This document shows positions 1-64,000 of a stretch of DNA of 64,000 nucleotides, in pieces. The stretch is from positions 501,001 to 565,000 of the forward strand of contig NZ_CP154260.1 in assembly GCF_039545795.1 (NCBI RefSeq). The letters run 5' to 3'. The number at the start of each line of letters is the position of its first letter. Position 1 is the first letter of the stretch. The stretch comes from Chitinophaga niabensis (lineage in GTDB: Bacteria; Bacteroidota; Bacteroidia; Chitinophagales; Chitinophagaceae). The translations under genes were made by a program, and so were the position numbers. Below the pieces are notes generated by a model. That model searched no databases, was not told the DNA's origin, and saw only the letters and a list, made by a program, of their open reading frames with translations.

Positions 1-2
1 TA

Positions 3-146
3 GTATTTATGGGATGGGGTATTCGTAACGGTAAAACCAACAGAACAACTGCGATGACAGATATTGCGCCAACCCTGGCAGCACTCCTGCGCATCCAGAT
101 GCCAAATGGTAATGTAGGAAAAGTGATAGAAGAAGTAACACAATAG
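3..146 (+). CDS. Alkaline phosphatase/phosphodiesterase family protein, C-terminal end (partial)
   Basis: Only the last 47 codons before a TAG stop are inside the window; the gene begins to the left. The readable tail has the pattern GWGIRNGKTNRTTAMTDIAPT followed by LAALLRIQMPNG, which matches the end of PafA-type alkaline phosphatases and related nucleotide pyrophosphatase/phosphodiesterase proteins, where a TDIAPTLA segment closes the fold. Such proteins are usually periplasmic or outer-membrane associated and release phosphate from monoesters. The catalytic Thr and metal ligands lie outside the window, so activity cannot be judged. A terminator follows the stop. Confidence 0.7.
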   Translation, partial: VFMGWGIRNGKTNRTTAMTDIAPTLAALLRIQMPNGNVGKVIEEVTQ

Positions 147-169
147 GTGTATAAAATAACAGGAAAGAG

Positions 170-206
170 AGCCTCTGTTGGAACGTAAATTCCCACAGAG
201 GCTTTT
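170..206 (+). terminator. Rho-independent terminator after the phosphatase gene
   Basis: A 12-bp stem (170-181 with 192-203, one G-T pair) with a 10-nt loop is followed by a short T run. It separates the phosphatase from the hydratase gene. Confidence 0.75.
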
Positions 207-267
207 AATTTACAATATGTTATACATGCACTTTAATCGTTAAAAATAATTCCCTTACATTTGGATC

Positions 268-1041
268 ATGCAGGGTATCACCTATCATATCAGCAACAGG
301 ATCGCTACTATTACACTGAATCGCCCGGACAAACGGAATGCATTGAATGGGGAAGTAGTGCGGGAATTAAGGGCTGCTTTTGCAGAGGCAGAAGCAGATG
401 AAAATGTGAAGGTGGTGATACTGGCAGGCAATGGAAAAGCGTTCTGTGCAGGAGCTGATCTGGAATACCTGCAGCAGCTGCAACGCAACAGCTTTGAGGA
501 GAACTTAATCGATTCAAAGGAACTCATGCAATTGATGCAGGACATCTACTCACTGGAAAAGGTGGTGATTGCCCGGATAGAAGGAGATGCCATTGCAGGA
601 GGATGTGGATTGGCTTCTGTAGCTGATCTGAGTTATTCTGTACCGGATGCAAAATTTGGCTATACAGAAGTAAGGATAGGATTTGTGCCCGCTTTGGTGA
701 GTGTGTTTTTAGTGAGGAAGATAGGAGAAGGCCGCGCCCGGGAATTGCTTTTAACAGGCAGACTGATCAGTGCGGAAGAAGCTGTAAAGTATGGCCTGAT
801 CAATGGGGTAATAGCTGCCGGATCAATTCAGGAGGAAGTACAGGCCTTAGCAGAAAAGTTATGCGTGGAAACTTCCGCTAACTCGTTGAAGATCACCAAG
901 CAACTGGTAAGTGCCGCTTTGGATAAGCCACTTCAGGATGCTTTGGAAGCTGCGGCCCGCACAAATGCGGAAACCAGGCAGCACCCGGATTGCCAAAAGG
1001 GGATAGGGGCATTTTTGAATAAGCTAAAACCAGACTGGTAG
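268..1041 (+). CDS. Enoyl-CoA hydratase/isomerase family protein, LiuC-like (methylglutaconyl-CoA hydratase type)
   Basis: A 257-residue crotonase-fold protein of usual length. It shows the N-terminal LNRPDKRNALN motif, the CoA-binding AFCAGADLEYL segment and the oxyanion segment IAGGCGLASVADL, followed by FGYTEVRIGFVPA. The first of the two acidic residues of classical enoyl-CoA hydratases is Gly here (GGCGLA), while the second Glu (YTEV) is kept. That pattern, with RIGFVPALVS, resembles LiuC-type methylglutaconyl-CoA hydratases of leucine catabolism. The substrate is therefore inferred, not shown. The gene stands alone between a terminator and a secreted-protein gene, so context does not help. 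Confidence 0.82.
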   Translation: MQGITYHISNRIATITLNRPDKRNALNGEVVRELRAAFAEAEADENVKVVILAGNGKAFCAGADLEYLQQLQRNSFEENLIDSKELMQLMQDIYSLEKVVIARIEGDAIAGGCGLASVADLSYSVPDAKFGYTEVRIGFVPALVSVFLVRKIGEGRARELLLTGRLISAEEAVKYGLINGVIAAGSIQEEVQALAEKLCVETSANSLKITKQLVSAALDKPLQDALEAAARTNAETRQHPDCQKGIGAFLNKLKPDW

Positions 1042-1099
1042 CGGATCTGCTGCCTTTGGCATAGAATTTTCATTATACCTATGAATTAATTGAACCATT

Positions 1100-1762
1100 A
1101 TGCGAAAATTGTTACAAATAGGGGGATTGCTGGTAGGCTGCATCGCAGGCCTGGCAACGCCGCTGTTGGCACAACGTACCATATCGGACGCCAGGATCAC
1201 CTATAAAGTGGAATTGCCACCCGAGCAGCTCCAGATGGAGGCTATGTTTGCCGGTAGTTCCATGACACAGTATATACGGGGTAATCAGAGCCGTATAGAC
1301 ATGAACTTCAATGTGGTGAATTACATCTACCTGATCAATACGCAGAATGAAACGGTAGTGACGCTCATGGATAATCATGGGGATAAATACCTAATCCGTA
1401 CAGACAGGAAAGGTTATGAACAGGACCTGAAGAAATACCAGGGCACCCAGTTCACAGACCAGCAGGAAACCAAGGAAATAGCCGGTTACAGATGCCGCAA
1501 AGCCATTGGTAAAAATGAGGACGGTACTACCTTTGATGTATTCTACACCATTGATATCCTGCCGGAGAACAAGTTCTATAACCGCCGGTTCATGAACCTG
1601 AAAGGTATTCCCCTGGAGTTTGAGATCATCATCAAAGCCGGCTCCAAAATGAAGGCCGTAGCTACGAAAGTAGACCTCAGCCCCGTACCCGCCTCCACTT
1701 TTGATGAACCAAAAGGGTATAAGGAGATCACGCAGGATGAATTGAAGAAGATAAGGGGGTAA
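1100..1762 (+). CDS. Secreted DUF4412/GLPGLI-like protein of unknown function
   Basis: A 220-residue protein with a clear signal peptide (MRKLLQIGGLLVGCIAGLA, cleavage near LLAQ). The mature part is predicted to be mostly beta strand: a stretch ending in RIDMNF, a central TKEIAGYRCRKAIGK segment, and a C-terminal DEPKGYKEIT. The ETKEIAGYRC-KA pattern is typical of Bacteroidota periplasmic DUF4412/GLPGLI-type proteins, whose role is unknown. No catalytic motif is visible. The gene begins 58 bp after the hydratase gene and ends at a strong terminator, so it may be co-transcribed with it. Confidence 0.65.
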   Translation: MRKLLQIGGLLVGCIAGLATPLLAQRTISDARITYKVELPPEQLQMEAMFAGSSMTQYIRGNQSRIDMNFNVVNYIYLINTQNETVVTLMDNHGDKYLIRTDRKGYEQDLKKYQGTQFTDQQETKEIAGYRCRKAIGKNEDGTTFDVFYTIDILPENKFYNRRFMNLKGIPLEFEIIIKAGSKMKAVATKVDLSPVPASTFDEPKGYKEITQDELKKIRG

Positions 1763-1786
1763 AATAAAACTCTCTGAAACATAAAA

Positions 1787-1816
1787 ACAAAGGCCATTCG
1801 CAAGAATGGCCTTTGT
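1787..1816 (+). terminator. Terminator, probably bidirectional
   Basis: A perfect 13-bp stem (1787-1799 with 1804-1816) with a GCAA tetraloop ends in ACAAAG/CTTTGT. It lies 24 bp after the DUF4412-like gene. Confidence 0.8.
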
Positions 1817-1849
1817 TGTATAAAGAAGTTTTTCTGTTAAATAAAACAA

Positions 1850-2270
1850 CTCGCCTGACGCTGCCCGTTTGCTGCAAAAAGCTCGCTTTCTTCTAAAAGA
1901 AAACATCCTTTCCTTCCTCAAAAGAACACCCAAAAAGGAACAACCCGTTCGTCCCTAAAAAAAACACCCTCACACCAAAAAGAAAAACCTCCGCCCTCTA
2001 CCGCGCGGTAAGCTCTCTGCCCGCCCTCACAAGAACATCCTCACCCAAAAGGAAACACCCCTGTTCTTTCTCTAAAAACACCCTCACTCAAAAAGAAACC
2101 TCCGTCCTCTACTGCGCGGCAGGCTCTCTACCCGCCCTCAAAAGAACGCCCTCACCCAAAAGGAAACAACCCTGTTCTTTCTCTAAAAACACCCCAAAAA
2201 GAAAAAAACTCCGCCCTCTACCTCGCGGCAGGCTCTCAACCCACCCAAAACAAAAAAGGCCACTCTTCCG
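1850..2270. repeat. Imperfect ~110-bp tandem repeat in a convergent intergenic region
   Basis: Two full units start near 1989 and 2100, a third partial unit starts near 2209, and a diverged unit precedes them from about 1890. Each unit carries CTCCGCCCTCTACCGCGCGG, then ctctgCCCGCCCTCA, CACCCAAAAGGAAAC and CTGTTCTTTCTCTAAAAACACC. Spacings are 111 and 109 bp. The plus strand is strongly C/A rich. No supported reading frame covers it. It fills most of the gap between two convergent genes. Confidence 0.8.
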
Positions 2271-2307
2271 AGCAGCCCTTTCTGTAAAATCTCTTTTCAA
2301 ATTGTCC

Positions 2308-2709
2308 TTAATTCTTCCTGAAAGGCAGTTTAACCTGCACCTGCAGCTGATGATAATGCTGGGTCGACACATTGGGTGGCGGAACCTGCACAATGTAAGG
2401 AACTATATAGGTAACATTACCGCGCTTGTAAGTCACTACAGATCTTACATTCACAGTATTGTCAGAGCTCAGTTTAAAATCTGTCCTCAGGATACCACTC
2501 GCAGTGAATCCCGCATCGAGGCTCAGATTTGTTTTAGGCATGGCGGTTAAAGTGTACTTAGTTTCGGTCTTTTTTACAACTTTATCGTTGTTGTTATCGA
2601 AATTACCGCCTGAATCATTGGCTTGTACGTTAAGTGCAACCATGAATAAAGCACTCACCATGAGGCAAGACAATGAGAATCTGTTGATTATGTTATTTAT
2701 CTTCTTCAT
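2308..2709 (-). CDS. Small secreted protein of unknown function
   Basis: A 133-residue protein with an N-terminal signal peptide (FSLSCLMVSALFMVALNVQA, cleavage likely after VQA). The mature part starts with an Asn/Asp-rich linker and ends in alternating polar/hydrophobic segments typical of beta-strand proteins. I do not recognise the family. Upstream on the minus strand there are two boxes resembling the Bacteroidota -7 element (TATCTTTG and TATATTTG, 12-60 bp before the ATG). The gene is isolated: the tandem repeat lies downstream and the TPR gene is divergent. Confidence 0.6.
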   Translation of the reverse strand: MKKINNIINRFSLSCLMVSALFMVALNVQANDSGGNFDNNNDKVVKKTETKYTLTAMPKTNLSLDAGFTASGILRTDFKLSSDNTVNVRSVVTYKRGNVTYIVPYIVQVPPPNVSTQHYHQLQVQVKLPFRKN

Positions 2710-2857
2710 TGTACCACAAATATACGAATTTTCTATCTATCATAACGGAATCTTAAAGCAAAGATACCCTTTATCTTAATAAAATGTTAAAAAATATACA
2801 CAAACGGTAGGCTGGGCAGGTTTGGTGGCAGCTTGAATTTCCACTATATTCGTATTA

Positions 2858-4288
2858 ATGAATCACGATTTCCCATCATTTAACGAGTTTAACGAGGATT
2901 TTGAAGATTTAAGGGACTTGCTTCAGCAATTTGAAAATCTAAAAGAAGGGCGTTCTCACTCCTTTCTGGACGAGGATTCTTTCGAACAGATCATCGACTA
3001 TTATGACGAGCATGACGAACTCAATAATGCCATGCAAGCCGTTGAGATCGCTATAGAGCAGTTCCCCTTTTCTTCTGCACTGCTCCTCAAGAAATCTGCA
3101 TTACTTATCGAAACCAAAAAATACCGCGAAGCCCTGCAGCTGCTGGAGAAAGCCGCCGTACTGGATAGTAACGATATTAACCTTTATATCCTCAAAACAG
3201 ACGTTTACCTGGCCATGAACCAGCACGAAAAGGCCGCGAAACTCCTCGAAGAACAGATCAAAGTGTTCGATGGAGAAGATCGTACAGACCTGCTGCTGGA
3301 ACTCGCCGATGTGTATGACGACTGGGAAGAGTTCGAAAAAGTGTTCGACTGCCTGAAGATGCTGCTGGAGTTTGATCCCACCAATGAAGAAGCCTTGCAC
3401 AAGATCTGCTTCTGGACGGAGTTCACCGGCCGCAACGAAGAAAGCATCCGCCTGCACACTTCCATCATCAACGAGCACCCTTACAACCAGCTCGCCTGGT
3501 TCAACCTGGGAACCGCCTACCAGGGCCTCAAGCTGTATGAAAAGGCCGTAGATGCATACCAGTATGCCGTAGTGATAGACGAACGTTTCGACTACGCCTA
3601 CCGCAACATGGGCGATGCGTATATCCATCTGCGTAAGTTCAACGAAGCCATTGAAGTACTGCAAAAACACCTGGAAGTAGCCAAACCGGAGGACGTGATC
3701 TACGAAGCCATCGGCCATTGCTATGAAAAGATGCGCAAGTTCACGCAGGCCCGTTACTACTACCGGAAAGCCTCCCACCTCAGCCCGAACGACGATAAGC
3801 TCTATCTCAAGATCGCCAAAGCGTACATGACGGAAGAGAACTGGGAAAATGCCATAAAGTCCCTCCAGACCGCTATCCGGCTGAATAAGCAGAACCTGGA
3901 ATACAATATCACCCTGGGCCAGTGCCTGCTCCAGATCGGGAGCGACAAAGAAGCCCTGGTGTATTTCCTCAACGCTGTCAGGATCCGCCCCGGCAGTGCT
4001 GCAGCCTGGAAAGAACTGATCCGCGGCCTTTACCTTGTTGGCCATGTGGAAGAAGCCTATGCCCAGCTGGAGATCGCGGAAGGCAAGATCGGCCGCAAAC
4101 CCGTATTCCTGTATTATAAAGCCGTGATCCTCATCTCTATGGGAAGGACCAAAGAAGGCCTTATTCAGCTGGAAACCGCTCTGCAGCTGCATCCAAGGCA
4201 ATTTAAAAAGGTCACGGAACTGGACCCTTCCATCCTTCAGCATAACAGTGTAGTAGAGCTGATAGCCCGGTATCGCCGGAAACGTTAG
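2858..4288 (+). CDS. Tetratricopeptide repeat (TPR) protein
   Basis: A 476-residue soluble protein without a signal peptide. An acidic N-terminal stretch of about 45 residues is followed by roughly ten TPR units with the W-LG-Y-A-P spacing, for example AWFNLGTAYQGLKLYEKAVD and AYRNMGDAYIHLRKFNEAIE. TPR arrays are protein-binding scaffolds, and the partner here is unknown. The length and layout match a TPR protein widely conserved in Bacteroidota. A -7-like box (TATATTCG) lies just upstream of the ATG. The long open frame on the opposite strand is a codon-bias shadow. Confidence 0.85.
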   Translation: MNHDFPSFNEFNEDFEDLRDLLQQFENLKEGRSHSFLDEDSFEQIIDYYDEHDELNNAMQAVEIAIEQFPFSSALLLKKSALLIETKKYREALQLLEKAAVLDSNDINLYILKTDVYLAMNQHEKAAKLLEEQIKVFDGEDRTDLLLELADVYDDWEEFEKVFDCLKMLLEFDPTNEEALHKICFWTEFTGRNEESIRLHTSIINEHPYNQLAWFNLGTAYQGLKLYEKAVDAYQYAVVIDERFDYAYRNMGDAYIHLRKFNEAIEVLQKHLEVAKPEDVIYEAIGHCYEKMRKFTQARYYYRKASHLSPNDDKLYLKIAKAYMTEENWENAIKSLQTAIRLNKQNLEYNITLGQCLLQIGSDKEALVYFLNAVRIRPGSAAAWKELIRGLYLVGHVEEAYAQLEIAEGKIGRKPVFLYYKAVILISMGRTKEGLIQLETALQLHPRQFKKVTELDPSILQHNSVVELIARYRRKR

Positions 4289-4457
4289 CCTGCTTGTCTA
4301 TTTTTTGCCTCACATATTGTATTACTTCTTATTTTTGCCGCGGTTTTACAATTTGATCATCATTTTGAAAAAACCAAAACCAATCCAATTACAAGGTAGG
4401 AAGAGCTACGTATGAACGTTTGGTGAATGACCATTAAGAAGAATAAAATTGTGAAAA

Positions 4458-5222
4458 ATGAATTTTAATCTCACGCAAATTCCTGAAAGAACCACACAGC
4501 CACGTACTTATGGGTTAACCATGGTGATGGACAAGGGCCTGAGTGTAGAGGAGGCAAAGCATTTTATCTCAGCAGCAGCACCACATGTAGATGTTGTAAA
4601 GTTAGGATTTGGTACCTCATTCGTAACGCCAAACCTGCGCGCAAAGATTGAACTATACCAGGCAGCCAACATTCCCGTGTATTTTGGCGGCACGCTGTTT
4701 GAAGCATTCCTGATCCGTAACCAGTTTGATGATTATGTGAAAACAATCAAGGATTACGGTATCACCTGGATGGAAGTATCCGATGGATCCATCACAATTC
4801 CCCACGCAGAAAAGTGCGGTTATATTGAACAACTCACCAAACATGGCCTGGTACTCAGCGAAGTAGGCTCCAAAGATGCAGAACATATCATTCCTCCTTA
4901 TAAATGGATTGAACTGATGCGTGCGGAATTAGAAGCCGGCGCCACTTATGTGATTGCAGAAGCCCGCGAAGGCGGTAATGTAGGGATTTACCGTGGTTCA
5001 GGAGAAGTGCGCGAAGGCCTGGTGCAGGAGATCCTCACACAGATCCCGGCAGAAAAGATCATCTGGGAAGCACCCCAGAAAGATCAGCAGCTCTATTTCC
5101 TGGAACTCGTAGGTTGCAATGCCAACCTCGGCAACCTGGCTCCTAATGAAGTGATTCCTTTGGAAGCTATGCGCGTTGGTCTCCGTGGAGACACATTCCA
5201 TCTCTTCTTAGATAAAGAATAG
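4458..5222 (+). CDS. comA: Phosphosulfolactate synthase (ComA family)
   Basis: A 254-residue TIM-barrel protein with the ComA family layout: RTYGLTMVMDKGLSVEEAKH at the start, then VDVVKLGFGTS, PVYFGGTLFEAF, a central ITWMEVSDGSITIP, VLSEVGSKD, YVIAEAREGGNVGIY and IIWEAPQKDQQLYFLELVG. ComA adds sulfite to phosphoenolpyruvate to give phosphosulfolactate, the first step of coenzyme M synthesis in archaea. No other coenzyme M gene is in the window. In this phylum the product more plausibly feeds sulfolactate or cysteate, possibly towards sulfonolipids (inference). A 10-bp hairpin separates it from aroE downstream. Confidence 0.85.
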   Translation: MNFNLTQIPERTTQPRTYGLTMVMDKGLSVEEAKHFISAAAPHVDVVKLGFGTSFVTPNLRAKIELYQAANIPVYFGGTLFEAFLIRNQFDDYVKTIKDYGITWMEVSDGSITIPHAEKCGYIEQLTKHGLVLSEVGSKDAEHIIPPYKWIELMRAELEAGATYVIAEAREGGNVGIYRGSGEVREGLVQEILTQIPAEKIIWEAPQKDQQLYFLELVGCNANLGNLAPNEVIPLEAMRVGLRGDTFHLFLDKE

Positions 5223-5228
5223 CAACAG

Positions 5229-5259
5229 ATACGGATTGTCAGCCCATGGCAATCCGTAT
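5229..5259 (+). other. Intergenic stem-loop between comA and aroE
   Basis: A perfect 10-bp inverted repeat (5229-5238 with 5250-5259, 11-nt loop) lies 6 bp after comA. There is no T run, so it may stabilise or weakly terminate the message rather than act as a full terminator. It overlaps the alternative upstream ATG at 5246, which argues for aroE starting at 5276. Confidence 0.6.
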
Positions 5260-5275
5260 TCGTATATACATCATT

Positions 5276-6010
5276 ATGCGTTTATTCGGCCTTATTGGTT
5301 TTCCGCTCTCCCATTCCTTTTCCAAAGGATTCTTCGCTGATAAGTTCTCACAGGAAGGTATTACCGGTTGCAGTTATGAAAACTTTCCCATTCCCGATAT
5401 AGATCAGTTTCCCGATCTCTGGAAAAACAACCCGCAACTGGAAGGGCTGAACGTAACCATCCCTTACAAACAAGCCGTGATCCCTTTCCTGGACGATTTC
5501 AGCGAAGCCGCCAAAACCATTGGTGCCGTGAATTGCATCCGCAAACAGGGAAATAAACTAACAGGGCATAATACAGATGTGATCGGCTTCCAGCGTTCCC
5601 TGGAACCTTTATTGCAACCACAGCATACCAAAGCATTGATATTAGGTGCCGGCGGAGCAGCCAAAGCAGTGAAGTTCAGCCTGGAGCAGTTAGGTATAAC
5701 CTATACAGAAGTGAGCAGGAAATATTTTACAGGCACCATCCTGTATGAATCCCTGAACGAGTCCATCATGCAGGAGCATACACTGATCATCAATACCACA
5801 CCCGTAGGCATGTACCCCAACATAACGGAAGCACCTCCCATCCTTTACGAATTCATCACACCGCAACATTTACTATACGATCTCATCTACAATCCCGCAG
5901 AAACCCGGTTCATGCAGAACGGCGCCGCAAAAGGAGCCACTGTAAAAAATGGCCACGAAATGCTCATCCTGCAGGCAGAAGCCTCCTGGGAGATATGGAA
6001 TGCTCATTGA
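5276..6010 (+). CDS. aroE: Shikimate dehydrogenase
   Basis: A 244-residue enzyme that reduces 3-dehydroshikimate to shikimate with NADPH in the aromatic amino-acid pathway. Visible elements are the shikimate-binding PLSHSFS (residues 11-16), the catalytic Lys65 in NVTIPYKQAV, GAVNCI, the catalytic Asp101 in GHNTDVIGF, the nucleotide-binding GAGGAAK (124-130), and INTTPVGMYPN. The C-terminal GHEMLILQAEASWEIW is also standard. The start at 5276 (MRLFGLIGFPLSHS) fits the family; an in-frame ATG 30 bp upstream lies inside a hairpin. It is probably co-transcribed with comA. Confidence 0.95.
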   Translation: MRLFGLIGFPLSHSFSKGFFADKFSQEGITGCSYENFPIPDIDQFPDLWKNNPQLEGLNVTIPYKQAVIPFLDDFSEAAKTIGAVNCIRKQGNKLTGHNTDVIGFQRSLEPLLQPQHTKALILGAGGAAKAVKFSLEQLGITYTEVSRKYFTGTILYESLNESIMQEHTLIINTTPVGMYPNITEAPPILYEFITPQHLLYDLIYNPAETRFMQNGAAKGATVKNGHEMLILQAEASWEIWNAH

Positions 6011-6110
6011 CCCGGCAGTAGAAAAAGAATTGAACATCCGTTGCGTCGCACGCTTGTACAAAGGGTTCGCTACTGAGCTTTAAACTAATCCAAAAAAAAA
6101 CACCAGCGGA

Positions 6111-6205
6111 AATAAGCATAAAAAAAATTCGACCGAAAACTGATCCCTATTGCCTCAGATAACCAATGGGCTAGTTTTTTCGGTCGAATTTTTTTTATGC
6201 TTATT
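6111..6205. repeat. Long inverted repeat between convergent genes
   Basis: The arms 6111-6141 and 6173-6205 pair over a perfect 25 bp (AATAAGCAT, A8, TTCGACCG) extended by an A/T tract, with a loop of about 31 nt. It lies between the 3' ends of aroE (+) and the methyltransferase gene (-). The arms carry A8/T8 tracts, so it could work as a bidirectional terminator, but it is much longer than the other terminators in the window. Confidence 0.85.
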
Positions 6206-6235
6206 GGGAGCGGCGGAATTATTTGAACACAAAGA

Positions 6236-7036
6236 TCACTTCGCAGGCTTGATCAGGTAATACATGCAGGTAGTAAAGAAATTCCTCACAAAAGGAATCC
6301 CCTTCATCCAGCCAAACTGCTCCCTCGGCTTGAGATTAAACTTGTATTTATAGATAGGATTGATGAGGTAGTATTTCCGCTGCGTAATAGCAAACCCGGA
6401 AGCCTTAGCGATCTTCTCAAACCTTTCAATGGAAATACCGGTATCCACCAGTTCCATTAATTCTTTGATCGTATTCTCATGCTCTCCAAACGCCTTCAGC
6501 AAACCACGATACAAAGGCCTCGGCAGTAAATGGATATAAGGCAGAAAACTCAGCACCTTGCTATGGCAGATCTGCTGATGCCCCCCATGCGGCATATACC
6601 AGGGCGGAAACCCAAAATACACCTGCCCGCGTGGATTGAGCAATTGTTTGAGGTATTCGATCAGTTTGTCCTGATCAGGAATATGTTCAATAGCGTCTTT
6701 CAGGATAATGAGGTCAAAAGCATGCTGGAACTCACCAAAGAAATCCACATCGTAAATATTCTTGGCAATCAGCTGCAACTGCCCGCTGGCCACATAATCC
6801 CCCAGGAAACCCTTCGCCAGTTCAATCCTTTCCGGGAAAAGATCAACCCCCGTGCATAGAGCACCCTGCTCCAGGAAAGGGGTGAGCACACCACCTTCTC
6901 CACAGCCGATCTCCATCACACGCAGTCCTTTCATATCCGGAAACTCCTGCGCTATAAAAGGCAAAACGTAATTCCTGGAATTATCTACCTGCTGCTGGTA
7001 GCGCAAAGTGGCATCAGAATGTTGTGGTAATGACAT
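6236..7036 (-). CDS. Class I SAM-dependent methyltransferase
   Basis: A 266-residue protein with the class I SAM-binding motif VMEIGCGEGGVLTPF, the acidic end of strand 2 (CTGVDLFPERI), and a motif II/III region DLIILKDAIEHIPDQDKLIEYL, followed by PRGQVYFGFPPWYMPHGGHQ. These features fit a UbiE/Coq5-like small-molecule or glycan methyltransferase; the substrate is unknown. The C-terminal third is basic and aromatic and may contact a membrane or a lipid-linked substrate. I chose the ATG at 7036 (MSLPQHSDATL) because the 20 residues upstream look non-homologous. Confidence 0.8.
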   Translation of the reverse strand: MSLPQHSDATLRYQQQVDNSRNYVLPFIAQEFPDMKGLRVMEIGCGEGGVLTPFLEQGALCTGVDLFPERIELAKGFLGDYVASGQLQLIAKNIYDVDFFGEFQHAFDLIILKDAIEHIPDQDKLIEYLKQLLNPRGQVYFGFPPWYMPHGGHQQICHSKVLSFLPYIHLLPRPLYRGLLKAFGEHENTIKELMELVDTGISIERFEKIAKASGFAITQRKYYLINPIYKYKFNLKPREQFGWMKGIPFVRNFFTTCMYYLIKPAK

Positions 7037-7123
7037 GCTTTCTAAAATTGCGTGAAAATAGAATATTTTTTCAAGTGTCGTGCATTGCTTTCGCAATCCT
7101 TAAATTTGGAATGGTTTTAGCCT

Positions 7124-7831
7124 ATGTACAGTATGTTCAGAACGTTGCTATTGATAATATGTGCGCTACCCGCCATGGCACAGCAAAAAGAGGTAGTAAA
7201 CATCCGCGCCGCATTTGACTCCGGCGCTGTGGCAGAGTTATACAGCACCACCCCCATAGGGTTTGAGATCACCTATGCGGATAGCAGCAAACGCAGCACC
7301 ACCGGCCTGCTCAAAGGAGATTACCGCTGGAGCCAGCTCAAAGTGGAATCCCCTGATGGCGAATGCAATAACGGCATCCTGCATTTCAACAGGAACAGGA
7401 TACGCCCTGATAATTACCGCATTAAACTATTGGTGACCCTGCACGAGAACCCTTCCAAACAACATGAGGTTTTCCTGCAACTGCCTTATCTCACAGGTAT
7501 CCGCTTTCATCATTATGCGGACAGTCTCAAGCGCGGCCTGCATTTTTACCTGAACGTCGAAGGCATTTACAACACCGGAAAGATCTACCCCCTGGATACC
7601 GCACGCGTTCGTTTATATACCAATACCGGCCAGATAATAGGGCAGGACCTGTTAATTCCTGCCACAGACAGCATTACAAAGCACATCGCAGTAAAAGCAG
7701 TTTACCGCGGCAATGCTGATATAAATGCTGCTTCAGATATTCCCGTGAAACAGGGCCCCGAGGATCAGACAGGCCTTATAGAGAATGAAAAGGATGTTTT
7801 TAAGAAGCCTTCAAAAAAGAAGAAACAGTAG
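7124..7831 (+). CDS. Secreted protein of unknown function with lysine-rich C-terminus
   Basis: A 235-residue protein with a signal peptide (MFRTLLLIICALPAMAQ; the start may be 7124 or 7133). The body looks like a beta-sandwich, with segments such as IGFEITYADSSKR and LHFYLNVEGIYNTGKIYPLD. It ends in a basic tail, KKPSKKKKQ. I do not recognise the family. It is divergent from the methyltransferase gene, with a -7-like box (TAAATTTG, 7101-7108) just upstream. The SRP RNA gene follows. Confidence 0.6.
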   Translation: MYSMFRTLLLIICALPAMAQQKEVVNIRAAFDSGAVAELYSTTPIGFEITYADSSKRSTTGLLKGDYRWSQLKVESPDGECNNGILHFNRNRIRPDNYRIKLLVTLHENPSKQHEVFLQLPYLTGIRFHHYADSLKRGLHFYLNVEGIYNTGKIYPLDTARVRLYTNTGQIIGQDLLIPATDSITKHIAVKAVYRGNADINAASDIPVKQGPEDQTGLIENEKDVFKKPSKKKKQ

Positions 7832-7858
7832 CAGTTAACATTTCTTTCCGCAATTTAA

Positions 7859-7890
7859 TTTGCATATTATCCCTCCTTCAGTTACCTTTG
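7859..7890 (+). promoter_or_regulatory. Bacteroidota-type promoter of the SRP RNA gene
   Basis: A TTG at 7860-7862 is followed after 20 nt by TACCTTTG (7883-7890), matching the TTG-N19/20-TAnnTTTG promoter form of this phylum. It places the start of transcription at about 7895, exactly where the SRP RNA stem begins. Confidence 0.8.
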
Positions 7891-7894
7891 CAAC

Positions 7895-7989
7895 GGCAAG
7901 TCTTATACGACCAGCTCCTGCTGAACTCCCCCAGGACAGGAATGTAGCAAGGGTAGGTGGTTGTAGCGGTGCGATATAAGTAACTTGCC
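7895..7989 (+). ncRNA. ffs: Signal recognition particle RNA (small bacterial type, 4.5S)
   Basis: About 95 nt flanked by a closing stem (GGCAAG at 7895-7900, CTTGCC at 7984-7989) and followed by nine T residues. The apical part contains CCCCAGGACAGGAATGTAGC with the AGGA/GGAA asymmetric loop sequences that bind the M domain of Ffh, and the GACCAGCTCCTGCTGAACTC segment typical of Bacteroidota SRP RNA. It guides ribosomes making membrane and secreted proteins to the membrane. The promoter spacing fits exactly. Confidence 0.92.
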
Positions 7990-8135
7990 ATTTTTTTTTC
8001 CTCCTGGCAGAAAGTTCTCTCTTCATTTTTTCCGAAATTAGTTTGATGGTTTGTTGAAATTGCCCGGAACACATTTCGGAACAGAGAACAAATGCATATA
8101 TTGGACATTAAACTATTCAACATTAATATTACTTT

Positions 8136-8789
8136 ATGAAATTCTTTATTGATACAGCAAATCTCGCACAGATACAAGAAGCACAGGATTTAGGTATCCT
8201 GGACGGTGTAACAACCAATCCTTCGCTCATGGCTAAGGAAGGGATCAAAGGCGAGGCTGCCATCATTAAGCACTATGAAGCTATCTGCGAGATCGTGGAA
8301 GGCGGCGATGTAAGTGCGGAGGTTTTATCTACAGACTTTGCTTCCATCGTGGAAGAAGGTAAGAAACTGGCGGCTATTCACCCGAACATCGTGGTGAAAG
8401 TGCCTATGATCAAAGACGGTGTGAAAGCCATCAAATGGTTCACTGATAACGGTATCCGTACTAACTGCACCCTGGTGTTCTCCGCTGGTCAGGCTATCCT
8501 GGCAGCAAAAGCCGGTGCTGCTTATGTATCTCCTTTCATCGGCCGTATTGATGATAGCAGCTGGGATGGTGTTGAACTGATTGCGCAGATCGCTCAGATC
8601 TACAGCATTCAGGGATTCAAAACTGAGATCCTGGCAGCGTCTATCCGTAACGCCCTCCACATTGTGAAATGTGCTGAAAGCGGTGCTGATGTTTGCACCT
8701 GCCCGCTGGATTCCATCCTCGGACTGCTGAAACACCCGCTCACGGACATTGGCCTCGCCAAGTTCCTGGAAGATGCTAAGAAAATGTAG
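8136..8789 (+). CDS. Transaldolase / fructose-6-phosphate aldolase family protein
   Basis: A 217-residue short transaldolase (TalC/MipB subfamily; long transaldolases exceed 300 residues). Markers are the start KFFIDTANLAQI, GVTTNPSLMAKEG (residues 24-36), the Schiff-base Lys88 in NIVVKVPM, and NCTLVFSAGQAILAAKAGA and SPFIGRIDD. It should transfer a dihydroxyacetone unit in the non-oxidative pentose phosphate pathway, or act as a fructose-6-phosphate aldolase; sequence alone does not separate the two. It follows the SRP RNA and ends at a strong terminator. Confidence 0.92.
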   Translation: MKFFIDTANLAQIQEAQDLGILDGVTTNPSLMAKEGIKGEAAIIKHYEAICEIVEGGDVSAEVLSTDFASIVEEGKKLAAIHPNIVVKVPMIKDGVKAIKWFTDNGIRTNCTLVFSAGQAILAAKAGAAYVSPFIGRIDDSSWDGVELIAQIAQIYSIQGFKTEILAASIRNALHIVKCAESGADVCTCPLDSILGLLKHPLTDIGLAKFLEDAKKM

Positions 8790-8814
8790 TTCCTGAACTA
8801 ACGATATTTCTCAG

Positions 8815-8840
8815 AAAAGGCTGCCTTCGGGCGGCCTTTT
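8815..8840 (+). terminator. Rho-independent terminator of the transaldolase gene
   Basis: An 11-bp stem closed by a TTCG tetraloop (8815-8825 with 8830-8840, one T-G pair) is followed by further T residues. Confidence 0.9.
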
Positions 8841-8891
8841 TGCGTTTTGGAGGTATTCTTAAAGTCTTCTCTACAGTGAGTTTAAGATAGG

Positions 8892-8975
8892 ATAAGCCGT
8901 ATATAAGTCGTATATAACCCGTATATAACCCGTAGATAAGCCGTCCCTTATAGATACGGCTTATCTATGGGTTAT
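8892..8975. repeat. 11-bp tandem repeat array with inverted copy (left of glpKF)
   Basis: Five units of 11 bp (ATAAGCCGTAT, ATAAGTCGTAT, ATAACCCGTAT, ATAACCCGTAG, ATAAGCCGTcc) run from 8892 to 8946. The last ones (8925-8944) are repeated in inverted orientation at 8956-8975, giving a 20-bp hairpin with 19 matches and one G-T pair around an 11-nt loop. It lies just after the transaldolase terminator. No gene covers it. Confidence 0.88.
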
Positions 8976-9060
8976 CTAAGGCTAAAGAACAGTTGATCCT
9001 ATCTTCGTTGATGATTCAAAGAAAACTCGTCATTGCAGGCAATAGCCCTGAGCTTTCCAT

Positions 9061-9450
9061 CATCTCAGGTTTATTCCTCAGGCGGCAGTGATCATTTCCT
9101 TGCCTGCATACATTACTCAGGCCTCCCATCTCAGGTTTATTCCTCAGGCGGCAGTGATCATTTCCTTGCCTGCATACATTACCCAGGCCTCCTATCTCAG
9201 GTTTATTCCTCAGGCGGCAGCGATCAATTCCTTGCCTGCATACATTACCCAGGCCTCCTATCTCAGGTTTATTCCTCAGGCGGCAGTGATCATTTCCTTG
9301 CCTGCATACATTACCCAGGCCTCCCATCTCAGGTTTATTCCTCAGGCGGCAGTGATCATTTCCTTGCCCTTGCATACATTAACCCTCAGCCTTCCATCAT
9401 CTCAGGCTTATTGGCAGCATCAACCATTTCCTTTTCCTGCACTCATTAGC
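9061..9450. repeat. 66-bp minisatellite (five near-identical units plus a degenerate sixth)
   Basis: Units start at 9061, 9127, 9193, 9259 and 9325 and differ at only a few positions; a sixth, diverged copy runs to about 9450. Each contains CTCAGGTTTATTCCTCAGGC, GGCAGTGATCATTTCCTTGC and CTGCATACATTAC. Because 66 is a multiple of three, the array stays open in several frames on both strands, but no frame has a signal of real coding. The stretch 8841-9574 has no gene and is otherwise AT-rich promoter sequence for glpK. Confidence 0.93.
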
Positions 9451-9574
9451 CAAGCCCTCACATCCTCCTCCCACTCATTTTCCCCACGCCGATAATTTTT
9501 TTTACTTTTAATTTATTCCTAGTATCTTACTACCTCGTAAACCAAGGTACCACGTTTAACTATACTTAAAAAGC

Positions 9575-11071
9575 ATGGAAGCACAATTCATTATGGCCCT
9601 GGATCAGGGAACCACCAGCTCTCGCGCTATCATCTTCAATCGTGCAGGGGATATCGTAGCCGTTTCGCAGAAAGAATTTTCACAGATCTACCCGCAACCA
9701 GGATGGGTAGAACATGACCCGCAGGAGATCTGGAGTACCCAGGCAGGCGTAGCTGCTGAAGTGATCGCAAAAGCCGGCACTACAGGAGACAAGATCGCAG
9801 CCATGGGCATCACCAATCAACGGGAAACCACTATCGTATGGGATCGTAAAACAGGGAAACCCTTGTATAACGCCATCGTTTGGCAGGACAGGCGGACTTC
9901 CGCCTACTGTGACGAACTGCGTGCACAGGGTCTGGCAGAAGATATCCGCTCCAAAACGGGCCTTATCCTGGACGCTTATTTCTCCGGTACCAAAGTAAAA
10001 TGGATCCTGGATAATGTAGAAGGCGCCCGTGCAAAAGCCAATGCCGGAGAACTGGCATTCGGTACTGTAGACACCTGGCTTATCTGGAACTTCACCAAAG
10101 GGAAACTGCATGTTACAGATGTAAGCAATGCCTCCCGCACCATGTTATACAATATCCACAAACAGGCATGGGACGAAAGCCTCCTGAAACTGATGGATAT
10201 TCCCGCCTCCATGCTTCCGGAAGTACGCGCTTCCAGCGAAGTATATGGAGAAACTGAAGCCACACTCACACCTTTCAAAATACCCATTGCCGGTATTGCA
10301 GGAGACCAGCAGGCAGCCCTTTTCGGCCAGATGTGTACAGAACCAGGTATGGTGAAGAACACTTACGGCACCGGCTGTTTCATGATGCTGAACACCGGCG
10401 AAAAAGCCATCAGCTCTGCCAATAACCTCCTTACCACCATTGCCTGGAAGATCGGTGATACCACTCATTACGCCCTCGAAGGCAGCATTTTCATCGGCGG
10501 CGCCGTTGTTCAATGGCTGCGTGATGGTTTAGGTATCATCCGCCATTCTGCAGATGTGGAAGCACTGGCCGCCTCTGTAAAAGACACAGATGGTGTATAT
10601 ATGGTCCCCGCTTTTGCAGGACTGGGTGCACCACACTGGAATCAATATGCCCGTGGTACTATCGTTGGTATGACCCGCGGAACAAAAGACGCACACATTG
10701 CCCGCGCCGCACTGGACAGTATCGCTTATCAGACCATGGATGTACTCAAAGCCATGGAATCTGATGCCGGCATGAAGATCCGGGAATTAAGGGTTGATGG
10801 CGGCGCTACCGCCAATAACCTGCTGATGCAGTTCCAGGCAGATATCATGGAAACCCAGGTGATCCGCCCGAAAGTAACAGAAACCACCGCACTGGGTGCA
10901 GCTTACCTCGCTGGCCTTGCTATCGGTTTCTGGGATAGCATTGAAACTATCCGCAAACAGTGGCAGGAAGATGCTAAGTTCACGCCCTCCATGGATGCAG
11001 AAAAAAGAACGGCGCTCACAAATGACTGGCAGCGCGCTATCCGCGCAGCTAAAGCCTGGGCTGAAAAATAA
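9575..11071 (+). CDS. glpK: Glycerol kinase
   Basis: A 498-residue FGGY-family kinase of typical length that phosphorylates glycerol to sn-glycerol 3-phosphate with ATP. Clear markers are the N-terminal phosphate loop [84 protein letters not shown], and the C-terminal [20 protein letters not shown]. It acts in the cytoplasm and traps the glycerol that enters through the channel encoded 23 bp downstream. The whole operon lies between two repeat arrays. Confidence 0.97.
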
Positions 11072-11094
11072 CACTCACCTTAATACAACCAACG

Positions 11095-11802
11095 ATGTCA
11101 ATTTTCCTGGCAGAAATATTAGGCACTGCATTGCTCATTCTTTTAGGGAACGGGGTAGTAGCTAATTGCGTATTGAATAAAAGTAAAGGTCAGAACGGCG
11201 GGTGGATGGTGATCACCATGGGCTGGGCCATGGCTGTTTTTGTAGGCGTATTTACAGTAGGTGCTTACAGCGGTGCTCACCTCAATTCAGCCGTAACACT
11301 GGCATTGGCTGTTACCGGCGGTATTTCCTGGGACCTCGTGCCCGTGTATATCTTCGCCCAACTGGTCGGTGCCATCATAGGAGCCAGCCTGGTATGGGCT
11401 GCTTACAAACAGCACTTTGATGCCACTACGGATGCAGATGGTATCCTGGCCTGTTTCTGTACAGCACCGGCTATCAGAAGCACCATTCCAAACCTTGTTA
11501 CAGAGATCATCGGCACCTTCGTACTCATTTTCGGGGTGTTCTACATTACTAAGTCAGAAGTAGGGCTGGGTGCTGTAGATGCTTTGCCCGTTGCACTCCT
11601 GGTATTAGCCATCGGCCTTTCTTTAGGCGGGCCTACCGGGTATGCCATCAATCCTGCAAGGGACCTCGGCCCAAGGATCGCGCATTTCATCCTGCCTATC
11701 AAAGGCAAACGGAACAGCGATTGGGGATATGCATGGATCCCTGTTGTAGGACCAGTGATCGGTGCATTGCTGGCTGCTGCCTTGCACATGGCGCTGAAAT
11801 AA
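11095..11802 (+). CDS. glpF: Glycerol uptake facilitator (MIP/aquaporin family) with altered first NPA motif
   Basis: A 235-residue membrane channel with six predicted helices and two half-helix loops. The second signature is a standard glyceroporin NPARDLGPR (AINPARDLGPRIAHF), whose Asp marks glycerol rather than water channels. The first signature reads GAHLNSAVTLA, so the usual NPA is NSA. Position 23 bp after glpK supports glycerol import. A hairpin terminator with a T run follows. The substitution could affect pore shape, or be tolerated as in other MIP proteins with variant NPA boxes. Confidence 0.93.
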   Translation: MSIFLAEILGTALLILLGNGVVANCVLNKSKGQNGGWMVITMGWAMAVFVGVFTVGAYSGAHLNSAVTLALAVTGGISWDLVPVYIFAQLVGAIIGASLVWAAYKQHFDATTDADGILACFCTAPAIRSTIPNLVTEIIGTFVLIFGVFYITKSEVGLGAVDALPVALLVLAIGLSLGGPTGYAINPARDLGPRIAHFILPIKGKRNSDWGYAWIPVVGPVIGALLAAALHMALK

Positions 11803-11820
11803 AATAATTGCAATACACAA

Positions 11821-11855
11821 AAAGGGCTGTCTCGCATAAAGAGGCAGCCCTTTTT
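11821..11855 (+). terminator. Rho-independent terminator of glpKF
   Basis: An 11-bp stem (11823-11833 with 11841-11851, one T-G pair) preceded by A residues and followed by TTTTT. Confidence 0.9.
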
Positions 11856-11863
11856 CTATGCTT

Positions 11864-12008
11864 AAACCTTGCTTCATCCTAGCTTCATCCTTGCTTCACC
11901 CTTGCTTCATCCTTGCCTTATCTATGCTTTATCTATGCTTCATCCTAGCTTCATCCCCTTGTCCGGAGCAGGTTTGCACAACAATGAAGCTAGGATGAAG
12001 CAAGGTTT
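11864..12008. repeat. 11-bp tandem repeat array with inverted copy (right of glpKF)
   Basis: Eight consecutive 11-bp units run from 11872 to about 11959 (CTTCATCCTAG, CTTCATCCTTG, CTTCACCCTTG, CTTCATCCTTG, CCTTATCTATG, CTTTATCTATG, CTTCATCCTAG, CTTCATCCCCT). The first 25 bp (11864-11888) return as a perfect inverted copy at 11984-12008, so the array can fold back on itself. The layout is that of the array left of glpK, but the unit sequence differs. The remaining gap up to 12188 holds no gene. Confidence 0.9.
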
Positions 12009-12188
12009 ACACAAGAATAAAGCAAAGATCAAACTACCATTGCATAAATTCTGCACAGCACTGTACAATTTAACAATCCCTTTCAGACTAATCTTTCATT
12101 TTTTACTGAAAGTTTTGTAATTTTGATATGTAATATGATGGTATGGCTTTTGAAACCTAGAAAGACCATACTGCAAAATAAAAACGAC

Positions 12189-13520
12189 ATGATACAGCCG
12201 AACATTCCGGAATCAGACAGGCCCAGGGTGGTAATAGTTGGAGGTGGATTTGGTGGCATTAACCTGGCCAAGGCATTGAAACACGCGCCCGTACAAGTAG
12301 TGTTGCTGGACAGAAACAATTATCATCTTTTTCAACCCCTCCTTTACCAGGTAGCTACCGCAGGCCTGGAACCGGATAGTATTGCCTTTCCGCTGAGGGG
12401 GATCTTCAAGAACCAAAAGAACCTGCACTTCCGCATGGCCGAGGTAAAAGCGGTACGTTCTGAGGAAAACATCCTGGAAACCAATATCGGGGAGATCAGG
12501 TATAACTACCTCGTGATCGCCACGGGCAGTAACACCAACTTCTTCGGTAATAACCAGATCGCGGAAAATGCCATTGGCATGAAATCGCTCATAGAAGCGG
12601 TGCAGATCCGCAACTATGTGCTGAAACAATTTGAAGAATGTTTATTACTGAACGATGAACAGCTTATCCGCCGGAAACTGAATTTTGTGATGGTAGGCGG
12701 TGGCCCCACCGGTGTGGAGTTGGCGGGCGCCTTTGCAGAATTGCGCAAGTACATTCTGCCTAAGGATTATCCTGAATTGCCCATCCACATGATGAACATC
12801 TACCTGGTAGAAGCAGGGCCAAGGGTATTAGCCTCTATGTCCGAAGCATCCAGTCTTAACACCTTAAAGGGCCTGGACTTCTTAGGCGTGAAAGTATTAC
12901 TGAACACTGCCGTAAAGGAATATGACGGTACTACGCTGAAACTGAGTAATGGAGATAGCATTGAAACACAATCCCTCTTATGGTCCGCAGGTGTGAAAGG
13001 CTTTCCGCTGGAAGGTTTCCTGGATAGCGTGATTTTACCGAATGGCCGCTTGAAAGTAAATGAAGTGAACCTCGTGGAAGGATATTCCAATATCTATGCG
13101 ATAGGGGATATGGCACAAATGCTGAATGATGAACGTTTCCCGAAAGGATACCCCATGGTGGCGCAGGTGGCTATACAACAGGGTGCACAATTGGGTGCCA
13201 ATATCAAAAACAGTTTGCGTGGAAAGGTGATGAAATCTTTCAGGTATAAAGACCTTGGCAGTATGGCCACCATTGGCCGTAACAGGGCAGTAACAGAATT
13301 TGCGGGCTTCCGCCTGAGCGGTTACATTGCCTGGATCGCCTGGATGGCAGTACACTTACTGAACCTCTTAGGTTTCCGGAATAAACTGGTAGTGTTCATC
13401 AACTGGTTCTACCGCTATTTCACCTACGATCGCGGAACGCGGATCATTATCAAACGCGGAGCTGCAAATATTGTGAAGTTGGGTAAAACGATGGATCAGA
13501 CAACGGCTTCCAATATCTGA
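12189..13520 (+). CDS. ndh: Type II NADH dehydrogenase (NDH-2)
   Basis: A 443-residue flavoprotein that passes electrons from NADH to quinone without pumping protons. The N-terminal FAD fold is RPRVVIVGGGFGGINLAKAL, then NYHLFQPLLYQVATAGLEP, the second Rossmann motif VMVGGGPTGVELAGAFAEL, and the FAD-binding YAIGDMAQM followed by MVAQVAIQQGAQLGANI. The C-terminal hydrophobic/aromatic part (SGYIAWIAWMAVHLLNLLGF) is the usual membrane-anchoring region. The start at 12189 (MIQPNIPESDRPR) fits homologues; an in-frame extension to 12123 is unlikely. Its stop directly abuts the stop of the next, convergent gene. Confidence 0.93.
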   Translation: MIQPNIPESDRPRVVIVGGGFGGINLAKALKHAPVQVVLLDRNNYHLFQPLLYQVATAGLEPDSIAFPLRGIFKNQKNLHFRMAEVKAVRSEENILETNIGEIRYNYLVIATGSNTNFFGNNQIAENAIGMKSLIEAVQIRNYVLKQFEECLLLNDEQLIRRKLNFVMVGGGPTGVELAGAFAELRKYILPKDYPELPIHMMNIYLVEAGPRVLASMSEASSLNTLKGLDFLGVKVLLNTAVKEYDGTTLKLSNGDSIETQSLLWSAGVKGFPLEGFLDSVILPNGRLKVNEVNLVEGYSNIYAIGDMAQMLNDERFPKGYPMVAQVAIQQGAQLGANIKNSLRGKVMKSFRYKDLGSMATIGRNRAVTEFAGFRLSGYIAWIAWMAVHLLNLLGFRNKLVVFINWFYRYFTYDRGTRIIIKRGAANIVKLGKTMDQTTASNI

Positions 13521-14804
13521 TCATCTGCGGTTTTGAATGGAATTCAGGTTAAGCTGGCCGATCAGTTCATCGTACCGGCCGCCTAATGCCCTGTAATAAA
13601 CCAGAACGGTATAAACGTTCTCTGTTTCCCAGGAATCACCTTCGGTATATTCTGTACTGAACTGGTTAGTAGTTCTGTCTATCAGGCCGTACACATAGTT
13701 ATAAAAACCCTGTTTGAGAAAAAGGGCTCCTTCGTAAGCCCTGCGGGCACCGTTATAAACCAGCTTATTAGCAGTGTTACATTCGTAATCCGTCAGCTCG
13801 CCAAAGATGTAGAGATCGTATCCGGCATAAGGTTCTTTTGCAGGGAATACAAAATTCACCCGTGCATAATCTCCTTCAAAGTTGGGATTGTAATCATCTA
13901 TGGTAGCGGGGAAATAACGCCCGTTGATGTCTTTGATATACTGGTACACCTGGTTATCCCGCGGGAAATCCGGCATGGCAAATACGGTGGTGCCCGTACG
14001 CTGGTAATCTGTTTTCTCCACTCTTTCTGTCTGCAGCCGGAAGCTGCGCAGGTCTATCCATCGCCATTCCTTCATACCTGGAAAAATAATGTTCTGCTCT
14101 GCGTTGTATTCCAGTACATCACCTTTAATAAACTGTGGTTTGATGCCGGTGATGGCATTATCCCAGCGGAAGTTCTGCTGTATCACCACCTTTAACTGAT
14201 CGAAAGGATTGGGAAGGTTCAGCCCTTTTGTATTGATGGAAACATTTACCTTCTGCGAAGTTCTGAATACTTTAGGGTTGATGGGCTGGGAAACGAATCC
14301 GCCCACACTGGCTTTATTATCTATCACCATCATCCTGCGCGTGAAAGCGAGTTTGTTGGTATCACTGTCCAGGTACACTTTCAGCAGGTAATTCCCTGAC
14401 TTAACCGGTGTGCAGTTCTTATTCGGGATCTCTACGCGGTAATGCACATACTTCTGCAAAGCCACGCTGGAAAAACGGTAATCCTGTATCTGGTTCTCTG
14501 AAAATCCGCGGAGGTATTCAATGGCGTTCATGCGTACGGGCGTCCAGTCCGCATTACATAATACCAAAGTATAGTAATAACTTTTAACTTCGTATTGAAG
14601 ATCGTCAAAGTTCAACTCAAGTTTTTCACCACTGTTCAGTGTTATCAGGGGTAAACTAACCGGGTCGCCTGTACGGTTAAGCTTTACTGTTCTGATGTTC
14701 TGATGGTAAACATGATCCGGCGTGATCTTGTTTTCCTGCGCACTCAGGTGGAAACCTGCCAGGATCGCTATAAGGGTGAAGCATGTGGATGCTACTTTCT
14801 TCAT
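13521..14804 (-). CDS. Type IX secretion system plug protein (DUF5103 family)
   Basis: A 427-residue exported protein with signal peptide (MKKVASTCFTLIAILAGFHL, cleavage near LSAQ). The body matches the DUF5103/T9SS plug family: LITLNSGEKLELNFDDLQ near the N-terminus, CNADWTPVRMNAIEYLRGF, NPFDQLKVVIQQNFRWDNAI in the middle, and GDSWETENVYTVLVYYRALG at the end. Family members are proposed to block the periplasmic or lateral opening of the SprA translocon when it is idle. No other T9SS component is in the window. The stop codon directly abuts the ndh stop from the other strand. Confidence 0.85.
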   Translation of the reverse strand: MKKVASTCFTLIAILAGFHLSAQENKITPDHVYHQNIRTVKLNRTGDPVSLPLITLNSGEKLELNFDDLQYEVKSYYYTLVLCNADWTPVRMNAIEYLRGFSENQIQDYRFSSVALQKYVHYRVEIPNKNCTPVKSGNYLLKVYLDSDTNKLAFTRRMMVIDNKASVGGFVSQPINPKVFRTSQKVNVSINTKGLNLPNPFDQLKVVIQQNFRWDNAITGIKPQFIKGDVLEYNAEQNIIFPGMKEWRWIDLRSFRLQTERVEKTDYQRTGTTVFAMPDFPRDNQVYQYIKDINGRYFPATIDDYNPNFEGDYARVNFVFPAKEPYAGYDLYIFGELTDYECNTANKLVYNGARRAYEGALFLKQGFYNYVYGLIDRTTNQFSTEYTEGDSWETENVYTVLVYYRALGGRYDELIGQLNLNSIQNRR

Positions 14805-14839
14805 AACTGTAATTTACAATATTCCATTAAATTAGCGCT

Positions 14840-16060
14840 ATGCGCATATCAGTGTTCATTGCCCGGAGGATCGCCTTCAACCGGTTTTCCTCTTTTACTA
14901 AATTCATCATCAACATAGCGATGATCGCTACAGCCTTCAGTGTGGCTGTTATGATCCTGGCTACAGCAATGATCAACGGTTTCCAGCAGAAGATCTCCGA
15001 AAAGATCTTCAGTTTCTGGGGGCATATGCATATTACCCAATATCAGGCCAATGCCGGTCCTTTAACAGAACAAATTCCCTTTAAAGCAGATTCCTCGCTG
15101 GAAGCCGGTATCCGCGCGCTCCCCGATGTTACTGCCATCCACGATTTTGCCACCAAATCCGTGATCATCAAAAAAGACCGGGAAACAGAAGGTATGATCT
15201 TCAAAGGGATAGACCGGAACAACGAGCTGCCTTTTATTACGGAAGGCCGCAATATCCGGTTCCAGGACAGTGGTTATGCGCCCGAGATCATTGTATCCGC
15301 CAACACTGCGGCCCTGTTACAGTTAAAACTCAACGATGCAGTGGTGGTCTACTTTGTTAGGGGAGACGGTTTGCCACCCCGCGCCAGGAAACTCACTATC
15401 TGCGGCATCTACAAAACCGGCATTGAAGAATATGATAAAGCTTACCTGATCGGGGATATTGACCTGATCCGCCGGCTGAACGACTGGGCACCCAGTGAGA
15501 TCGGCGGTTACGAAATATACCTGAAGGATTACCGGAGGATAGACAGTGCCCGCAGCGCTATCGGTGAATTGATGTCTGACGAGCTCAACATCCGCAGTAT
15601 GGAAGAGGTATACCCTAATATCTTCGACTGGCTGGGTTTACAGAATAAGAACGAAACCATTATCCTGGTGATCATGACCATCGTGGCTGTTATCAACATG
15701 ATCACGGCCATCCTCATCCTTATCCTGGAACGCACCAATATGGTGGGCATTCTCAAAGCATTAGGCATGCCTAATTTCACCATCCAGCAGGTGTTCATTT
15801 ACCAGGCGGCCTATATTGTAGTGGCAGGGATCATTATCGGTAATGTGCTGGGTATTGGTTTAGCCCTGCTGCAGCAGTACACGGGTTTCTTTAAATTGCC
15901 GGAAGAATCTTACTATATGGCCGTGGCGCCCATTGCCATTGAATGGTGGAAAGTAGGTATGATCAACGTGGGCACCTTAGGTATTTGCGTACTGATACTG
16001 ATCATTCCATCCTTACTCATCCGCACCATTACCCCGGTTAAAGCTATCCAGTTCAAATAA
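14840..16060 (+). CDS. FtsX/LolE-like ABC transporter permease
   Basis: A 406-residue inner-membrane protein with one N-terminal helix (about residues 21-47), a large periplasmic MacB-like domain, and three C-terminal helices (about 270-400), the FtsX layout. Motifs include VAVMILATAMINGFQQKISE near the start and NMVGILKALGMPNFTIQQVF before helix 3, the site that normally contacts the ATPase. Such permeases release lipoproteins from the inner membrane (LolCE) or act in envelope export. No ATPase gene is adjacent, so the partner is encoded elsewhere. The last 8 bp overlap the convergent methyltransferase gene. Confidence 0.85.
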   Translation: MRISVFIARRIAFNRFSSFTKFIINIAMIATAFSVAVMILATAMINGFQQKISEKIFSFWGHMHITQYQANAGPLTEQIPFKADSSLEAGIRALPDVTAIHDFATKSVIIKKDRETEGMIFKGIDRNNELPFITEGRNIRFQDSGYAPEIIVSANTAALLQLKLNDAVVVYFVRGDGLPPRARKLTICGIYKTGIEEYDKAYLIGDIDLIRRLNDWAPSEIGGYEIYLKDYRRIDSARSAIGELMSDELNIRSMEEVYPNIFDWLGLQNKNETIILVIMTIVAVINMITAILILILERTNMVGILKALGMPNFTIQQVFIYQAAYIVVAGIIIGNVLGIGLALLQQYTGFFKLPEESYYMAVAPIAIEWWKVGMINVGTLGICVLILIIPSLLIRTITPVKAIQFK

Positions 16061-16787
16061 GCAGTCTGCCACAGATAATCCCCGTGGCCACGGCAGCATT
16101 CAGCGATTCTGCCTGTCCGATCCTTGGAATAGTGATCTGGTGAGTGCTCAGTGCTATAATTTCTTCGCTCAGTCCGCGGGATTCGTTACCGATCAGGATA
16201 ATTCCTTCCTGCAGCTTTTTGGTGTTGGCAATATTGTGTCCATGGAGGGTAGCAGCGTAGCTGGCCACCTGGCCGGGAGTTTTCAGTAATGCCGCCAGGT
16301 CCGTTTCTATCACGGGCACCCGCATAATGCTGCCCATGGTGGCCTGGATGGTTTTAGCATTATAGGCATCCACACAATCCGGCGTGCAGATGATCTGGCG
16401 CACACCAAACCAGTCGGCTATACGAATAATGGTACCCATATTCCCGGGGTCGCGGATGGCTTCCAGGGCCAGGGTGATATTACCCTGCAGTACAGGCTGC
16501 GGGGCAGAAGGTATATCCACCAGCGCCACCGCCTGGTTAGGGGTGGAAAGAGAAGAGAGCTGTTTCAAAACCGCTTCATCCACTTCCAGCACTTCCATAC
16601 TCTTTTGGGCCAGCGGGGCCTGTGCTTCCAGCCATGTTTTAGTAGCATATACGGCTTTTACACCATAAGTGCCCTGCAACAGTTCCTGCACGATCTTATC
16701 GCCCTCCGCTACAAACTGGCCAAATTTTTGCCTGTATTTTTTGTGCTGTAATGATTGAATATATTTAATTTGCGCCTTTGAAATCAT
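16053..16787 (-). CDS. TrmH/SpoU-family RNA 2'-O-methyltransferase
   Basis: A 244-residue SPOUT enzyme. The N-terminal substrate-binding domain (SKAQIKYIQSLQHKKYRQKF, FVAEGDKIVQELL) is followed by the SpoU motifs LALEAIRDPGNMGTIIRIAD, ILIGNESRGLSEEI and IPRIGQAESLNAAVATGIIC, which form the knotted SAM site. Such proteins methylate ribose in 23S rRNA (RlmB/TsnR-like) or tRNA; the exact nucleotide cannot be told. The start at 16787 (MISKAQIKYIQ) fits homologues better than the ATG 36 bp upstream. It overlaps the permease gene tail to tail by 8 bp. Confidence 0.9.
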   Translation of the reverse strand: MISKAQIKYIQSLQHKKYRQKFGQFVAEGDKIVQELLQGTYGVKAVYATKTWLEAQAPLAQKSMEVLEVDEAVLKQLSSLSTPNQAVALVDIPSAPQPVLQGNITLALEAIRDPGNMGTIIRIADWFGVRQIICTPDCVDAYNAKTIQATMGSIMRVPVIETDLAALLKTPGQVASYAATLHGHNIANTKKLQEGIILIGNESRGLSEEIIALSTHQITIPRIGQAESLNAAVATGIICGRLLI

Positions 16788-16905
16788 AGGATCAAACCTA
16801 CAGGAATTCCGGCATTCAGCCAAGCAGCCCCGTAGTTTCGGGAAGTATCAATACCCGTTAATTCAGAATATCTTGAAGAGAAGTACATACCCGTTATATG
16901 TAAAG

Positions 16906-19296
16906 ATGCCTCACCTGGCTGTGCTGCTGATGGTATGCGGGTTATGGACTGCCTGTTCCAACACCCGGTACCTGCAGAAAGATCAGAACCTGCTCACCAG
17001 CACGGATGTGAACATCACGGGTAAACTCAGCTCAACTGAAAAAACGGACCTGAAAAACGATCTCTCCTCCAAATCCCTGATGCTGCAACAGCCCAACCAG
17101 AAATTACTGGGCACCCGCCTGAAGGTCTGGCTGTACAATCAGAAGAATTACGAAAAGAAAAGTAACTGGTTCTGGAACCTGATGCTGGCAGAGCGCAACC
17201 TCCAGGAACCTGTTATTTACGATTCCCTGAAAACAAAGGAGTCCGTTACCCGCATGATCTCTTATCTCAATAACCAGGGATACTTTTATGCCACGGCTAC
17301 TTATAAAGAGAACATCCGGCGCCAGAAAGCCAGCGTGGAGTATGAAGTGAACACCGGCAAAAACTTTGTGATCAAAAAGATCAATTACGATATACCGGAC
17401 ACGGCCATTTCCAAGATCGTAAAAGACAACCTGCAGTTCTCCCTCCTAAAATCCAACGATGCTTATAAAGCGGGTAACCTGGACAGGGAGCGGGAAAGGC
17501 TCACCAGGGTGATCCGCGATGCAGGATATTACAAGTTCAACCGGGAGCTGATCTCCTTTACCGTGGATACGCTGAACAAATCGCTCTTCGTAGATCCGCT
17601 GAACCCTTTTGAAAGCATGCCTACGGTATTGAGTTCAGACCAGAAGCCTTTACTGGATATAGACGTGGAAATAAAGCTGCCGGAGGATTCCGCCAGTGAT
17701 CTTACCAAACTCTTTTACCTGAACAAGATCTATGTGTTCCCTGATTTCAAACTGCAGGGAAATGTGAATGATACAAATTATCATACTACACAAAGCCGCT
17801 TCCTCACTATCAAGTACTACGAGAATATTATCCGGCCGCGGGTGCTTTCACGTGCCATTCAATTACGTACCAACGATAAGTATTCTATCCAGAACTATAA
17901 CAATACTGTAAATCGTTTGTACGATCTCAATCTCTGGCAGTTTGTAACGCTTACTTACAGGGAGAGCCCGGACACCGTGCAGAAGCTGGATGCCTACATT
18001 CAGCTGACACCCAGGAAAAAACAGGAGATCAGTACCAACTTCGATATCTCTACCAGTAGCGATTACTTTGTGGGTAGTGGCGTGTCTTTTGGTTATCGTC
18101 ATTACAACCTGAACCGCGCCGCCAATGAACTGCATGTAAATGTAAAGGGAGGGGTGGAAGTAGTGAAGAATGATAGTAAGTTCGATCTGCAGGCACAGGA
18201 ATATGGCATCACGGCAGACCTCATCCTGCCGCGTTTTGTGACCCCTTTCCGTTTGCGGCAGAACAACCGCTCCACTGCTAAAACACGCATCTCTGCCGGT
18301 TTCAATAATCTCCGGCGTATCGACAGGTTCAATATCCGGAATGTGACCGGCTCTTTTGGATATGAATGGAACGAATCTGTTTACAAACGCTGGAATGTAA
18401 AACCTTTAACTTTCACGTATGTGGGTGTGGTGTTAAACCAGGAATTCATAGACAGTGTGGTGAGCACCAGTCCATACCTGCGAAGGAGCTTTGAGCCTGC
18501 CTTTGTGGGAGGGGAGAATATCACCTACATTTTCAGTAATAACGATGTGTTCCATCAACGGCAGAACACTTATTTCCGCGCTAACTTCGAAGAATCCGGT
18601 CTCTGGCTGAAAGGGGTGAATGGCGCGCTGGATGTACTGAGCAGTAAAGGAGAGAACCTGGAAACACTTTCCAGGGTGAACATCTCCCAGTTTGTAAGGC
18701 TGGAGCTGGATTACCGGCACTACTGGAATTACGAGGGTTCAGCTGTTGCCACCCGTGCCTATGTAGGTCTGGGTATTCCTTATGGGCAAAGTTCCGTATT
18801 GCCTTATATCCGTCAGTTCACAGCTGGTGGCCCTAACAGTATCCGCGCATGGCGGTTACGTACATTAGGCCCCGGTTCTTATACAGACACGTCAAGGGTA
18901 GCACAGATCTTCCCGGATCAAACGGGGGATATGAAACTCGAAGGAAACATAGAATACCGTTTTAACCTGATCCGCTTATTTGGCGGCAGCATAAACCTCA
19001 AAGGCGCCACCTTTGTGGACCTCGGAAATATCTGGATGTTGCGGAAAGATACTTCCCGCCCTGGTGCAGAGTTCCAGGTGGGTAATTTGTATAAAGACCT
19101 TGCAATTGGTACAGGCGCGGGCCTGAGAGTGGATTTCAGTTACTTCGTGATCCGGCTGGACTTTGGTATCCCGCTCAAAAAGCCATACCCCACCAAAAAT
19201 AACAGTGGCTGGTATATTGGTGAATGGACATTGGGAGATAGCCGCTGGAGGCGGGAGAACGTAACCTGGAACGTAGCGATCGGTTATCCGTTCTGA
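16906..19296 (+). CDS. tamL: TamL-like Omp85/BamA-family outer-membrane lipoprotein
   Basis: A 796-residue protein with an N-terminal lipoprotein signal (MPHLAVLLMVCGLWTACSN, probable lipidated Cys17). POTRA-like repeats follow in residues ~25-330 (for example NIRRQKASVEYEVNTGKNFV), then a C-terminal 16-strand Omp85 barrel. The barrel contains FTAGGPNSIRAWRLRTLGPG, the position of the conserved substrate-binding RGF/Y-type motif, and ends in WNVAIGYPF. Bacteroidota replace TamA with this lipoprotein form, TamL, partner of TamB. I chose the ATG at 16906 because upstream codons start with TTG. It overlaps truB tail to tail by 13 bp. Confidence 0.85.
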   Translation: MPHLAVLLMVCGLWTACSNTRYLQKDQNLLTSTDVNITGKLSSTEKTDLKNDLSSKSLMLQQPNQKLLGTRLKVWLYNQKNYEKKSNWFWNLMLAERNLQEPVIYDSLKTKESVTRMISYLNNQGYFYATATYKENIRRQKASVEYEVNTGKNFVIKKINYDIPDTAISKIVKDNLQFSLLKSNDAYKAGNLDRERERLTRVIRDAGYYKFNRELISFTVDTLNKSLFVDPLNPFESMPTVLSSDQKPLLDIDVEIKLPEDSASDLTKLFYLNKIYVFPDFKLQGNVNDTNYHTTQSRFLTIKYYENIIRPRVLSRAIQLRTNDKYSIQNYNNTVNRLYDLNLWQFVTLTYRESPDTVQKLDAYIQLTPRKKQEISTNFDISTSSDYFVGSGVSFGYRHYNLNRAANELHVNVKGGVEVVKNDSKFDLQAQEYGITADLILPRFVTPFRLRQNNRSTAKTRISAGFNNLRRIDRFNIRNVTGSFGYEWNESVYKRWNVKPLTFTYVGVVLNQEFIDSVVSTSPYLRRSFEPAFVGGENITYIFSNNDVFHQRQNTYFRANFEESGLWLKGVNGALDVLSSKGENLETLSRVNISQFVRLELDYRHYWNYEGSAVATRAYVGLGIPYGQSSVLPYIRQFTAGGPNSIRAWRLRTLGPGSYTDTSRVAQIFPDQTGDMKLEGNIEYRFNLIRLFGGSINLKGATFVDLGNIWMLRKDTSRPGAEFQVGNLYKDLAIGTGAGLRVDFSYFVIRLDFGIPLKKPYPTKNNSGWYIGEWTLGDSRWRRENVTWNVAIGYPF

Positions 19297-19970
19297 TGTG
19301 CCTGTTTATACTGCTCAATGAAATCAGCTACCTCCATCGCATCTTCCAGTTTAAAGGCACCGATCTTCGTACGGCATAAACTGCTCAGGTAACCTCCGCA
19401 GCCGATAGCAGCACCAAAATCATTGGCCAGTGAACGGATATAAGTACCCGTACTGCACTGTACCCTGAAATGCACCACAGGCAAAGCCACTTTCGTTATC
19501 TCAAAAGCATAGATCGTAATATTCCGGGGCTCCACTTTTACATCCACGCCTTTGCGGGCCAGGTGGTAAATAGGCGTGCCATTTTGTTTGATGGCGGAAT
19601 GAATGGGAGGAAGTTGTTGAATGGCGCCCACGAATTTATCCGCAAAAGCCTGTAACCCTGCCTGGTCCAATGCGGGAACAGGTTGCTGGTTTTCCGGCGC
19701 AGATTCCAGATCGAAAGTAGGGGTGGTGGCGCCAAGTGTGAAAGTGCCCGTGTACTCTTTTTCCTGTGCCTGGTATTCGTTGATCTTTTTGGTCATTTTA
19801 CCTGTGCAGCAGATCAGCAGTCCCGTTGCGAGGGGATCTAAAGTGCCGGCATGGCCTATCTTGGCTTTGGTGGTATTTCTAACCTTCCTTACTACATCAA
19901 AGGAGGTCCAGGTTAACGGTTTATTGAACAACAGCACAGCGCCTTCCTGGTAATTAATTGGTTCGGACAT
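19284..19970 (-). CDS. truB: tRNA pseudouridine(55) synthase
   Basis: A 228-residue enzyme that converts U55 in the T loop of tRNAs to pseudouridine. Markers are the start GAVLLFNKPLTWTSFDVVRK, the catalytic Asp45 in KIGHAGTLDPLATGLL, YTGTFTLGATTPTFD, LPPIHSAIKQNGTPIYHLAR, and the C-terminal STGTYIRSLANDFGAAIGCG. Start at 19970 (MSEPINYQEG). It is the downstream member of a minus-strand run with the nitronate monooxygenase-like and riboflavin synthase genes. Confidence 0.96.
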   Translation of the reverse strand: MSEPINYQEGAVLLFNKPLTWTSFDVVRKVRNTTKAKIGHAGTLDPLATGLLICCTGKMTKKINEYQAQEKEYTGTFTLGATTPTFDLESAPENQQPVPALDQAGLQAFADKFVGAIQQLPPIHSAIKQNGTPIYHLARKGVDVKVEPRNITIYAFEITKVALPVVHFRVQCSTGTYIRSLANDFGAAIGCGGYLSSLCRTKIGAFKLEDAMEVADFIEQYKQAHQNG

Positions 19971-19983
19971 TTTGCAAAGATAA

Positions 19984-20973
19984 TTAAGATTTGAAGGCCA
20001 GCAGGCTTTGATCATATTCATGTATCAGGCGTGCAACGATCTCTTCCACACCAATGATATCATCCACCATTTCCACACTCTGCCCTGCGCTCCAGAGATG
20101 CGCATAGTTACCGGGTTTCACGGCCTTTTGCAGTTTCTTCATTCCCTTCAGCTGCACCATCATTTTGTAATACTTCTTGGTGCGTGGATTACGGGAAAGC
20201 CATTTCTCCCAGGCAGTTTGTTTATATCCCATCTTCTTTGCTTCAGGTGTATTGATGATGTTGCAGGGAGTGCCGGAAAGGCGTTCCGTGAGTACAATAT
20301 CTTCCATGCCATGGTCCACAATCGCCTGTTTGTATTCCTCACTTACCGTAGCTTCCAGGCTGGCAATAAAACGGGTGCCTATGGATACCATATCTGCCCC
20401 CAATACCAAAGCACTGGCCATTTGCTGACCCGTAGCAATACCACCGGCGGCAATGATCGGAATATGCGGGAATGCTTTTTTAAGCGCCGGGATTAATACA
20501 TGCATAGGGTAGGGGCCTGCATGGCCGCCTGCACCCGAGCATACGGCAATAAGGCCATCCGCTCCATACTGCACAGCTTTTTGCGCATGCTCCATGTTCG
20601 TTACATCACAGATCACTTTGCCGCCATAAGCATGAGCGGCCTCTATCACCTCTTTGGGATTTCCCAGGGAAGTGATGTAAAAAGGAACTTTGGCCGCCAC
20701 ACTGGCATCCAGGTGTTTTTTATAGAGCGGGTTTGTTTTCTGTACAATCAGGTTTACACCATAAGTGCCTTGCTGGTGCTGTGCCCTGGTTTCATTCAAC
20801 CTCTCCAGCAAAGCCTGGAGCTCTCCTTCCTTACGATAGTTGAGGGAAGGGAAAGTGCCTGCAATACCTGCACGGATGGCTGCTTTTATCATGGGTTCAT
20901 TACTCACAAGGAACATGGGCGCCATGATCAGCGGATATTTCATACCCAGTTCCCGGGAAAGAGGATGGTTCAT
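19984..20973 (-). CDS. Nitronate monooxygenase / NAD(P)H-dependent flavin oxidoreductase family
   Basis: A 329-residue FMN-binding TIM barrel of the 2-nitropropane dioxygenase family. Visible are the N-terminal YPLIMAPMFLVSNEPM, AGIAGTFPSLNYR, YGVNLIVQKTN, GADGLIAVCSGAGGHAG (the His of GGHAG is the family active-site residue) and the phosphate-binding PIIAAGGIATGQQM followed by LGADMVSIGTRF. Members oxidise nitronates or reduce quinones and enoyl substrates; the substrate here is not known. Its start overlaps the riboflavin synthase stop by 4 bp, so the two are translationally coupled. Riboflavin supplies the FMN it needs. Confidence 0.88.
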   Translation of the reverse strand: MNHPLSRELGMKYPLIMAPMFLVSNEPMIKAAIRAGIAGTFPSLNYRKEGELQALLERLNETRAQHQQGTYGVNLIVQKTNPLYKKHLDASVAAKVPFYITSLGNPKEVIEAAHAYGGKVICDVTNMEHAQKAVQYGADGLIAVCSGAGGHAGPYPMHVLIPALKKAFPHIPIIAAGGIATGQQMASALVLGADMVSIGTRFIASLEATVSEEYKQAIVDHGMEDIVLTERLSGTPCNIINTPEAKKMGYKQTAWEKWLSRNPRTKKYYKMMVQLKGMKKLQKAVKPGNYAHLWSAGQSVEMVDDIIGVEEIVARLIHEYDQSLLAFKS

Positions 20974-21560
20974 TTGTTGATTTGTAATTGCCGGGCCACG
21001 TATTTACCAAGGATGTCAAATTCCAGGTTCACGGAGGCACCGGGCGTAAGATGCTGAATATTAGTGTGCTCGTAAGTATAAGGGATGATGGCTACTGAAA
21101 AAGCATCATTGGTGATGTCAAATACCGTAAGGCTGATGCCGTTCATGCAGATAGAACCCTTTTCCACGATCAGGGAGGCAAATTGCGGAGGGAAGCCAAT
21201 GCGGTATAACCAGCTGCCGTTCTGTTCTTCAACGGAAAGGCAGGTGCCGGTACTGTCCACATGCCCCTGTACAATATGCCCGTCTATACGGCTGTTGAAG
21301 ATCATAGCCCTTTCCAGGTTCACCGTCTGGCCCGTCTGCAGGCTGCCCAGGTTGCTTTTTAACAAAGTTTCCGCCACCGCGGTAGTTGTATATTGGTCCG
21401 CTGCAATAGCGGTAACAGTGAGGCAAACGCCGTTATGAGAGATACTTTGATCCACCTTTAATTCAGGTGCCAATGCCGAGCTGATGGTTAATTCCAGGTT
21501 TGCTCCTTCCTTTACGGCCGAAGTAACCGTACCCATGGTTTCAATAATGCCTGTAAACAT
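20970..21560 (-). CDS. ribE: Riboflavin synthase alpha chain
   Basis: A 196-residue enzyme that disproportionates 6,7-dimethyl-8-ribityllumazine to riboflavin. It has the expected internal duplication: the first barrel starts MFTGIIETMGTVTSAVKEG with SISHNGVCLTVTAI, the second with GHIVQGHVDSTGTCLSVEEQ and GSICMNGISLTV. The length is standard (about 200). First gene of a short minus-strand operon with the flavin oxidoreductase (4-bp overlap) and then truB. It is divergent from rpsU, whose promoter lies in the shared 135-bp gap. Confidence 0.96.
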   Translation of the reverse strand: MFTGIIETMGTVTSAVKEGANLELTISSALAPELKVDQSISHNGVCLTVTAIAADQYTTTAVAETLLKSNLGSLQTGQTVNLERAMIFNSRIDGHIVQGHVDSTGTCLSVEEQNGSWLYRIGFPPQFASLIVEKGSICMNGISLTVFDITNDAFSVAIIPYTYEHTNIQHLTPGASVNLEFDILGKYVARQLQINK

Positions 21561-21639
21561 AAATAGTCTTAATATTGGACCACAAAATTAGGCAATTACA
21601 CACTAACATGATGGGGGAGGAAAATGGAGCTGATTTAAT

Positions 21640-21670
21640 TTTGGAAAATAAAAAACTTGCAGTACCTTTG
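21640..21670 (+). promoter_or_regulatory. Promoter of rpsU
   Basis: TTG at 21641-21643 and TACCTTTG at 21663-21670 are separated by 19 nt, a near-perfect match to the Bacteroidota housekeeping promoter. Transcription would start near 21675, giving a leader of about 20 nt. Confidence 0.85.
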
Positions 21671-21695
21671 CTGTCCGTAAAAATAAAGGAGAAAT

Positions 21696-21890
21696 ATGTT
21701 AATCATCGATTCTAAAGATTGCGAAAACATAGACAAAGCGCTTAAAAAGTATAAGAAGAAATTTGAGAAAGCGAAGATTTTGCTGCAACTCAGAGAGCGT
21801 CAGTCATTTACCAAGCCTTCTATCCGTCGCAGGACTGAAGTGCTGAAAGCTGTTTACAAACTGCAGGTAGCTTCCGGTAAATTCGAGTAA
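21696..21890 (+). CDS. rpsU: 30S ribosomal protein S21
   Basis: A 64-residue, very basic protein with the S21 pattern LKKYKKKFEKAKILLQLRER followed by QSFTKPSIRRRTEVLKAVYK. S21 sits near the platform and the anti-Shine-Dalgarno region of the 30S subunit. In Bacteroidota it is linked to the poor use of Shine-Dalgarno sites, in keeping with the lack of clear SD sites across this window. It has its own promoter and terminator, and a recombinase and hpf gene follow in the order common in this phylum. Confidence 0.97.
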   Translation: MLIIDSKDCENIDKALKKYKKKFEKAKILLQLRERQSFTKPSIRRRTEVLKAVYKLQVASGKFE

Positions 21891-21931
21891 TCTGGTAAAT
21901 TAAGATCAGAAATTAATTTCTAATACATAAG

Positions 21932-21979
21932 ATTGATGATTGTAAGGTTTTCTATAACTTTACAGTCATCAATTTTTTT
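21932..21979 (+). terminator. Rho-independent terminator of rpsU
   Basis: A 14-bp stem (21932-21945 with 21960-21973, one mismatch) and a 14-nt loop run straight into seven T residues, 8 bp before the recombinase start codon. Confidence 0.85.
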
Positions 21980-21987
21980 GTGTTGGC

Positions 21988-22926
21988 ATGAAGGAAGACC
22001 ATCTGATACCACTGGCAAAAGAGTTCCTCGCCTACTATGCAGGCGTTAAGCGGAAATCACCGAGAACAGTGGAACTGTACACGGTGAACCTTTCCCAGTT
22101 TTTCGAATACCTGGCCCTTCAGTACGATGGAATCCCTTTAAAGGATATTCGTTCCCTTCACATCCAATCCTGGTTAGTAGACGGCTTAAAAGGCAGGCCG
22201 GAAAGCCCTGATACCATTGCCCCCGGTACCATCCGTCATAAAATATCCACCTTAAGGTCGTTTTTCAAATACGCCGTTCGCCAGCAGGTGATCGGCCAGA
22301 GTCCTATGGTGAAAGTAGTCAGCCCAAAACTGCGGAAACGCCTGCCCGTATTTGTGGAACAGAAGGGCATGGAGCAGCTGGAGCAGAATTCAGTAGAAGG
22401 AGAGGAGATCTTTGGGGATGATTTCAAAGGAGCTACTGCTCAACTCATTATTGCCTTATTGTACCAAACCGGTATCCGGCAGGCAGAGCTGCTGGGCATT
22501 AAACTTTATGATGTAGATGTAAGCAACAGCCAGATCAAAGTATTGGGAAAAGGCAATAAAGAACGCATCATACCCCTCAGCAATGAACTGGTTCATCACA
22601 TTCAGGCCTACGATGCCCGTAAACGGCAGGAACTGGAAAATCCTGAGCTGGAATACCTGTTGGTGAACGAAAAGGGAAGCAGGGTCAGCAAAGGATATGT
22701 GTACAGACTGGTAAAAGCTGCGCTTAGCCAGGTGACCACCATTTCAAAAAGAAGTCCCCATGTACTGCGGCATACCTTTGCCACCCACCTGGTGAACAAC
22801 GGGGCACAACTCAATGCAGTAAAGGATCTGCTGGGGCACTCCAGTCTTGCTTCCACCCAGGTATATACCCATAATACCATTGAAAGTCTGAAAAAGGCAT
22901 ATCGTCAGGCACATCCCAAAGCCTAG
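21988..22926 (+). CDS. XerC/XerD-like tyrosine recombinase
   Basis: A 312-residue integrase-family recombinase. The N-terminal SAM-like core-binding domain (residues 1-110) is followed by the catalytic domain with all expected residues: Arg164 (QTGIRQAELLG), Lys188 (VLGKGNKER), His258 and Arg261 (SPHVLRHTFATHL), His284 (DLLGHSSL) and nucleophile Tyr293 (QVYTHN). Length and position in a conserved housekeeping cluster (rpsU - xer - hpf - tRNA - tuf) suggest a chromosome-dimer resolvase rather than a mobile-element integrase. The tRNA genes 0.8 kb downstream are therefore not evidence of an integrated island by themselves. Confidence 0.92.
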   Translation: MKEDHLIPLAKEFLAYYAGVKRKSPRTVELYTVNLSQFFEYLALQYDGIPLKDIRSLHIQSWLVDGLKGRPESPDTIAPGTIRHKISTLRSFFKYAVRQQVIGQSPMVKVVSPKLRKRLPVFVEQKGMEQLEQNSVEGEEIFGDDFKGATAQLIIALLYQTGIRQAELLGIKLYDVDVSNSQIKVLGKGNKERIIPLSNELVHHIQAYDARKRQELENPELEYLLVNEKGSRVSKGYVYRLVKAALSQVTTISKRSPHVLRHTFATHLVNNGAQLNAVKDLLGHSSLASTQVYTHNTIESLKKAYRQAHPKA

Positions 22927-23171
22927 CACAGCTATCAACATTTTTTTATATGCACTAAGATCATAAACACAGTTGATGCGGATCAGCTGTTATTGTTGTG
23001 AGGGAAGTTATTATTGCTGTATACTGATTTTAACAAAAATTTTTGCACAAAAACTGGAAAGCCATTGAAAGTTCAGTAAATTAGTAATACAGAGTTCCTC
23101 ACAAAAAAGCAGCCTATGAAAAGATGATTACTTGCTTGAAATTAGATTGTTAAATGTTAAATTTTAGTGCT

Positions 23172-23471
23172 ATGAATGTTCAAATTCAAACTGTGCGTTT
23201 CGATGCTGACGCAAAACTTATTGATCATGTGAACAAACGTATTCAAAAACTCACCACCTTTTATGACCGTATCGTAAATGTTGAAGTGTTCCTCAAACTT
23301 GATCAGTTAGCCCACCAGGTAAAAGATAAGATAGCCGAGATTAAAGTACACATCCCCCGCCACGATTTCTTCGTGAAACACGAGTCTAAATCTTTCGAAG
23401 AGTCCGTCGATCTTGCTTTCGAAGCGCTTGTAAATCAGATCAAACGCCAGAAGGAGAAGAATTTACATTAA
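23172..23471 (+). CDS. hpf: Ribosome hibernation-promoting factor (HPF/RaiA family, short form)
   Basis: A 99-residue protein with the YfiA/HPF fold: MNVQIQTVRFDADAKLIDHV, KLTTFYDRIVNVEVFLKLDQ, DKIAEIKVHIPRHDFFVKHE and SFEESVDLAFEALVNQIKRQ. It binds the 30S decoding centre in stationary phase and protects idle ribosomes. It is the short form without the C-terminal dimerising domain. Start at 23172 (MNVQIQ) rather than the ATG 18 bp upstream. The upstream 245-bp gap holds a 9-bp stem-loop at 22969-22990 and no gene. Confidence 0.93.
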   Translation: MNVQIQTVRFDADAKLIDHVNKRIQKLTTFYDRIVNVEVFLKLDQLAHQVKDKIAEIKVHIPRHDFFVKHESKSFEESVDLAFEALVNQIKRQKEKNLH

Positions 23472-23485
23472 TTTCCCAAAAATAT

Positions 23486-23516
23486 TTTGAAGTTAGTTTT
23501 CTCTTTACTACCTTTG
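23486..23516 (+). promoter_or_regulatory. Promoter of the tRNA-tuf operon
   Basis: TTG at 23487-23489 and TACCTTTG at 23509-23516 have exactly 19 nt between them. The predicted start near 23521 lies about 180 nt before tRNA-Thr, so the transcript would begin with a gene-free leader that contains a short stem (AGTAAA/TTTACT). Confidence 0.8.
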
Positions 23517-23703
23517 CCATCCCGAATCAAAAAGGGATCCGCAAGGGTAGTAAAGTTCTTTACTGTAGGGCATTTTAGCCGACTTACATCAGGGAATTGA
23601 TGGGCACTCGGAAGCTGAAAAAAATATTTGTTTCTTAAGAAGTAAACCATTTATTTTGCGCTTCCTTTTAAGAAGAGTGTGAATCTTTTTCTTGACAAAA
23701 CAT

Positions 23704-23777
23704 GCCAGCATAGCTCAGTTGGCCAGAGCTACTGATTTGTAATCAGTGGGTCGGGGGTTCGAATCCCTCTGCTGGCT
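23704..23777 (+). tRNA. tRNA-Thr (anticodon TGT)
   Basis: A 74-nt cloverleaf: acceptor GCCAGCA/TGCTGGC, D arm, anticodon arm ACTGA-TTTGTAA-TCAGT, T loop TTCGAAT. First of four tRNAs before tuf, in the same Thr-Tyr-Gly-Thr order known from many bacteria including E. coli. Confidence 0.96.
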
Positions 23778-23815
23778 CAGATTTACCGGATGGCTCCGGG
23801 CAAAGTTTGTAAGTT

Positions 23816-23898
23816 GGGCAGGTTCCAGAGCGGCCAAATGGGGCGGACTGTAAATCCGCTGTCTTTCGACTTCATAGGTTCGAATCCTATCCTGCCCA
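23816..23898 (+). tRNA. tRNA-Tyr (anticodon GTA)
   Basis: An 83-nt class II tRNA with a long variable arm (GCTGTCTTTCGACTTCATAG region), acceptor GGGCAGG/CCTGCCC and anticodon arm CGGACTGTAAATCCG. Confidence 0.95.
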
Positions 23899-23987
23899 CG
23901 CTTTATTTTGTTCCGCTTTTGTGCAATCAGGGGCGGAACAAAGTTGTGCAAGGAAATAGAGTGATTGATATAAGGATACCAATATAT

Positions 23988-24060
23988 GCGGGAGTAGCTC
24001 AGTTGGTAGAGCGACAGCCTTCCAAGCTGTAGGTCGCGGGTTCGAACCTCGTCTCCCGCT
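23988..24060 (+). tRNA. tRNA-Gly (anticodon TCC)
   Basis: A 73-nt cloverleaf: acceptor GCGGGAG/CTCCCGC, anticodon arm ACAGC-CTTCCAA-GCTGT. The spacer to the next tRNA contains a 10-bp inverted repeat (24085-24094 with 24119-24128). Confidence 0.96.
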
Positions 24061-24139
24061 CTGAGTCAATACGGATTATCAATTACGAATTACGGGTTGA
24101 TAATTTTTAATAGAGATTCGTAATTCGTTTTTGAATTCG

Positions 24140-24211
<72 letters not shown>

Positions 24212-24238
24212 TATAGGATTATTGAAAGGAAAAGGATT

Positions 24239-24300
24239 CACGATAGAGCAATCCCGATGTAATCGGGAAGGTCGTGAGTTCAATTCTCATCAACAGCTCT
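24239..24300 (+). pseudogene. tRNA-Thr-derived remnant (3' part, copy A)
   Basis: It repeats the tRNA-Thr(GGT) 3' end exactly over 31 bp (24183-24213 copied at 24270-24300) and keeps the GATAGAGCA half of the D arm. The 5' acceptor strand and half the D arm are missing, and the anticodon arm is a different hairpin (TCCCGA-TGTAA-TCGGGA). It cannot fold as a full tRNA. Confidence 0.8.
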
Positions 24301-24332
24301 AGAAATTTAGAAGGGATTGAAGCGAACGGGAT

Positions 24333-24395
24333 TACGATAGAGCAATCCCGATGTAATCGGGAAGGTCGTAAGTTCAATTCACAACATCTACTCTA
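24333..24395 (+). pseudogene. tRNA-Thr-derived remnant (copy B, further decayed)
   Basis: A second copy, 94 bp after copy A, shares CGATAGAGCAATCCCGATGT and AATCGGGAAGGTCGT with it. Its T arm and 3' acceptor strand have changed (GTAAGTTCAATTCACAACATC), so no acceptor stem can form. Confidence 0.75.
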
Positions 24396-24521
24396 GATAT
24401 TTTTGAATTTTTGAAGAGTAACCCTCATCATCAAATCAAATAAGTTTCGGATAGCAGGTCAACGGATTATCCTTCGGGAAGGTTCAGGAGATCAGTATCC
24501 GGAATTTCGAAGTTTAACTAA

Positions 24522-24592
24522 GCCGATAAGCTCAATGGATGAGCGTTCTCCGGGAAAAGAGAAAGGAGCGGGTTCAATCCCCGTCATTGGCT
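24522..24592 (+). pseudogene. tRNA-like sequence with damaged anticodon loop
   Basis: It has an acceptor pair GCCGATA/CATTGGC with one mismatch and one wobble, a D arm (GCTC-AATGGAT-GAGC) and a T arm (GCGGG-TTCAATC-CCCGT). The anticodon arm TTCTC-CGGGAAAA-GAGAA has an eight-base loop without the invariant U33, so no anticodon can be assigned. Most likely a decayed tRNA. The stretch 24396-24521 before it has only a weak stem (CGGATA/TATCCG, about 24448-24502). Confidence 0.6.
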
Positions 24593-24662
24593 CAAGTTTG
24601 TAAAAACAGTTTTTAAAAAACAACATAATACAACTTTACAAACCATCTTAAAAAAAAATACA

Positions 24663-25850
24663 ATGGCAAAAGAAACCTTTAAGCGGGATAAACCCCACGT
24701 TAACATTGGTACCATCGGTCACGTGGACCACGGTAAAACTACCTTGACTGCTGCCATTACTACAATTCTGGCAAACAAGGGTCTGGCTGAGAAGAAAGGA
24801 TATGATGAGATCGATGCAGCGCCTGAAGAAAAAGAAAGAGGTATTACCATCAATACAGCACACGTTGAGTATCAGACTGTAAACCGTCACTACGCACACG
24901 TTGACTGTCCAGGCCACGCCGACTATGTGAAGAACATGATCACCGGTGCAGCTCAGATGGATGGTGCAATCCTCGTGGTAGCCGCTACAGATGGTCCAAT
25001 GCCACAAACGAAAGAACACATCCTCCTCGCTCGTCAGGTAGGTGTTCCCCGTATCGTAGTATTCATGAACAAAGTTGACCTGGTTGATGATCCGGAATTG
25101 CTGGAACTGGTTGAGATCGAGATCCGCGACCTGTTGTCTTCATACGGTTTTGATGGCGATAATGTGCCCATCATCCAAGGTTCTGCAACCGGCGCTCTCG
25201 CTGGCGATGCTAACTGGGTATCTAAGATCGATGAACTGATGGAAGCTGTAGATACTTACATTCCGCTGCCTCCTCGTCCGGTTGATCAACCGTTCCTGAT
25301 GTCTGTAGAAGACGTATTCTCTATCACTGGTCGTGGTACCGTTGCTACTGGTCGTATCGAACGCGGTCGTATCAAAGTTGGTGAGAACGTTGAGATCGTA
25401 GGTCTGATCCCTGAGTCTCTGAAATCTACCTGCACCGGTGTTGAGATGTTCAAAAAACTGTTGGATGAAGGTGAAGCTGGTGACAACGCCGGTCTGCTGC
25501 TCCGCGGTATTGAGAAAACTCAGATCCGTCGTGGTATGGTTATCTGCCAGCCAGGTTCTATCACTCCGCACACTGACTTCAAATGCGAAGTATACGTACT
25601 GAGCAAAGAAGAAGGTGGCCGTCACACTCCATTCTTCCAAAAATACCGTCCTCAGTTCTACTTCCGTACAACTGACGTAACTGGTGAGGTTGAATTACCA
25701 GCAGGTGTTGAAATGGTTATGCCCGGTGATAACATCGGTCTGGTTGTTAAACTGATCCAGCCTATCGCTATGGAAAAAGGTCTGAAATTCGCTATCCGCG
25801 AAGGCGGACGTACCGTAGGTGCTGGTCAGGTTACAGAAATCCTGAAATAA
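24663..25850 (+). CDS. tuf: Translation elongation factor Tu
   Basis: A 395-residue GTPase that delivers aminoacyl-tRNA to the ribosome. All G motifs are present: [10 protein letters not shown] (P loop), the switch I region [26 protein letters not shown] (switch II), and NKVDLVDD. Domain 2 ([20 protein letters not shown]) and domain 3 ([20 protein letters not shown]) follow. Codon use is visibly biased, as expected for a highly expressed gene. Upstream are the tRNA genes and remnants; downstream are tRNA-Trp, secE and nusG, so the unit couples tRNA and elongation-factor supply. Confidence 0.98.
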
Positions 25851-25876
25851 TCATATCAGTAGCAATACTGTATAAT

Positions 25877-25956
25877 AAAAAGGCCATTAGTTGTAATTTG
25901 CTTTCATTAGCGGATTATATTTGCTGAGCAGAGAGAATTGCGGCTAATGGCTTTTT
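25877..25956 (+). other. Inverted repeat with long loop between tuf and tRNA-Trp
   Basis: The arms 25877-25890 (AAAAAGGCCATTAG) and 25944-25956 (CTAATGGCTTTTT) pair with one bulged G around a 53-nt loop. The right arm ends in a T run like a terminator. The loop contains a -7-like box TATATTTG (25916-25923), though without a well-spaced -33 element. Confidence 0.65.
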
Positions 25957-25961
25957 CACAA

Positions 25962-26032
25962 ACGGGTATGGTGCAACGGTAGCATACGGGTCTCCAAAAC
26001 CTTTGATCTGGGTTCGAATCCTAGTACCCGTG
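25962..26032 (+). tRNA. tRNA-Trp (anticodon CCA)
   Basis: A 71-nt cloverleaf: acceptor ACGGGTA/TACCCGT with discriminator G, D arm GTGC-AACGGTA-GCAT, anticodon loop CTCCAAA, T loop TTCGAAT. Its place between tuf and secE is conserved in many bacteria. Confidence 0.94.
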
Positions 26033-26137
26033 CTTAAGAATTGAATTGCCGGATAGTTAAATTGATTGGTTTTGAAAGAAAACAAACAATTTTACTCCTC
26101 GGCAATTTTATCGTTCATATCAGGATAACTTATTACC

Positions 26138-26332
26138 ATGAACAAAATCACCAACTACTTCAGAGAATCATACCACGAACTGGTTCATAAAGTATCCTGG
26201 CCAACCTGGCGGGAACTGCAATCCTCTACCATGATCGTTCTGATCGCCACTATCATCATCACCCTGATGGTTTGGGGAATGGATTCAGCCTCTCACCTCG
26301 TTTTATCGCAATACTATAAACTGTTTCAATAA
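26138..26332 (+). CDS. secE: Preprotein translocase subunit SecE
   Basis: A 64-residue single-helix membrane protein. The amphipathic SYHELVHKVSWPTWRELQSS carries the conserved W-P-T-W/R-E motif, followed by one membrane helix (MIVLIATIIITLMVWGMDSA). SecE clamps the SecY channel. The stop overlaps the nusG start by one base (TAATG), a sign of translational coupling. Confidence 0.96.
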   Translation: MNKITNYFRESYHELVHKVSWPTWRELQSSTMIVLIATIIITLMVWGMDSASHLVLSQYYKLFQ

Positions 26333-26976
26333 TGGATGATATCCAATTAGAAGATACCCCACTGGACGAAACGCCACAGGAACAAAGCCCTGCACCGGAA
26401 AAGCCAAAGGTGGAAACACCGCAGGCTCCCGCTCACGAAACCAAATGGTACGTGCTGCGCGTAGTTAGCGGTAAAGAACGGAAAGTAAAAGAATACCTCG
26501 ATATCGAAGTGCGCCGCAGCGACTGGGGCAATGTGATCTTCCAGATCTTCCTGCCCGTGGAAAAAGTCTATAAAGTGCAGGCTGGTAAAAAAGTGATGCG
26601 CGAAAAGAACTTCTATCCGGGCTACATCATGATCGAAGCCATGGAAGGCAGGATGACGGATGAAGTGATCCAGGCTATCCGCAACGTTTCAGGTGTGATC
26701 CACTTCCTCGGAAAAGAAAAACCCATCGCACTCCGCAAATCAGAAGTAAACAAAATGCTGGGTAAAGTGGATGAGATCTCCGATCAGGGCCTCACCATGA
26801 GCGAACCATACATCGTGGGAGAAACCATCAAGATCATCGATGGACCATTCAACGATTTCAATGGCGTGATCGAAGAAGTACTGGAAGACAAGAAGAAACT
26901 GAAAGTAACGGTGAAGATCTTCGGCCGTGCTACACCAGTGGAACTGAACTTCATGCAGGTAGAAAAGATCAGCTAA
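26332..26976 (+). CDS. nusG: Transcription termination/antitermination protein NusG, with acidic N-terminal extension
   Basis: A 214-residue NusG. The NGN domain begins at [20 protein letters not shown] (Trp39), continues through [13 protein letters not shown] and [16 protein letters not shown], and the KOW domain is [16 protein letters not shown] to [14 protein letters not shown]. NusG binds RNA polymerase and links it to Rho or the ribosome. Ahead of the fold is a Pro/Glu-rich tail of about 37 residues ([20 protein letters not shown] and on). The gene ends at a strong terminator, so unlike in many bacteria rplK is not co-transcribed from here. Confidence 0.95.
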
Positions 26977-26992
26977 GCTGCTCATTATATTT

Positions 26993-27025
26993 AAAAAGCC
27001 TCCCGGTACTCCGGGAGGCTTTTTT
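26993..27025 (+). terminator. Strong terminator after nusG
   Basis: A 14-bp perfect stem (26993-27006 with 27011-27024) with a TACT loop and A/T tracts on both sides. It can serve both nusG and the convergent DUF1579 gene. Confidence 0.92.
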
Positions 27026-27049
27026 GCTTAAATGTTGTTTAGTATCAGC

Positions 27050-27610
27050 TTATTTACGGGTCATCTTCATTTCCATAGACTTGTATTCTGTTCCGTTTTC
27101 CATCTGGAACATCTCCATCTGGTGGGTGTTGTCGTCTATGACCTTGTACACCTCCCTAACGGTCATTTCCTTGCCTGTGGCAGGATTGGTGCATTTGCCC
27201 GTAAAGGTAACGGAACGGGTGGCATCGTCCCATTTGCCTTCCATGTACATAATACCGGTACTCATGTTATCCACCCATGAGCTTTGGAATACCTTTTTCA
27301 GATTGTCGTACCCCATTGTGCCAATGCCTTCAAAAGGCTGACCGGCAAAGGAGGCGGTGTGTTTGGATTCCTGGAACCGGCCTCCAAGGATCATTTTGTT
27401 GGTACAGGTGCCGCTTGATTTGGAAGGAGGGGCACCGGGGGCCATCCAGAAGGTCATGTCCGTAGCCCATGTTCCGTCAGACATGGCGATCATTTTTTGC
27501 ATGGAACCGGGAGTAGCATATTCCATCCAGTTCTTTTGTGCAGCTTCATCCTGAGCATTCACAGAAAAAGCAATAAAGCAGGTGATGAGAATTAACAATG
27601 TGCGTTTCAT
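27050..27610 (-). CDS. Secreted DUF1579 family protein
   Basis: A 186-residue protein with signal peptide (MKRTLLILITCFIAFSVNAQ). The mature part fits DUF1579: WMEYATPGSMQKMIAMSDGT, LGGRFQESKHTASFAGQPFE, GIGTMGYDNLKKVFQSSWVD and MYMEGKWDDATRSVTFTGKC. The fold is expected to be a lipocalin-like barrel; the function is unknown. It lies on the opposite strand between nusG and the rplK operon, interrupting a gene order that is contiguous in most bacteria. It shares orientation with the lactonase gene upstream (75-bp gap). Confidence 0.85.
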   Translation of the reverse strand: MKRTLLILITCFIAFSVNAQDEAAQKNWMEYATPGSMQKMIAMSDGTWATDMTFWMAPGAPPSKSSGTCTNKMILGGRFQESKHTASFAGQPFEGIGTMGYDNLKKVFQSSWVDNMSTGIMYMEGKWDDATRSVTFTGKCTNPATGKEMTVREVYKVIDDNTHQMEMFQMENGTEYKSMEMKMTRK

Positions 27611-27685
27611 AAAGGGGTGGTTTTTAGGGCACTAAAGTTACAAAATACTTGTTTTGACAACTTTATGCATGGTGCCACACCTATT

Positions 27686-28795
27686 TTACGGGATCATTTG
27701 CAGGCAGACCGGTGCCTTTATACTGAACTGTTGATTGGTAGGTCGGCTGAGCAGGCCTGTGGCGGTATCCCTCTTAAAAGCAACGATATTATCAGAGTTT
27801 TGGTTGGCCACCAGCACAAATTTACCGGAAGGGCCTATGAGGAAGTTCCGTGGGGTTTCGCCTAAAGTGGGTTCCCGTTTGAAATAGCGTATCTCCCCGT
27901 TGCTGCTGTCGATCGTAAAGATAACCAGGTAATTCTGCCGCTCCCTGTCGCTCACATAAAGAAAATCGCCGTCCGCGGAGATATGCACATCCGCCAGGCC
28001 AAATTTGGGACTTGCCCAGGGGGAGGTGGAAACGGACTGGAGTAGTCTCAGTGTTTTGTTCTCATAAGCGTAGGATACTACATTCCCTCTGAGCTCTCCC
28101 ACCACATAAGCATATTTGCCGTTGGGGTGGAAGGTAAAGTGACGGGGGCCCATACCCTGCGGTGTAACAATAAAAGGAATGGCGGCAGGAGTGAGGGGAG
28201 CCTGTTTATTTTCCGGGTGATAATCGTACACCATGATCTTATCTATACCCAGATCTGCTACAAACACCTGTTTCTCATCCGGGGAGAAAGTGGCAGAATG
28301 TGCATGCGGCCCTTCCTGCCGGCCTTCTACAGGGCCCGAGCCTGTATGCTGAATGGTTTGTACCGGAGCGCCGAGGCTGCCGTCTTCCAGGATGGGCAGT
28401 ACGGTTACACTGCCGTTTCCGTAATTGGAAACAATCGCATTTCGCCCGGCTTTATCTATACTGATATGGCAGGGGCTGGTACCCCCGGAAGGCTGGGTAT
28501 TGAGGAGCGTTAGCTTACTGCTGGTTTTCTCGAATGTAAAGGCATAGACCCCGCCTTCCGTTTTCCCTGCTTCGCTGACGGCGTATACATGTTGCCCATC
28601 GGCAGATATGGTGAGGAAAGAGGGATTATTTAATCCTTCCACTGTATTTATCAGTGAAATGTTGCCGGTGGCGGGATTAAAGCTGCAAACATGCATTGCT
28701 TTTGTGTAGGTGCCAACGAGAAAGCGGTATTCTTTAGGAGCCTGGGCCATGGTAATAACTGGTAATAGACTAAAAAGGGAGATCAAAAGACGCAT
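27686..28795 (-). CDS. Secreted lactonase family protein (seven-bladed propeller, 6-phosphogluconolactonase-like)
   Basis: A 369-residue protein with a signal peptide (MRLLISLFSLLPVITMAQA), then a Pgl/YbhE-type beta-propeller: FLVGTYTKAMHV, NPSFLTISADGQHVYAVSEA, SPCHISIDKAGRNAIVSNYG, the family motif GPHAHSATFSPDEKQVFVAD, GMGPRHFTFHPNGKYAYVVG and RNFLIGPSGKFVLVANQNSD. Cytoplasmic members hydrolyse 6-phosphogluconolactone; this one is exported, so the true substrate is probably another sugar lactone (inference). Starts at 28822 and 28813 are also in frame, but 28795 gives the cleanest signal peptide. Confidence 0.85.
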   Translation of the reverse strand: MRLLISLFSLLPVITMAQAPKEYRFLVGTYTKAMHVCSFNPATGNISLINTVEGLNNPSFLTISADGQHVYAVSEAGKTEGGVYAFTFEKTSSKLTLLNTQPSGGTSPCHISIDKAGRNAIVSNYGNGSVTVLPILEDGSLGAPVQTIQHTGSGPVEGRQEGPHAHSATFSPDEKQVFVADLGIDKIMVYDYHPENKQAPLTPAAIPFIVTPQGMGPRHFTFHPNGKYAYVVGELRGNVVSYAYENKTLRLLQSVSTSPWASPKFGLADVHISADGDFLYVSDRERQNYLVIFTIDSSNGEIRYFKREPTLGETPRNFLIGPSGKFVLVANQNSDNIVAFKRDTATGLLSRPTNQQFSIKAPVCLQMIP

Positions 28796-28945
28796 ACGAG
28801 GTATTTGTGGCATAAAATACAATATAAATCCGTATCTTTGTAAGCTGTATTAGAAACCTAATATATTGATGAATAGGGCTTTAGCTATTAATTTTATTCC
28901 CAATCTCCGGATAATAGCAAAAAAAATGCCGAACTCCAAACAATT

Positions 28946-28977
28946 TTTGCTATTTATTTAATTAATACCTACCTTTG
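28946..28977 (+). promoter_or_regulatory. Promoter of the rplKAJL operon
   Basis: A TTG (28947-28949) within a T run is followed after 20 nt by TACCTTTG (28970-28977). The predicted start near 28983 gives an approximately 95-nt leader with a stem (GTCTTT/AAAGAC) ahead of rplK. A separate promoter is expected here because nusG ends in a terminator. Confidence 0.82.
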
Positions 28978-29077
28978 CATCCCCCTTGAAAGGTCTTTTA
29001 AAGACTTTTGAGTTTTGGGAGTTTTCTTCCCGGTAAAACGAGGAGGAGGACGTTTAACCAAATTAAAACAGACATCA

Positions 29078-29521
29078 ATGGCAAAAGAGATCGCAACGTA
29101 CGTGAAATTGCAGGTGAAAGGCGGCCAAGCCAACCCTGCACCTCCGATTGGTCCCGCTTTGGGTTCCAAAGGTGTGAACATCATGGAGTTCTGCAAACAG
29201 TTCAATGCCCGTACCCAGGATAAAATGGGTAAGGTATTGCCGGTTTTGCTGACAGTTTACACTGACAAATCATTCGACTTCGTAATTAAGACGCCTCCTG
29301 CACCTGTACAGCTGCTGGAAGCTGCCAAACTGCAAAGTGGTTCTAAAGAGCCTAACCGTAACAAGGTAGGCAAAGTATCCTGGTCACAAGTTGAGGCTAT
29401 TGCTCAAGACAAGATGCCTGACCTGAATTGCTTCACCCTGGAAAGCGCTATGAAAATGGTTGCCGGTACAGCACGTAGCATGGGTATTACTGTAGACGGT
29501 AAAGCCCCCTGGGAAAACTAA
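29078..29521 (+). CDS. rplK: 50S ribosomal protein L11
   Basis: A 147-residue protein, the standard L11 length. It shows [56 protein letters not shown] and [18 protein letters not shown]11 forms the GTPase-associated region of the 50S with L10 and L7/L12. The start at 29078 ([10 protein letters not shown]) is the universal one; the open frame extending to 29015 is leader sequence. Confidence 0.98.
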
Positions 29522-29548
29522 TCTTAACTTTTTTTAAATCATTCTGCA

Positions 29549-30238
29549 ATGGCAACGAAGAAAAGAAAAGTGGCTGACGTGAAGGTGGACAAGAATAAAT
29601 CATACAGCCTGAAAGAGGCATCCACGCTCGTTAAAGACATTAACTGTACTAAATTCGACTCTTCCGTCGATTTACATATCCGCTTAGGCGTTGATCCTAA
29701 GAAAGCTGACCAGGCGATCCGTGGCTCTGTTACGCTTCCACACGGTACTGGTAAGACTAAGAAAGTATTGGTTCTTTGCACACCTGATAAAGAAGCTTCT
29801 GCTAAAGAAGCGGGTGCAGATTTCGTTGGTCTGGATGAATTTATCCAAAAGATCGAAGCTGGCTGGACGGATATCGATGTAATCATCGCTACTCCTTCCG
29901 TGATGCCTAAGATCGGTAAACTGGGTAAGATCCTCGGTCCACGTAACCTGATGCCGAACCCTAAGACAGGAACTGTTACCAACGATGTAGCAGCTGCTGT
30001 TAACGAGGTTAAAGGCGGTAAGATCACCTTTAAAGTAGATAAAGCTGGTATCATCCACGCTTCTATCGGCCGTATTTCATTTGCACCTGATAAGATCGAG
30101 CAAAACTCCCAGGAGTTGATCAATGCGATCATCAAGCTGAAACCGGCTACTGCAAAAGGTACTTACCTGAGAGGCTTATCCATGGCGAGCACCATGAGCC
30201 CTGGTATTGTAATTGACACCAAATCTGTTCAAAACTAA
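29549..30238 (+). CDS. rplA: 50S ribosomal protein L1
   Basis: A 229-residue L1 with [58 protein letters not shown] [20 protein letters not shown], and [19 protein letters not shown]. It forms the mobile L1 stalk at the E site, and in many bacteria represses its own operon by binding the L11 leader. It begins 27 bp after rplK. Confidence 0.98.
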
Positions 30239-30248
30239 TTATTGAGTA

Positions 30249-30839
30249 ATGACGAAAGATCAAAAAACAGAGGCAATAGAGCTGCTGAAAGGTAAGTTCT
30301 CTCAATATAGCAACTTCTACATCACCAATACTGAGTCACTGAGCGTTGAGCAGGTGAACCACCTCAGAAAGGTGTGCTTCGATAAGAAGGTAGAAATGAA
30401 GGTGGCTAAAAACACCCTCATCAGAAAAGCTTTGGAAAGCCTGGACAATGAGAAATATGCTGGTGTTTACGAAGCACTGCATGGCGTAACTGCCCTCATG
30501 TTCTCAGACAGCCCGAAAGAGCCTGCGCTGATCATCTCCACTTTCCGTAAGGAAAACGCTAAACTGGAAAAACCAGTACTGAAAGCAGCTTTCATCGCTG
30601 ACGAACTGTACCTGGGCGACAACCAGCTGGCTAGCCTGGTGAAGATCAAAACCAAGAACGAACTCATCGGCGAAGTTATCGGTCTGTTGCAGTCTCCTGC
30701 AAAACGCGTTATCGCTGCTTTGCTCGAGAAAGGAAAGAAAGAAGGAGAAGCAGTTGCTGCAGCTCCCGAAGCTTCCGCACCATCTGCTCCTGAAGCTCCC
30801 GCAGCTGATGCAGCACCAGAAGCACCTGCAGCTGAATAA
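30249..30839 (+). CDS. rplJ: 50S ribosomal protein L10 with Ala/Pro-rich C-terminal tail
   Basis: A 196-residue L10; the core ends near residue 166 (AKRVIAALLEKGKKEGE). Core markers are FYITNTESLSVEQVNHLRK, KVAKNTLIRKAL and ALHGVTALMFSDSPKEPAL. After it comes a 30-residue low-complexity extension of Ala, Pro and Glu. L10 anchors L7/L12 dimers; the tail lies beyond the usual helix that binds them, and similar tails occur in other Bacteroidota. It follows rplA by 10 bp. Confidence 0.97.
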   Translation: MTKDQKTEAIELLKGKFSQYSNFYITNTESLSVEQVNHLRKVCFDKKVEMKVAKNTLIRKALESLDNEKYAGVYEALHGVTALMFSDSPKEPALIISTFRKENAKLEKPVLKAAFIADELYLGDNQLASLVKIKTKNELIGEVIGLLQSPAKRVIAALLEKGKKEGEAVAAAPEASAPSAPEAPAADAAPEAPAAE

Positions 30840-30924
30840 GCTACAGTGGCCCAATTAACATGGCTTCCAAGTCACAATATAAACAACAACAAATTTTAAA
30901 AAACAATTTCAAAAATATCATACA

Positions 30925-31299
30925 ATGGCAGACGTAAAAGCATTAGCTGAACAATTAGTAGGTCTTACTGTTAAAGAAGTTCAAGAACTCGCAGACGTAC
31001 TGAAAAGCGAATACGGTATCGAACCAGCTGCTGCTGCAGTTGTTGTAGCTGCTGATGGTGGTGGTGGAGCCGCTGCTGTAGAGGAAAAAACTGCCTTTAA
31101 CGTAATCCTGAAATCTGCTGGCGCTAGCAAGCTGAACGTAGTGAAGATCGTTAAAGATCTGACCGGTCTTGGTCTGAAAGAAGCTAAGGAACTGGTAGAC
31201 GGTGCTCCTAAAGCTATCAAAGAAGGCGTAGCCAAGGCTGAAGCAGAAGATCTGAAAGCGAAGCTGACTGAAGCTGGCGCTGAAGTTGAAATTCAGTAA
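30925..31299 (+). CDS. rplL: 50S ribosomal protein L7/L12
   Basis: A 124-residue stalk protein: N-terminal dimer domain ([20 protein letters not shown]), Ala/Gly hinge (residues ~35-55), and C-terminal factor-binding domain ([40 protein letters not shown]). It recruits elongation factors. It precedes rpoB with a 13-bp stem-loop in between. Confidence 0.98.
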
Positions 31300-31325
31300 T
31301 TCTTTGTTTTAGATACATCTTTTTG

Positions 31326-31355
31326 AGGTCAAAAGTGCTTTTGCACTTTTGACCT
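31326..31355 (+). other. rplL-rpoB intercistronic stem-loop
   Basis: A perfect 13-bp stem (31326-31338 with 31343-31355) with a TTTT loop and no T tail. Its place matches the attenuator / RNase III site that separates rplL from rpoB in other bacteria, where it lowers polymerase relative to ribosomal-protein synthesis (role inferred). Confidence 0.75.
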
Positions 31356-31463
31356 TACCCCTTTGGGAAAGTGTCCTTCAAAAGACAAGAATTTTGATGT
31401 ATTTGACAAAGAATCATTAATTTCCCTTATTCATACAAGTTATATTAACTGCTAACTTCGAAT

Positions 31464-34400
31464 ATGTCTCTAAAAAAAGCCCAAACTAACGAAAGAATTA
31501 ATTTTGGAAAGATCAAACAAGTTGCTGAGACACCGGATCTGTTGGCTATCCAAATTCAATCTTTCAAGGATTTCTTCCAATTAGAAACCACACCAGACAA
31601 GCGAAACAACGAAGGCCTTTTTAAAGTATTCAAGGAAAACTTCCCGATCACAGATACGAGAAATATCTTCAATCTGGAGTTCCTTGATTATTTCGTAGAC
31701 CCTCCGCGTTATACCATCGAAGAGTGTATTGAGCGGGGGCTTACGTACTCCGTGCCGCTCAAAGCAAAACTCCGTCTGAGCTGTAACGACGAGGAGCACG
31801 TAGATTTCCAGACAATTGTACAGGACGTATTCCTCGGGAATATCCCTTACATGACCCCAAGGGGCACTTTCGTGATCAACGGTGCTGAACGGGTAGTTGT
31901 ATCTCAACTCCATCGTTCTCCTGGTGTATTCTTTGGTCAATCTGTACATCCAAACGGTACCAAGATCTACTCTGCAAGGGTAATCCCCTTCAAAGGAGCC
32001 TGGATGGAGTTTGCAACGGACATCAATAATGTGATGTACGCGTACATCGACCGTAAGAAGAAATTCCCGGTAACCACCCTGTTGCGTGCCATCGGCTACG
32101 AAACAGACAAGGATATCCTGGAGCTGTTTGGTATGGCTGACGAAGTTAAAGCAGACCGCAAGAACCTGGAAAAGTACACCGGCAAAAAGCTGGCTGCCCG
32201 CGTTTTACGTAGCTGGGTGGAAGATTTCGTGGATGAGGACACCGGTGAGGTGGTGAGCATCGAAAGAAATGAGATCGTTCTGGAACGCGACAGTTTCCTG
32301 GATGAAACCAATATCGAGCTGATCACAGACATGGGCGTGAAATCTGTATTTGTACAGAAAGAAGAGGTGAGCGGCGACTTTGCCATCATCTACAACACCC
32401 TCAACAAAGATACATCTAACTCCGAGCTGGAAGCCGTTCAGCACATCTACCGCCAATTGCGTGGTGCCGATGCGCCGGATGATGAAACAGCAAGGGGTAT
32501 CATTGATAAATTATTCTTCTCTGATAAACGTTATGACCTCGGAGATGTAGGCCGTTACAAGATCAACCGTAAGTTGGGCCTGCCTACTCCGCTGGACATG
32601 AAGGTGCTCACCAAGCTGGATATTATCGCCATCATCAAATACCTGGTTCAACTGACCAACGGTAAAGCTGATATCGATGATATCGATCACCTGAGCAACC
32701 GCCGTGTACGTACCGTGGGAGAACAGCTCTATGCACAATTCGGCGTAGGTCTGGCTCGTATGGCCCGTACCATCCGTGAAAGAATGAACGTAAGGGATAA
32801 CGAGGTGTTCACACCAGTGGACCTGATCAATGCGAGAACATTGTCCTCCGTGATCAACTCCTTCTTCGGTACTTCTCAATTGTCTCAATTCCTGGATCAG
32901 ACCAACCCACTGTCTGAGATCACGCACAAACGCAGGATCTCCGCACTCGGGCCCGGCGGTTTGAGCAGGGAAAGAGCAGGCTTTGAGGTACGTGACGTAC
33001 ACTATTCCCACTACGGCCGTCTCTGTACGATCGAAACCCCTGAAGGACCAAACATCGGTCTGATCTCCACCCTGTGCGTACACGCCATGGTGAATGAAAT
33101 GGGATTCATTGAAACGCCTTACCGTAAAGTAAAAGACGGTAAAGTGGATATGAGCAAGATCGAATACCTGAGCGCTGAAGAAGAAGATTCTGTTAAAATA
33201 GCCCAGGCCAACGCTCCGTTGGACGATAAAGGCTCCTTCACCAACGAGAAAGTGAAGTCCCGCGAAACCGGCGACTTCCCGATCCTGGACCGTGGAGAAG
33301 TAGAATATATGGACGTGGCTCCAAACCAGATCGTTGGTTTGAGTGCTTCCCTGATCCCGTTCCTGGAACATGATGACGCCAACCGTGCGTTGATGGGATC
33401 AAACATGCAACGTCAGGCTGTACCGCTGATCAATCCACAGGTGCCTATCGTAGGTACCGGCCTGGAAGGAAAAGCAGCACGCGACTCCCGTCTGCAGATC
33501 ACTGCAAATGGTAAGGGTGTGGTAGAGTTCGTGGATGCAAATGAGATCCATGTTCGCTATGAGCGTGACGAAATGCAGAAATTGGTAAGCTTTGAAGATG
33601 ATCTGATCATCTACCAACTGACCAAGTTCGTTAAAACCAACCAAAGCACCTGTATCAACCTCCGTCCTGCCGTGAAGAAAGGACAAAGAGTGGTAGAAGG
33701 AGACTTCTTAACAGAAGGATACGCTACCCGTGCAGGTGAGCTGGCCCTCGGCCGTAACCTGAAAGTGGCCTTCATGCCATGGAAAGGATACAACTTTGAG
33801 GATGCGATCGTGATCTCTGAGCGTGTTGCCAAAGAAGATTGGTTCACCTCTATTCATATCGATGAATACGAACTGGAAGTACGTGATACCAAACTGGGTG
33901 AAGAAGAACTGACTCCGGATATTCCGAACGTGAGCGAAGAAGCCACCAAGGACCTGGATCAGAACGGTATCATCCGTGTAGGTGCGCATATTAAAGAAGG
34001 AGATATCCTGATCGGTAAGATCACCCCACGTGGTGAATCTGACCCTTCTCCTGAAGAAAAACTCTTAAGAGCGATCTTCGGTGATAAAGCTTCCGATGCG
34101 AAAGATGCTTCCCTGAAGGCACCACCATCTACAGAAGGTGTGGTGATCGACAAGAAGCTGTTCTCCCGCGCTAAGAAAGACAAGAACTCCAAGACCCGTG
34201 AAAAAGCGGCATTGGAGAAATTGGAAAAAATACATCAGAAGAATGAAGAAGACCTGATGGAAGTGCTGATGGGTAAACTGTTGCTGCTGCTGAAAGACAA
34301 AACGTCTGCAGGTATCACCAACACTTACGGTGAAGTACTGATCTCCAAAGGCTCTAAATTCTCCAACAAGAACCTGGCGAATGTTGACTTCCAGTTTGTA

Positions 34401-35273
34401 AACCCATTGGGTTGGACAACTGATCAGGAAACAAACGACCAGATCAACTTCCTCCTCCACAACTTTAACATTAAGTACAACGAGGAGCTGGGCCGCTACA
34501 AACGTGAGAAGTTCAACATCTCTATCGGTGATGAACTGCCAGCGGGCGTACTGAAACTGGCAAAGGTTTACCTGGCCAGCAAACGTAAGCTGAAAGTAGG
34601 GGATAAGATGGCAGGCCGTCACGGTAACAAGGGTATCGTGGCCAAGATCGTACGCGATGAGGATATGCCATTCCTGGAAGATGGAAGCCCGGTTGATATC
34701 GTGTTGAACCCACTTGGGGTACCTTCACGGATGAACCTTGGCCAGATCTATGAAACCGTTCTTGGATGGGCCGGTCAGAAACTGGGTGTAAGATTCGCCA
34801 CGCCTATCTTCGATGGTGCGAGCGTGGAAGAGATCGCAGAATACATCACTGAAGCTAAATTGCCAAGCTTCGGCCACACTTACCTGAGTGATGGAGAAAC
34901 CGGCGAGCGCTTCCACCAGAAAGCAACAGTAGGTATTATCTACATGCTTAAACTGAGCCACATGGTGGACGACAAGATGCACGCCCGTTCTATCGGACCA
35001 TACAGTCTCATTACGCAACAGCCCCTGGGTGGTAAAGCCCAGTTCGGTGGTCAGCGTTTTGGTGAGATGGAGGTATGGGCCCTGGAAGCATACGGTGCCG
35101 CCAACATCCTGCAAGAGTTGCTCACAATTAAGTCCGATGATATCGTAGGCCGTGCGAAAGCTTATGAAGCAATCGTGAAGGGAGACAATATACCGAAAGC
35201 CGGTGTACCAGAGTCCTTCAACGTATTGATCCATGAGTTACGTGGTCTCGGTCTGGACCTGAAGTTTGATTAA
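31464..35273 (+). CDS. rpoB: DNA-directed RNA polymerase subunit beta
   Basis: A 1,269-residue beta subunit. The rifampicin region reads [20 protein letters not shown] then [20 protein letters not shown], with the Asp, His and Ser positions of sensitive wild types intact. The C-terminal part has [20 protein letters not shown] and [20 protein letters not shown]. Length and order suit Bacteroidota. It is 164 bp after rplL and precedes rpoC. Confidence 0.99.
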
Positions 35274-35287
35274 GATTATTATATATA

Positions 35288-35315
35288 GGCAGTTCCCGCA
35301 CAAGCGGGAGCTGTC
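35288..35315 (+). other. rpoB-rpoC intercistronic stem-loop
   Basis: A 12-bp stem (35288-35299 with 35304-35315, two G-T pairs) with an ACAA loop lies in the 120-bp gap. No T run follows; probably mRNA processing or stability. Confidence 0.6.
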
Positions 35316-35393
35316 GTATAATCATGTGAAGACAAACAGGCCATGGCATCTCAGACCATGCATTTCCAATGAGTTTTCTTTAAATAACATATA

Positions 35394-38300
35394 ATGGCCA
35401 TCAAAAAAGAAAATCGTCCTAAATCAAATTTCAGTAACATCACCATTAGTCTCGCTTCTCCGGATACCATCCTGGAGCGTTCTTATGGAGAGGTGCTGAA
35501 ACCCGAAACCATCAACTACCGTACTTACAAGCCCGAGCGTGATGGTTTGTTCTGCGAAAGGATATTCGGACCTGTAAAGGATTACGAATGTTATTGCGGA
35601 AAATATAAGCGTATCCGTTATAAAGGCATTGTGTGCGACCGTTGTGGTGTTGAAGTGACAGAGAAGAAAGTACGTCGTGAAAGAATGGGTCATATTCGTT
35701 TAGTAGTGCCTGTTGTTCATATCTGGTATTTCAAATCATTACCTAATAAGATCGGTTACCTGCTCGGTATGAGCTCCAAGAAACTGGAAACGATCGTGTA
35801 TTATGAAAGATACGTGATCATCCAAAGCGGAGTGAAACAAGAGAAAGGACTGAACTACAGCGATCTGCTGACTGAAGAAGAGTACCTGGATATCCTGGAT
35901 ACCCTTCCGAAAGACAACCAGATGCTGCCGGATGAAGATCCGAATAAATTCATCGCCAAAATGGGTGCTGAAGCGGTAGAAATGATGCTGTCCCGCATAG
36001 ATCTGGATGGTCTTTCTTACCAACTCCGTAACCAGGCTGCCACTGAAACTTCCCAGCAACGTAAAGCGGAAGCGCTGAAACGTTTGAGTGTGGTAGAAGC
36101 TTTCCGTGATGCCAATGGCCGTGTTGATAACCGTCCTGAATGGATGGTGATGCAATACATTCCAGTTGTACCACCGGAATTACGTCCGCTTGTACCATTG
36201 GATGGTGGCCGTTTTGCTTCTTCTGACCTGAACGACCTGTATCGCCGTGTGATCATCCGTAACAATCGTCTCAAACGCCTGATCGAGATCAAGGCACCAG
36301 AGGTGATCTTACGGAACGAAAAACGGATGTTGCAGGAAGCCGTGGATTCCCTGTTCGATAACTCCAGGAAATCCAATGCCGTTAAAGCAGAAGGCGGACG
36401 TGCACTGAAATCTCTCTCCGATGTACTGAAAGGTAAACAAGGCCGTTTCCGTCAGAACCTGCTTGGTAAACGTGTTGACTATTCCGGTCGTTCCGTTATC
36501 GTGGTAGGGCCTGAACTGAAACTGCATGAATGTGGTTTACCGAAAGATATGGCTGCTGAACTGTTTAAACCGTTCATTATCCGTAAGCTCATCGAAAGAG
36601 GTATCGTAAAAACAGTTAAATCAGCTAAAAAGCTCGTAGATAGAAAAGAAGCAGTGGTTTGGGATATCCTGGAGAATGTACTGAAAGGTCACCCGGTGAT
36701 GCTCAACCGTGCTCCAACCCTTCACCGTTTGTCTATCCAGGCATTCCAGCCCAAACTGGTGGAAGGTAAAGCCATTCAGCTTCACCCGCTGGTGTGTTCT
36801 GCGTTCAACGCTGACTTTGACGGTGACCAGATGGCGGTACACGTTCCATTGAGCAACGCTGCTATCCTGGAAGCCCAGTTACTGATGCTCTCCAGCCACA
36901 ATATCCTTAACCCGCAGAACGGTACGCCCATCACCCTGCCTTCACAGGACATGGTACTCGGACTGTACTACATTTCCAAGGGTAAGAAAACTACGGCTGA
37001 AGAAGTGATCAAAGGAGAAGGTAAAGCCTTCTACTCTGCTGAAGAAGTGATCATTGCTTACAACGAAGGCCGTGTTGACCTTCACGCTAATATCCGCGTA
37101 AAAGCAGATCTGCGTAAAGCGGACGGCACGCTGGAAAGAAAGCTGATCGAAACTACAGTAGGCCGTGTGATCTTTAACCAGTTCGTTCCGCGTGAAGCAG
37201 GCTTCGTAAATGCCCTGCTCACCAAGAAATCACTGCGCGAGATCATCGGTGATATCATTAAAGCAACAGACATTCCAAAAACCGCGAAATTCCTGGACGA
37301 TATCAAGACCCTTGGTTTCCGTACAGCATTCCGTGGCGGACTGTCCTTTAATATCAATGACCTGATCATCCCTGAAGCCAAACAACTCATGATCGATGGG
37401 GCGGCCGGCGAGGTGGATGAAGTGTGGGATAACTACAACACAGGTCTGATCACCAACAACGAACGTTACAACCAGATCATTGACATCTGGAGCCGTGTGG
37501 ACACGAAAGTGACCGAAACACTGATCCGTGAGCTCGCCAATGATAAGCAAGGTTTCAACTCAGTATACATGATGTTGGATTCCGGTGCGCGTGGTTCTAA
37601 ACAACAGATCAAACAGCTGGCTGGTTTGAGAGGATTGATGGCAAAACCACGTAAGAGTGGTTCTTCCGGTTCCGAGATCATCGAGAACCCGATCCTTTCC
37701 AACTTCAAAGATGGTCTGAACGTATTGGAGTACTTCATCTCTACGCACGGTGCCCGTAAGGGTCTTGCGGATACAGCGTTGAAAACGGCGGATGCGGGTT
37801 ACCTGACCCGCCGTCTGGTAGACGTTGCACAGGATGTGGTGATCACGGAAGAAGATTGCGGTACCCTGCGTGGTATTGCAACATCTGCCCTGAAAGATAA
37901 CGAAGAGGTGGTAGAACCACTGTACGATCGTATCCTGGGCCGTACTTCCCTGCACGATGTGTTTGATCCGATCACTGAAGAGCTGATCGTATCTACAGGT
38001 CAGGAAATCACAGAAGAAATTGCCAAACATATTGAAGATAGCACCATTGAAACAGTGGAGATCCGTTCCGTACTTACCTGCGAAAGCCGCAGAGGAGTGT
38101 GCGTGAAATGTTATGGTAAAAACCTTGCCACCGGTTACACCACACAACGTGGGGATGCCGTTGGTATCATCGCAGCACAGTCCATCGGTGAACCAGGTAC
38201 ACAGTTGACACTCCGTACCTTCCACGTGGGTGGCGTGGCCGGCTCTGCATCAGTAGAGTCTACCCTCGCCGCTAAATTTGATGGTACTGTTCAGTTCGAT

Positions 38301-39689
38301 GGTCTGCGTACTACCACATTCGAAAACAGCGAAGGTGAGAAAGTACAGGTGGTTATCGGCCGTACCGGTGAATTGAGGATCATGGATGTGAAGAACGACC
38401 GTCTCCTGATCACTAACAACGTACCTTATGGATCTACCCTGGTAGTGAAAGATGGTCAGAAAGTAGTGAAAGGTGATGTGATCTGCTTCTGGGATCCGTT
38501 CAACGCCGTTATCGTTTCTGAAATTGCCGGTAAGATCCGTTTTGATAGCATCATCGATGGTATCACTTACCGCGAAGAAGCGGATGAGCAAACAGGTCAC
38601 CGTGAAAAAGTGGTTATCGAAACTAAGGATAAGAATAAGATCCCTTCCCTCATCGTTGATGGCAACAAGGAAAGCAAATCTTACAACTTACCTGTAGGTT
38701 CTCACGTAATACTCGAAGAAGGTGCTTCCGTAAAAGCGGGTCAGGTGATCGTGAAGATCCCACGCGTGATCGGTAAGCTGAGGGATATCACGGGTGGTCT
38801 GCCACGTGTTACGGAGCTCTTTGAAGCACGTAACCCGAGCAACCCTGCCATCGTTTCTGAAATTGATGGTGTGGTAGCATTTGGTAACATCAAACGTGGT
38901 AACCGTGAGATCATCATCGAAAGCCGCGAATCACATATCAAGAAGTACCTCGTTCCGTTGACACGCCACATCCTTGTACAGGATGGTGACTTCGTGAAAG
39001 CCGGTACCGCATTGTCCGATGGTTCTATCACACCTGCAGACATCCTGTCTATTAAAGGACCGTTTGCTGTTCAGGAATACCTGGTGAATGAAATTCAGGA
39101 GGTATACCGCTTACAGGGTGTGAAGATCAACGACAAACACATTGAGGTGATCGTGCGTCAGATGATGCGTAAAGTAACCATCGAGGATCCGGGAGATACC
39201 CGCTTCCTGGAAGGCGATACTACCGATAAGTTTGAATTCTTTGAAGAGAACGATCAGATATACGATAAGAAAGTAGTAACCGAAGCAGGTGATTCCAGTA
39301 CCATGAAAGCTGGTCAGATCGTTTCCCTGCGCCAGGTTCGTGAAGAGAACTCTGTACTGCGCCGTGCGGACAAAAAGCTTGTGGAATACCGCGATGCGGA
39401 ATCTGCAACGTCCAGCCCGCTGTTGCTTGGTATCACCAAAGCATCTCTGGGTACACACAGCTGGATCTCTGCCGCATCCTTCCAGGAAACTACCAAAGTA
39501 CTGTCTTCTGCAGCCATCAACGGTAAAACAGACGACATGCTTGGCCTGAAAGAGAATGTGATCACTGGTCACCTGATCCCGGCCGGTACTGGTTTGAGAG
39601 AGTTTGAAAATATGATCGTAGGTTCTAAAGAAGAGTATGATATCCTGGCATCTTCTAAAGAAGTGTTCCAGTTTGACGAAGAGGAATAG
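35394..39689 (+). CDS. rpoC: DNA-directed RNA polymerase subunit beta'
   Basis: A 1,431-residue beta-prime subunit. The N-terminal zinc ribbon ([20 protein letters not shown] then RCGVEV) is complete. The catalytic magnesium site NADFDGDQM is within [20 protein letters not shown], the second zinc site is around [13 protein letters not shown], and the trigger-loop/bridge region [20 protein letters not shown] is canonical. It completes the rplKAJL-rpoBC transcription unit and is followed by a terminator. Confidence 0.99.
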
Positions 39690-39722
39690 TTACAACTTCG
39701 AACGTAGTTAATGATAGAGAAT

Positions 39723-39753
39723 AAAGGGGGCACCACAAGTGCTCCCTTTTTTT
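39723..39753 (+). terminator. Terminator of the rpoBC operon
   Basis: An 11-bp stem (39723-39733 with 39739-39749, one G-T pair) leads into a run of seven T residues. Confidence 0.88.
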
Positions 39754-39808
39754 ATAGGAAAGGATTTTTAGATTATTGCAGGCAAGCAGGCTGTTGTCGG
39801 TTCGGGTT

Positions 39809-41593
39809 TCAGATAACCACGGGTTGTGGTTTCAGGTATTTCCCCACCACTTCATACAAAGGCCTGAACTGAACAGGTTTCAATACATAGTCATTCGCAC
39901 CGGCCTGCATCACTTCTTCCACCGCTTCTTTGAATGAATCTGCTGAGATAGCTACCACCGGAATATCTTTTAACCTGGGGTCTTTCTTCAGCTCAAGGAG
40001 TGTTTCATATCCATCCATCACGGGCATATGCATATCCAGCAGTATGAGGTCCGGTACCTGGACCCTGGCTTTTTCCAATGCCTGCAGGCCGTTATCTGCC
40101 AGGATCAGTTTGCAGCGGGAACGGGAAAGGAAGTTAGAGAACACCATCTGGTTCATCATATTATCTTCCACCACTAATATTACTTTATCGCTGTAATCCA
40201 CATCATCTGGCAGGAAATTAGTTTCAGCCGCGGCAGGAGGGAGCACATGTTCTTCCTTAGGGAAGGCGGCAATGAAAGTGCTGCCGCCATCTTCATTACG
40301 CCGCACTTTGATCTCTCCATACAGTAACTGCGTCAGCCGTTTGGCGATGGGCAGGCCAAGGCCGGTGCCATCAATAAAGGCATCCTGCTTTGTGATAAAA
40401 GGATCAAAGATGGCCTGCACCATTTCTTCCGGAATGCCTGCGCCCTGGTCACTCACGGCCAAAGCCCACTGATCATTTTCCGGGTACAGGTGAACATTAA
40501 TTACGCTGTTGTCAGCGGTGAACTTAATAGCATTGATCAGCAGGTTGTTGGCAACCTGTGTAAGTTTTACTTTATCGCTGATCATCCTTTCCGGCATATC
40601 CAGGTCTATTTCCAGTTCAATTTTTACACCCTTCAGGTCAGCCACATATTGGTAGATATGGATAATGTTGCTGATCCATTCCTGCATATTGAAATGATCC
40701 TTCCGCACATCGTCCAGCACACCGGCTTCCAGCTTGGATAATTCCAGCACATTATTGATGATCTGGGTAACATTGTAGCTGGCGGAATGAAGATGGATGA
40801 TCAGTTTGGAGATGGACTTTAACTGGTCTGTTTTATCCATTTCCATCATCAGTAACTGGCTGATCCCGTAAATGGCATTCAGCGGATTGCGGATCTCGTG
40901 GCTGGTTTCCCGAAGGAAAATACTTTTGGTGAGATTGGCTTTTGCCAAAGCTTCATTCGTGCGTTCCAGTTCCACAGCATGCTGCTCAAGGTTATGCGTA
41001 GTGCTTTTTATTTTAAGCAGCAGCCGGTCGTTCTGCCAGACGTATAATACAATGGTGAGGCAGCTAAGCAGTACAATCACGAACAGGGCTGTATAATGCA
41101 CCATCAGTGCAGTGGCTGGTTCAAAAACAATAGGAATGATCACCGGATAATGCCGGTTAAGTTCCATTAAAGCCAGGGCCACAAAGGTGGCGGTAATGGA
41201 AATAACCCGGGAGCTGATGTCCTTCAGGATCAGGAAGGATGTACCAACAATAAAGATGGCCAGCAGGCTGGCTTCCATATTCAGGCTGAGCAGGCAGCCG
41301 AAATAGACCACTGCCAGCAGGTTGGTGAACTGAACAATGATGGTAGCTGCGGTATACAGCCTTAATCTGTTACATAAAATACCCGTAAAAAAACAGGCAG
41401 CTTCTGTGAGTACACCATAGAGGATCCCTTCCTCTTTGGATATAAAATAATAATAGAGGCCAAAGATCAATGCCAGCATGCCGGTGAAGAGCGCAACAGC
41501 ATTGTTGCGTAGTATCCGGGCACGCTGATCATCGTCTGTAATGTTAGCGGTGCCTGCATACAGGATGGAGCGGATCTGGAGCTTAAGCCACAT
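39809..41593 (-). CDS. Hybrid sensor histidine kinase / response regulator
   Basis: A 594-residue membrane kinase. Six or so hydrophobic segments occupy residues 33-186 with no large periplasmic loop, so the signal is probably sensed in or near the membrane. A coiled coil (195-225) leads to the HisKA domain with His232 (RETSHEIRNPLNAI), then the HATPase domain (N box NNLLINAIKF near 350, G1 SDQGAGIPEE, G2 GTGLGLPIAKRL). A C-terminal receiver follows with Asp520 (LILLDMHMP) and Lys572 (YVLKPV). No cognate regulator is adjacent, so the output may pass to a separate phosphotransfer protein. Confidence 0.93.
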   Translation of the reverse strand: MWLKLQIRSILYAGTANITDDDQRARILRNNAVALFTGMLALIFGLYYYFISKEEGILYGVLTEAACFFTGILCNRLRLYTAATIIVQFTNLLAVVYFGCLLSLNMEASLLAIFIVGTSFLILKDISSRVISITATFVALALMELNRHYPVIIPIVFEPATALMVHYTALFVIVLLSCLTIVLYVWQNDRLLLKIKSTTHNLEQHAVELERTNEALAKANLTKSIFLRETSHEIRNPLNAIYGISQLLMMEMDKTDQLKSISKLIIHLHSASYNVTQIINNVLELSKLEAGVLDDVRKDHFNMQEWISNIIHIYQYVADLKGVKIELEIDLDMPERMISDKVKLTQVANNLLINAIKFTADNSVINVHLYPENDQWALAVSDQGAGIPEEMVQAIFDPFITKQDAFIDGTGLGLPIAKRLTQLLYGEIKVRRNEDGGSTFIAAFPKEEHVLPPAAAETNFLPDDVDYSDKVILVVEDNMMNQMVFSNFLSRSRCKLILADNGLQALEKARVQVPDLILLDMHMPVMDGYETLLELKKDPRLKDIPVVAISADSFKEAVEEVMQAGANDYVLKPVQFRPLYEVVGKYLKPQPVVI

Positions 41594-41811
41594 GGATTAT
41601 CATTTTTACATGGATATGAAGGGGCATGCGATGGTATATGGTTAATGTTTTGGCGGTTTTTATTCTTTAATGGTAATTTAATCAAAACCATTCACGTTTA
41701 CAAGAGATTCATATTACCTTGGCGAGAAATTAAATTGTAAGTAAAATACAACAATATAAAAGTATATTGTAAGCCGAAAAGTAACTATTTGAAAGATAAA
41801 AACACAATACC

Positions 41812-42855
41812 ATGCGTCTACGTTATAGACTGAGCAAAAGTCTGATTATGATCCCTGCATTGATGGCAGCAGTTGCGGTTCATGGGCAGGTGCCTTCCCT
41901 GCTGTTGAACAATTACAAGATCCCCGCGGCTAAAAAAGGTGCCCTGGTGGGACAGGTGTTTAATGCTCAGGGTGTTGCCCAGGCAGCTAAACTGGTGGAA
42001 GATACCTCAGGCCTCTTCATCATCAGCAAAAAAGGGGAATTACGCCTGAATAAGAAAAACAGTGTGGCGGCGAATGTGCCTTCCTTCAAATATGCCGTAA
42101 CCGTTCAGAGTGGCGATGCGCGCGAAACTTTTATCCTTGTAAGAGATGATTTTCACCGTAATAAAGTGGTAGCTCACCGCGGTGCTTGGAAAAATACAGG
42201 CTCCAGCCAGAACTCCCTCAGCTCCCTGAAAGATGCTATCCGCATTGGTGCAGAAGGTACTGAATTCGATGTATGGCTGTCAAAGGACGGCATACCCGTA
42301 CTTTCTCATGATAACCATATCGGGGGTAAAAAGGTCGAGGAAACATTAGTGGCAGATCTTACCACCATACCATTAAATAAAGGTGATCATGTTCCTTTAT
42401 TTGAAGATTACATCCTCGAAGGCATGAAACAGAATACTACCCACCTGGTACTGGAGCTGAAACCTTCCGGTTTAGGCAAGGTAAGGGGAGAGGAATTGGC
42501 CACCAAATGTGTGGAACTGATCCGCAAACATCAATGTGAGGCCTGGATGCTGTACATCAGCTTCGACTATAATATCTGCAAAAAGATCGTGGAACTGAAC
42601 CCTTTTGCCAAGGTGGCTTACCTGAATGGAGATAAAACACCCGCAGAGCTGAAAGCAGACAAGATCTGGGGTTTTGACTACAACTTCAAGGTGATAGATA
42701 AAGACATCAATATCATTAAGGATGCGAAGAAAAACGGCATCAACGTGAATATCTGGACGGTGAACAAACCCGAGCAAATGGATGCTTACCTGAAAGCAGG
42801 TGTGGATTACCTGACTACCGATGAACCCGAGATATTGCTGGAAAAAGTTAAATAA
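41812..42855 (+). CDS. Exported glycerophosphodiester phosphodiesterase
   Basis: A 347-residue protein: signal peptide (MIPALMAAVAVHG, cleavage near residue 25), a cadherin-like beta domain (about 27-113), then a GDPD TIM barrel. The GDPD catalytic set is present: His122-Arg-Gly (VVAHRGAWKNTG), Glu151 and Asp153 (GTEFDVWLSKDG) and His166 (VLSHDNHIGG). It should hydrolyse glycerophosphodiesters from phospholipid head groups to glycerol 3-phosphate and an alcohol in the periplasm. The N-terminal beta domain may bind surface or substrate. It lies 3 kb from a SusCD locus carrying two EEP-fold proteins, but on present evidence is a separate unit. Confidence 0.9.
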   Translation: MRLRYRLSKSLIMIPALMAAVAVHGQVPSLLLNNYKIPAAKKGALVGQVFNAQGVAQAAKLVEDTSGLFIISKKGELRLNKKNSVAANVPSFKYAVTVQSGDARETFILVRDDFHRNKVVAHRGAWKNTGSSQNSLSSLKDAIRIGAEGTEFDVWLSKDGIPVLSHDNHIGGKKVEETLVADLTTIPLNKGDHVPLFEDYILEGMKQNTTHLVLELKPSGLGKVRGEELATKCVELIRKHQCEAWMLYISFDYNICKKIVELNPFAKVAYLNGDKTPAELKADKIWGFDYNFKVIDKDINIIKDAKKNGINVNIWTVNKPEQMDAYLKAGVDYLTTDEPEILLEKVK

Positions 42856-42876
42856 GACATTAATATGCCAACTAAG

Positions 42877-42906
42877 AGGCCGTTTCCTTATGGGGGCGGC
42901 CTTTTG
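42877..42906 (+). terminator. Weak terminator after the GDPD gene
   Basis: AGGCCG (42877-42882) pairs with CGGCCT (42897-42902) around a 14-nt loop, followed by TTTT. Confidence 0.6.
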
Positions 42907-43052
42907 TATATAACAGGCAGGTGGCCTCACAAGATTAATTGCACATCTTTATAAAAATCCATTTTAACGTTTTTTTATATCCCAAAAACCTTATTTTAGC
43001 CGCCTCAAGATTTCTATTTCATATTATAAGGGTTAAAAATCTACCGATCAAC

Positions 43053-43649
43053 ATGTACACTCGTCAACTTTTTGTGAAAAATGGATTATTCCTGGCGGCG
43101 GTAGCCGGTGTATTCGCATCCTGCCAACAAGCTAATCAAAAGAACGCCGCAGCTAATAATTCTTCTGTACAACAACCCGCCTCGGGCGCAGTTCTAAAGC
43201 TGGCGTATGTAGATATTGATTCCCTGGAAGCACACTACGACTACTTTAAAGAAAAAAAGGCGGCACTTGAAAAAGAAAAAGAGCAAGCCCAGAATGAGAT
43301 CAGTGCCCGCGAAAGGCAATTACAGAACGAATTACAGGTATTGCAGCAAAAAGCGCCTACTATGACGCAGGCAGAAGGTGAAGCAGCGCAAATGGGCCTT
43401 CAGAAGAAAGCCCAGCAGCATGAACAAAATCGCCAGAACCTGTATGCACAACTGCAAACCAAAGAAGCACAGTTCAATGAAGACCTGCAAAAACGCCTGG
43501 ATGAAAGCGTGAAGAAATTCAATGCAGACAATCGTTATGCTTTCATTTTCTCCTATCGCAGCGGAGCTACCAATATCCTGTACAAGGATGAGGCTTACAA
43601 TGTGACCACCGAGGTGATCAAGGAGTTGAACGCAGCCGCTAAAAAATAA
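43053..43649 (+). CDS. OmpH/Skp-like periplasmic lipoprotein
   Basis: A 198-residue protein with a lipoprotein signal (FLAAVAGVFASCQQ, lipidated Cys24), a short disordered linker, the OmpH start LKLAYVDIDSLEAHYDYFKE, then a long coiled coil rich in Lys, Glu and Gln (residues ~65-150), and the closing NADNRYAFIFSYRSGATNIL. This is the Skp/OmpH tentacle design, a chaperone for outer-membrane proteins in the periplasm. Unlike E. coli Skp it appears membrane-anchored. Start at 43053; the longer open frame upstream is untranslated leader. Confidence 0.85.
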   Translation: MYTRQLFVKNGLFLAAVAGVFASCQQANQKNAAANNSSVQQPASGAVLKLAYVDIDSLEAHYDYFKEKKAALEKEKEQAQNEISARERQLQNELQVLQQKAPTMTQAEGEAAQMGLQKKAQQHEQNRQNLYAQLQTKEAQFNEDLQKRLDESVKKFNADNRYAFIFSYRSGATNILYKDEAYNVTTEVIKELNAAAKK

Positions 43650-43683
43650 GTCGCAGGATGTAATCCTGAAATATATTAAATTT

Positions 43684-43712
43684 AATCCCGGTATATTACA
43701 CCGGGATTTTTT
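43684..43712 (+). terminator. Terminator of the OmpH-like gene
   Basis: A 9-bp stem (AATCCCGGT / ACCGGGATT, 43684-43692 with 43700-43708) leads into a T run. Confidence 0.88.
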
Positions 43713-43736
43713 TATAAACCACCTTATCAACCTCAC

Positions 43737-45158
43737 ATGTCAATCAACCAGGAAAACTCTTTCAAACCAAGTCTAAGTCTGGTGGATGCCACCATGATCG
43801 TAGCCGGTTCCATGATAGGATCCGGTATTTTTATTGTATCCGCGGAGGTAGCACGCTCCATGGGCTCTTCCGGATGGATGATGGCCATGTGGGTATTGGC
43901 GGGTATTGTAACCCTGATTGCTGCGCTCAGTTATGGAGAACTGTCCGGCATGTTCCCTAAAGCAGGTGGGCAATATGTGTACCTGCGGGAAGCTTACAAT
44001 CCATTCATCGCCTTCCTCTTTGGATGGACGCAGTTCGGGGTGATCCAAACGGGTACCATTGCTGCGGTGGCCATGGCTTTTGCCAAGTATGTAGGTTACC
44101 TGGCGCCGGAACTGGGGGAGAAGAATTATCTCTTTGAAATAGGCAGCTTTCATGTGTCTGTAGCACAGGTGGTGGCCATGCTCTCTGTTATCCTGCTCAC
44201 TTTTATTAATACAAAGGGAGTGAAAAATGGTAAGATCATTCAAACTGTTTTCACCTTTACCAAACTGTTCTCTCTTTTTGGATTAATCATCTTCGGATTG
44301 ATCATCGGCGCCAAAGCAGAGATCTGGAATGCCAACTGGGCAAATGCCTGGGAGCTGAACAGTCTCAGTATGGCGGATGGCCAGCTGGTGACCACCGGTT
44401 TAACCACTATGGCTTTCTTTGGTGCAGTGGCTGTTTCCATGAAAGGTACTCTGTTTTCCAGCGATGCCTGGAATAATGTAACCTTCATTGCCGGAGAGAT
44501 CAAAAATCCGCAGAAGAACATTGGCAGGGCATTGTTCCTGGGTACTTTTATTGTAACCATTATTTATGTAGCCGCCAACTTCATGTACCTGGCTGTACTG
44601 CCTTTCAACGAGATTGCTTTTGCGCCTTCAGACAGGGTGGGTGTAGCAGCAGCAGAACGCATTTTCGGAGCGGGGGTTGGTGCTGCAACCATTGCAGTGA
44701 TGATCATCATCTCTACTTTTGGTTGTAATAACGGATTGATCTTATCCGGTGCGCGCATCTATTATACCATGGCTAAAGACGGACTGTTCTTCAAACAGGC
44801 CGGTGAACTGAATAAAGATGATGTACCGGGTTTTGGCCTTTGGATCCAATGTGCCTGGACCTGTGTACTTTGCCTCAGCGGTAAGTATAACGACCTGCTG
44901 GCCATGGTGATATTTGGTGTACTGGTATTCTATGTGATCACCATCCTGGGGATCTTCATCCTGCGTAAAACACGGCCGGATGTTCCCCGTAGTTACAAAG
45001 CTTTCGGGTATCCTGTATTGCCGGCATTGTACATCCTGATTGCATTGTCACTGGCTATTCTGCTCCTGATCTATGAGCCTAATTACGCTATTCCGGGATT
45101 GGGTATCATCCTGTTAGGTATACCACTATACTTCATTGCACAACGCAGTAAAAAATAA
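43737..45158 (+). CDS. APC-superfamily amino-acid permease
   Basis: A 473-residue membrane protein with about 12 helices. Helix 1 carries the APC substrate-binding GSMIGSGIFIVSAEVARSMG, followed by ALSYGELSGMFPKAGGQYVY in helix 2-3 and the sodium/proton-site region in helix 6. It resembles the LAT/YfnA branch that exchanges or imports neutral or cationic amino acids. The exact substrate is not readable. A hairpin terminator follows directly. It has no partner gene. Confidence 0.9.
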   Translation: MSINQENSFKPSLSLVDATMIVAGSMIGSGIFIVSAEVARSMGSSGWMMAMWVLAGIVTLIAALSYGELSGMFPKAGGQYVYLREAYNPFIAFLFGWTQFGVIQTGTIAAVAMAFAKYVGYLAPELGEKNYLFEIGSFHVSVAQVVAMLSVILLTFINTKGVKNGKIIQTVFTFTKLFSLFGLIIFGLIIGAKAEIWNANWANAWELNSLSMADGQLVTTGLTTMAFFGAVAVSMKGTLFSSDAWNNVTFIAGEIKNPQKNIGRALFLGTFIVTIIYVAANFMYLAVLPFNEIAFAPSDRVGVAAAERIFGAGVGAATIAVMIIISTFGCNNGLILSGARIYYTMAKDGLFFKQAGELNKDDVPGFGLWIQCAWTCVLCLSGKYNDLLAMVIFGVLVFYVITILGIFILRKTRPDVPRSYKAFGYPVLPALYILIALSLAILLLIYEPNYAIPGLGIILLGIPLYFIAQRSKK

Positions 45159-45160
45159 AG

Positions 45161-45192
45161 AAAAGGCCCGGTGATCCATCGGGCCTTTTTTC
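45161..45192 (+). terminator. Terminator of the permease gene
   Basis: A 10-bp stem (AAAAGGCCCG / CGGGCCTTTT, 45161-45170 with 45180-45189) followed by more T residues. Confidence 0.9.
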
Positions 45193-45265
45193 TTAACAAT
45201 AAACTAAAGGGCAGCGGTTAACTGTTAATTTGATTCTTAGTTATTTTTGGGTATTTTAACAATTC

Positions 45266-45832
45266 ATGAGCGGAATGACCAACATAGAAGAAGCCGAATG
45301 GGTGCGCCGTTTCAGGGAAGGTGATCTTCTTGCGTTTGAATGGTTATACCATCAATATGCAAAGGAAATGATGGATGTTGCTGCAGGGAAACTGGTTTCC
45401 CTGGAAGAGGCAAGAGATATCATTCACGACCTGTTGGTAGAACTCTGGGGAAAACGTGCGCAGCTTCACATTGAACAATCCCTTCGTGCTTACCTGATGA
45501 AAGCCGTGCGTTTCAGGGTGATCGATCATTTACGCCGTAATATGTTACACGAAAACTATCTGGCAGCAGTAGAAACATCGGATAATGATGTAGATAACAG
45601 CACCGGTAATACCCTGATCTATAAAGACCTTGACAATGCGGTTTCAGCAGAGCTGGACCGTTTGCCGCCCCGGGCCCGTGAAATTTACCGCCTCAGCAGG
45701 CAACAGCACATGAGTGTGAATGAGATTGCCAGCACCCTCAATATCTCCAATCAAACCGTAAAGAATCAACTCACCATGGTTTTGAAGCAATTGCGCTTTT
45801 CCCTGAAGCGGATGTTCTTTTTCTTTCTCTGA
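45266..45832 (+). CDS. ECF-type (FecI-like) RNA polymerase sigma factor
   Basis: A 188-residue sigma factor with region 2 (FEWLYHQYAKEMMDVAAGKL, ARDIIHDLLVELWGKRAQLH, LRAYLMKAVRFRVIDHLRRN) and region 4 (LPPRAREIYRLSRQQHMSVN then EIASTLNISNQTVKNQLTMV). It ends in a hydrophobic tail MFFFFL, often seen in Bacteroidota ECF factors of SusCD loci. It is held inactive by the FecR-type protein encoded 67 bp downstream and should transcribe the susCD genes after the signal from the outer membrane. Confidence 0.93.
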   Translation: MSGMTNIEEAEWVRRFREGDLLAFEWLYHQYAKEMMDVAAGKLVSLEEARDIIHDLLVELWGKRAQLHIEQSLRAYLMKAVRFRVIDHLRRNMLHENYLAAVETSDNDVDNSTGNTLIYKDLDNAVSAELDRLPPRAREIYRLSRQQHMSVNEIASTLNISNQTVKNQLTMVLKQLRFSLKRMFFFFL

Positions 45833-45899
45833 AAATATTTTTGCCCCTTATAGTACCACCGTATTTTTTCATTCGACAATATAGATGTAAAGTCCAACG

Positions 45900-46841
45900 A
45901 TGGATCAAGAGCAATTAAGCAAACTACTGGATAAATACCAGGCCGGCACCTGTACTCCTGAAGAGGAAGAGCAGGTGCTGAACTGGTTAAACAGCAGGAA
46001 TACAGATCAGGGTGAATGGCATAACATGACGGCTACGGCGCAGCAGGCATACCTGGATGCGCTGTACAAGGATGTTCGCCAGTCAATTAAAATACCGGCC
46101 CGCCGGCAGCCGCTGCGTATGATCCTGCGCGTAGCAGCCATTGCCGTAGTGGTATTGGGTGCTGCATTGATGTATATATTGATGAACAGGCCTGAGCAGA
46201 TGGAAACCATAGAGAGCCTTGCAGGCACCAAAAGGATCCAGCTGCCCGATGGTTCTGTGGTGGTGCTGAATGCAGCAAGTAAACTGCACTATATGGCAGA
46301 CTGGGAAACAAGGGAAGTGATCCTGGAAGGGGAAGCTTTCTTTGATGTAAAGGCCAGCAGCGAATTGCCTTTTGTGATCACCAGCGGTGAAGTGCGTACG
46401 CGGGTATTGGGTACGAGTTTTAACATCCAGGCTTATCCCAAAGATGGAAAGATCAGTGTAGGTGTGATCACCGGGAAAGTGGAAATGAGTAAAGCCGCAG
46501 AAAAAATAATACTGGAAAAAGGAGAAGCCGGTGTGTTTGATAAACAGCAGGGAAAGCTGAGCCATGGGGTGTTTCAGAAGGAGCCGGAAGCATGGGTGAA
46601 AGGAGAGCTCAACTTTTTCCATATGCCGCTGTCAGAAGTTACGGTGGTATTGCAACGCCATTATGATGTCAGCATAGAGATCAGTAATAATAGTTCAAAA
46701 CAATGTGAAATAACAGGCAGGTTCCATGTCAACCAAACGATAGATGAAGTATTGCAATTAATATGTAAAACAATTGATGCCACGTATAAAGCAGATGGAA
46801 AAAGGGTCATTATCCACGCAGAGAACGGCTGTCATCATTAA
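45900..46841 (+). CDS. FecR-family anti-sigma factor
   Basis: A 313-residue inner-membrane protein. The cytoplasmic N-terminus (residues 1-75, with the DKYQAGTCTPEEEEQVLNWL motif) binds sigma, one helix follows (AAIAVVVLGAALMYILMN, near residue 90), then the periplasmic FecR domain (GTKRIQLPDGSVVVLNAASK, EGEAFFDVKASSELPFVITS, GTSFNIQAY) and a C-terminal DUF4974/STN-binding domain (LSEVTVVLQRHYDVSIEI, ITGRFHVNQTIDEVLQLICK). It relays occupancy of the STN domain of the SusC-type receptor to the sigma factor. Confidence 0.93.
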   Translation: MDQEQLSKLLDKYQAGTCTPEEEEQVLNWLNSRNTDQGEWHNMTATAQQAYLDALYKDVRQSIKIPARRQPLRMILRVAAIAVVVLGAALMYILMNRPEQMETIESLAGTKRIQLPDGSVVVLNAASKLHYMADWETREVILEGEAFFDVKASSELPFVITSGEVRTRVLGTSFNIQAYPKDGKISVGVITGKVEMSKAAEKIILEKGEAGVFDKQQGKLSHGVFQKEPEAWVKGELNFFHMPLSEVTVVLQRHYDVSIEISNNSSKQCEITGRFHVNQTIDEVLQLICKTIDATYKADGKRVIIHAENGCHH

Positions 46842-46932
46842 AGACTAGAAATTATTATTTCCCGGAAGTTTAAAAATACCTGACAGGTTTGGCAACAAGC
46901 CTGAACGGGATTCCTGTAGCTATAAAGAAAAA

Positions 46933-46967
46933 GCCCCCCGTGCGAGCGCCAACCTGCACATGGGGGC
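46933..46967 (+). other. Leader stem-loop upstream of susC-like gene
   Basis: GCCCCC (46933-46938) pairs with GGGGGC (46962-46967) and GTGC with GCAC inside it, in the 158-bp gap between fecR and the susC start. There is no T run. It could be an attenuator or a regulatory leader. It lies 33 bp before the chosen start codon, so it argues against the upstream start at 46889. Confidence 0.55.
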
Positions 46968-46999
46968 CATGTTTAATGTTCCTAAAAACGATCAAATGT

Positions 47000-49900
47000 A
47001 TGGATTTTTACCGGTTCTCTAAACACACAATCCTTGTCATTATGAGAGGGTCAGTTATTGGGTTTGCCTTCCTGTTATTTTCACTGCAAATGGCATTTTC
47101 ACGCAGTGCGGAAGGTCAGACTGTATTAGACAAAAAGGTCAGTTTGCAGCTAAGGAACGAATCGCTCGAAACTGCGCTGAAATTACTGGGCGAGCGGGCC
47201 GATGTGGCTTTTATCTACAGCACACATGCCTCCCTGTCTCAGCCTGTGAACTTAAAGGTTACAGACCAGAAGCTGAGCGACCTGCTCAACCAGTTATTAC
47301 TGCCGGCCAGGCTGAACTGGGAACTGGTAGGCCGGAGTGTAGTGATCCGCAGTGCGGCAGCTCCAGCTCCTGTTGCTGCTGTAAAACGCATAGACCTTGA
47401 GATCACGGGTTTCGTGAAAGATGGTTTAGGCAATGCGCTGCCAGGTGTTACGATACGCGTAAAAGCAAAATCCGGCGGTACCATCACGGACGAAAAAGGG
47501 GTATACAAGATCAATGCAGATCCCAAAGACTCCCTGGAGTTCAGCTACATCGGTTTCAAAATACAAACCATAGCCGTGCGCAACAGGGATGAGATCAATG
47601 TAGTGATGGAAGCGCTGGAAGGTGGTTTGAATGAAGTAGTGGTGATCGGTTTCGGGCAACAGAAAAAGATCAGTCTTGTTGGCGCACAATCTTCCGTAAA
47701 ACCCTCGGAGCTGCAGATCCCGGCTTCTAACTTAAGTACTGTGCTGGGTGGCCGCCTCTCCGGTGTTATTTCCGTACAGCGTAATGGTGAGATCGGCGCC
47801 GGCGCCGATGTATGGATCAGGGGTGTATCTACTTTCGATAATGCACTGAGTAAACCATTGATCCTTGTAGATGGGGTGCCTCGTGATATGGGCAGCCTGG
47901 ACCCTGAAGACATTGCCAGTTTTACTGTGCTGAAAGATGCATCTGCTACTGCAGTGTATGGTGTGCGTGGTGCAAACGGTGTAATACTGATCACCACCAA
48001 AACCGGTAAGATCGGAAAACCAGTGGTACGTTTAAGGTACAATGAAGGGATCACACAGCTCACCAAGATCCCTGACTTTGCAGACGGCGTTACCTATATG
48101 AAAGCTTCCAACGAAGCGCTGACCACAAGAGGCGGTGCTCCTATGTATTCGGATGAAATGATAGAAATGACGCGTAACCAAACGGACCCTGAATTATATC
48201 CTGATGTGAACTGGTTTAAAGAACTGTTCGATAAATATGGCCGTAGCCGCCGCGTGAACCTCAATATCAATGGCGGTGCGGAAAAAGCCAGCTACTATGT
48301 AGGCGCCGGTTATTTTGATGAAGTGGGTATGTACAAAAAAGATGCACTCAATAGCTATAATAGTGAAATCGCTATGAAGCGATACAACGTTACCACTAAC
48401 ATCACTTTACAACCTACACGCACTACGAATGTTAAGTTAGGTTTACAGGGTTGGCTCGCGAATGTGAATTACCCCGGCTCCAATGCTGCGGACATTTTTG
48501 CGAAAGCCTACTTTGTAACGCCCATCATGTATCCTACCATGTACAAAGATGGAAAGATACCTGATATCCCTGCAGGTGCCGCCGTACAGAACCCCTGGGC
48601 ATTGCTGGCACACTCCGGTTATGCGAATCAGTGGCGCAATCAGTTATATTCAAACTTACAGGTAAGGCAGGACCTGGATTTTCTTGTGAAAGGCCTTTCC
48701 ATTAATGCCATGTTTGCTTTTGATGCTTACAATTACACCAGCCAGCGCCGTACAAAAAAACCAAGCACCTACCGCGCTACCGGAAGAGATGCTGATGGCA
48801 AGCTGATCTACCAGGAAGTATTGCGCGGAGATGATTTCCTCGGTTATTCCAATGCAAGGCAAGGTAACCGTTCTCTGTATAATGAAGCGTCACTGAACTA
48901 TGTGAATGAATTTGGTAAACACAGCATAGGTGCTATGCTGATCTATAACCAAAGCGATAAGATAGACACGCAGACAGAAGACCTCATCCTCTCCCTGCCT
49001 ACCCGTTTCAGAGGAGTATCCGGCCGTGCTACCTATGGCTATAACTCCAAATACTTCCTGGAGTTGAACTTTGGTTATAATGGTTCTGAAAACTTTACAC
49101 CGAAGAACCGTTATGGATTTTTCCCTTCAGGTGGTGTAGGATGGCTGTTATCTGAAGAGAAATTCTTTGAACCGCTGAAACAGGTTGTACAGGTGGCCAA
49201 AATACGTTTCTCACATGGTATTGTGGGCAGCAGCAACATCACCGGCAGAAGGTTTGCGTACATCGCTACAGTAGAAACTATTCCTGCCAGTGGCAATGCC
49301 TATACCTTCGGTAAGAACATGAACAATAACTATATAGGAAGGGAACTGGGAGAATATGCGTCAGATGTAACCTGGGAAACATCAGAGAAATCCAACCTGG
49401 GTTTTGACCTGCAGATCCTGCAAGGTATTAATGTACAGGTGGACCTGTTTAAAGAAAGAAGAGAAGGCATCTTCCTGCGTAAAGAATCTGTGCCTGCTTA
49501 TGCCGGTTTGCGGAGAGTACCTTTCGGCAACGTAGGGATCATTGAGAACAAAGGTGTGGATGGTTCCGTTACCTGGTCCGGCAAAATAGGCAAGGATATT
49601 AAGTTCCAGCTATTGGGCAACTTCACTTTCACCCGCAACAAGGTGATTGAAAATGATGAACCAGCACGCCGTTATCCATGGCTGGAAGAGCGTGGTTTGA
49701 AAGTGCAGCAGAAGTTTGGATACATTGCTTTGGGGATCTTTGAAAGTGATCATGAAGTAGCCAACAGCCCAAGGCAAACAGGTGATACCCGCAGAGGTGA
49801 TATTAAATACAAGGATCTGAATGCTGATGGTGTGATCGATGCAAATGATAAAACAGCGATCGGTTACGGTCCTATTCCGGAGATTGTATATGGCGTAGGG

Positions 49901-50362
49901 TTAACGCTCTCTTATAAAAACTTCACCCTCTCTGGTTTGTTCCAGGGTATTGGGAATGTAGATATCTATCTCACCGGTCAGGGTATGATCCCCTTCCAGC
50001 AAGGTATGGCCAATGGCAACCTCTTCAGTAATATCGGGGACCGGTGGACGGAAGAGAACCCAAATCCCAAAGCATTCTATCCGCGCTTAGCGCCCGGTAC
50101 CGTAAATGATAACTATGCAGAAAGTACCTGGTGGTTACAGAATGGCCGCTACATCCGTTTAAGGAATGCACAGCTGGCTTACAGTATGCCCAAAGCTTTC
50201 CTCAACAGGGCAAAGGTGAAGAGTGCGTCTGTATTCGTAGAGGGTGTGAACATCCTTACGTTCTCTCCATTCAAACTATGGGATGTTGAACTGGGTAATG
50301 GCAGTGGTGCTGCCTTCCCGCTGATCAAAACATTTAGCGCCGGTATTGACTTTACTTTCTAA
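47000..50362 (+). CDS. SusC/RagA-family TonB-linked outer-membrane transporter with STN signalling domain
   Basis: About 1,120 residues. After the signal (VIGFAFLLFSLQMAFS) comes an STN domain (VSLQLRNESLETALKLLGER to LNWELVGRSVVIRS), then a carboxypeptidase-like domain (ITGFVKDGLGNALPGVTIRV), the plug with the SusC signature VYGVRGANGVILITTKTGKI, and the 22-strand barrel ending in TFSAGIDFTF. It imports a large ligand held by the SusD lid, and the STN domain signals to FecR. ATGs at 46976 and 47042 are alternatives. The next genes, SusD and two EEP proteins, make up the ligand-handling set. Confidence 0.93.
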   Translation: MDFYRFSKHTILVIMRGSVIGFAFLLFSLQMAFSRSAEGQTVLDKKVSLQLRNESLETALKLLGERADVAFIYSTHASLSQPVNLKVTDQKLSDLLNQLLLPARLNWELVGRSVVIRSAAAPAPVAAVKRIDLEITGFVKDGLGNALPGVTIRVKAKSGGTITDEKGVYKINADPKDSLEFSYIGFKIQTIAVRNRDEINVVMEALEGGLNEVVVIGFGQQKKISLVGAQSSVKPSELQIPASNLSTVLGGRLSGVISVQRNGEIGAGADVWIRGVSTFDNALSKPLILVDGVPRDMGSLDPEDIASFTVLKDASATAVYGVRGANGVILITTKTGKIGKPVVRLRYNEGITQLTKIPDFADGVTYMKASNEALTTRGGAPMYSDEMIEMTRNQTDPELYPDVNWFKELFDKYGRSRRVNLNINGGAEKASYYVGAGYFDEVGMYKKDALNSYNSEIAMKRYNVTTNITLQPTRTTNVKLGLQGWLANVNYPGSNAADIFAKAYFVTPIMYPTMYKDGKIPDIPAGAAVQNPWALLAHSGYANQWRNQLYSNLQVRQDLDFLVKGLSINAMFAFDAYNYTSQRRTKKPSTYRATGRDADGKLIYQEVLRGDDFLGYSNARQGNRSLYNEASLNYVNEFGKHSIGAMLIYNQSDKIDTQTEDLILSLPTRFRGVSGRATYGYNSKYFLELNFGYNGSENFTPKNRYGFFPSGGVGWLLSEEKFFEPLKQVVQVAKIRFSHGIVGSSNITGRRFAYIATVETIPASGNAYTFGKNMNNNYIGRELGEYASDVTWETSEKSNLGFDLQILQGINVQVDLFKERREGIFLRKESVPAYAGLRRVPFGNVGIIENKGVDGSVTWSGKIGKDIKFQLLGNFTFTRNKVIENDEPARRYPWLEERGLKVQQKFGYIALGIFESDHEVANSPRQTGDTRRGDIKYKDLNADGVIDANDKTAIGYGPIPEIVYGVGLTLSYKNFTLSGLFQGIGNVDIYLTGQGMIPFQQGMANGNLFSNIGDRWTEENPNPKAFYPRLAPGTVNDNYAESTWWLQNGRYIRLRNAQLAYSMPKAFLNRAKVKSASVFVEGVNILTFSPFKLWDVELGNGSGAAFPLIKTFSAGIDFTF

Positions 50363-50374
50363 AATCACAAACTC

Positions 50375-52201
50375 ATGTACAGATCAGGAATCGCTCTTTT
50401 TCTGCTGACGATATTTTCCTTAACTGCCTGCCAGAAGAATTTCCTGGACCAGGTGCCGGATGACCGTATTACCATAGACCAGGTGTTTAACCGCAGAGAC
50501 CTCTCTGAACAATACCTGGCCAATATTTACAACACTGCTATCAGGGACCATGCAGGCGTTACCGCAGGTATTCCCTGGATTGGTTGCTCTGATGAAGGAG
50601 ATGTGTCCTACGACCGTGTTGATTACTATTCTTTCAAGATCAATATCGGTAACTGGAATGCATTGTCCAATTACTACAACTTCTGGCAGGGATACTACCA
50701 GGGTATCCGTTCTGCTACTTACTTTATATCCCGCATAGGTAAGAATGAGCAATTGCTCCTTGAACCGAACGGTGCAGAACTGATCAAACAATATACAGGA
50801 GAAGCCAGGTTCCTCAGGGCTTACTGTTACTTCCTGATCATGGAGCAATATGGTCCTGCAGTATTGGTAGGGGATGATGCTATTCCTGTTGACTTACCGA
50901 TCAGTGATCCGCGGCTCAATCTGCCGCGCAGTTCTTTTGATGAATGTGTGAATTATGTAGTGGAAGAACTGGATAAAGCAGCTACGGAATTACCGCTGCA
51001 TTTCACTGTACAAAGTGAAATGGATTATGGCCGTGCTACCAAAGCAGCCTGCATGGCTGTGAAGGCACGCCTGCTGCTGTATGCGGCGAGTCCTTTATTC
51101 AACGGGAATAAAGACTATGCAAATTTTAAGAACACAGATGGTAAACAACTGATCAACCAAACAGAAGATATCACCAAATGGCGCAGGGCAGCAGATGCCT
51201 CCAAGGCAATCATAGATGAAGGGCTTTTCTCTTTGTATAAAAAGAGCGATCCCATCATTTCCCTGCGTGATCTTTTCTTAGATACCTGGAACAGCGAATG
51301 GATCTTTGCACGTGCAAAAAGTTCCATCTCTGCCTGGGAGCGTACCGCTACACCGAGAGGTATTGCTGCAGGATATTCTGCAACAGGCCCTACACAAAAA
51401 CAGGTAGATGCCTATGAAATGGAAAATGGTATGCGGCCCATTACCGGCTATAATGCAGATGGTTCTCCTGTCATCAATACAGCTTCCGGTTATAAGGAAA
51501 CAGGCATGTCTACCGCAGCAACCAAATACACGACTGTTGGTACCTACAATATGTATGTGGGAAGAGAGCCCCGCTTTTATGTAGCCGTATCTTATCCGGG
51601 CAGCTACTGGATCAATCCTTCAGAAGGGAATAAAGTGATCCAGACCTGGTTCTCCGGAGAATCAGGTAAGAAAGGCTCCTGGGACCATTCCCGCACTGGT
51701 TACCTGAACCGTAAAAATGTATCGCCTTTAACCAATCCACGTCTCAGTAAATACCAGGACCGGGCCTATCTCATGTTCCGTTTCGGAGAAGTGCTGCTGA
51801 ATTATGTAGAAGCATTGAATGAAGCAGAACCCGGGCATAGCGATATCCTCTTGTACCTGAACATGATCCGGGACAGGGCAGGTGTGCCGCAATACGGCCA
51901 GGGCGCCAATCCTTTGCCTGTGCCCAATGGACAGGTAGCAATGAGAGAAGCCATCCGTCATGAACGGCAGGTAGAACTGGCATTTGAATACCTCCGGTAT
52001 TTTGATACCCGCCGCTGGAAGATCGCAGAACAAACAGAAGGTGGTGCATTTTATGGTATGAACGTAGATGCAGATCCACCGGCATTCTATCGCAGGTCGG
52101 TATTTGAAACAAGAGTGTTCAGGAAGAACTATTATCTCTTCCCGGTACCGCAATCTGAAATAGACATTGACAAGAACATTGTGCAGAACCCGGGATGGTA
52201 A
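50375..52201 (+). CDS. SusD/RagB-family nutrient-binding lipoprotein
   Basis: A 608-residue protein with lipoprotein signal (GIALFLLTIFSLTACQKNFL, lipidated Cys19). SusD features are FLDQVPDDRITIDQVFNRRD at the start, TGEARFLRAYCYFLIMEQYG in the TPR-like core, AVKARLLLYAASPLFNG, LRLGEVLLNYVEALNEAEPG-type FRFGEVLLNYVEALNEAEP, and AMREAIRHERQVELAFEYLR, ending in FPVPQSEIDIDKNIVQNPGW. It forms the lid over the SusC barrel and binds the ligand. The start is 12 bp after susC, so the two are co-transcribed. Confidence 0.95.
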   Translation: MYRSGIALFLLTIFSLTACQKNFLDQVPDDRITIDQVFNRRDLSEQYLANIYNTAIRDHAGVTAGIPWIGCSDEGDVSYDRVDYYSFKINIGNWNALSNYYNFWQGYYQGIRSATYFISRIGKNEQLLLEPNGAELIKQYTGEARFLRAYCYFLIMEQYGPAVLVGDDAIPVDLPISDPRLNLPRSSFDECVNYVVEELDKAATELPLHFTVQSEMDYGRATKAACMAVKARLLLYAASPLFNGNKDYANFKNTDGKQLINQTEDITKWRRAADASKAIIDEGLFSLYKKSDPIISLRDLFLDTWNSEWIFARAKSSISAWERTATPRGIAAGYSATGPTQKQVDAYEMENGMRPITGYNADGSPVINTASGYKETGMSTAATKYTTVGTYNMYVGREPRFYVAVSYPGSYWINPSEGNKVIQTWFSGESGKKGSWDHSRTGYLNRKNVSPLTNPRLSKYQDRAYLMFRFGEVLLNYVEALNEAEPGHSDILLYLNMIRDRAGVPQYGQGANPLPVPNGQVAMREAIRHERQVELAFEYLRYFDTRRWKIAEQTEGGAFYGMNVDADPPAFYRRSVFETRVFRKNYYLFPVPQSEIDIDKNIVQNPGW

Positions 52202-52226
52202 TTGATCACGTTTAACATTATTCGAT

Positions 52227-53411
52227 ATGAAGTATTTACTCAGTATACTATCAATTATTCTCATTTCCGCCTGTAAGTACGATAAGGATATCCCTCATCC
52301 GGAATTGTATGAAAAGGTATATATGCCACAGGCCGTGAACCTGCCTTCCATCGTGAACCTGGTGATGGCAGATACACCACAGACCATCATCTTCGGCGCT
52401 GCCTTTGGCGGGCCGCGTAATAACAGCAATAACCTGGAAGTAAAGTTCAAGGTAGATGCATCGCTTGTAGCAGCTTACAATCAATTGAACGGCACTGCCT
52501 ACGAAGTGATGCCGGCCGGCAGTTATGAACTGTTGCAAACCAGCGGTATCATTGCCAAAGGGCAGCAAAGTACTGCACCGCTGAAGTTGCAGATTAAAAC
52601 AGCGGGTGTACTGGAATCACTGAAGAAATATCTTTTACCGGTTACGATAGAGCAGGTAACAGGAAATCTACCGGTGAATGAGAACCTGCGCACCGCCTAC
52701 TTTTTAGTGGAAGCACAAAGAGACGGCCTGAACCTGAAAGTGATCTCTTATGGTAAGAAGTCAACCGTATTTGATGTGAATGCGGTGGCAGATGTTTTAC
52801 GTCCATTAGGTGGAGATCTGATCGTGATCAGGGAGATAGACAAGAATACTAAACGCAGCGGTTACGTAGATATGCCTGCGGAGATCGCGAAGAAGCTGGG
52901 TATGTTCAGCTACTTTGCCAAAGCTATTAATCATGATGGCGGAGAATATGGTACCGCCGTGTTATCCAAATTCCCGATCACAGACAGTGCGGCATTTATA
53001 CTGCCCACACCTTCCGGCGAACCCGGTCCGCTGGCTGTGATCAAAGTGAAAGTAAAAGAAGGGCAGATCCTCACATTTGCCGGTACACATTTCAATGCGA
53101 ACGTTACTTTAAGAGCTGGCCAGCCGGCTAAGTTACTGGAGTTCTTACAGCCTTATGACGGGCCGGTTATTGTTGGCGGTAACTTCAATGATCAATTGGC
53201 AGGAGATACCTACCTGGCCTTAAAAACACGCTTTACGCTGATCTGTACAGAAGGTTGCGCTTTCAACTACCCGGCTACCAACCCTGCCAGTAACACAGAC
53301 TATATTATCTATTCACCTGCTAACCGTTTCAGGGTAGTAGAGAATAGAGTAGGAACTGTTTCCACCAGTGATCACCTTCCTGTAATTTCTCAAATGCAGG
53401 TTTATTATTAG
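52227..53411 (+). CDS. DUF1735 + EEP-fold lipoprotein with substituted catalytic residues
   Basis: A 394-residue lipoprotein (SIILISACKYDKD, Cys16). Residues ~30-160 match DUF1735 (FKVDASLVAAYNQLNGTAYE), a beta domain of SusCD-linked binding proteins. Residues ~168-394 are an endonuclease/exonuclease/phosphatase (EEP) fold like that of the next gene, but two key residues differ: the motif-1 Asn is Gly176 (KVISYGKKS), and the Asp of GDLN is Asn319 (GGNFNDQ). Glu203, His288, Asp358, Asp381 and His382 remain; the Asp after the motif-3 His pair is Asn290. It is therefore probably a binding protein or weak hydrolase (inference). It starts 25 bp after susD. Confidence 0.85.
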   Translation: MKYLLSILSIILISACKYDKDIPHPELYEKVYMPQAVNLPSIVNLVMADTPQTIIFGAAFGGPRNNSNNLEVKFKVDASLVAAYNQLNGTAYEVMPAGSYELLQTSGIIAKGQQSTAPLKLQIKTAGVLESLKKYLLPVTIEQVTGNLPVNENLRTAYFLVEAQRDGLNLKVISYGKKSTVFDVNAVADVLRPLGGDLIVIREIDKNTKRSGYVDMPAEIAKKLGMFSYFAKAINHDGGEYGTAVLSKFPITDSAAFILPTPSGEPGPLAVIKVKVKEGQILTFAGTHFNANVTLRAGQPAKLLEFLQPYDGPVIVGGNFNDQLAGDTYLALKTRFTLICTEGCAFNYPATNPASNTDYIIYSPANRFRVVENRVGTVSTSDHLPVISQMQVYY

Positions 53412-53415
53412 TAGT

Positions 53416-54222
53416 ATGATAAGATTGATTTTATTGTCCTTTCTGGCGCTCTCCTGTGGTAAAAGTAATGGCGGTACCAATCCTCCGGTACCGGTGGATA
53501 CTTCCGTAAAGGTGCGTGTTAAAGTGCTGAGTTATAATATCCGCAGGGGTATTCCCATGACCGGCACTGCGATAGATTTGCAGGGAACCGCAGATGTGAT
53601 CAAATCTATTCAGCCGGACCTGGTAGCCCTTTCTGAAGTGGACCGCTATACAAAACGCAGTGGTGCTACAGTAGATCAGGCAAAAGAATTGGGCAGGTTA
53701 ACCGGTATGTATCATTACTTCACCAAAGCCATGGCATATGATGGTGGTGAGTATGGAGATGCCGTGCTTTCCCGTTTCCCTATCCTGGATTCCCTGCGGC
53801 TGGAATTACCGATCGCGCTGGCAGGTTCTGAACCAAGGTCTGTGGCTATGATCACCGTAGAAGCAGAAGGTATGAAGTTCAACTTCGCTGCTACGCACCT
53901 GGATCACCTGGGAGCAGAAGATAACCGCATTCTCCAGGCAAACAGGTTGGTGAAGGATCTCACGCAAACTCCTTTGATCCTGGCAGGTGACCTGAATGCT
54001 TTGCCAACGAGCCAGACGATTGGCATCTTAAAACAGCAGTTCACCATGGGATGTTTGAATTGTGCTTATACTTTTCCTTCGGATAAGCCGGACAGAACGA
54101 TCGATTATATTATGTATAAACCCGGAAATCATTTCAGGGTGATCAGTTATGGCCCGGTCACCGGAAAGCTGGCCTCAGACCATTTACCGCTGGTGGCTAT
54201 TTTGCAGATGACTAAAAAATAA
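53416..54222 (+). CDS. EEP-family (endonuclease/exonuclease/phosphatase) lipoprotein, catalytic residues intact
   Basis: A 268-residue lipoprotein (FLALSCGKSNGG, lipidated Cys14) consisting of a single EEP domain. All catalytic positions are present: Asn41 (LSYNIRRG), Glu74 (ALSEVD), His161 with Asp163 (AATHLDHL), Asp192 and Asn194 (AGDLNALP), Asp230 (TIDYIMY), Asp255 and His256 (ASDHLPL). The family cleaves phosphodiester or phosphomonoester bonds in nucleic acids, phospholipids or inositol phosphates. It shares a Cys pair (residues 213 and 216) with the neighbour. The gap to the previous gene is 4 bp. As a surface or periplasmic lipoprotein it could process the ligand imported by the adjacent SusCD. 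Confidence 0.9.
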   Translation: MIRLILLSFLALSCGKSNGGTNPPVPVDTSVKVRVKVLSYNIRRGIPMTGTAIDLQGTADVIKSIQPDLVALSEVDRYTKRSGATVDQAKELGRLTGMYHYFTKAMAYDGGEYGDAVLSRFPILDSLRLELPIALAGSEPRSVAMITVEAEGMKFNFAATHLDHLGAEDNRILQANRLVKDLTQTPLILAGDLNALPTSQTIGILKQQFTMGCLNCAYTFPSDKPDRTIDYIMYKPGNHFRVISYGPVTGKLASDHLPLVAILQMTKK

Positions 54223-54244
54223 TAAAGAACCATGTGTATGCAGG

Positions 54245-54275
54245 CCCCAAAGTGATCCGTCACTTTGGGGTTTTT
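54245..54275 (+). terminator. Terminator of the SusCD/EEP operon
   Basis: A perfect 11-bp stem (54245-54255 with 54260-54270) with TCCG loop and a T run. Confidence 0.92.
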
Positions 54276-54347
54276 GCTTTTAGTATGTTAACATTCAAGT
54301 AACATGTAACGCTTACATTTATCCACGTTAATTTCAATTGTTCCGCA

Positions 54348-54887
54348 ATGCCTGAAATCCCAGCTAAAGTGCTTTTTGACGAGTTGTTTGTCACAAACCG
54401 GGACAAGATCTACCGCTTTGCGTTCAAGCTAACCAATGATGCCGCAAGAGCAGAAGAAGTTACGCAGCAATGCTTTATCAGGTTATGGGAGAATATTGAT
54501 AAAGTGCAGCCAGGGCAGGATATTTTCCCTTTATTGTTTGTGTACGTAAAGAATATCATCATTGATGAAACCCGCAGGTTATACCGGGAAAAGAAAAACC
54601 TTGGTGAGTTAACCCTTCATAAAAAGGAGGTCCGCGAAGAGGGATCTGCTGAGAATACCTTATTGTACAAAGAGTTGCGTAAAGAAATGCAGCAACTCAT
54701 AGCCCGGTTGCCGGAACAGCGAAGGAATATTTACCTGTTGAGCCGGGATCAGGGGCATACCCACAAAGAAATTGCTGCCCAATTGTCCCTATCACCTATG
54801 ACCGTCAGGAATCATCTGCAACTGGCGGCACAATTCATTCGAAGAGAGCTGATGGCTCGTTATGATATGGAAAAGATCACGCTGTAA
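54348..54887 (+). CDS. ECF-type sigma factor without adjacent anti-sigma gene
   Basis: A 179-residue FecI-like sigma factor: region 2 (NRDKIYRFAFKLTNDAARAE, EVTQQCFIRLWENIDKVQPG, DIFPLLFVYVKNIIIDETRR) and region 4 (LPEQRRNIYLLSRDQGHTHK then EIAAQLSLSPMTVRNHLQLA). Unlike the sigma factor at 45266 it has no fecR next to it and lacks the hydrophobic tail. The nearest fecR lies 6 kb away on the other strand, at the far end of a TonB-receptor operon that converges on this gene. A pair across that distance is plausible but unproven. Confidence 0.9.
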   Translation: MPEIPAKVLFDELFVTNRDKIYRFAFKLTNDAARAEEVTQQCFIRLWENIDKVQPGQDIFPLLFVYVKNIIIDETRRLYREKKNLGELTLHKKEVREEGSAENTLLYKELRKEMQQLIARLPEQRRNIYLLSRDQGHTHKEIAAQLSLSPMTVRNHLQLAAQFIRRELMARYDMEKITL

Positions 54888-54900
54888 AAACAGCGTGATC
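54875..54900. terminator. Hairpin overlapping the sigma stop codon, possibly bidirectional terminator
   Basis: A perfect 11-bp stem (54875-54885 with 54890-54900) around AAAA encloses the TAA stop. On the minus strand it is followed by TTTTCC, so it may also end the convergent lipoprotein transcript. Confidence 0.65.
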
Positions 54901-54993
54901 TGCTATCTGATAAATGAACTTGTGGAGAATGCATTTCTGAATGCACGAAAAATTTGAACACTGTTTTCAAAGCCGGGTTTCCGGTAAATCACT

Positions 54994-55764
54994 TTAGAGC
55001 TCAATTGGCTGCACACTATAGAAATACATAACTGTTCCGCCTCCCAGATCTAATTCATCTGCTGTGGTGCTGATAATATGTTCTTTTCCGGCAGTAAAGC
55101 CCAGTACAGCCAGATCATTGCCACTGGTATCTAATATAAATTCACCTGTATCCGCATTTTTATACCGTATAAAATAGGTAATATCCATTTGGTCACTGTC
55201 TTTCATGGGCACTATAACCACTTTTGGGTGCAGTTTCAGGCGTTGATAATTTTCAAATACGGTTAATTCGTCAAATTCACCGGTTGTATTATTGAGTTTA
55301 TATAACACAACATCTACCTTTAACGTATTACTCTGTATGGCTGTGGGCAGTTTATTGAATAACTGAAAGGATGCAGAATCGTTACCAAAGCCTGATTTAC
55401 CTTTCAGGAAACTTTTAATGCCAAGATCTTCACTGAAGGCCAGGCGTAAATTCATTTTTTCTCCACTCTTTACCAGTACGTTCGTGTCCAGCAATACTTC
55501 ATTTGACCCCTTCTTGCGGAAAGTGACCTTTGTTTTTTTGTCAGCTGCCAGGATCTGTGCTTTGTAACTCCCGGCAGGACCTGCAACCAGCGAATCTTTC
55601 AGCATGCTGCTTTCCATATATACCTGCAATGCTGGTGTGCCTGGTAGTTGTATCAACTCCAGTTCCAATAACCCAAAGGATTGTTCTTCCACTGGATTAC
55701 CTTTTTTACAGGCCATTGTTAATAAGAGGAATGCAGCGCTCAAAAATGTAAATGTTCTTAGCAT
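54994..55764 (-). CDS. Lipoprotein of unknown function
   Basis: A 256-residue lipoprotein with signal LSAAFLLLTMACKKG (lipidated Cys19). The mature protein appears to be two beta domains: VTFRKKGSNEVLLDTNVLVK then DVVLYKLNNTTGEFDELTVF. It vaguely recalls DUF4397-like surface proteins, but I cannot name the family. Start at 55764 (MLRTFTFLSAAF), since the extension to 55809 lacks a signal. It is the last gene of the minus-strand TonB-receptor group, so it may be a surface accessory protein. Confidence 0.65.
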   Translation of the reverse strand: MLRTFTFLSAAFLLLTMACKKGNPVEEQSFGLLELELIQLPGTPALQVYMESSMLKDSLVAGPAGSYKAQILAADKKTKVTFRKKGSNEVLLDTNVLVKSGEKMNLRLAFSEDLGIKSFLKGKSGFGNDSASFQLFNKLPTAIQSNTLKVDVVLYKLNNTTGEFDELTVFENYQRLKLHPKVVIVPMKDSDQMDITYFIRYKNADTGEFILDTSGNDLAVLGFTAGKEHIISTTADELDLGGGTVMYFYSVQPIEL

Positions 55765-55849
55765 ACTTTTCGTTGATTTATATATTTTAATGTAAGTGAG
55801 AATGACCATTAGTTCCGGTAACGCCTTCTACTGTTGTGTGGTTGGCTTA

Positions 55850-56045
55850 TCAGGAGGTAAATACGATCGGGCAACTGGCAATGCCTTGTGCATCTGTTAC
55901 ACCCTCTGGTGTACCTGGGTTACCGCCCGAAGGAAGTATGCCAGGTATGCCACGAATAAGGGTTCCGGATTCGATGGTAAGGGTTGTTGTGCCTGAAGTA
56001 TTTTCTACGGATAGCACTGCAGCAATGATGTAATAGAAAAGCCGT
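55850..56045 (-). pseudogene. Decayed duplicate fragment of the neighbouring beta-helix lipoprotein gene
   Basis: The frame reads YYIIAAVLSVENTSG then TTTLTIESGTLIRGIPGILP, SGGNPGTPEGV, TDAQGIASCPIVFTS and a TGA stop. This follows residues ~66-135 of the upstream protein (ATLTIQPGTIIRGLAGTPAS, GGNPGTPGGV, DAQGTASCPIVFTSYRE), with eight residues deleted and a premature stop. No proper N-terminus or C-terminal body remains. It fills the 360-bp gap between two lipoprotein genes. Confidence 0.8.
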
Positions 56046-56125
56046 GACATATTTTCTGATTTGAAAGTAAGTGTGGAAAGCTTTCCTTTCCACACTTACA
56101 AAAATTAGAAATTGAAGAATACCGA

Positions 56126-57559
56126 TTATTGGAATCTAACCCATGATCCGGTCCAGTCTGTACCACCGAAAACAAATGCACCAGCATCAACCGGAGAATT
56201 TGCAGGGCTGCTGGCTTGTGGGAAGTAGTTAGCTGCGCCACCGAATTCAGAAGGGCGAACAAAAGGATTCACCAGTCTTACATTCAGTGATTGTGCAGCA
56301 GTGTAGCCCAGGTTACCTGAAGGCGTAGTCAGGGGAGTGAACACACCACTTACCTCTTGCGCGTACGGACGAACAAATGCATTAGACAATACGCTGGTCA
56401 GAACAGTTTGACCATTATTGTATGCATTGTAGCTATTGCTGATGATCGGGGTCTGATCAAAAACAATACCGTTGTTGAAACCGATAAAGATGCTTTTAGA
56501 AAGCGTAGTTTGAGAAGATCTGCGGATGTGTGCAGAACGGCCATATCTACCTGTTCCTGAAGGAGCGCCATTAGTAATGGAAGCTGCTGCAGCGGAAGAA
56601 ACACCTACCAGGGTAATGTGGCTGAGTACAGGTTTAGTGATAGGAGTTGCAGTAGAATCTCCTGCAGCGTTGTTATCACTTTCGATACCGTTAGATTGGC
56701 TCTTATCTGCACGGGCAGGGTCAACAACAACCAAAGCAGTATCAATTGTACCTACATAACCATTGTCAAAATCCAGTGCATCATCCAGTGCATCGATAGA
56801 TACAAGGTGAGAAGCATTTACAGTACCACCAAAGAATTCGAAGCCATCATCATTTGATTTGAATACTTCTACATTCCTGATCACAGTACCGTTACCAACG
56901 CCACCCAGGGTTAAACCATTGAGCTCATTGTCAACAGCCAGTTCCCAACCAGCATATTCAATACGAACGTGCGTGAGGATACCGGAATTATCACCTGTTG
57001 AGCTACCACCATAGGTGTTATCATAAGTAACACCGCCAGCGAGGTTATTGGGAATGCCTTCAACAACAGAAGAAGTTGATCTGTTGGTAGGCGCTTCACC
57101 CAGGATCACAATGCCACCCCAATCTCCGGGAGCAGGAATTCCTGACCTTTCTCTGTAAGAAGTGAATACGATAGGGCATGATGCAGTTCCCTGAGCATCA
57201 ATAAAACCTGTTTTGGTGATCACGAGAACACCACCTGGAGTACCAGGATTACCACCTGATGCAGGAGTACCAGCTAAACCGCGGATGATAGTACCAGGCT
57301 GAATAGTGAGTGTAGCACCTTCAACAGCTACCACACCATCCAGATAATAAAGGGTGTTGCTGTTTAAAGTAGTGTTGGTAGAGATCTTACCACTTAAAAT
57401 TACAGGGCCTAATGTATCAGTGCACGGAGACAATGGCGTGGGGCCGGCATTCAGAGCACGGAAATCACCTTGTTGTTGTACTTTGTTTTCCTTCTTACAT
57501 GCAGTTCCGAGTACCATCAGACCGGCTGCAACTGTGAGAATTAGGGTTGTCGTTTTCAT
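56126..57559 (-). CDS. Repeat-rich (probable right-handed beta-helix) surface lipoprotein
   Basis: A 477-residue lipoprotein (LTVAAGLMVLGTACKKEN, Cys21). The body has short beta-strand turns with G/N/D at the corners (VEGATLTIQPGTIIRG, GPGDWGG-type PAPGDWGGIVILGEAPTNRS, GNGTVIRNVEVFKSNDDGFE, FFGGTVNASHLVSIDALDDA), as in right-handed beta helices. Proteins with the GDWGGIVILG motif are common next to TonB receptors in Bacteroidota and often misnamed. Lying 75 bp downstream of a receptor gene that has no SusD partner, it may act as the surface binding subunit (inference). Confidence 0.75.
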   Translation of the reverse strand: MKTTTLILTVAAGLMVLGTACKKENKVQQQGDFRALNAGPTPLSPCTDTLGPVILSGKISTNTTLNSNTLYYLDGVVAVEGATLTIQPGTIIRGLAGTPASGGNPGTPGGVLVITKTGFIDAQGTASCPIVFTSYRERSGIPAPGDWGGIVILGEAPTNRSTSSVVEGIPNNLAGGVTYDNTYGGSSTGDNSGILTHVRIEYAGWELAVDNELNGLTLGGVGNGTVIRNVEVFKSNDDGFEFFGGTVNASHLVSIDALDDALDFDNGYVGTIDTALVVVDPARADKSQSNGIESDNNAAGDSTATPITKPVLSHITLVGVSSAAAASITNGAPSGTGRYGRSAHIRRSSQTTLSKSIFIGFNNGIVFDQTPIISNSYNAYNNGQTVLTSVLSNAFVRPYAQEVSGVFTPLTTPSGNLGYTAAQSLNVRLVNPFVRPSEFGGAANYFPQASSPANSPVDAGAFVFGGTDWTGSWVRFQ

Positions 57560-57634
57560 AAAATTTTGATTTCTGATTTAAGTTAACAATGAGTGCCTGA
57601 TCAGGGCTATACATAGTACGTACATATGTGCATG

Positions 57635-60600
57635 TTAAAAACTATAAGAAAGGGTGGCGCTGTATGTGCGGCCTGGTCTTGCTTCATAATCAATCTGGTC
57701 TTTTCCTTTCTGATAGAGTAAGTCTTTTATGGAAGGGTCCTTTCTTCCATTTGTGATTTCCCCGTCTGCATAAAAGTTCCGGTATACAATGTTGTAGCTG
57801 TCTAACAGGTTAGCAATGGCTAGTCTCACCTCCGCTTTTTGTTTCAGGAAACGGAAAGCAACCTGTCCATCCAGGGCCTGTATTGGCCTTTCAAATAGCG
57901 ACTCCCTGTAGAATTCAGAGGGGCGGAACATCCTGTTAGTAACATAATTGTATACAAGGCTGAGAGAGAACGGTTTGGTATCATAATAAATACCTGCGTT
58001 CACCATATAGTTGCTGGCTCCTGTTTGTGGGCGTTTTTCTGTTCTGCCAACAGAATCTATGATGATCAGTTTGCTGGTAGCCGGATCTGTGAAAGTCTTG
58101 GAGTATCCTTGTTTCACTTTTGCATCCAGGGCCGTAAAGTTGCCATATAAAGTGACGTTCTTCAACACCGGTACTTTTGTGAAAGCCAACGTTTTCCGCA
58201 TTTCTATTTCCAATCCAAGGTTAGTGGCGCTGGCGTTATTGGCTAGTTTGTAACTCCTGTTATCTCCTTCTTTATATATTTCCATTGGGTGTTTAAACTC
58301 TTTGTGGAAGAGAGAGAGCGAAAGTATCTCTCCGGGGCCTGGATAGTATTCGTATCTGAAATCGAGGTGCCTTACCAGTGTAGATCTTACAAGTGCGCTA
58401 TGGTATTGGCCTCCCAGTTCAAAATCATACTCACTGAAATAGGATAATTCACGCAGATCGGGACGGATGATACTATTGGCATAGGCCAGGCGGAGGTTCA
58501 TTTTTGAAGTGAGGCTATAGGTAAGATTAGCAGAAGGGAAGAGGCGCCAGTTTGGGTCTCTGTCTTTTACTGCGTCACTATAGGTGCTGTCCAGTAATGC
58601 GTTTACATTGTTCATGTTATAATACTCAGCTCTCAGACCCCATACGAGGCGTAATTTCTCACCAAATTTATTGTCGAACATACCATATACGGCGTGCAGG
58701 TTTGCGGTTTTATCAAAGTCATCTGCGAACTGGCTTACTACTATCTGTCCTCCTCTTTCCGGTATAAATGTTTTTGAAATGGGTGGAAAATCCTGGGTGT
58801 TGTACTGTTGTGATCCGGTATTCAGTACATAGAACAAACGATCTTTCGACCATCCGCCGTAGCCGGTTTTAAATGTATGGTCCCAATTGAACAGTTTAAA
58901 CGGTATGGAGGCAGAAACATCCCATGTATAGTTCTTTTCGAAAGCACGGCTCCATAAACGCAGCGCCCCGGCATTGATCCCATTGCTAAATGGGTTGGAG
59001 ATGTTCATATCATTTGTTGCCAGGTAGTCGCTTTCAATAATGTCAGCCTTAAACTGATGATTGTCTGGCTTATTACGGTCCAGGTTAATATAAGCACCCA
59101 GCCATTTAAGTTTAACACCTTTGTTACCCAGTGCGTATTCTCCTTTCAGCTGGTGCTGAGTGAGCGCTGTTTGCGTGGTAAGGTCGTAATAACCTAACAG
59201 CGTTGCAGAAGGATTTGCGTGTGCACCTTTACCAAATACAAGTTGCTGGTCGTACATACGCAGGTACATAGCCTGGTAAGAAAGCCGTAGCTTTTCATTA
59301 CGGTAACCGATACCGAACATTCCTCCCAGGTTGGTGGTGAAACCATATCTTTTACCATTAAAGCTAACCTGCTCGCCTTCGGAACTGCCTTCAAATCCAT
59401 CACGGCTCATGCGGATATCCTGGGTAGCGAAGGTATTCCTGTAGCTCAGTGCCAGTATCACACCCAGCTGATCTTTTGCAGATAAACGGATAGCGCGGCC
59501 TGCAGAGAGCTGATAGTTCTGCGAAGGACTGGCATTCATATCATAGAGGCCCCAGTTGTTGCTGAACATCCGGGGATTTTTGCCACCGGCATTATATGCA
59601 GCTATTACATCCTTTGTATTACTCCAATCCAGTTTACCTAAAAGGTTCCGGTGGGGAGCTGCTTGTGCCCGGTATTCACTTCCGTCTAATTCAAGACTGC
59701 GAAAGTTCTTATTTGTAGTGTTAGAGTTTACACTACCGCCAACACCGATGTTTAAAAAGTTATTGACTGGAATGTCCAGCGTATTTACTTCTACCAGGCC
59801 GCCACCAAATTCTGCATTCCTGTCAGGAGTTAACGTTTTTACTACCGTTACGTTGTCTACAATGTTAGAAGGGATCAGGTCGAAGCTGAAGTTTTTACGG
59901 TTCAGTTCTGTGCTGGGCATAACCTGGCCATTCAGTACAGCCTGGTTGTAACGCTCACTTAATCCGCGTACTACCACATATTTATTATCCACAGTGGCCA
60001 AACCGCTAACTCTTTTTAATACCTCCCCGATATTTTTATCCGGTGTGCGGCTGATCTGTTCAGCACTTATACCATCTGTAATAGCTGAGTTATTCTTTTG
60101 TATAGCGTATAAACCTTCTACGGAAGCACGTTTGTAATTGGCTGTTACAGTTACTCCTTTCAGACGTGACCCCTCGCTTTTTAATACGATATCCAGCGGA
60201 ACGTTCTCTTTATTTTTTACAGTGATCTCTGTTACTTTGCGTGTTTCGTAGGAGATATAGCTGAAGGTAAGGTTGTATATGCCGGGAGAGAGGTTTAATT
60301 CATATGTTCCATCCACATTACTTACAACACCGGGGCCATTCTCGGCTATGATAGTTACACCTGGCAGCGGTTCATTTTTGTTGTCCACTACTTTCCCGCT
60401 GATGCGGCCTTTTTCTTCCACAGGTTTTTTTTCCTGACGGCCCTTGCGTAGTGCAATGGCATTGTTTGAAAATTCAATATCCAATGGTGCGTAGATATCC
60501 ATATAACTCAGAACATCTTCCAGTTTACTGTCTTTAAAGCGAAGGTTGCTTAAAGTACAGGCCTGCAGGTATTCAGGGTCATAGGTAAAAGAGTACTTCG

Positions 60601-60766
60601 TTTGTTTTTCCAGTGATTTTACCACCTGAACGGCAGTAGCATGTTCCATATTAAGGGATACCTTATCTGCCAGTCCTTTATAAGATTGTGCAAATAAAGA
60701 GGACGGGAGGATCACACAAAAGAACATAGTGGTCCCTTTACAAAATCTTTGTGTAGATTTTTGCAT
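57635..60766 (-). CDS. TonB-dependent outer-membrane receptor with STN domain (non-SusC type)
   Basis: A 1,043-residue receptor: signal peptide (FFCVILPSSLFAQ), STN signalling domain (VSLNMEHATAVQVVKSLEKQ to IEFSNNAIALRKG), carboxypeptidase-like domain (RISGKVVDNKNEPLPGVTII), plug (PDKNIGEVLKRVSGLATVDN, VVRGLSERYNQAVLNGQVMP, ADRNAEFGGGLVEV-like DRNAEFGGGLVEVNT), and barrel ending in YSATLSYSF. It lacks the SusC-specific signature of the receptor at 47000. The STN domain implies signalling to FecR encoded 45 bp upstream. The ligand is unknown. Confidence 0.93.
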   Translation of the reverse strand: MQKSTQRFCKGTTMFFCVILPSSLFAQSYKGLADKVSLNMEHATAVQVVKSLEKQTKYSFTYDPEYLQACTLSNLRFKDSKLEDVLSYMDIYAPLDIEFSNNAIALRKGRQEKKPVEEKGRISGKVVDNKNEPLPGVTIIAENGPGVVSNVDGTYELNLSPGIYNLTFSYISYETRKVTEITVKNKENVPLDIVLKSEGSRLKGVTVTANYKRASVEGLYAIQKNNSAITDGISAEQISRTPDKNIGEVLKRVSGLATVDNKYVVVRGLSERYNQAVLNGQVMPSTELNRKNFSFDLIPSNIVDNVTVVKTLTPDRNAEFGGGLVEVNTLDIPVNNFLNIGVGGSVNSNTTNKNFRSLELDGSEYRAQAAPHRNLLGKLDWSNTKDVIAAYNAGGKNPRMFSNNWGLYDMNASPSQNYQLSAGRAIRLSAKDQLGVILALSYRNTFATQDIRMSRDGFEGSSEGEQVSFNGKRYGFTTNLGGMFGIGYRNEKLRLSYQAMYLRMYDQQLVFGKGAHANPSATLLGYYDLTTQTALTQHQLKGEYALGNKGVKLKWLGAYINLDRNKPDNHQFKADIIESDYLATNDMNISNPFSNGINAGALRLWSRAFEKNYTWDVSASIPFKLFNWDHTFKTGYGGWSKDRLFYVLNTGSQQYNTQDFPPISKTFIPERGGQIVVSQFADDFDKTANLHAVYGMFDNKFGEKLRLVWGLRAEYYNMNNVNALLDSTYSDAVKDRDPNWRLFPSANLTYSLTSKMNLRLAYANSIIRPDLRELSYFSEYDFELGGQYHSALVRSTLVRHLDFRYEYYPGPGEILSLSLFHKEFKHPMEIYKEGDNRSYKLANNASATNLGLEIEMRKTLAFTKVPVLKNVTLYGNFTALDAKVKQGYSKTFTDPATSKLIIIDSVGRTEKRPQTGASNYMVNAGIYYDTKPFSLSLVYNYVTNRMFRPSEFYRESLFERPIQALDGQVAFRFLKQKAEVRLAIANLLDSYNIVYRNFYADGEITNGRKDPSIKDLLYQKGKDQIDYEARPGRTYSATLSYSF

Positions 60767-60811
60767 ACGCGATTGAATTGTTTTTATTGTTAAGAAAGTG
60801 GGAAACAGGTT

Positions 60812-61744
60812 TTATTGCTTGCGCTCATCCCCGGTAATGATAAAATGATTAGTTCCTGATAAGCGATAAGAAAAATTATGAACATACCGTAAAACGTTCA
60901 GAATATGTATGGCTCCTTCGTTCCTGTTAAATACTCCGGTTACTTTCCGTTTCCCTAACTGGGCATTGTCGAATATGATGGTGCATCCATAGCGGCTTTG
61001 TAATTTGGCAAAAGCATCCTCAAGCGAAGTACCTTCAAAGACCACCTTCCCGTTCTTCCAATCCAGCACTGTTGCTACATTAAATGCTGCAGGTAGTTCC
61101 AGTGATTTACCTTTCCTGTACCGTACCATTTGGCCCGGCTCTAACAGGTAGCTTTCGGAGACTGTAGATACAGACACCTTTCCGGCAGTAAGGCTCACCT
61201 GTATACTTCCATCTGCCTGATTACCGGTAGCAATATTGAAAGCGGTTCCCAGGGCAGTAGTAACCAGCCCGTCTGTATGTACTTTAAATGCGCGGCGACT
61301 GTCCTTCGCCACTTCAAAATAAGCTTCTCCGTTCAGCCACAACTCTCTGCTGGTGTCATTGTACTGCGATGTATAAATAATGGATGAAAATGGTCCCATG
61401 AATACTTTAGATCCGTCTGTAAGGGTCAGCAACTGTACATGGTCGCTTTTGTTAACAACGGTATCATTATGAACGGTTGCGGCTCTGCCGGTATCTTTCC
61501 TTTCAGACTGCCATAGCCATGTGCCCCCCAGTATCAGCATAGTTACTGTTGCAGCAATACCGTACCAGCGGCTTATTTTTTTTACCGGAACAATTACTTC
61601 TTCTTCTGCCGTAGCAGACCATACTTCATGCAGGTAAGCGTCCATTTCCTCCGTTTCCCCTTTTTGCAGATACGCTTCCACGCGCTCCACTTCTTCCGCC
61701 GTGCAGTTTCCTTTAAAGTACTTTTCGATCAATTGCTGGTCCAT
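60812..61744 (-). CDS. FecR-family anti-sigma factor
   Basis: A 310-residue protein with a short cytoplasmic sigma-binding part (IEKYFKGNCTAEEVERVEAY), a helix near residues 63-80 (WYGIAATVTMLILGGTWLW), the periplasmic FecR domain (VQLLTLTDGSKVFMGPFSSI, LNGEAYFEVAKDSRRAFKVH, LGTAFNIATG) and a C-terminal STN-contact domain (SLEDAFAKLQSRYGCTIIFD, KVTGVFNRNEGAIHILNVLR). It is in the same direction as the receptor gene 45 bp downstream, and a peptidase gene lies 49 bp upstream. No sigma gene is adjacent. Confidence 0.92.
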   Translation of the reverse strand: MDQQLIEKYFKGNCTAEEVERVEAYLQKGETEEMDAYLHEVWSATAEEEVIVPVKKISRWYGIAATVTMLILGGTWLWQSERKDTGRAATVHNDTVVNKSDHVQLLTLTDGSKVFMGPFSSIIYTSQYNDTSRELWLNGEAYFEVAKDSRRAFKVHTDGLVTTALGTAFNIATGNQADGSIQVSLTAGKVSVSTVSESYLLEPGQMVRYRKGKSLELPAAFNVATVLDWKNGKVVFEGTSLEDAFAKLQSRYGCTIIFDNAQLGKRKVTGVFNRNEGAIHILNVLRYVHNFSYRLSGTNHFIITGDERKQ

Positions 61745-61793
61745 ATAAAGAGTACGTTAGCAACTAAGCGATGTACCAACCGGAAAACGGAGT

Positions 61794-63146
61794 TTACAAT
61801 TTGGTAATATTGTCGCTGGAACGGTACAGGGTTCTGGCGGGTATAGCCGGATGCGCCAGGCGCAGGTTCACAGGGTTTGAAGGGATTGTGGCTCCATAGA
61901 TCAGTTCCAGCGCTTTGCGTAACAATACATCCTGTGTAGCCCCCACTTCGCTGAGCGGCAGGGTAGCTGTTTCATCTATCGGGTATTTGGGCAGGATGCC
62001 GTTTGCATAGCTTCCTTGCCCCAGTTTATTTTGCAGCTTATATATAATAGGTGTAAGTACCCAGTTCACCTGCCTGGGGCTCCGGAGATCCCTTAGAGAA
62101 AAGGAGGCTTCGTCCTTTCCATGGGTATTACTGCCTATCTGAACCACTTCCAGGAAGGGAGGAAGGTTGTTCACCAATAATTCTGATGCGGACCCGGTAC
62201 CCCCTGTGGTAAGAATGTATACTTTATTTATATGTATACCGGCGCTGGCCAGTTCTGTATATTGTTTTCCGGCATTGGAAGCGGATGTTTGCAATGCTGC
62301 CTGCAGGGTTTGTGTTTTTCTTCCTTCATATTTATTACCCTGATAAATAACATATACTTCCTGCTGGGTTAATTTATCAGCTATCAGCGTACCTAATTTT
62401 GCACTGCTGGCTACACTGCCGCCCGCATTATACCGCAGGTCCAGGATCAGCTCTGTAATACCGGCCTGCTTGAATTTATTAAAAGCGGTCAGGAGGGCGG
62501 CATCATAATTTTCATCGAAAGATGAATAATAGAGATAACCTGTTTTTTTCCCGTCCTGCTGAAATACACGGGTATAGTGAACAGCATTCTCATTGGCATA
62601 ACCGGGGGAGAGCTGGATGTTGCCCCCTTCCTGCATAAACACCTCATTCTTATATACAGCAGCTGCGATGGTGAGTGACCCTGCTTTATTCAATACTTTA
62701 TTAATGGTGTTCATATTTTCCGCAGTAATGGTTTGCCCGTTCACTGCCATGAAGTAACTGCCTCTTCTCAATCCTGCATTGTAGGCGGCGCCGTTTGTAT
62801 TCACAAAAGTAACCACACCAATAACCTGGCTACGTACCTGGGTGATAATGTAGTGAAAACCAAATATGAAATAGCTGTTGGAAGATGGAGCGATACCATT
62901 TCCGCTGAGGTAGGAAAAACGGTCTTTTTTGGATAACAGGCTGGTAAAGAACTGGTCAGAAGGAAGTGAAAAATCCGGTTGGGCCGGTATCTCATCCTGC
63001 CAGTAATAGAACCGCCGCATACTATCCAGTATCCATTGATTAACGCGGCCCAGACTGTCTCTTCGTTCAGGCGGCGGGGTTGTGTCATTTTTGCGGCAAG
63101 CGGTTAACAGCAAAAGGCAAAGGATATAACAAAAAAATGGTTTCAC
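61794..63146 (-). CDS. S41-family (C-terminal processing) peptidase lipoprotein
   Basis: A 450-residue lipoprotein (ILCLLLLTACRKND, Cys17). A PDZ-like segment (GAAYNAGLRRGSYFMAVNGQ) is followed by the S41 core with LDLRYNAGGSV, nucleophile Ser319 (LTTGGTGSASELLVN) and the paired Lys344 (IGSNTHGKDEASFS). These are the Ser/Lys dyad of Prc-type proteases. It ends 49 bp before fecR in the same direction and so probably shares its transcript. In Pseudomonas, Prc takes part in processing FecR-like anti-sigma factors, which suggests a similar role here (inference). Confidence 0.9.
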   Translation of the reverse strand: MKPFFCYILCLLLLTACRKNDTTPPPERRDSLGRVNQWILDSMRRFYYWQDEIPAQPDFSLPSDQFFTSLLSKKDRFSYLSGNGIAPSSNSYFIFGFHYIITQVRSQVIGVVTFVNTNGAAYNAGLRRGSYFMAVNGQTITAENMNTINKVLNKAGSLTIAAAVYKNEVFMQEGGNIQLSPGYANENAVHYTRVFQQDGKKTGYLYYSSFDENYDAALLTAFNKFKQAGITELILDLRYNAGGSVASSAKLGTLIADKLTQQEVYVIYQGNKYEGRKTQTLQAALQTSASNAGKQYTELASAGIHINKVYILTTGGTGSASELLVNNLPPFLEVVQIGSNTHGKDEASFSLRDLRSPRQVNWVLTPIIYKLQNKLGQGSYANGILPKYPIDETATLPLSEVGATQDVLLRKALELIYGATIPSNPVNLRLAHPAIPARTLYRSSDNITKL

Positions 63147-63359
63147 GGGGATTGATTGTAGAATAAATCTACCGCGCTAATTCAGCGCTACCAAGTAATC
63201 CGGGTAAAATTAATATTAAGTTTCAGCCTTGTGCTGATCACTAACATCGCAGTTTTCAATGCGTTGCGAAGTCCTTTTTTTCATTCGTTAAAAAATTAAC
63301 CACTGCAATATTATCACAGCGGGGCGTTGTAATTTAGTAGTGCACTCAAGCAAAAGACT

Positions 63360-63690
63360 TAAGACAGATTTACCAGTTTAGCCTGACAAATAAGTGAACA
63401 GTCAACTTGATAACCCAACAATACCTGAATTAGAAATATAACCAGATAAAGACACGGACGATCTCCCCAAAAGGTCCTCCTCACAGATAAGATATTTACC
63501 ATGCTGTTATTAGCATTGTTGCTGTCGTCACCAACTTGCTAATAAACAGCATGTGTATTCAACTGATTGCAATGGCGCGAGCTTTTTGAAAAGCCCTCTT
63601 TAGAGAACCATTAAGAGCCTACACAATTGCATTCTCGAACATTCACATGATTTATGCCCGGCACATTGTATCTACAGTGTGCTTTTTTTT
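63360..63690 (+). ncRNA. Possible non-coding RNA with its own terminator
   Basis: In the 635-bp gap 63147-63781 no reading frame is supported. It contains a strong stem (63500-63515 with 63537-63553, 16 bp with one bulge) around a 21-nt loop, a short hairpin near 63580-63595, and a 9-bp terminator stem with eight T residues. The 5' end is not defined and no good promoter was found, so the boundaries are rough. No known RNA family was recognised. Confidence 0.35.
63661..63690 (+). terminator. Rho-independent terminator without an obvious upstream gene
   Basis: GCACATTGT (63661-63669) pairs with ACAGTGTGC (63674-63682, one T-G pair) and is followed by eight T residues. The nearest upstream gene on this strand is more than 8 kb away. 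Confidence 0.85.
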
Positions 63691-63781
63691 GTGGGTAACG
63701 TGTAGGGTTCTGCGTTAGCCCCTGCCTGGCCCGGGGGATGCCGGGTATGGGATTTTCAAAATTCCAGACTACATTTGCTGC

Positions 63782-64000
63782 ATGTTTACTGAACTTTGTA
63801 TTGGCATTTTTGACCAGAGTATCCGGGATTACCATGTTCACAATGATATTTACCGGAAAGTGGAGAACCCATACGGAAAAACTACCGTGGAACACCTGTT
63901 ATACGGGAAAAACTGGATAGATACTGTTCAGTGGCACCTGGAAGATGTGGTACGGGACCCGCATATCGATCCGGTAAAAGCCCTGGACCTGAAACGCTGG
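63782..64000 (+). CDS. DUF4254 family protein, N-terminal part (runs off the window)
   Basis: The first 73 codons are visible: MFTELCIGIFDQSIRDYH, KVENPYGKTTVEHLLYGKNW and WHLEDVVRDPHIDP then VKALDLKRW. The IEHLLY-KNWIDTVQWHLED-type pattern is that of DUF4254, a cytoplasmic family of unknown role often encoded beside glycosyltransferases for LPS core heptose in Bacteroidota. No stop codon occurs before the window ends. Confidence 0.85.
   Translation, partial: MFTELCIGIFDQSIRDYHVHNDIYRKVENPYGKTTVEHLLYGKNWIDTVQWHLEDVVRDPHIDPVKALDLKRW

Follow-up and report, generated by a model that had tools for sequence, protein, structure and literature searches.

A predicted pseudo-EEP lipoprotein on a DUF1735 stalk, paired with an intact EEP protein in a SusCD operon of Chitinophaga niabensis

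In an operon of Chitinophaga niabensis, the SusC and SusD genes are followed by a lipoprotein gene that joins a DUF1735 stalk to an EEP domain lacking several catalytic residues, and then by a gene for an EEP protein in which those residues are intact. The altered domain, termed here the pseudo-EEP, most likely holds a phosphorylated ligand for the neighbouring EEP and SusCD, a reading in which we place somewhat more belief than doubt. The pseudo-EEP would have originated long ago, when a gene in the lineage of the operon's EEP phosphoesterase was duplicated, and loss of the motif-1 Asn, the GDxN Asp and two further conserved residues, an Arg and an Asp, would have left a cleft without metal-assisted hydrolysis. 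Displayed at the cell surface on its DUF1735 stalk, in the SusE/SGBP slot of the operon, the domain would hold a phosphate-bearing ligand near the membrane, probably a phosphorylated glycan or its product; the intact neighbour would cut that ligand and SusCD would import the product. The plan is known already with the GH18 fold, and is seen here with the EEP fold.

Two EEP proteins behind one transporter

The window, meaning the whole stretch of 64,000 nucleotides analysed, belongs to a genome assembled as a single 7.2 Mb contig with 12 matches to PF03372 and four to PF08522. The SusC-SusD-fusion-EEP operon spans 46889-54222, with intergenic gaps of 12, 25 and 4 bases in order (Table 1). The hairpin behind the EEP gene possibly marks the operon's end, a weak sign by itself, the region having 2 terminator-like sites against a mean of 2.9 in shuffles. 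A few genes 5' of the operon there is a gene for a GDPD-type glycerophosphodiester phosphodiesterase (41812-42855). The segment at 54348-61744 carries an ECF sigma gene, 271-aa and 477-aa genes, a TonB receptor gene and a 310-aa gene. In a C. niabensis metagenome-assembled genome (L051), FecR, TonB receptor, 498-aa and 262-aa genes lie on the other strand with ECF at the far end, so that the segment looks inverted between the two, judged from gene order and size; a search for inverted repeats around this rearranged segment 3' of the operon gave nothing convincing.

Table 1. Positions of the operon genes, protein domains and altered residues in the window
Feature	Position	Strand	Evidence
ECF sigma factor, likely operon regulator	45266..45832	+	Pfam Sigma70 r2/r4
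FecR-like anti-sigma factor	45900..46841	+	Pfam FecR and FecR_C
SusC-like TonB-dependent outer-membrane transporter, start codon uncertain	46889..50362	+	TIGR04056, 976 bits
SusD-like lipoprotein	50375..52201	+	PF07980 and PF14322
Fusion lipoprotein, DUF1735 stalk and pseudo-EEP, 394 aa	52227..53411	+	Pfam, alignments, model
DUF1735 / BT_3987-like_N domain, residues 29-147	52311..52667	+	PF08522, E 3.1e-23
Pseudo-EEP domain, residues 167-394	52725..53408	+	
Gly176 replacing motif-1 Asn	52752..52754	+	Alignments; Asn in 0/29 fusion rows
Gly267 replacing conserved Arg of active EEPs	53025..53027	+	Gly in 29/29 fusion rows
Asn319 replacing Asp of GDxN	53181..53183	+	Asn in 28/29 fusion rows
Intact EEP lipoprotein, predicted partner enzyme, 268 aa	53416..54222	+	PF03372, conserved residues, model
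Terminator-like hairpin, 14 pairs, directly 3' of the EEP gene	54242..54273	+	

The stalk of the fusion matches PF08522 at 83.2 bits, above the curated cut-off of 25.9; this family, BT_3987-like_N, we take to be the domain formerly named DUF1735. The remainder has the EEP fold, with a PF03372 match at residues 184-383 (E 1.8e-11). The neighbour matches the same family (E 2.1e-18), and the two EEP domains are 38% identical over 242 columns (E 4e-45). Both folds are predicted with confidence (pLDDT 91.9 for the fusion model, 91.6 for the neighbour). A lipobox-like N-terminal stretch ending in Cys is present in each protein, and so is a pair of Cys residues, as the initial annotation had pointed out, spaced CxxxC in the fusion (C340/C344) and CxxC in the neighbour (C213/C216). 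As a lipoprotein gene directly after SusCD, judged by gene order and the lipobox-like N-terminus, the fusion occupies the SusE/SGBP slot, and its product is presumably exposed at the surface. The neighbour is 97% identical to a C. niabensis protein, P0121, found among the best 120 of 1337 matches.

Residue roles in the EEP alignments are taken over, as an assumption, from DNase I and APE1. According to the same annotation, Gly stands at the motif-1 Asn and Asn at the GDxN Asp in the fusion, beside a neighbour with both residues kept, and the alignments agree. They extend the losses to about nine residues of the motif-1 loop after Gly176 and to two more conserved positions, an Arg and an Asp (Arg141 to Gly and Asp163 to Asn in the neighbour's numbering). 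The neighbour, by comparison, keeps all 11 of the conserved catalytic residues checked. Across the 59 rows classed as active, a class from which three odd rows (P0295, P0300 and P0301) are excluded, Asn41, Glu74, Asp76, Arg141, His161, Asp192, Asn194 and Asp230 are each present in 59/59, Asp163 in 57/59, and Asp255 and His256 each in 58/59. The window fusion retains Glu203, His288, Asp358, Asp382 and His383, that is, the metal Glu, the motif His, the IDY Asp and the last Asp and His, so some residual chemistry is possible.

Comparison of the predicted structures with Foldseek and VIA-align singled out no substrate, many EEP enzymes scoring alike. Within the fusion, the VIA-align rows cover the EEP domain from roughly residue 161 onwards. 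The mannosyl-6-phosphatase BT3783 (PDB 4c1r) is one of the enzymes compared, at 24% and 20% identity; many other EEPs score like it, and its substrate therefore cannot be transferred. In sequence, the DUF1735 part weakly matches proteins of solved structure that have this domain (best E 0.0014), and Foldseek contributes a single row for it, 4dqa. Among plasmid records searched at the protein level, none spans 80% of the fusion. An EEP-family protein 29.8% identical to its C-terminal part recurs on Escherichia coli plasmids (records H1-H10).

Two families of altered EEP copies

The losses are shared by a family of fusions. The two protein searches behind these comparisons covered the best 120 of 167 and the best 120 of 1337 matches. 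When 23 fusions and nine stand-alone EEPs are aligned, the fusions are without the motif-1 Asn and about nine following loop residues, and all 23 have GN instead of GD. In a larger set of 29 fusion rows, which includes at least two proteins twice (P0004 is L051 and P0007 is L048), the motif-1 Asn is found in none, Arg141 is replaced by Gly and Asp163 by Asn or Ser in 29/29, and Asp192 is replaced by Asn in 28/29 (partner numbering). The alignment of these rows is gapped at position 41, and the letters there, Gly or Asp, were read from other alignments. The exception at Asp192 is the fusion of genome G018 (L083, 8547-10202), a protein with two DUF1735 matches that keeps the GDxN Asp and lacks the motif-1 Asn; it may be an intermediate or a reversal. 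Retention elsewhere is mixed: Glu74 in 24/29, His161 in 24/29, His256 in 26/29 and Asp255 in 14/29. With losses this wide, a chance change of motifs in a single sequence was ruled out.

Losses across the family give the fusions a high probability of being non-hydrolytic, as judged from sequence. The competing proposal, that the fusion is an enzyme of changed chemistry, slow or specialised, working with the Glu, His, second Asp and last His that it still has, draws on the persistence of Glu, motif His and last His in most fusion rows and on the GDxN Asp of the G018 protein. Other EEP enzymes are crippled when this Asp is lost. We judge the proposal improbable, because the motif-1 Asn and the Arg are gone from every fusion row and the GDxN Asp from all except one, and because five members of the family (P0018-P0022) have also lost the Glu and the motif His, as has a sister family described below.

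That the fusion is merely a decaying relic without function seems hardly credible. The absence of several catalytic residues would suit such a relic, but of six genome pairs, the five that allowed dS to be computed give the pseudo-domain a dN/dS of 0.05-0.08, well under 1, although dS in those pairs is 1.1-2.3 and thus near saturation. Moreover, 54 columns are invariant over the 23 fusions, and gene order is conserved in all nine fusion loci. The strict lipobox pattern is found in 20 of 26 fusions, 19 of 51 unfused proteins and 84 of 118 EEPs. Five of the six fusions that it misses carry a Cys behind a run of hydrophobic residues, and the sixth, P0022, has a short N-terminus.

The full fusion was found in two of 195 sampled genomes of the host's family (G000 and G018), and 394 genomes examined with the partner EEP as query gave one more (G615). 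A further search, with the leading EEP gene of another Pedobacter BS3 locus (L137) as query, added four DUF1735 fusions (P0296-P0299), one of them named Pedobacter africanus.

The L137 search returned 66 proteins, 56 of which (P0239-P0294) form a sister family of unfused pseudo-EEPs. Here the metal Glu has become Gln in 55/56 rows (the remaining one, P0288, is a fragment that does not reach this site), the catalytic His has become Glu in 56/56 and the GDxN Asp has become Asn in 53/56, and the last His is absent throughout, while the motif-1 Asn is retained in 49/56 and the Arg in 55/56. Because the fusions mostly keep the Glu and His and the unfused proteins the Asn and Arg, most of the losses look separate. 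Four unfused members have an extra N-terminal part, PKD in P0286, P0293 and P0294 and PF18942 in P0290; a Pfam rerun agrees, giving PKD for P0286 and DUF5689 for P0290. Asn in place of the GDxN Asp is shared by both families, but three PKD forms retain the Asp, as does the G018 fusion, so even the Asn at this site may have arisen more than once.

Pedobacter BS3 has both the fused and the unfused type in its genome, and its L137 locus has three consecutive EEP genes after SusCD (6938-9554), of which one is dead and the other two retain the residues. The EEP protein P0300 falls outside the pseudo clade; it has Ser at the motif-1 Asn and Asn at the GDxN Asp, with its other residues intact, and is perhaps another, separate inactivation. 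An arrangement of SusC-SusD-EEP-(532 to 539 aa protein)-EEP recurs in three genomes (L087, L088 and L089, 6-10 kb), the first EEP having Gln for Asp163. In L084 (6415-9273, 952 aa) and L086 (6438-8297, 619 aa) the EEP domain is N-terminal in far longer proteins and retains its catalytic residues, except for Ser in place of Asp163 in L086.

Pairing, descent and the third slot

All nine fusion loci retrieved have SusC, SusD, fusion and EEP in that order on one strand: the window, Chitinophaga cymbidii (L047), Pedobacter BS3 (L048, the same as L136), two of Rufibacter (L049 and L050), the C. niabensis metagenome-assembled genome (L051), G018 (L083), G874 (L135) and G615 (L140). ECF and FecR relatives lie 5' of the operon in seven of the nine and are absent from the two Rufibacter loci. 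Nine unfused loci (L085, L137 and L160-L166) likewise read SusC-SusD-pseudo-EEP-EEP without exception. A search of 251 genomes matched ten at the cut-off, with the match in G874 left uncounted because it is an intact partner EEP. Metagenome proteins come without gene context, so that contigs of equal size, as for P0005/P0164, P0010/P0158 and P0030/P0170, give a hint of adjacency only.

Within the 18 pairs, each checked at 11 residues, every live partner keeps all 11 and every dead copy has lost several. Asn41, Arg141 and Asp163 are missing from all nine fusions and Asp192 from eight of them. Every one of the unfused copies has Gln74, Glu161 and Asn192, and none has Asp255 or His256. Such retention of a dead and a live copy together among relatives suggests that the dead copy has a job of its own.

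The descent of the pairs was examined in a tree of 97 EEP domains from which eight catalytic columns had been removed and long or near-identical rows left out, with one EEP row chosen as the root. A quick tree of 104 rows had warned of joined long branches, and dropping 17 rows gave an 87-row tree. In the 97-row tree the pseudo-EEPs form a clade of 36 rows (support 100/99), made up of the fusions (100/98), the unfused proteins (100/99), the PKD or DUF5689 forms (100/94) and P0295. The partners of the unfused pseudo-EEPs are one clade (100/99), those of the fusions sit with other EEPs in a 24-row group (98/98), and pseudo-EEPs and both sets of partners together make one group of 72 rows (96/95). 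An AU test found a single clade of pseudo-EEPs and fusion partners compatible with the data (p-AU 0.405), which is no proof of such a clade.

The simplest reading of this tree, which leaves the active sister subclade unsettled, would be one old duplication followed by parallel descent of the dead and the live copy. The initial annotation had called the two genes duplicates. They are paralogues of one lineage, the fusion's EEP domain sharing the 72-row group with that of its neighbour in the domain phylogeny that had been proposed as a check; they are an old pair that diverged together, and not recent copies. A recent in-genome copy of the neighbour was ruled out by the 38% identity and the old clade.

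Pairing on this scale also admits a different function, in which the pseudo-EEP would act as a scaffold or regulator: its binding partner would be the intact EEP or the lid of SusCD and not a small ligand, and it would place the enzyme at the transporter or activate it there. We consider it doubtful, though deserving of weight. In its favour, an intact EEP accompanies the pseudo-EEP in all 18 loci fetched, distances between pseudo-EEP and EEP are correlated over those loci (r 0.93), and BT1284, a GH18-like analogue, bound no glycan tested. Distances of pseudo-EEP and SusD are correlated just as strongly, however (r 0.91), a sign that the genes of the operon share their descent and not that pseudo-EEP and EEP are in special contact. 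The motif columns, in addition, are conserved above the rest of the domain, with mean pair identities of 0.69 against 0.45 in the fusions and 0.64 against 0.48 in the unfused proteins; active groups show the same tendency (0.80 against 0.59 and 0.80 against 0.54), so this conservation may partly reflect the fold.

Also at odds with a scaffold is what related operons place in the third slot. F5/8C and tachylectin are typical binding modules. In genome G233 (L138), whose SusC and SusD are 52% and 51% identical to those of the window, the third gene encodes DUF1735 with F5/8C and the fourth an intact EEP. A related operon (L053; SusC 40% and SusD 39% identical) has DUF1735 with tachylectin preceding a gene for alpha-N-acetylglucosaminidase (NAGLU), and in L052, L054 and L055 the slot holds DUF1735 proteins of 320-322 aa, with no EEP among the neighbours. 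Since the slot in related operons is filled by typical binding modules, the pseudo-EEP most likely substitutes for one, and ligand binding is a more likely function for it than scaffolding.

As to what might be bound, GH20 and GH109 genes occur near the fusion operon in three of the nine loci. In L135 they directly follow the EEP gene on the same strand, and in L049 and L050 they are on the opposite one; for the remaining six loci, of which the window is one, no neighbour tested with Pfam points towards a hexosamine-glycan substrate. A paralogous EEP of the window's genome (L145) has GH92, GH20 and asparaginase-2 type genes around it, GH92 adjoins L164 on the other strand, L092 has GH92 and alpha-N-acetylglucosaminidase, and L142 has alpha-N-acetylglucosaminidase. 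Another paralogue (L146) is found instead beside GFO/IDH/MocA and 3-keto-disaccharide hydrolase genes. Because neighbours for the Pfam runs were chosen by eye, this glycoside hydrolase pattern is no statistical result; it inclines us weakly to glycans that carry phosphate and are rich in hexosamine, and less to nucleic acids, as the substrate.

Relation to known systems

The initial annotation did not recognise the design as one described before, a doubt that fails in general, since BT1284 and BT1285 of Bacteroides thetaiotaomicron follow the same plan in another fold (PMC11180146). BT1284, from the N-glycan locus PUL16, is GH18-like, has no catalytic acids and is impaired in activity, and the live BT1285 is encoded in the same PUL (PMC11180146). 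Proteins of the BT1284 type are widespread (85 sequences from at least 20 species), and a crystal structure of the B. faecium orthologue has an N-terminal DUF1735 (PMC11180146). In both cases, then, dead and live relatives of one fold share a SusCD locus and DUF1735 is involved, although in the passages of PMC11180146 drawn on here DUF1735 is stated for the B. faecium orthologue and not for BT1284 itself, and gene order goes unstated. The fold is a GH18 TIM barrel there and EEP here, with no GH18 domain in the present fusion, and the EEP case adds the sister family and the module swap as evidence on the slot. Because none of the N-glycans tested was measurably bound by BT1284 (PMC11180146, 2024), the binding step proposed here is one that we infer.

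DUF1735 itself had been taken as a sign of binding, a suggestion that does not hold up against PMC11216935, where it is argued to act as a spacer bound to the membrane, the work being done by the module C-terminal to it, and where in BT3987 it carries a live enzyme. Binding is thus not implied by DUF1735 itself, and the domain was set aside as the binding part. The proteins treated there resemble the present fusion in being lipoproteins with an N-terminal DUF1735, in gene position after SusCD and in variable C-terminal modules (LamG3, F5/8C, GH18 and DUF4361 among PUL proteins), but an EEP module seems unlisted in the main text of PMC11216935, which has no match to exonuclease, nuclease or phosphatase.

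SusCD-like transporter operons with phosphoesterases are also known from the PusCD systems of Flavobacterium (PMC8115612). The enzymes named for PUSI and PUSII belong to other families, however, a pseudo-enzyme goes unmentioned in the relevant passages, and the endo/exonuclease/phosphatase protein Fjoh_0074 is an orphan outside both loci (PMC8115612). The pertinent passages of PMC12269599 contain no dead-enzyme binding protein, and a search of the open-licence literature found no description of an EEP version of the dead and live pair, of its sister family or of the module swap. In that literature the name BT1284 turned up, outside PMC11180146, in PMC5472040 alone, a paper on a beetle by its title.

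Taken together with the GH18 case, the two EEP families allow a wider and more tentative reading, to which we give rather less than even credence: the third SusCD slot may repeatedly recruit a killed copy of the operon's own surface enzyme as a binding module, with a cleft whose acidic metal ligands have become amides holding a phosphate ligand without metal or cutting. Recruitment of this kind would have happened once with GH18, as published, and, in one EEP lineage, by different routes of inactivation, with forms that have a DUF1735 stalk, a PKD or DUF5689 part, or none. If true, it would outline a general route to receptors in Bacteroidota, in which an enzyme is duplicated, catalysis removed and recognition kept. 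The dead and live pairs are good material for working out the order in which catalytic residues are lost, and if the pseudo-EEP does bind its neighbour's target, the dead copy would be a ready probe for the substrates of this class of SusCD-phosphoesterase operons.
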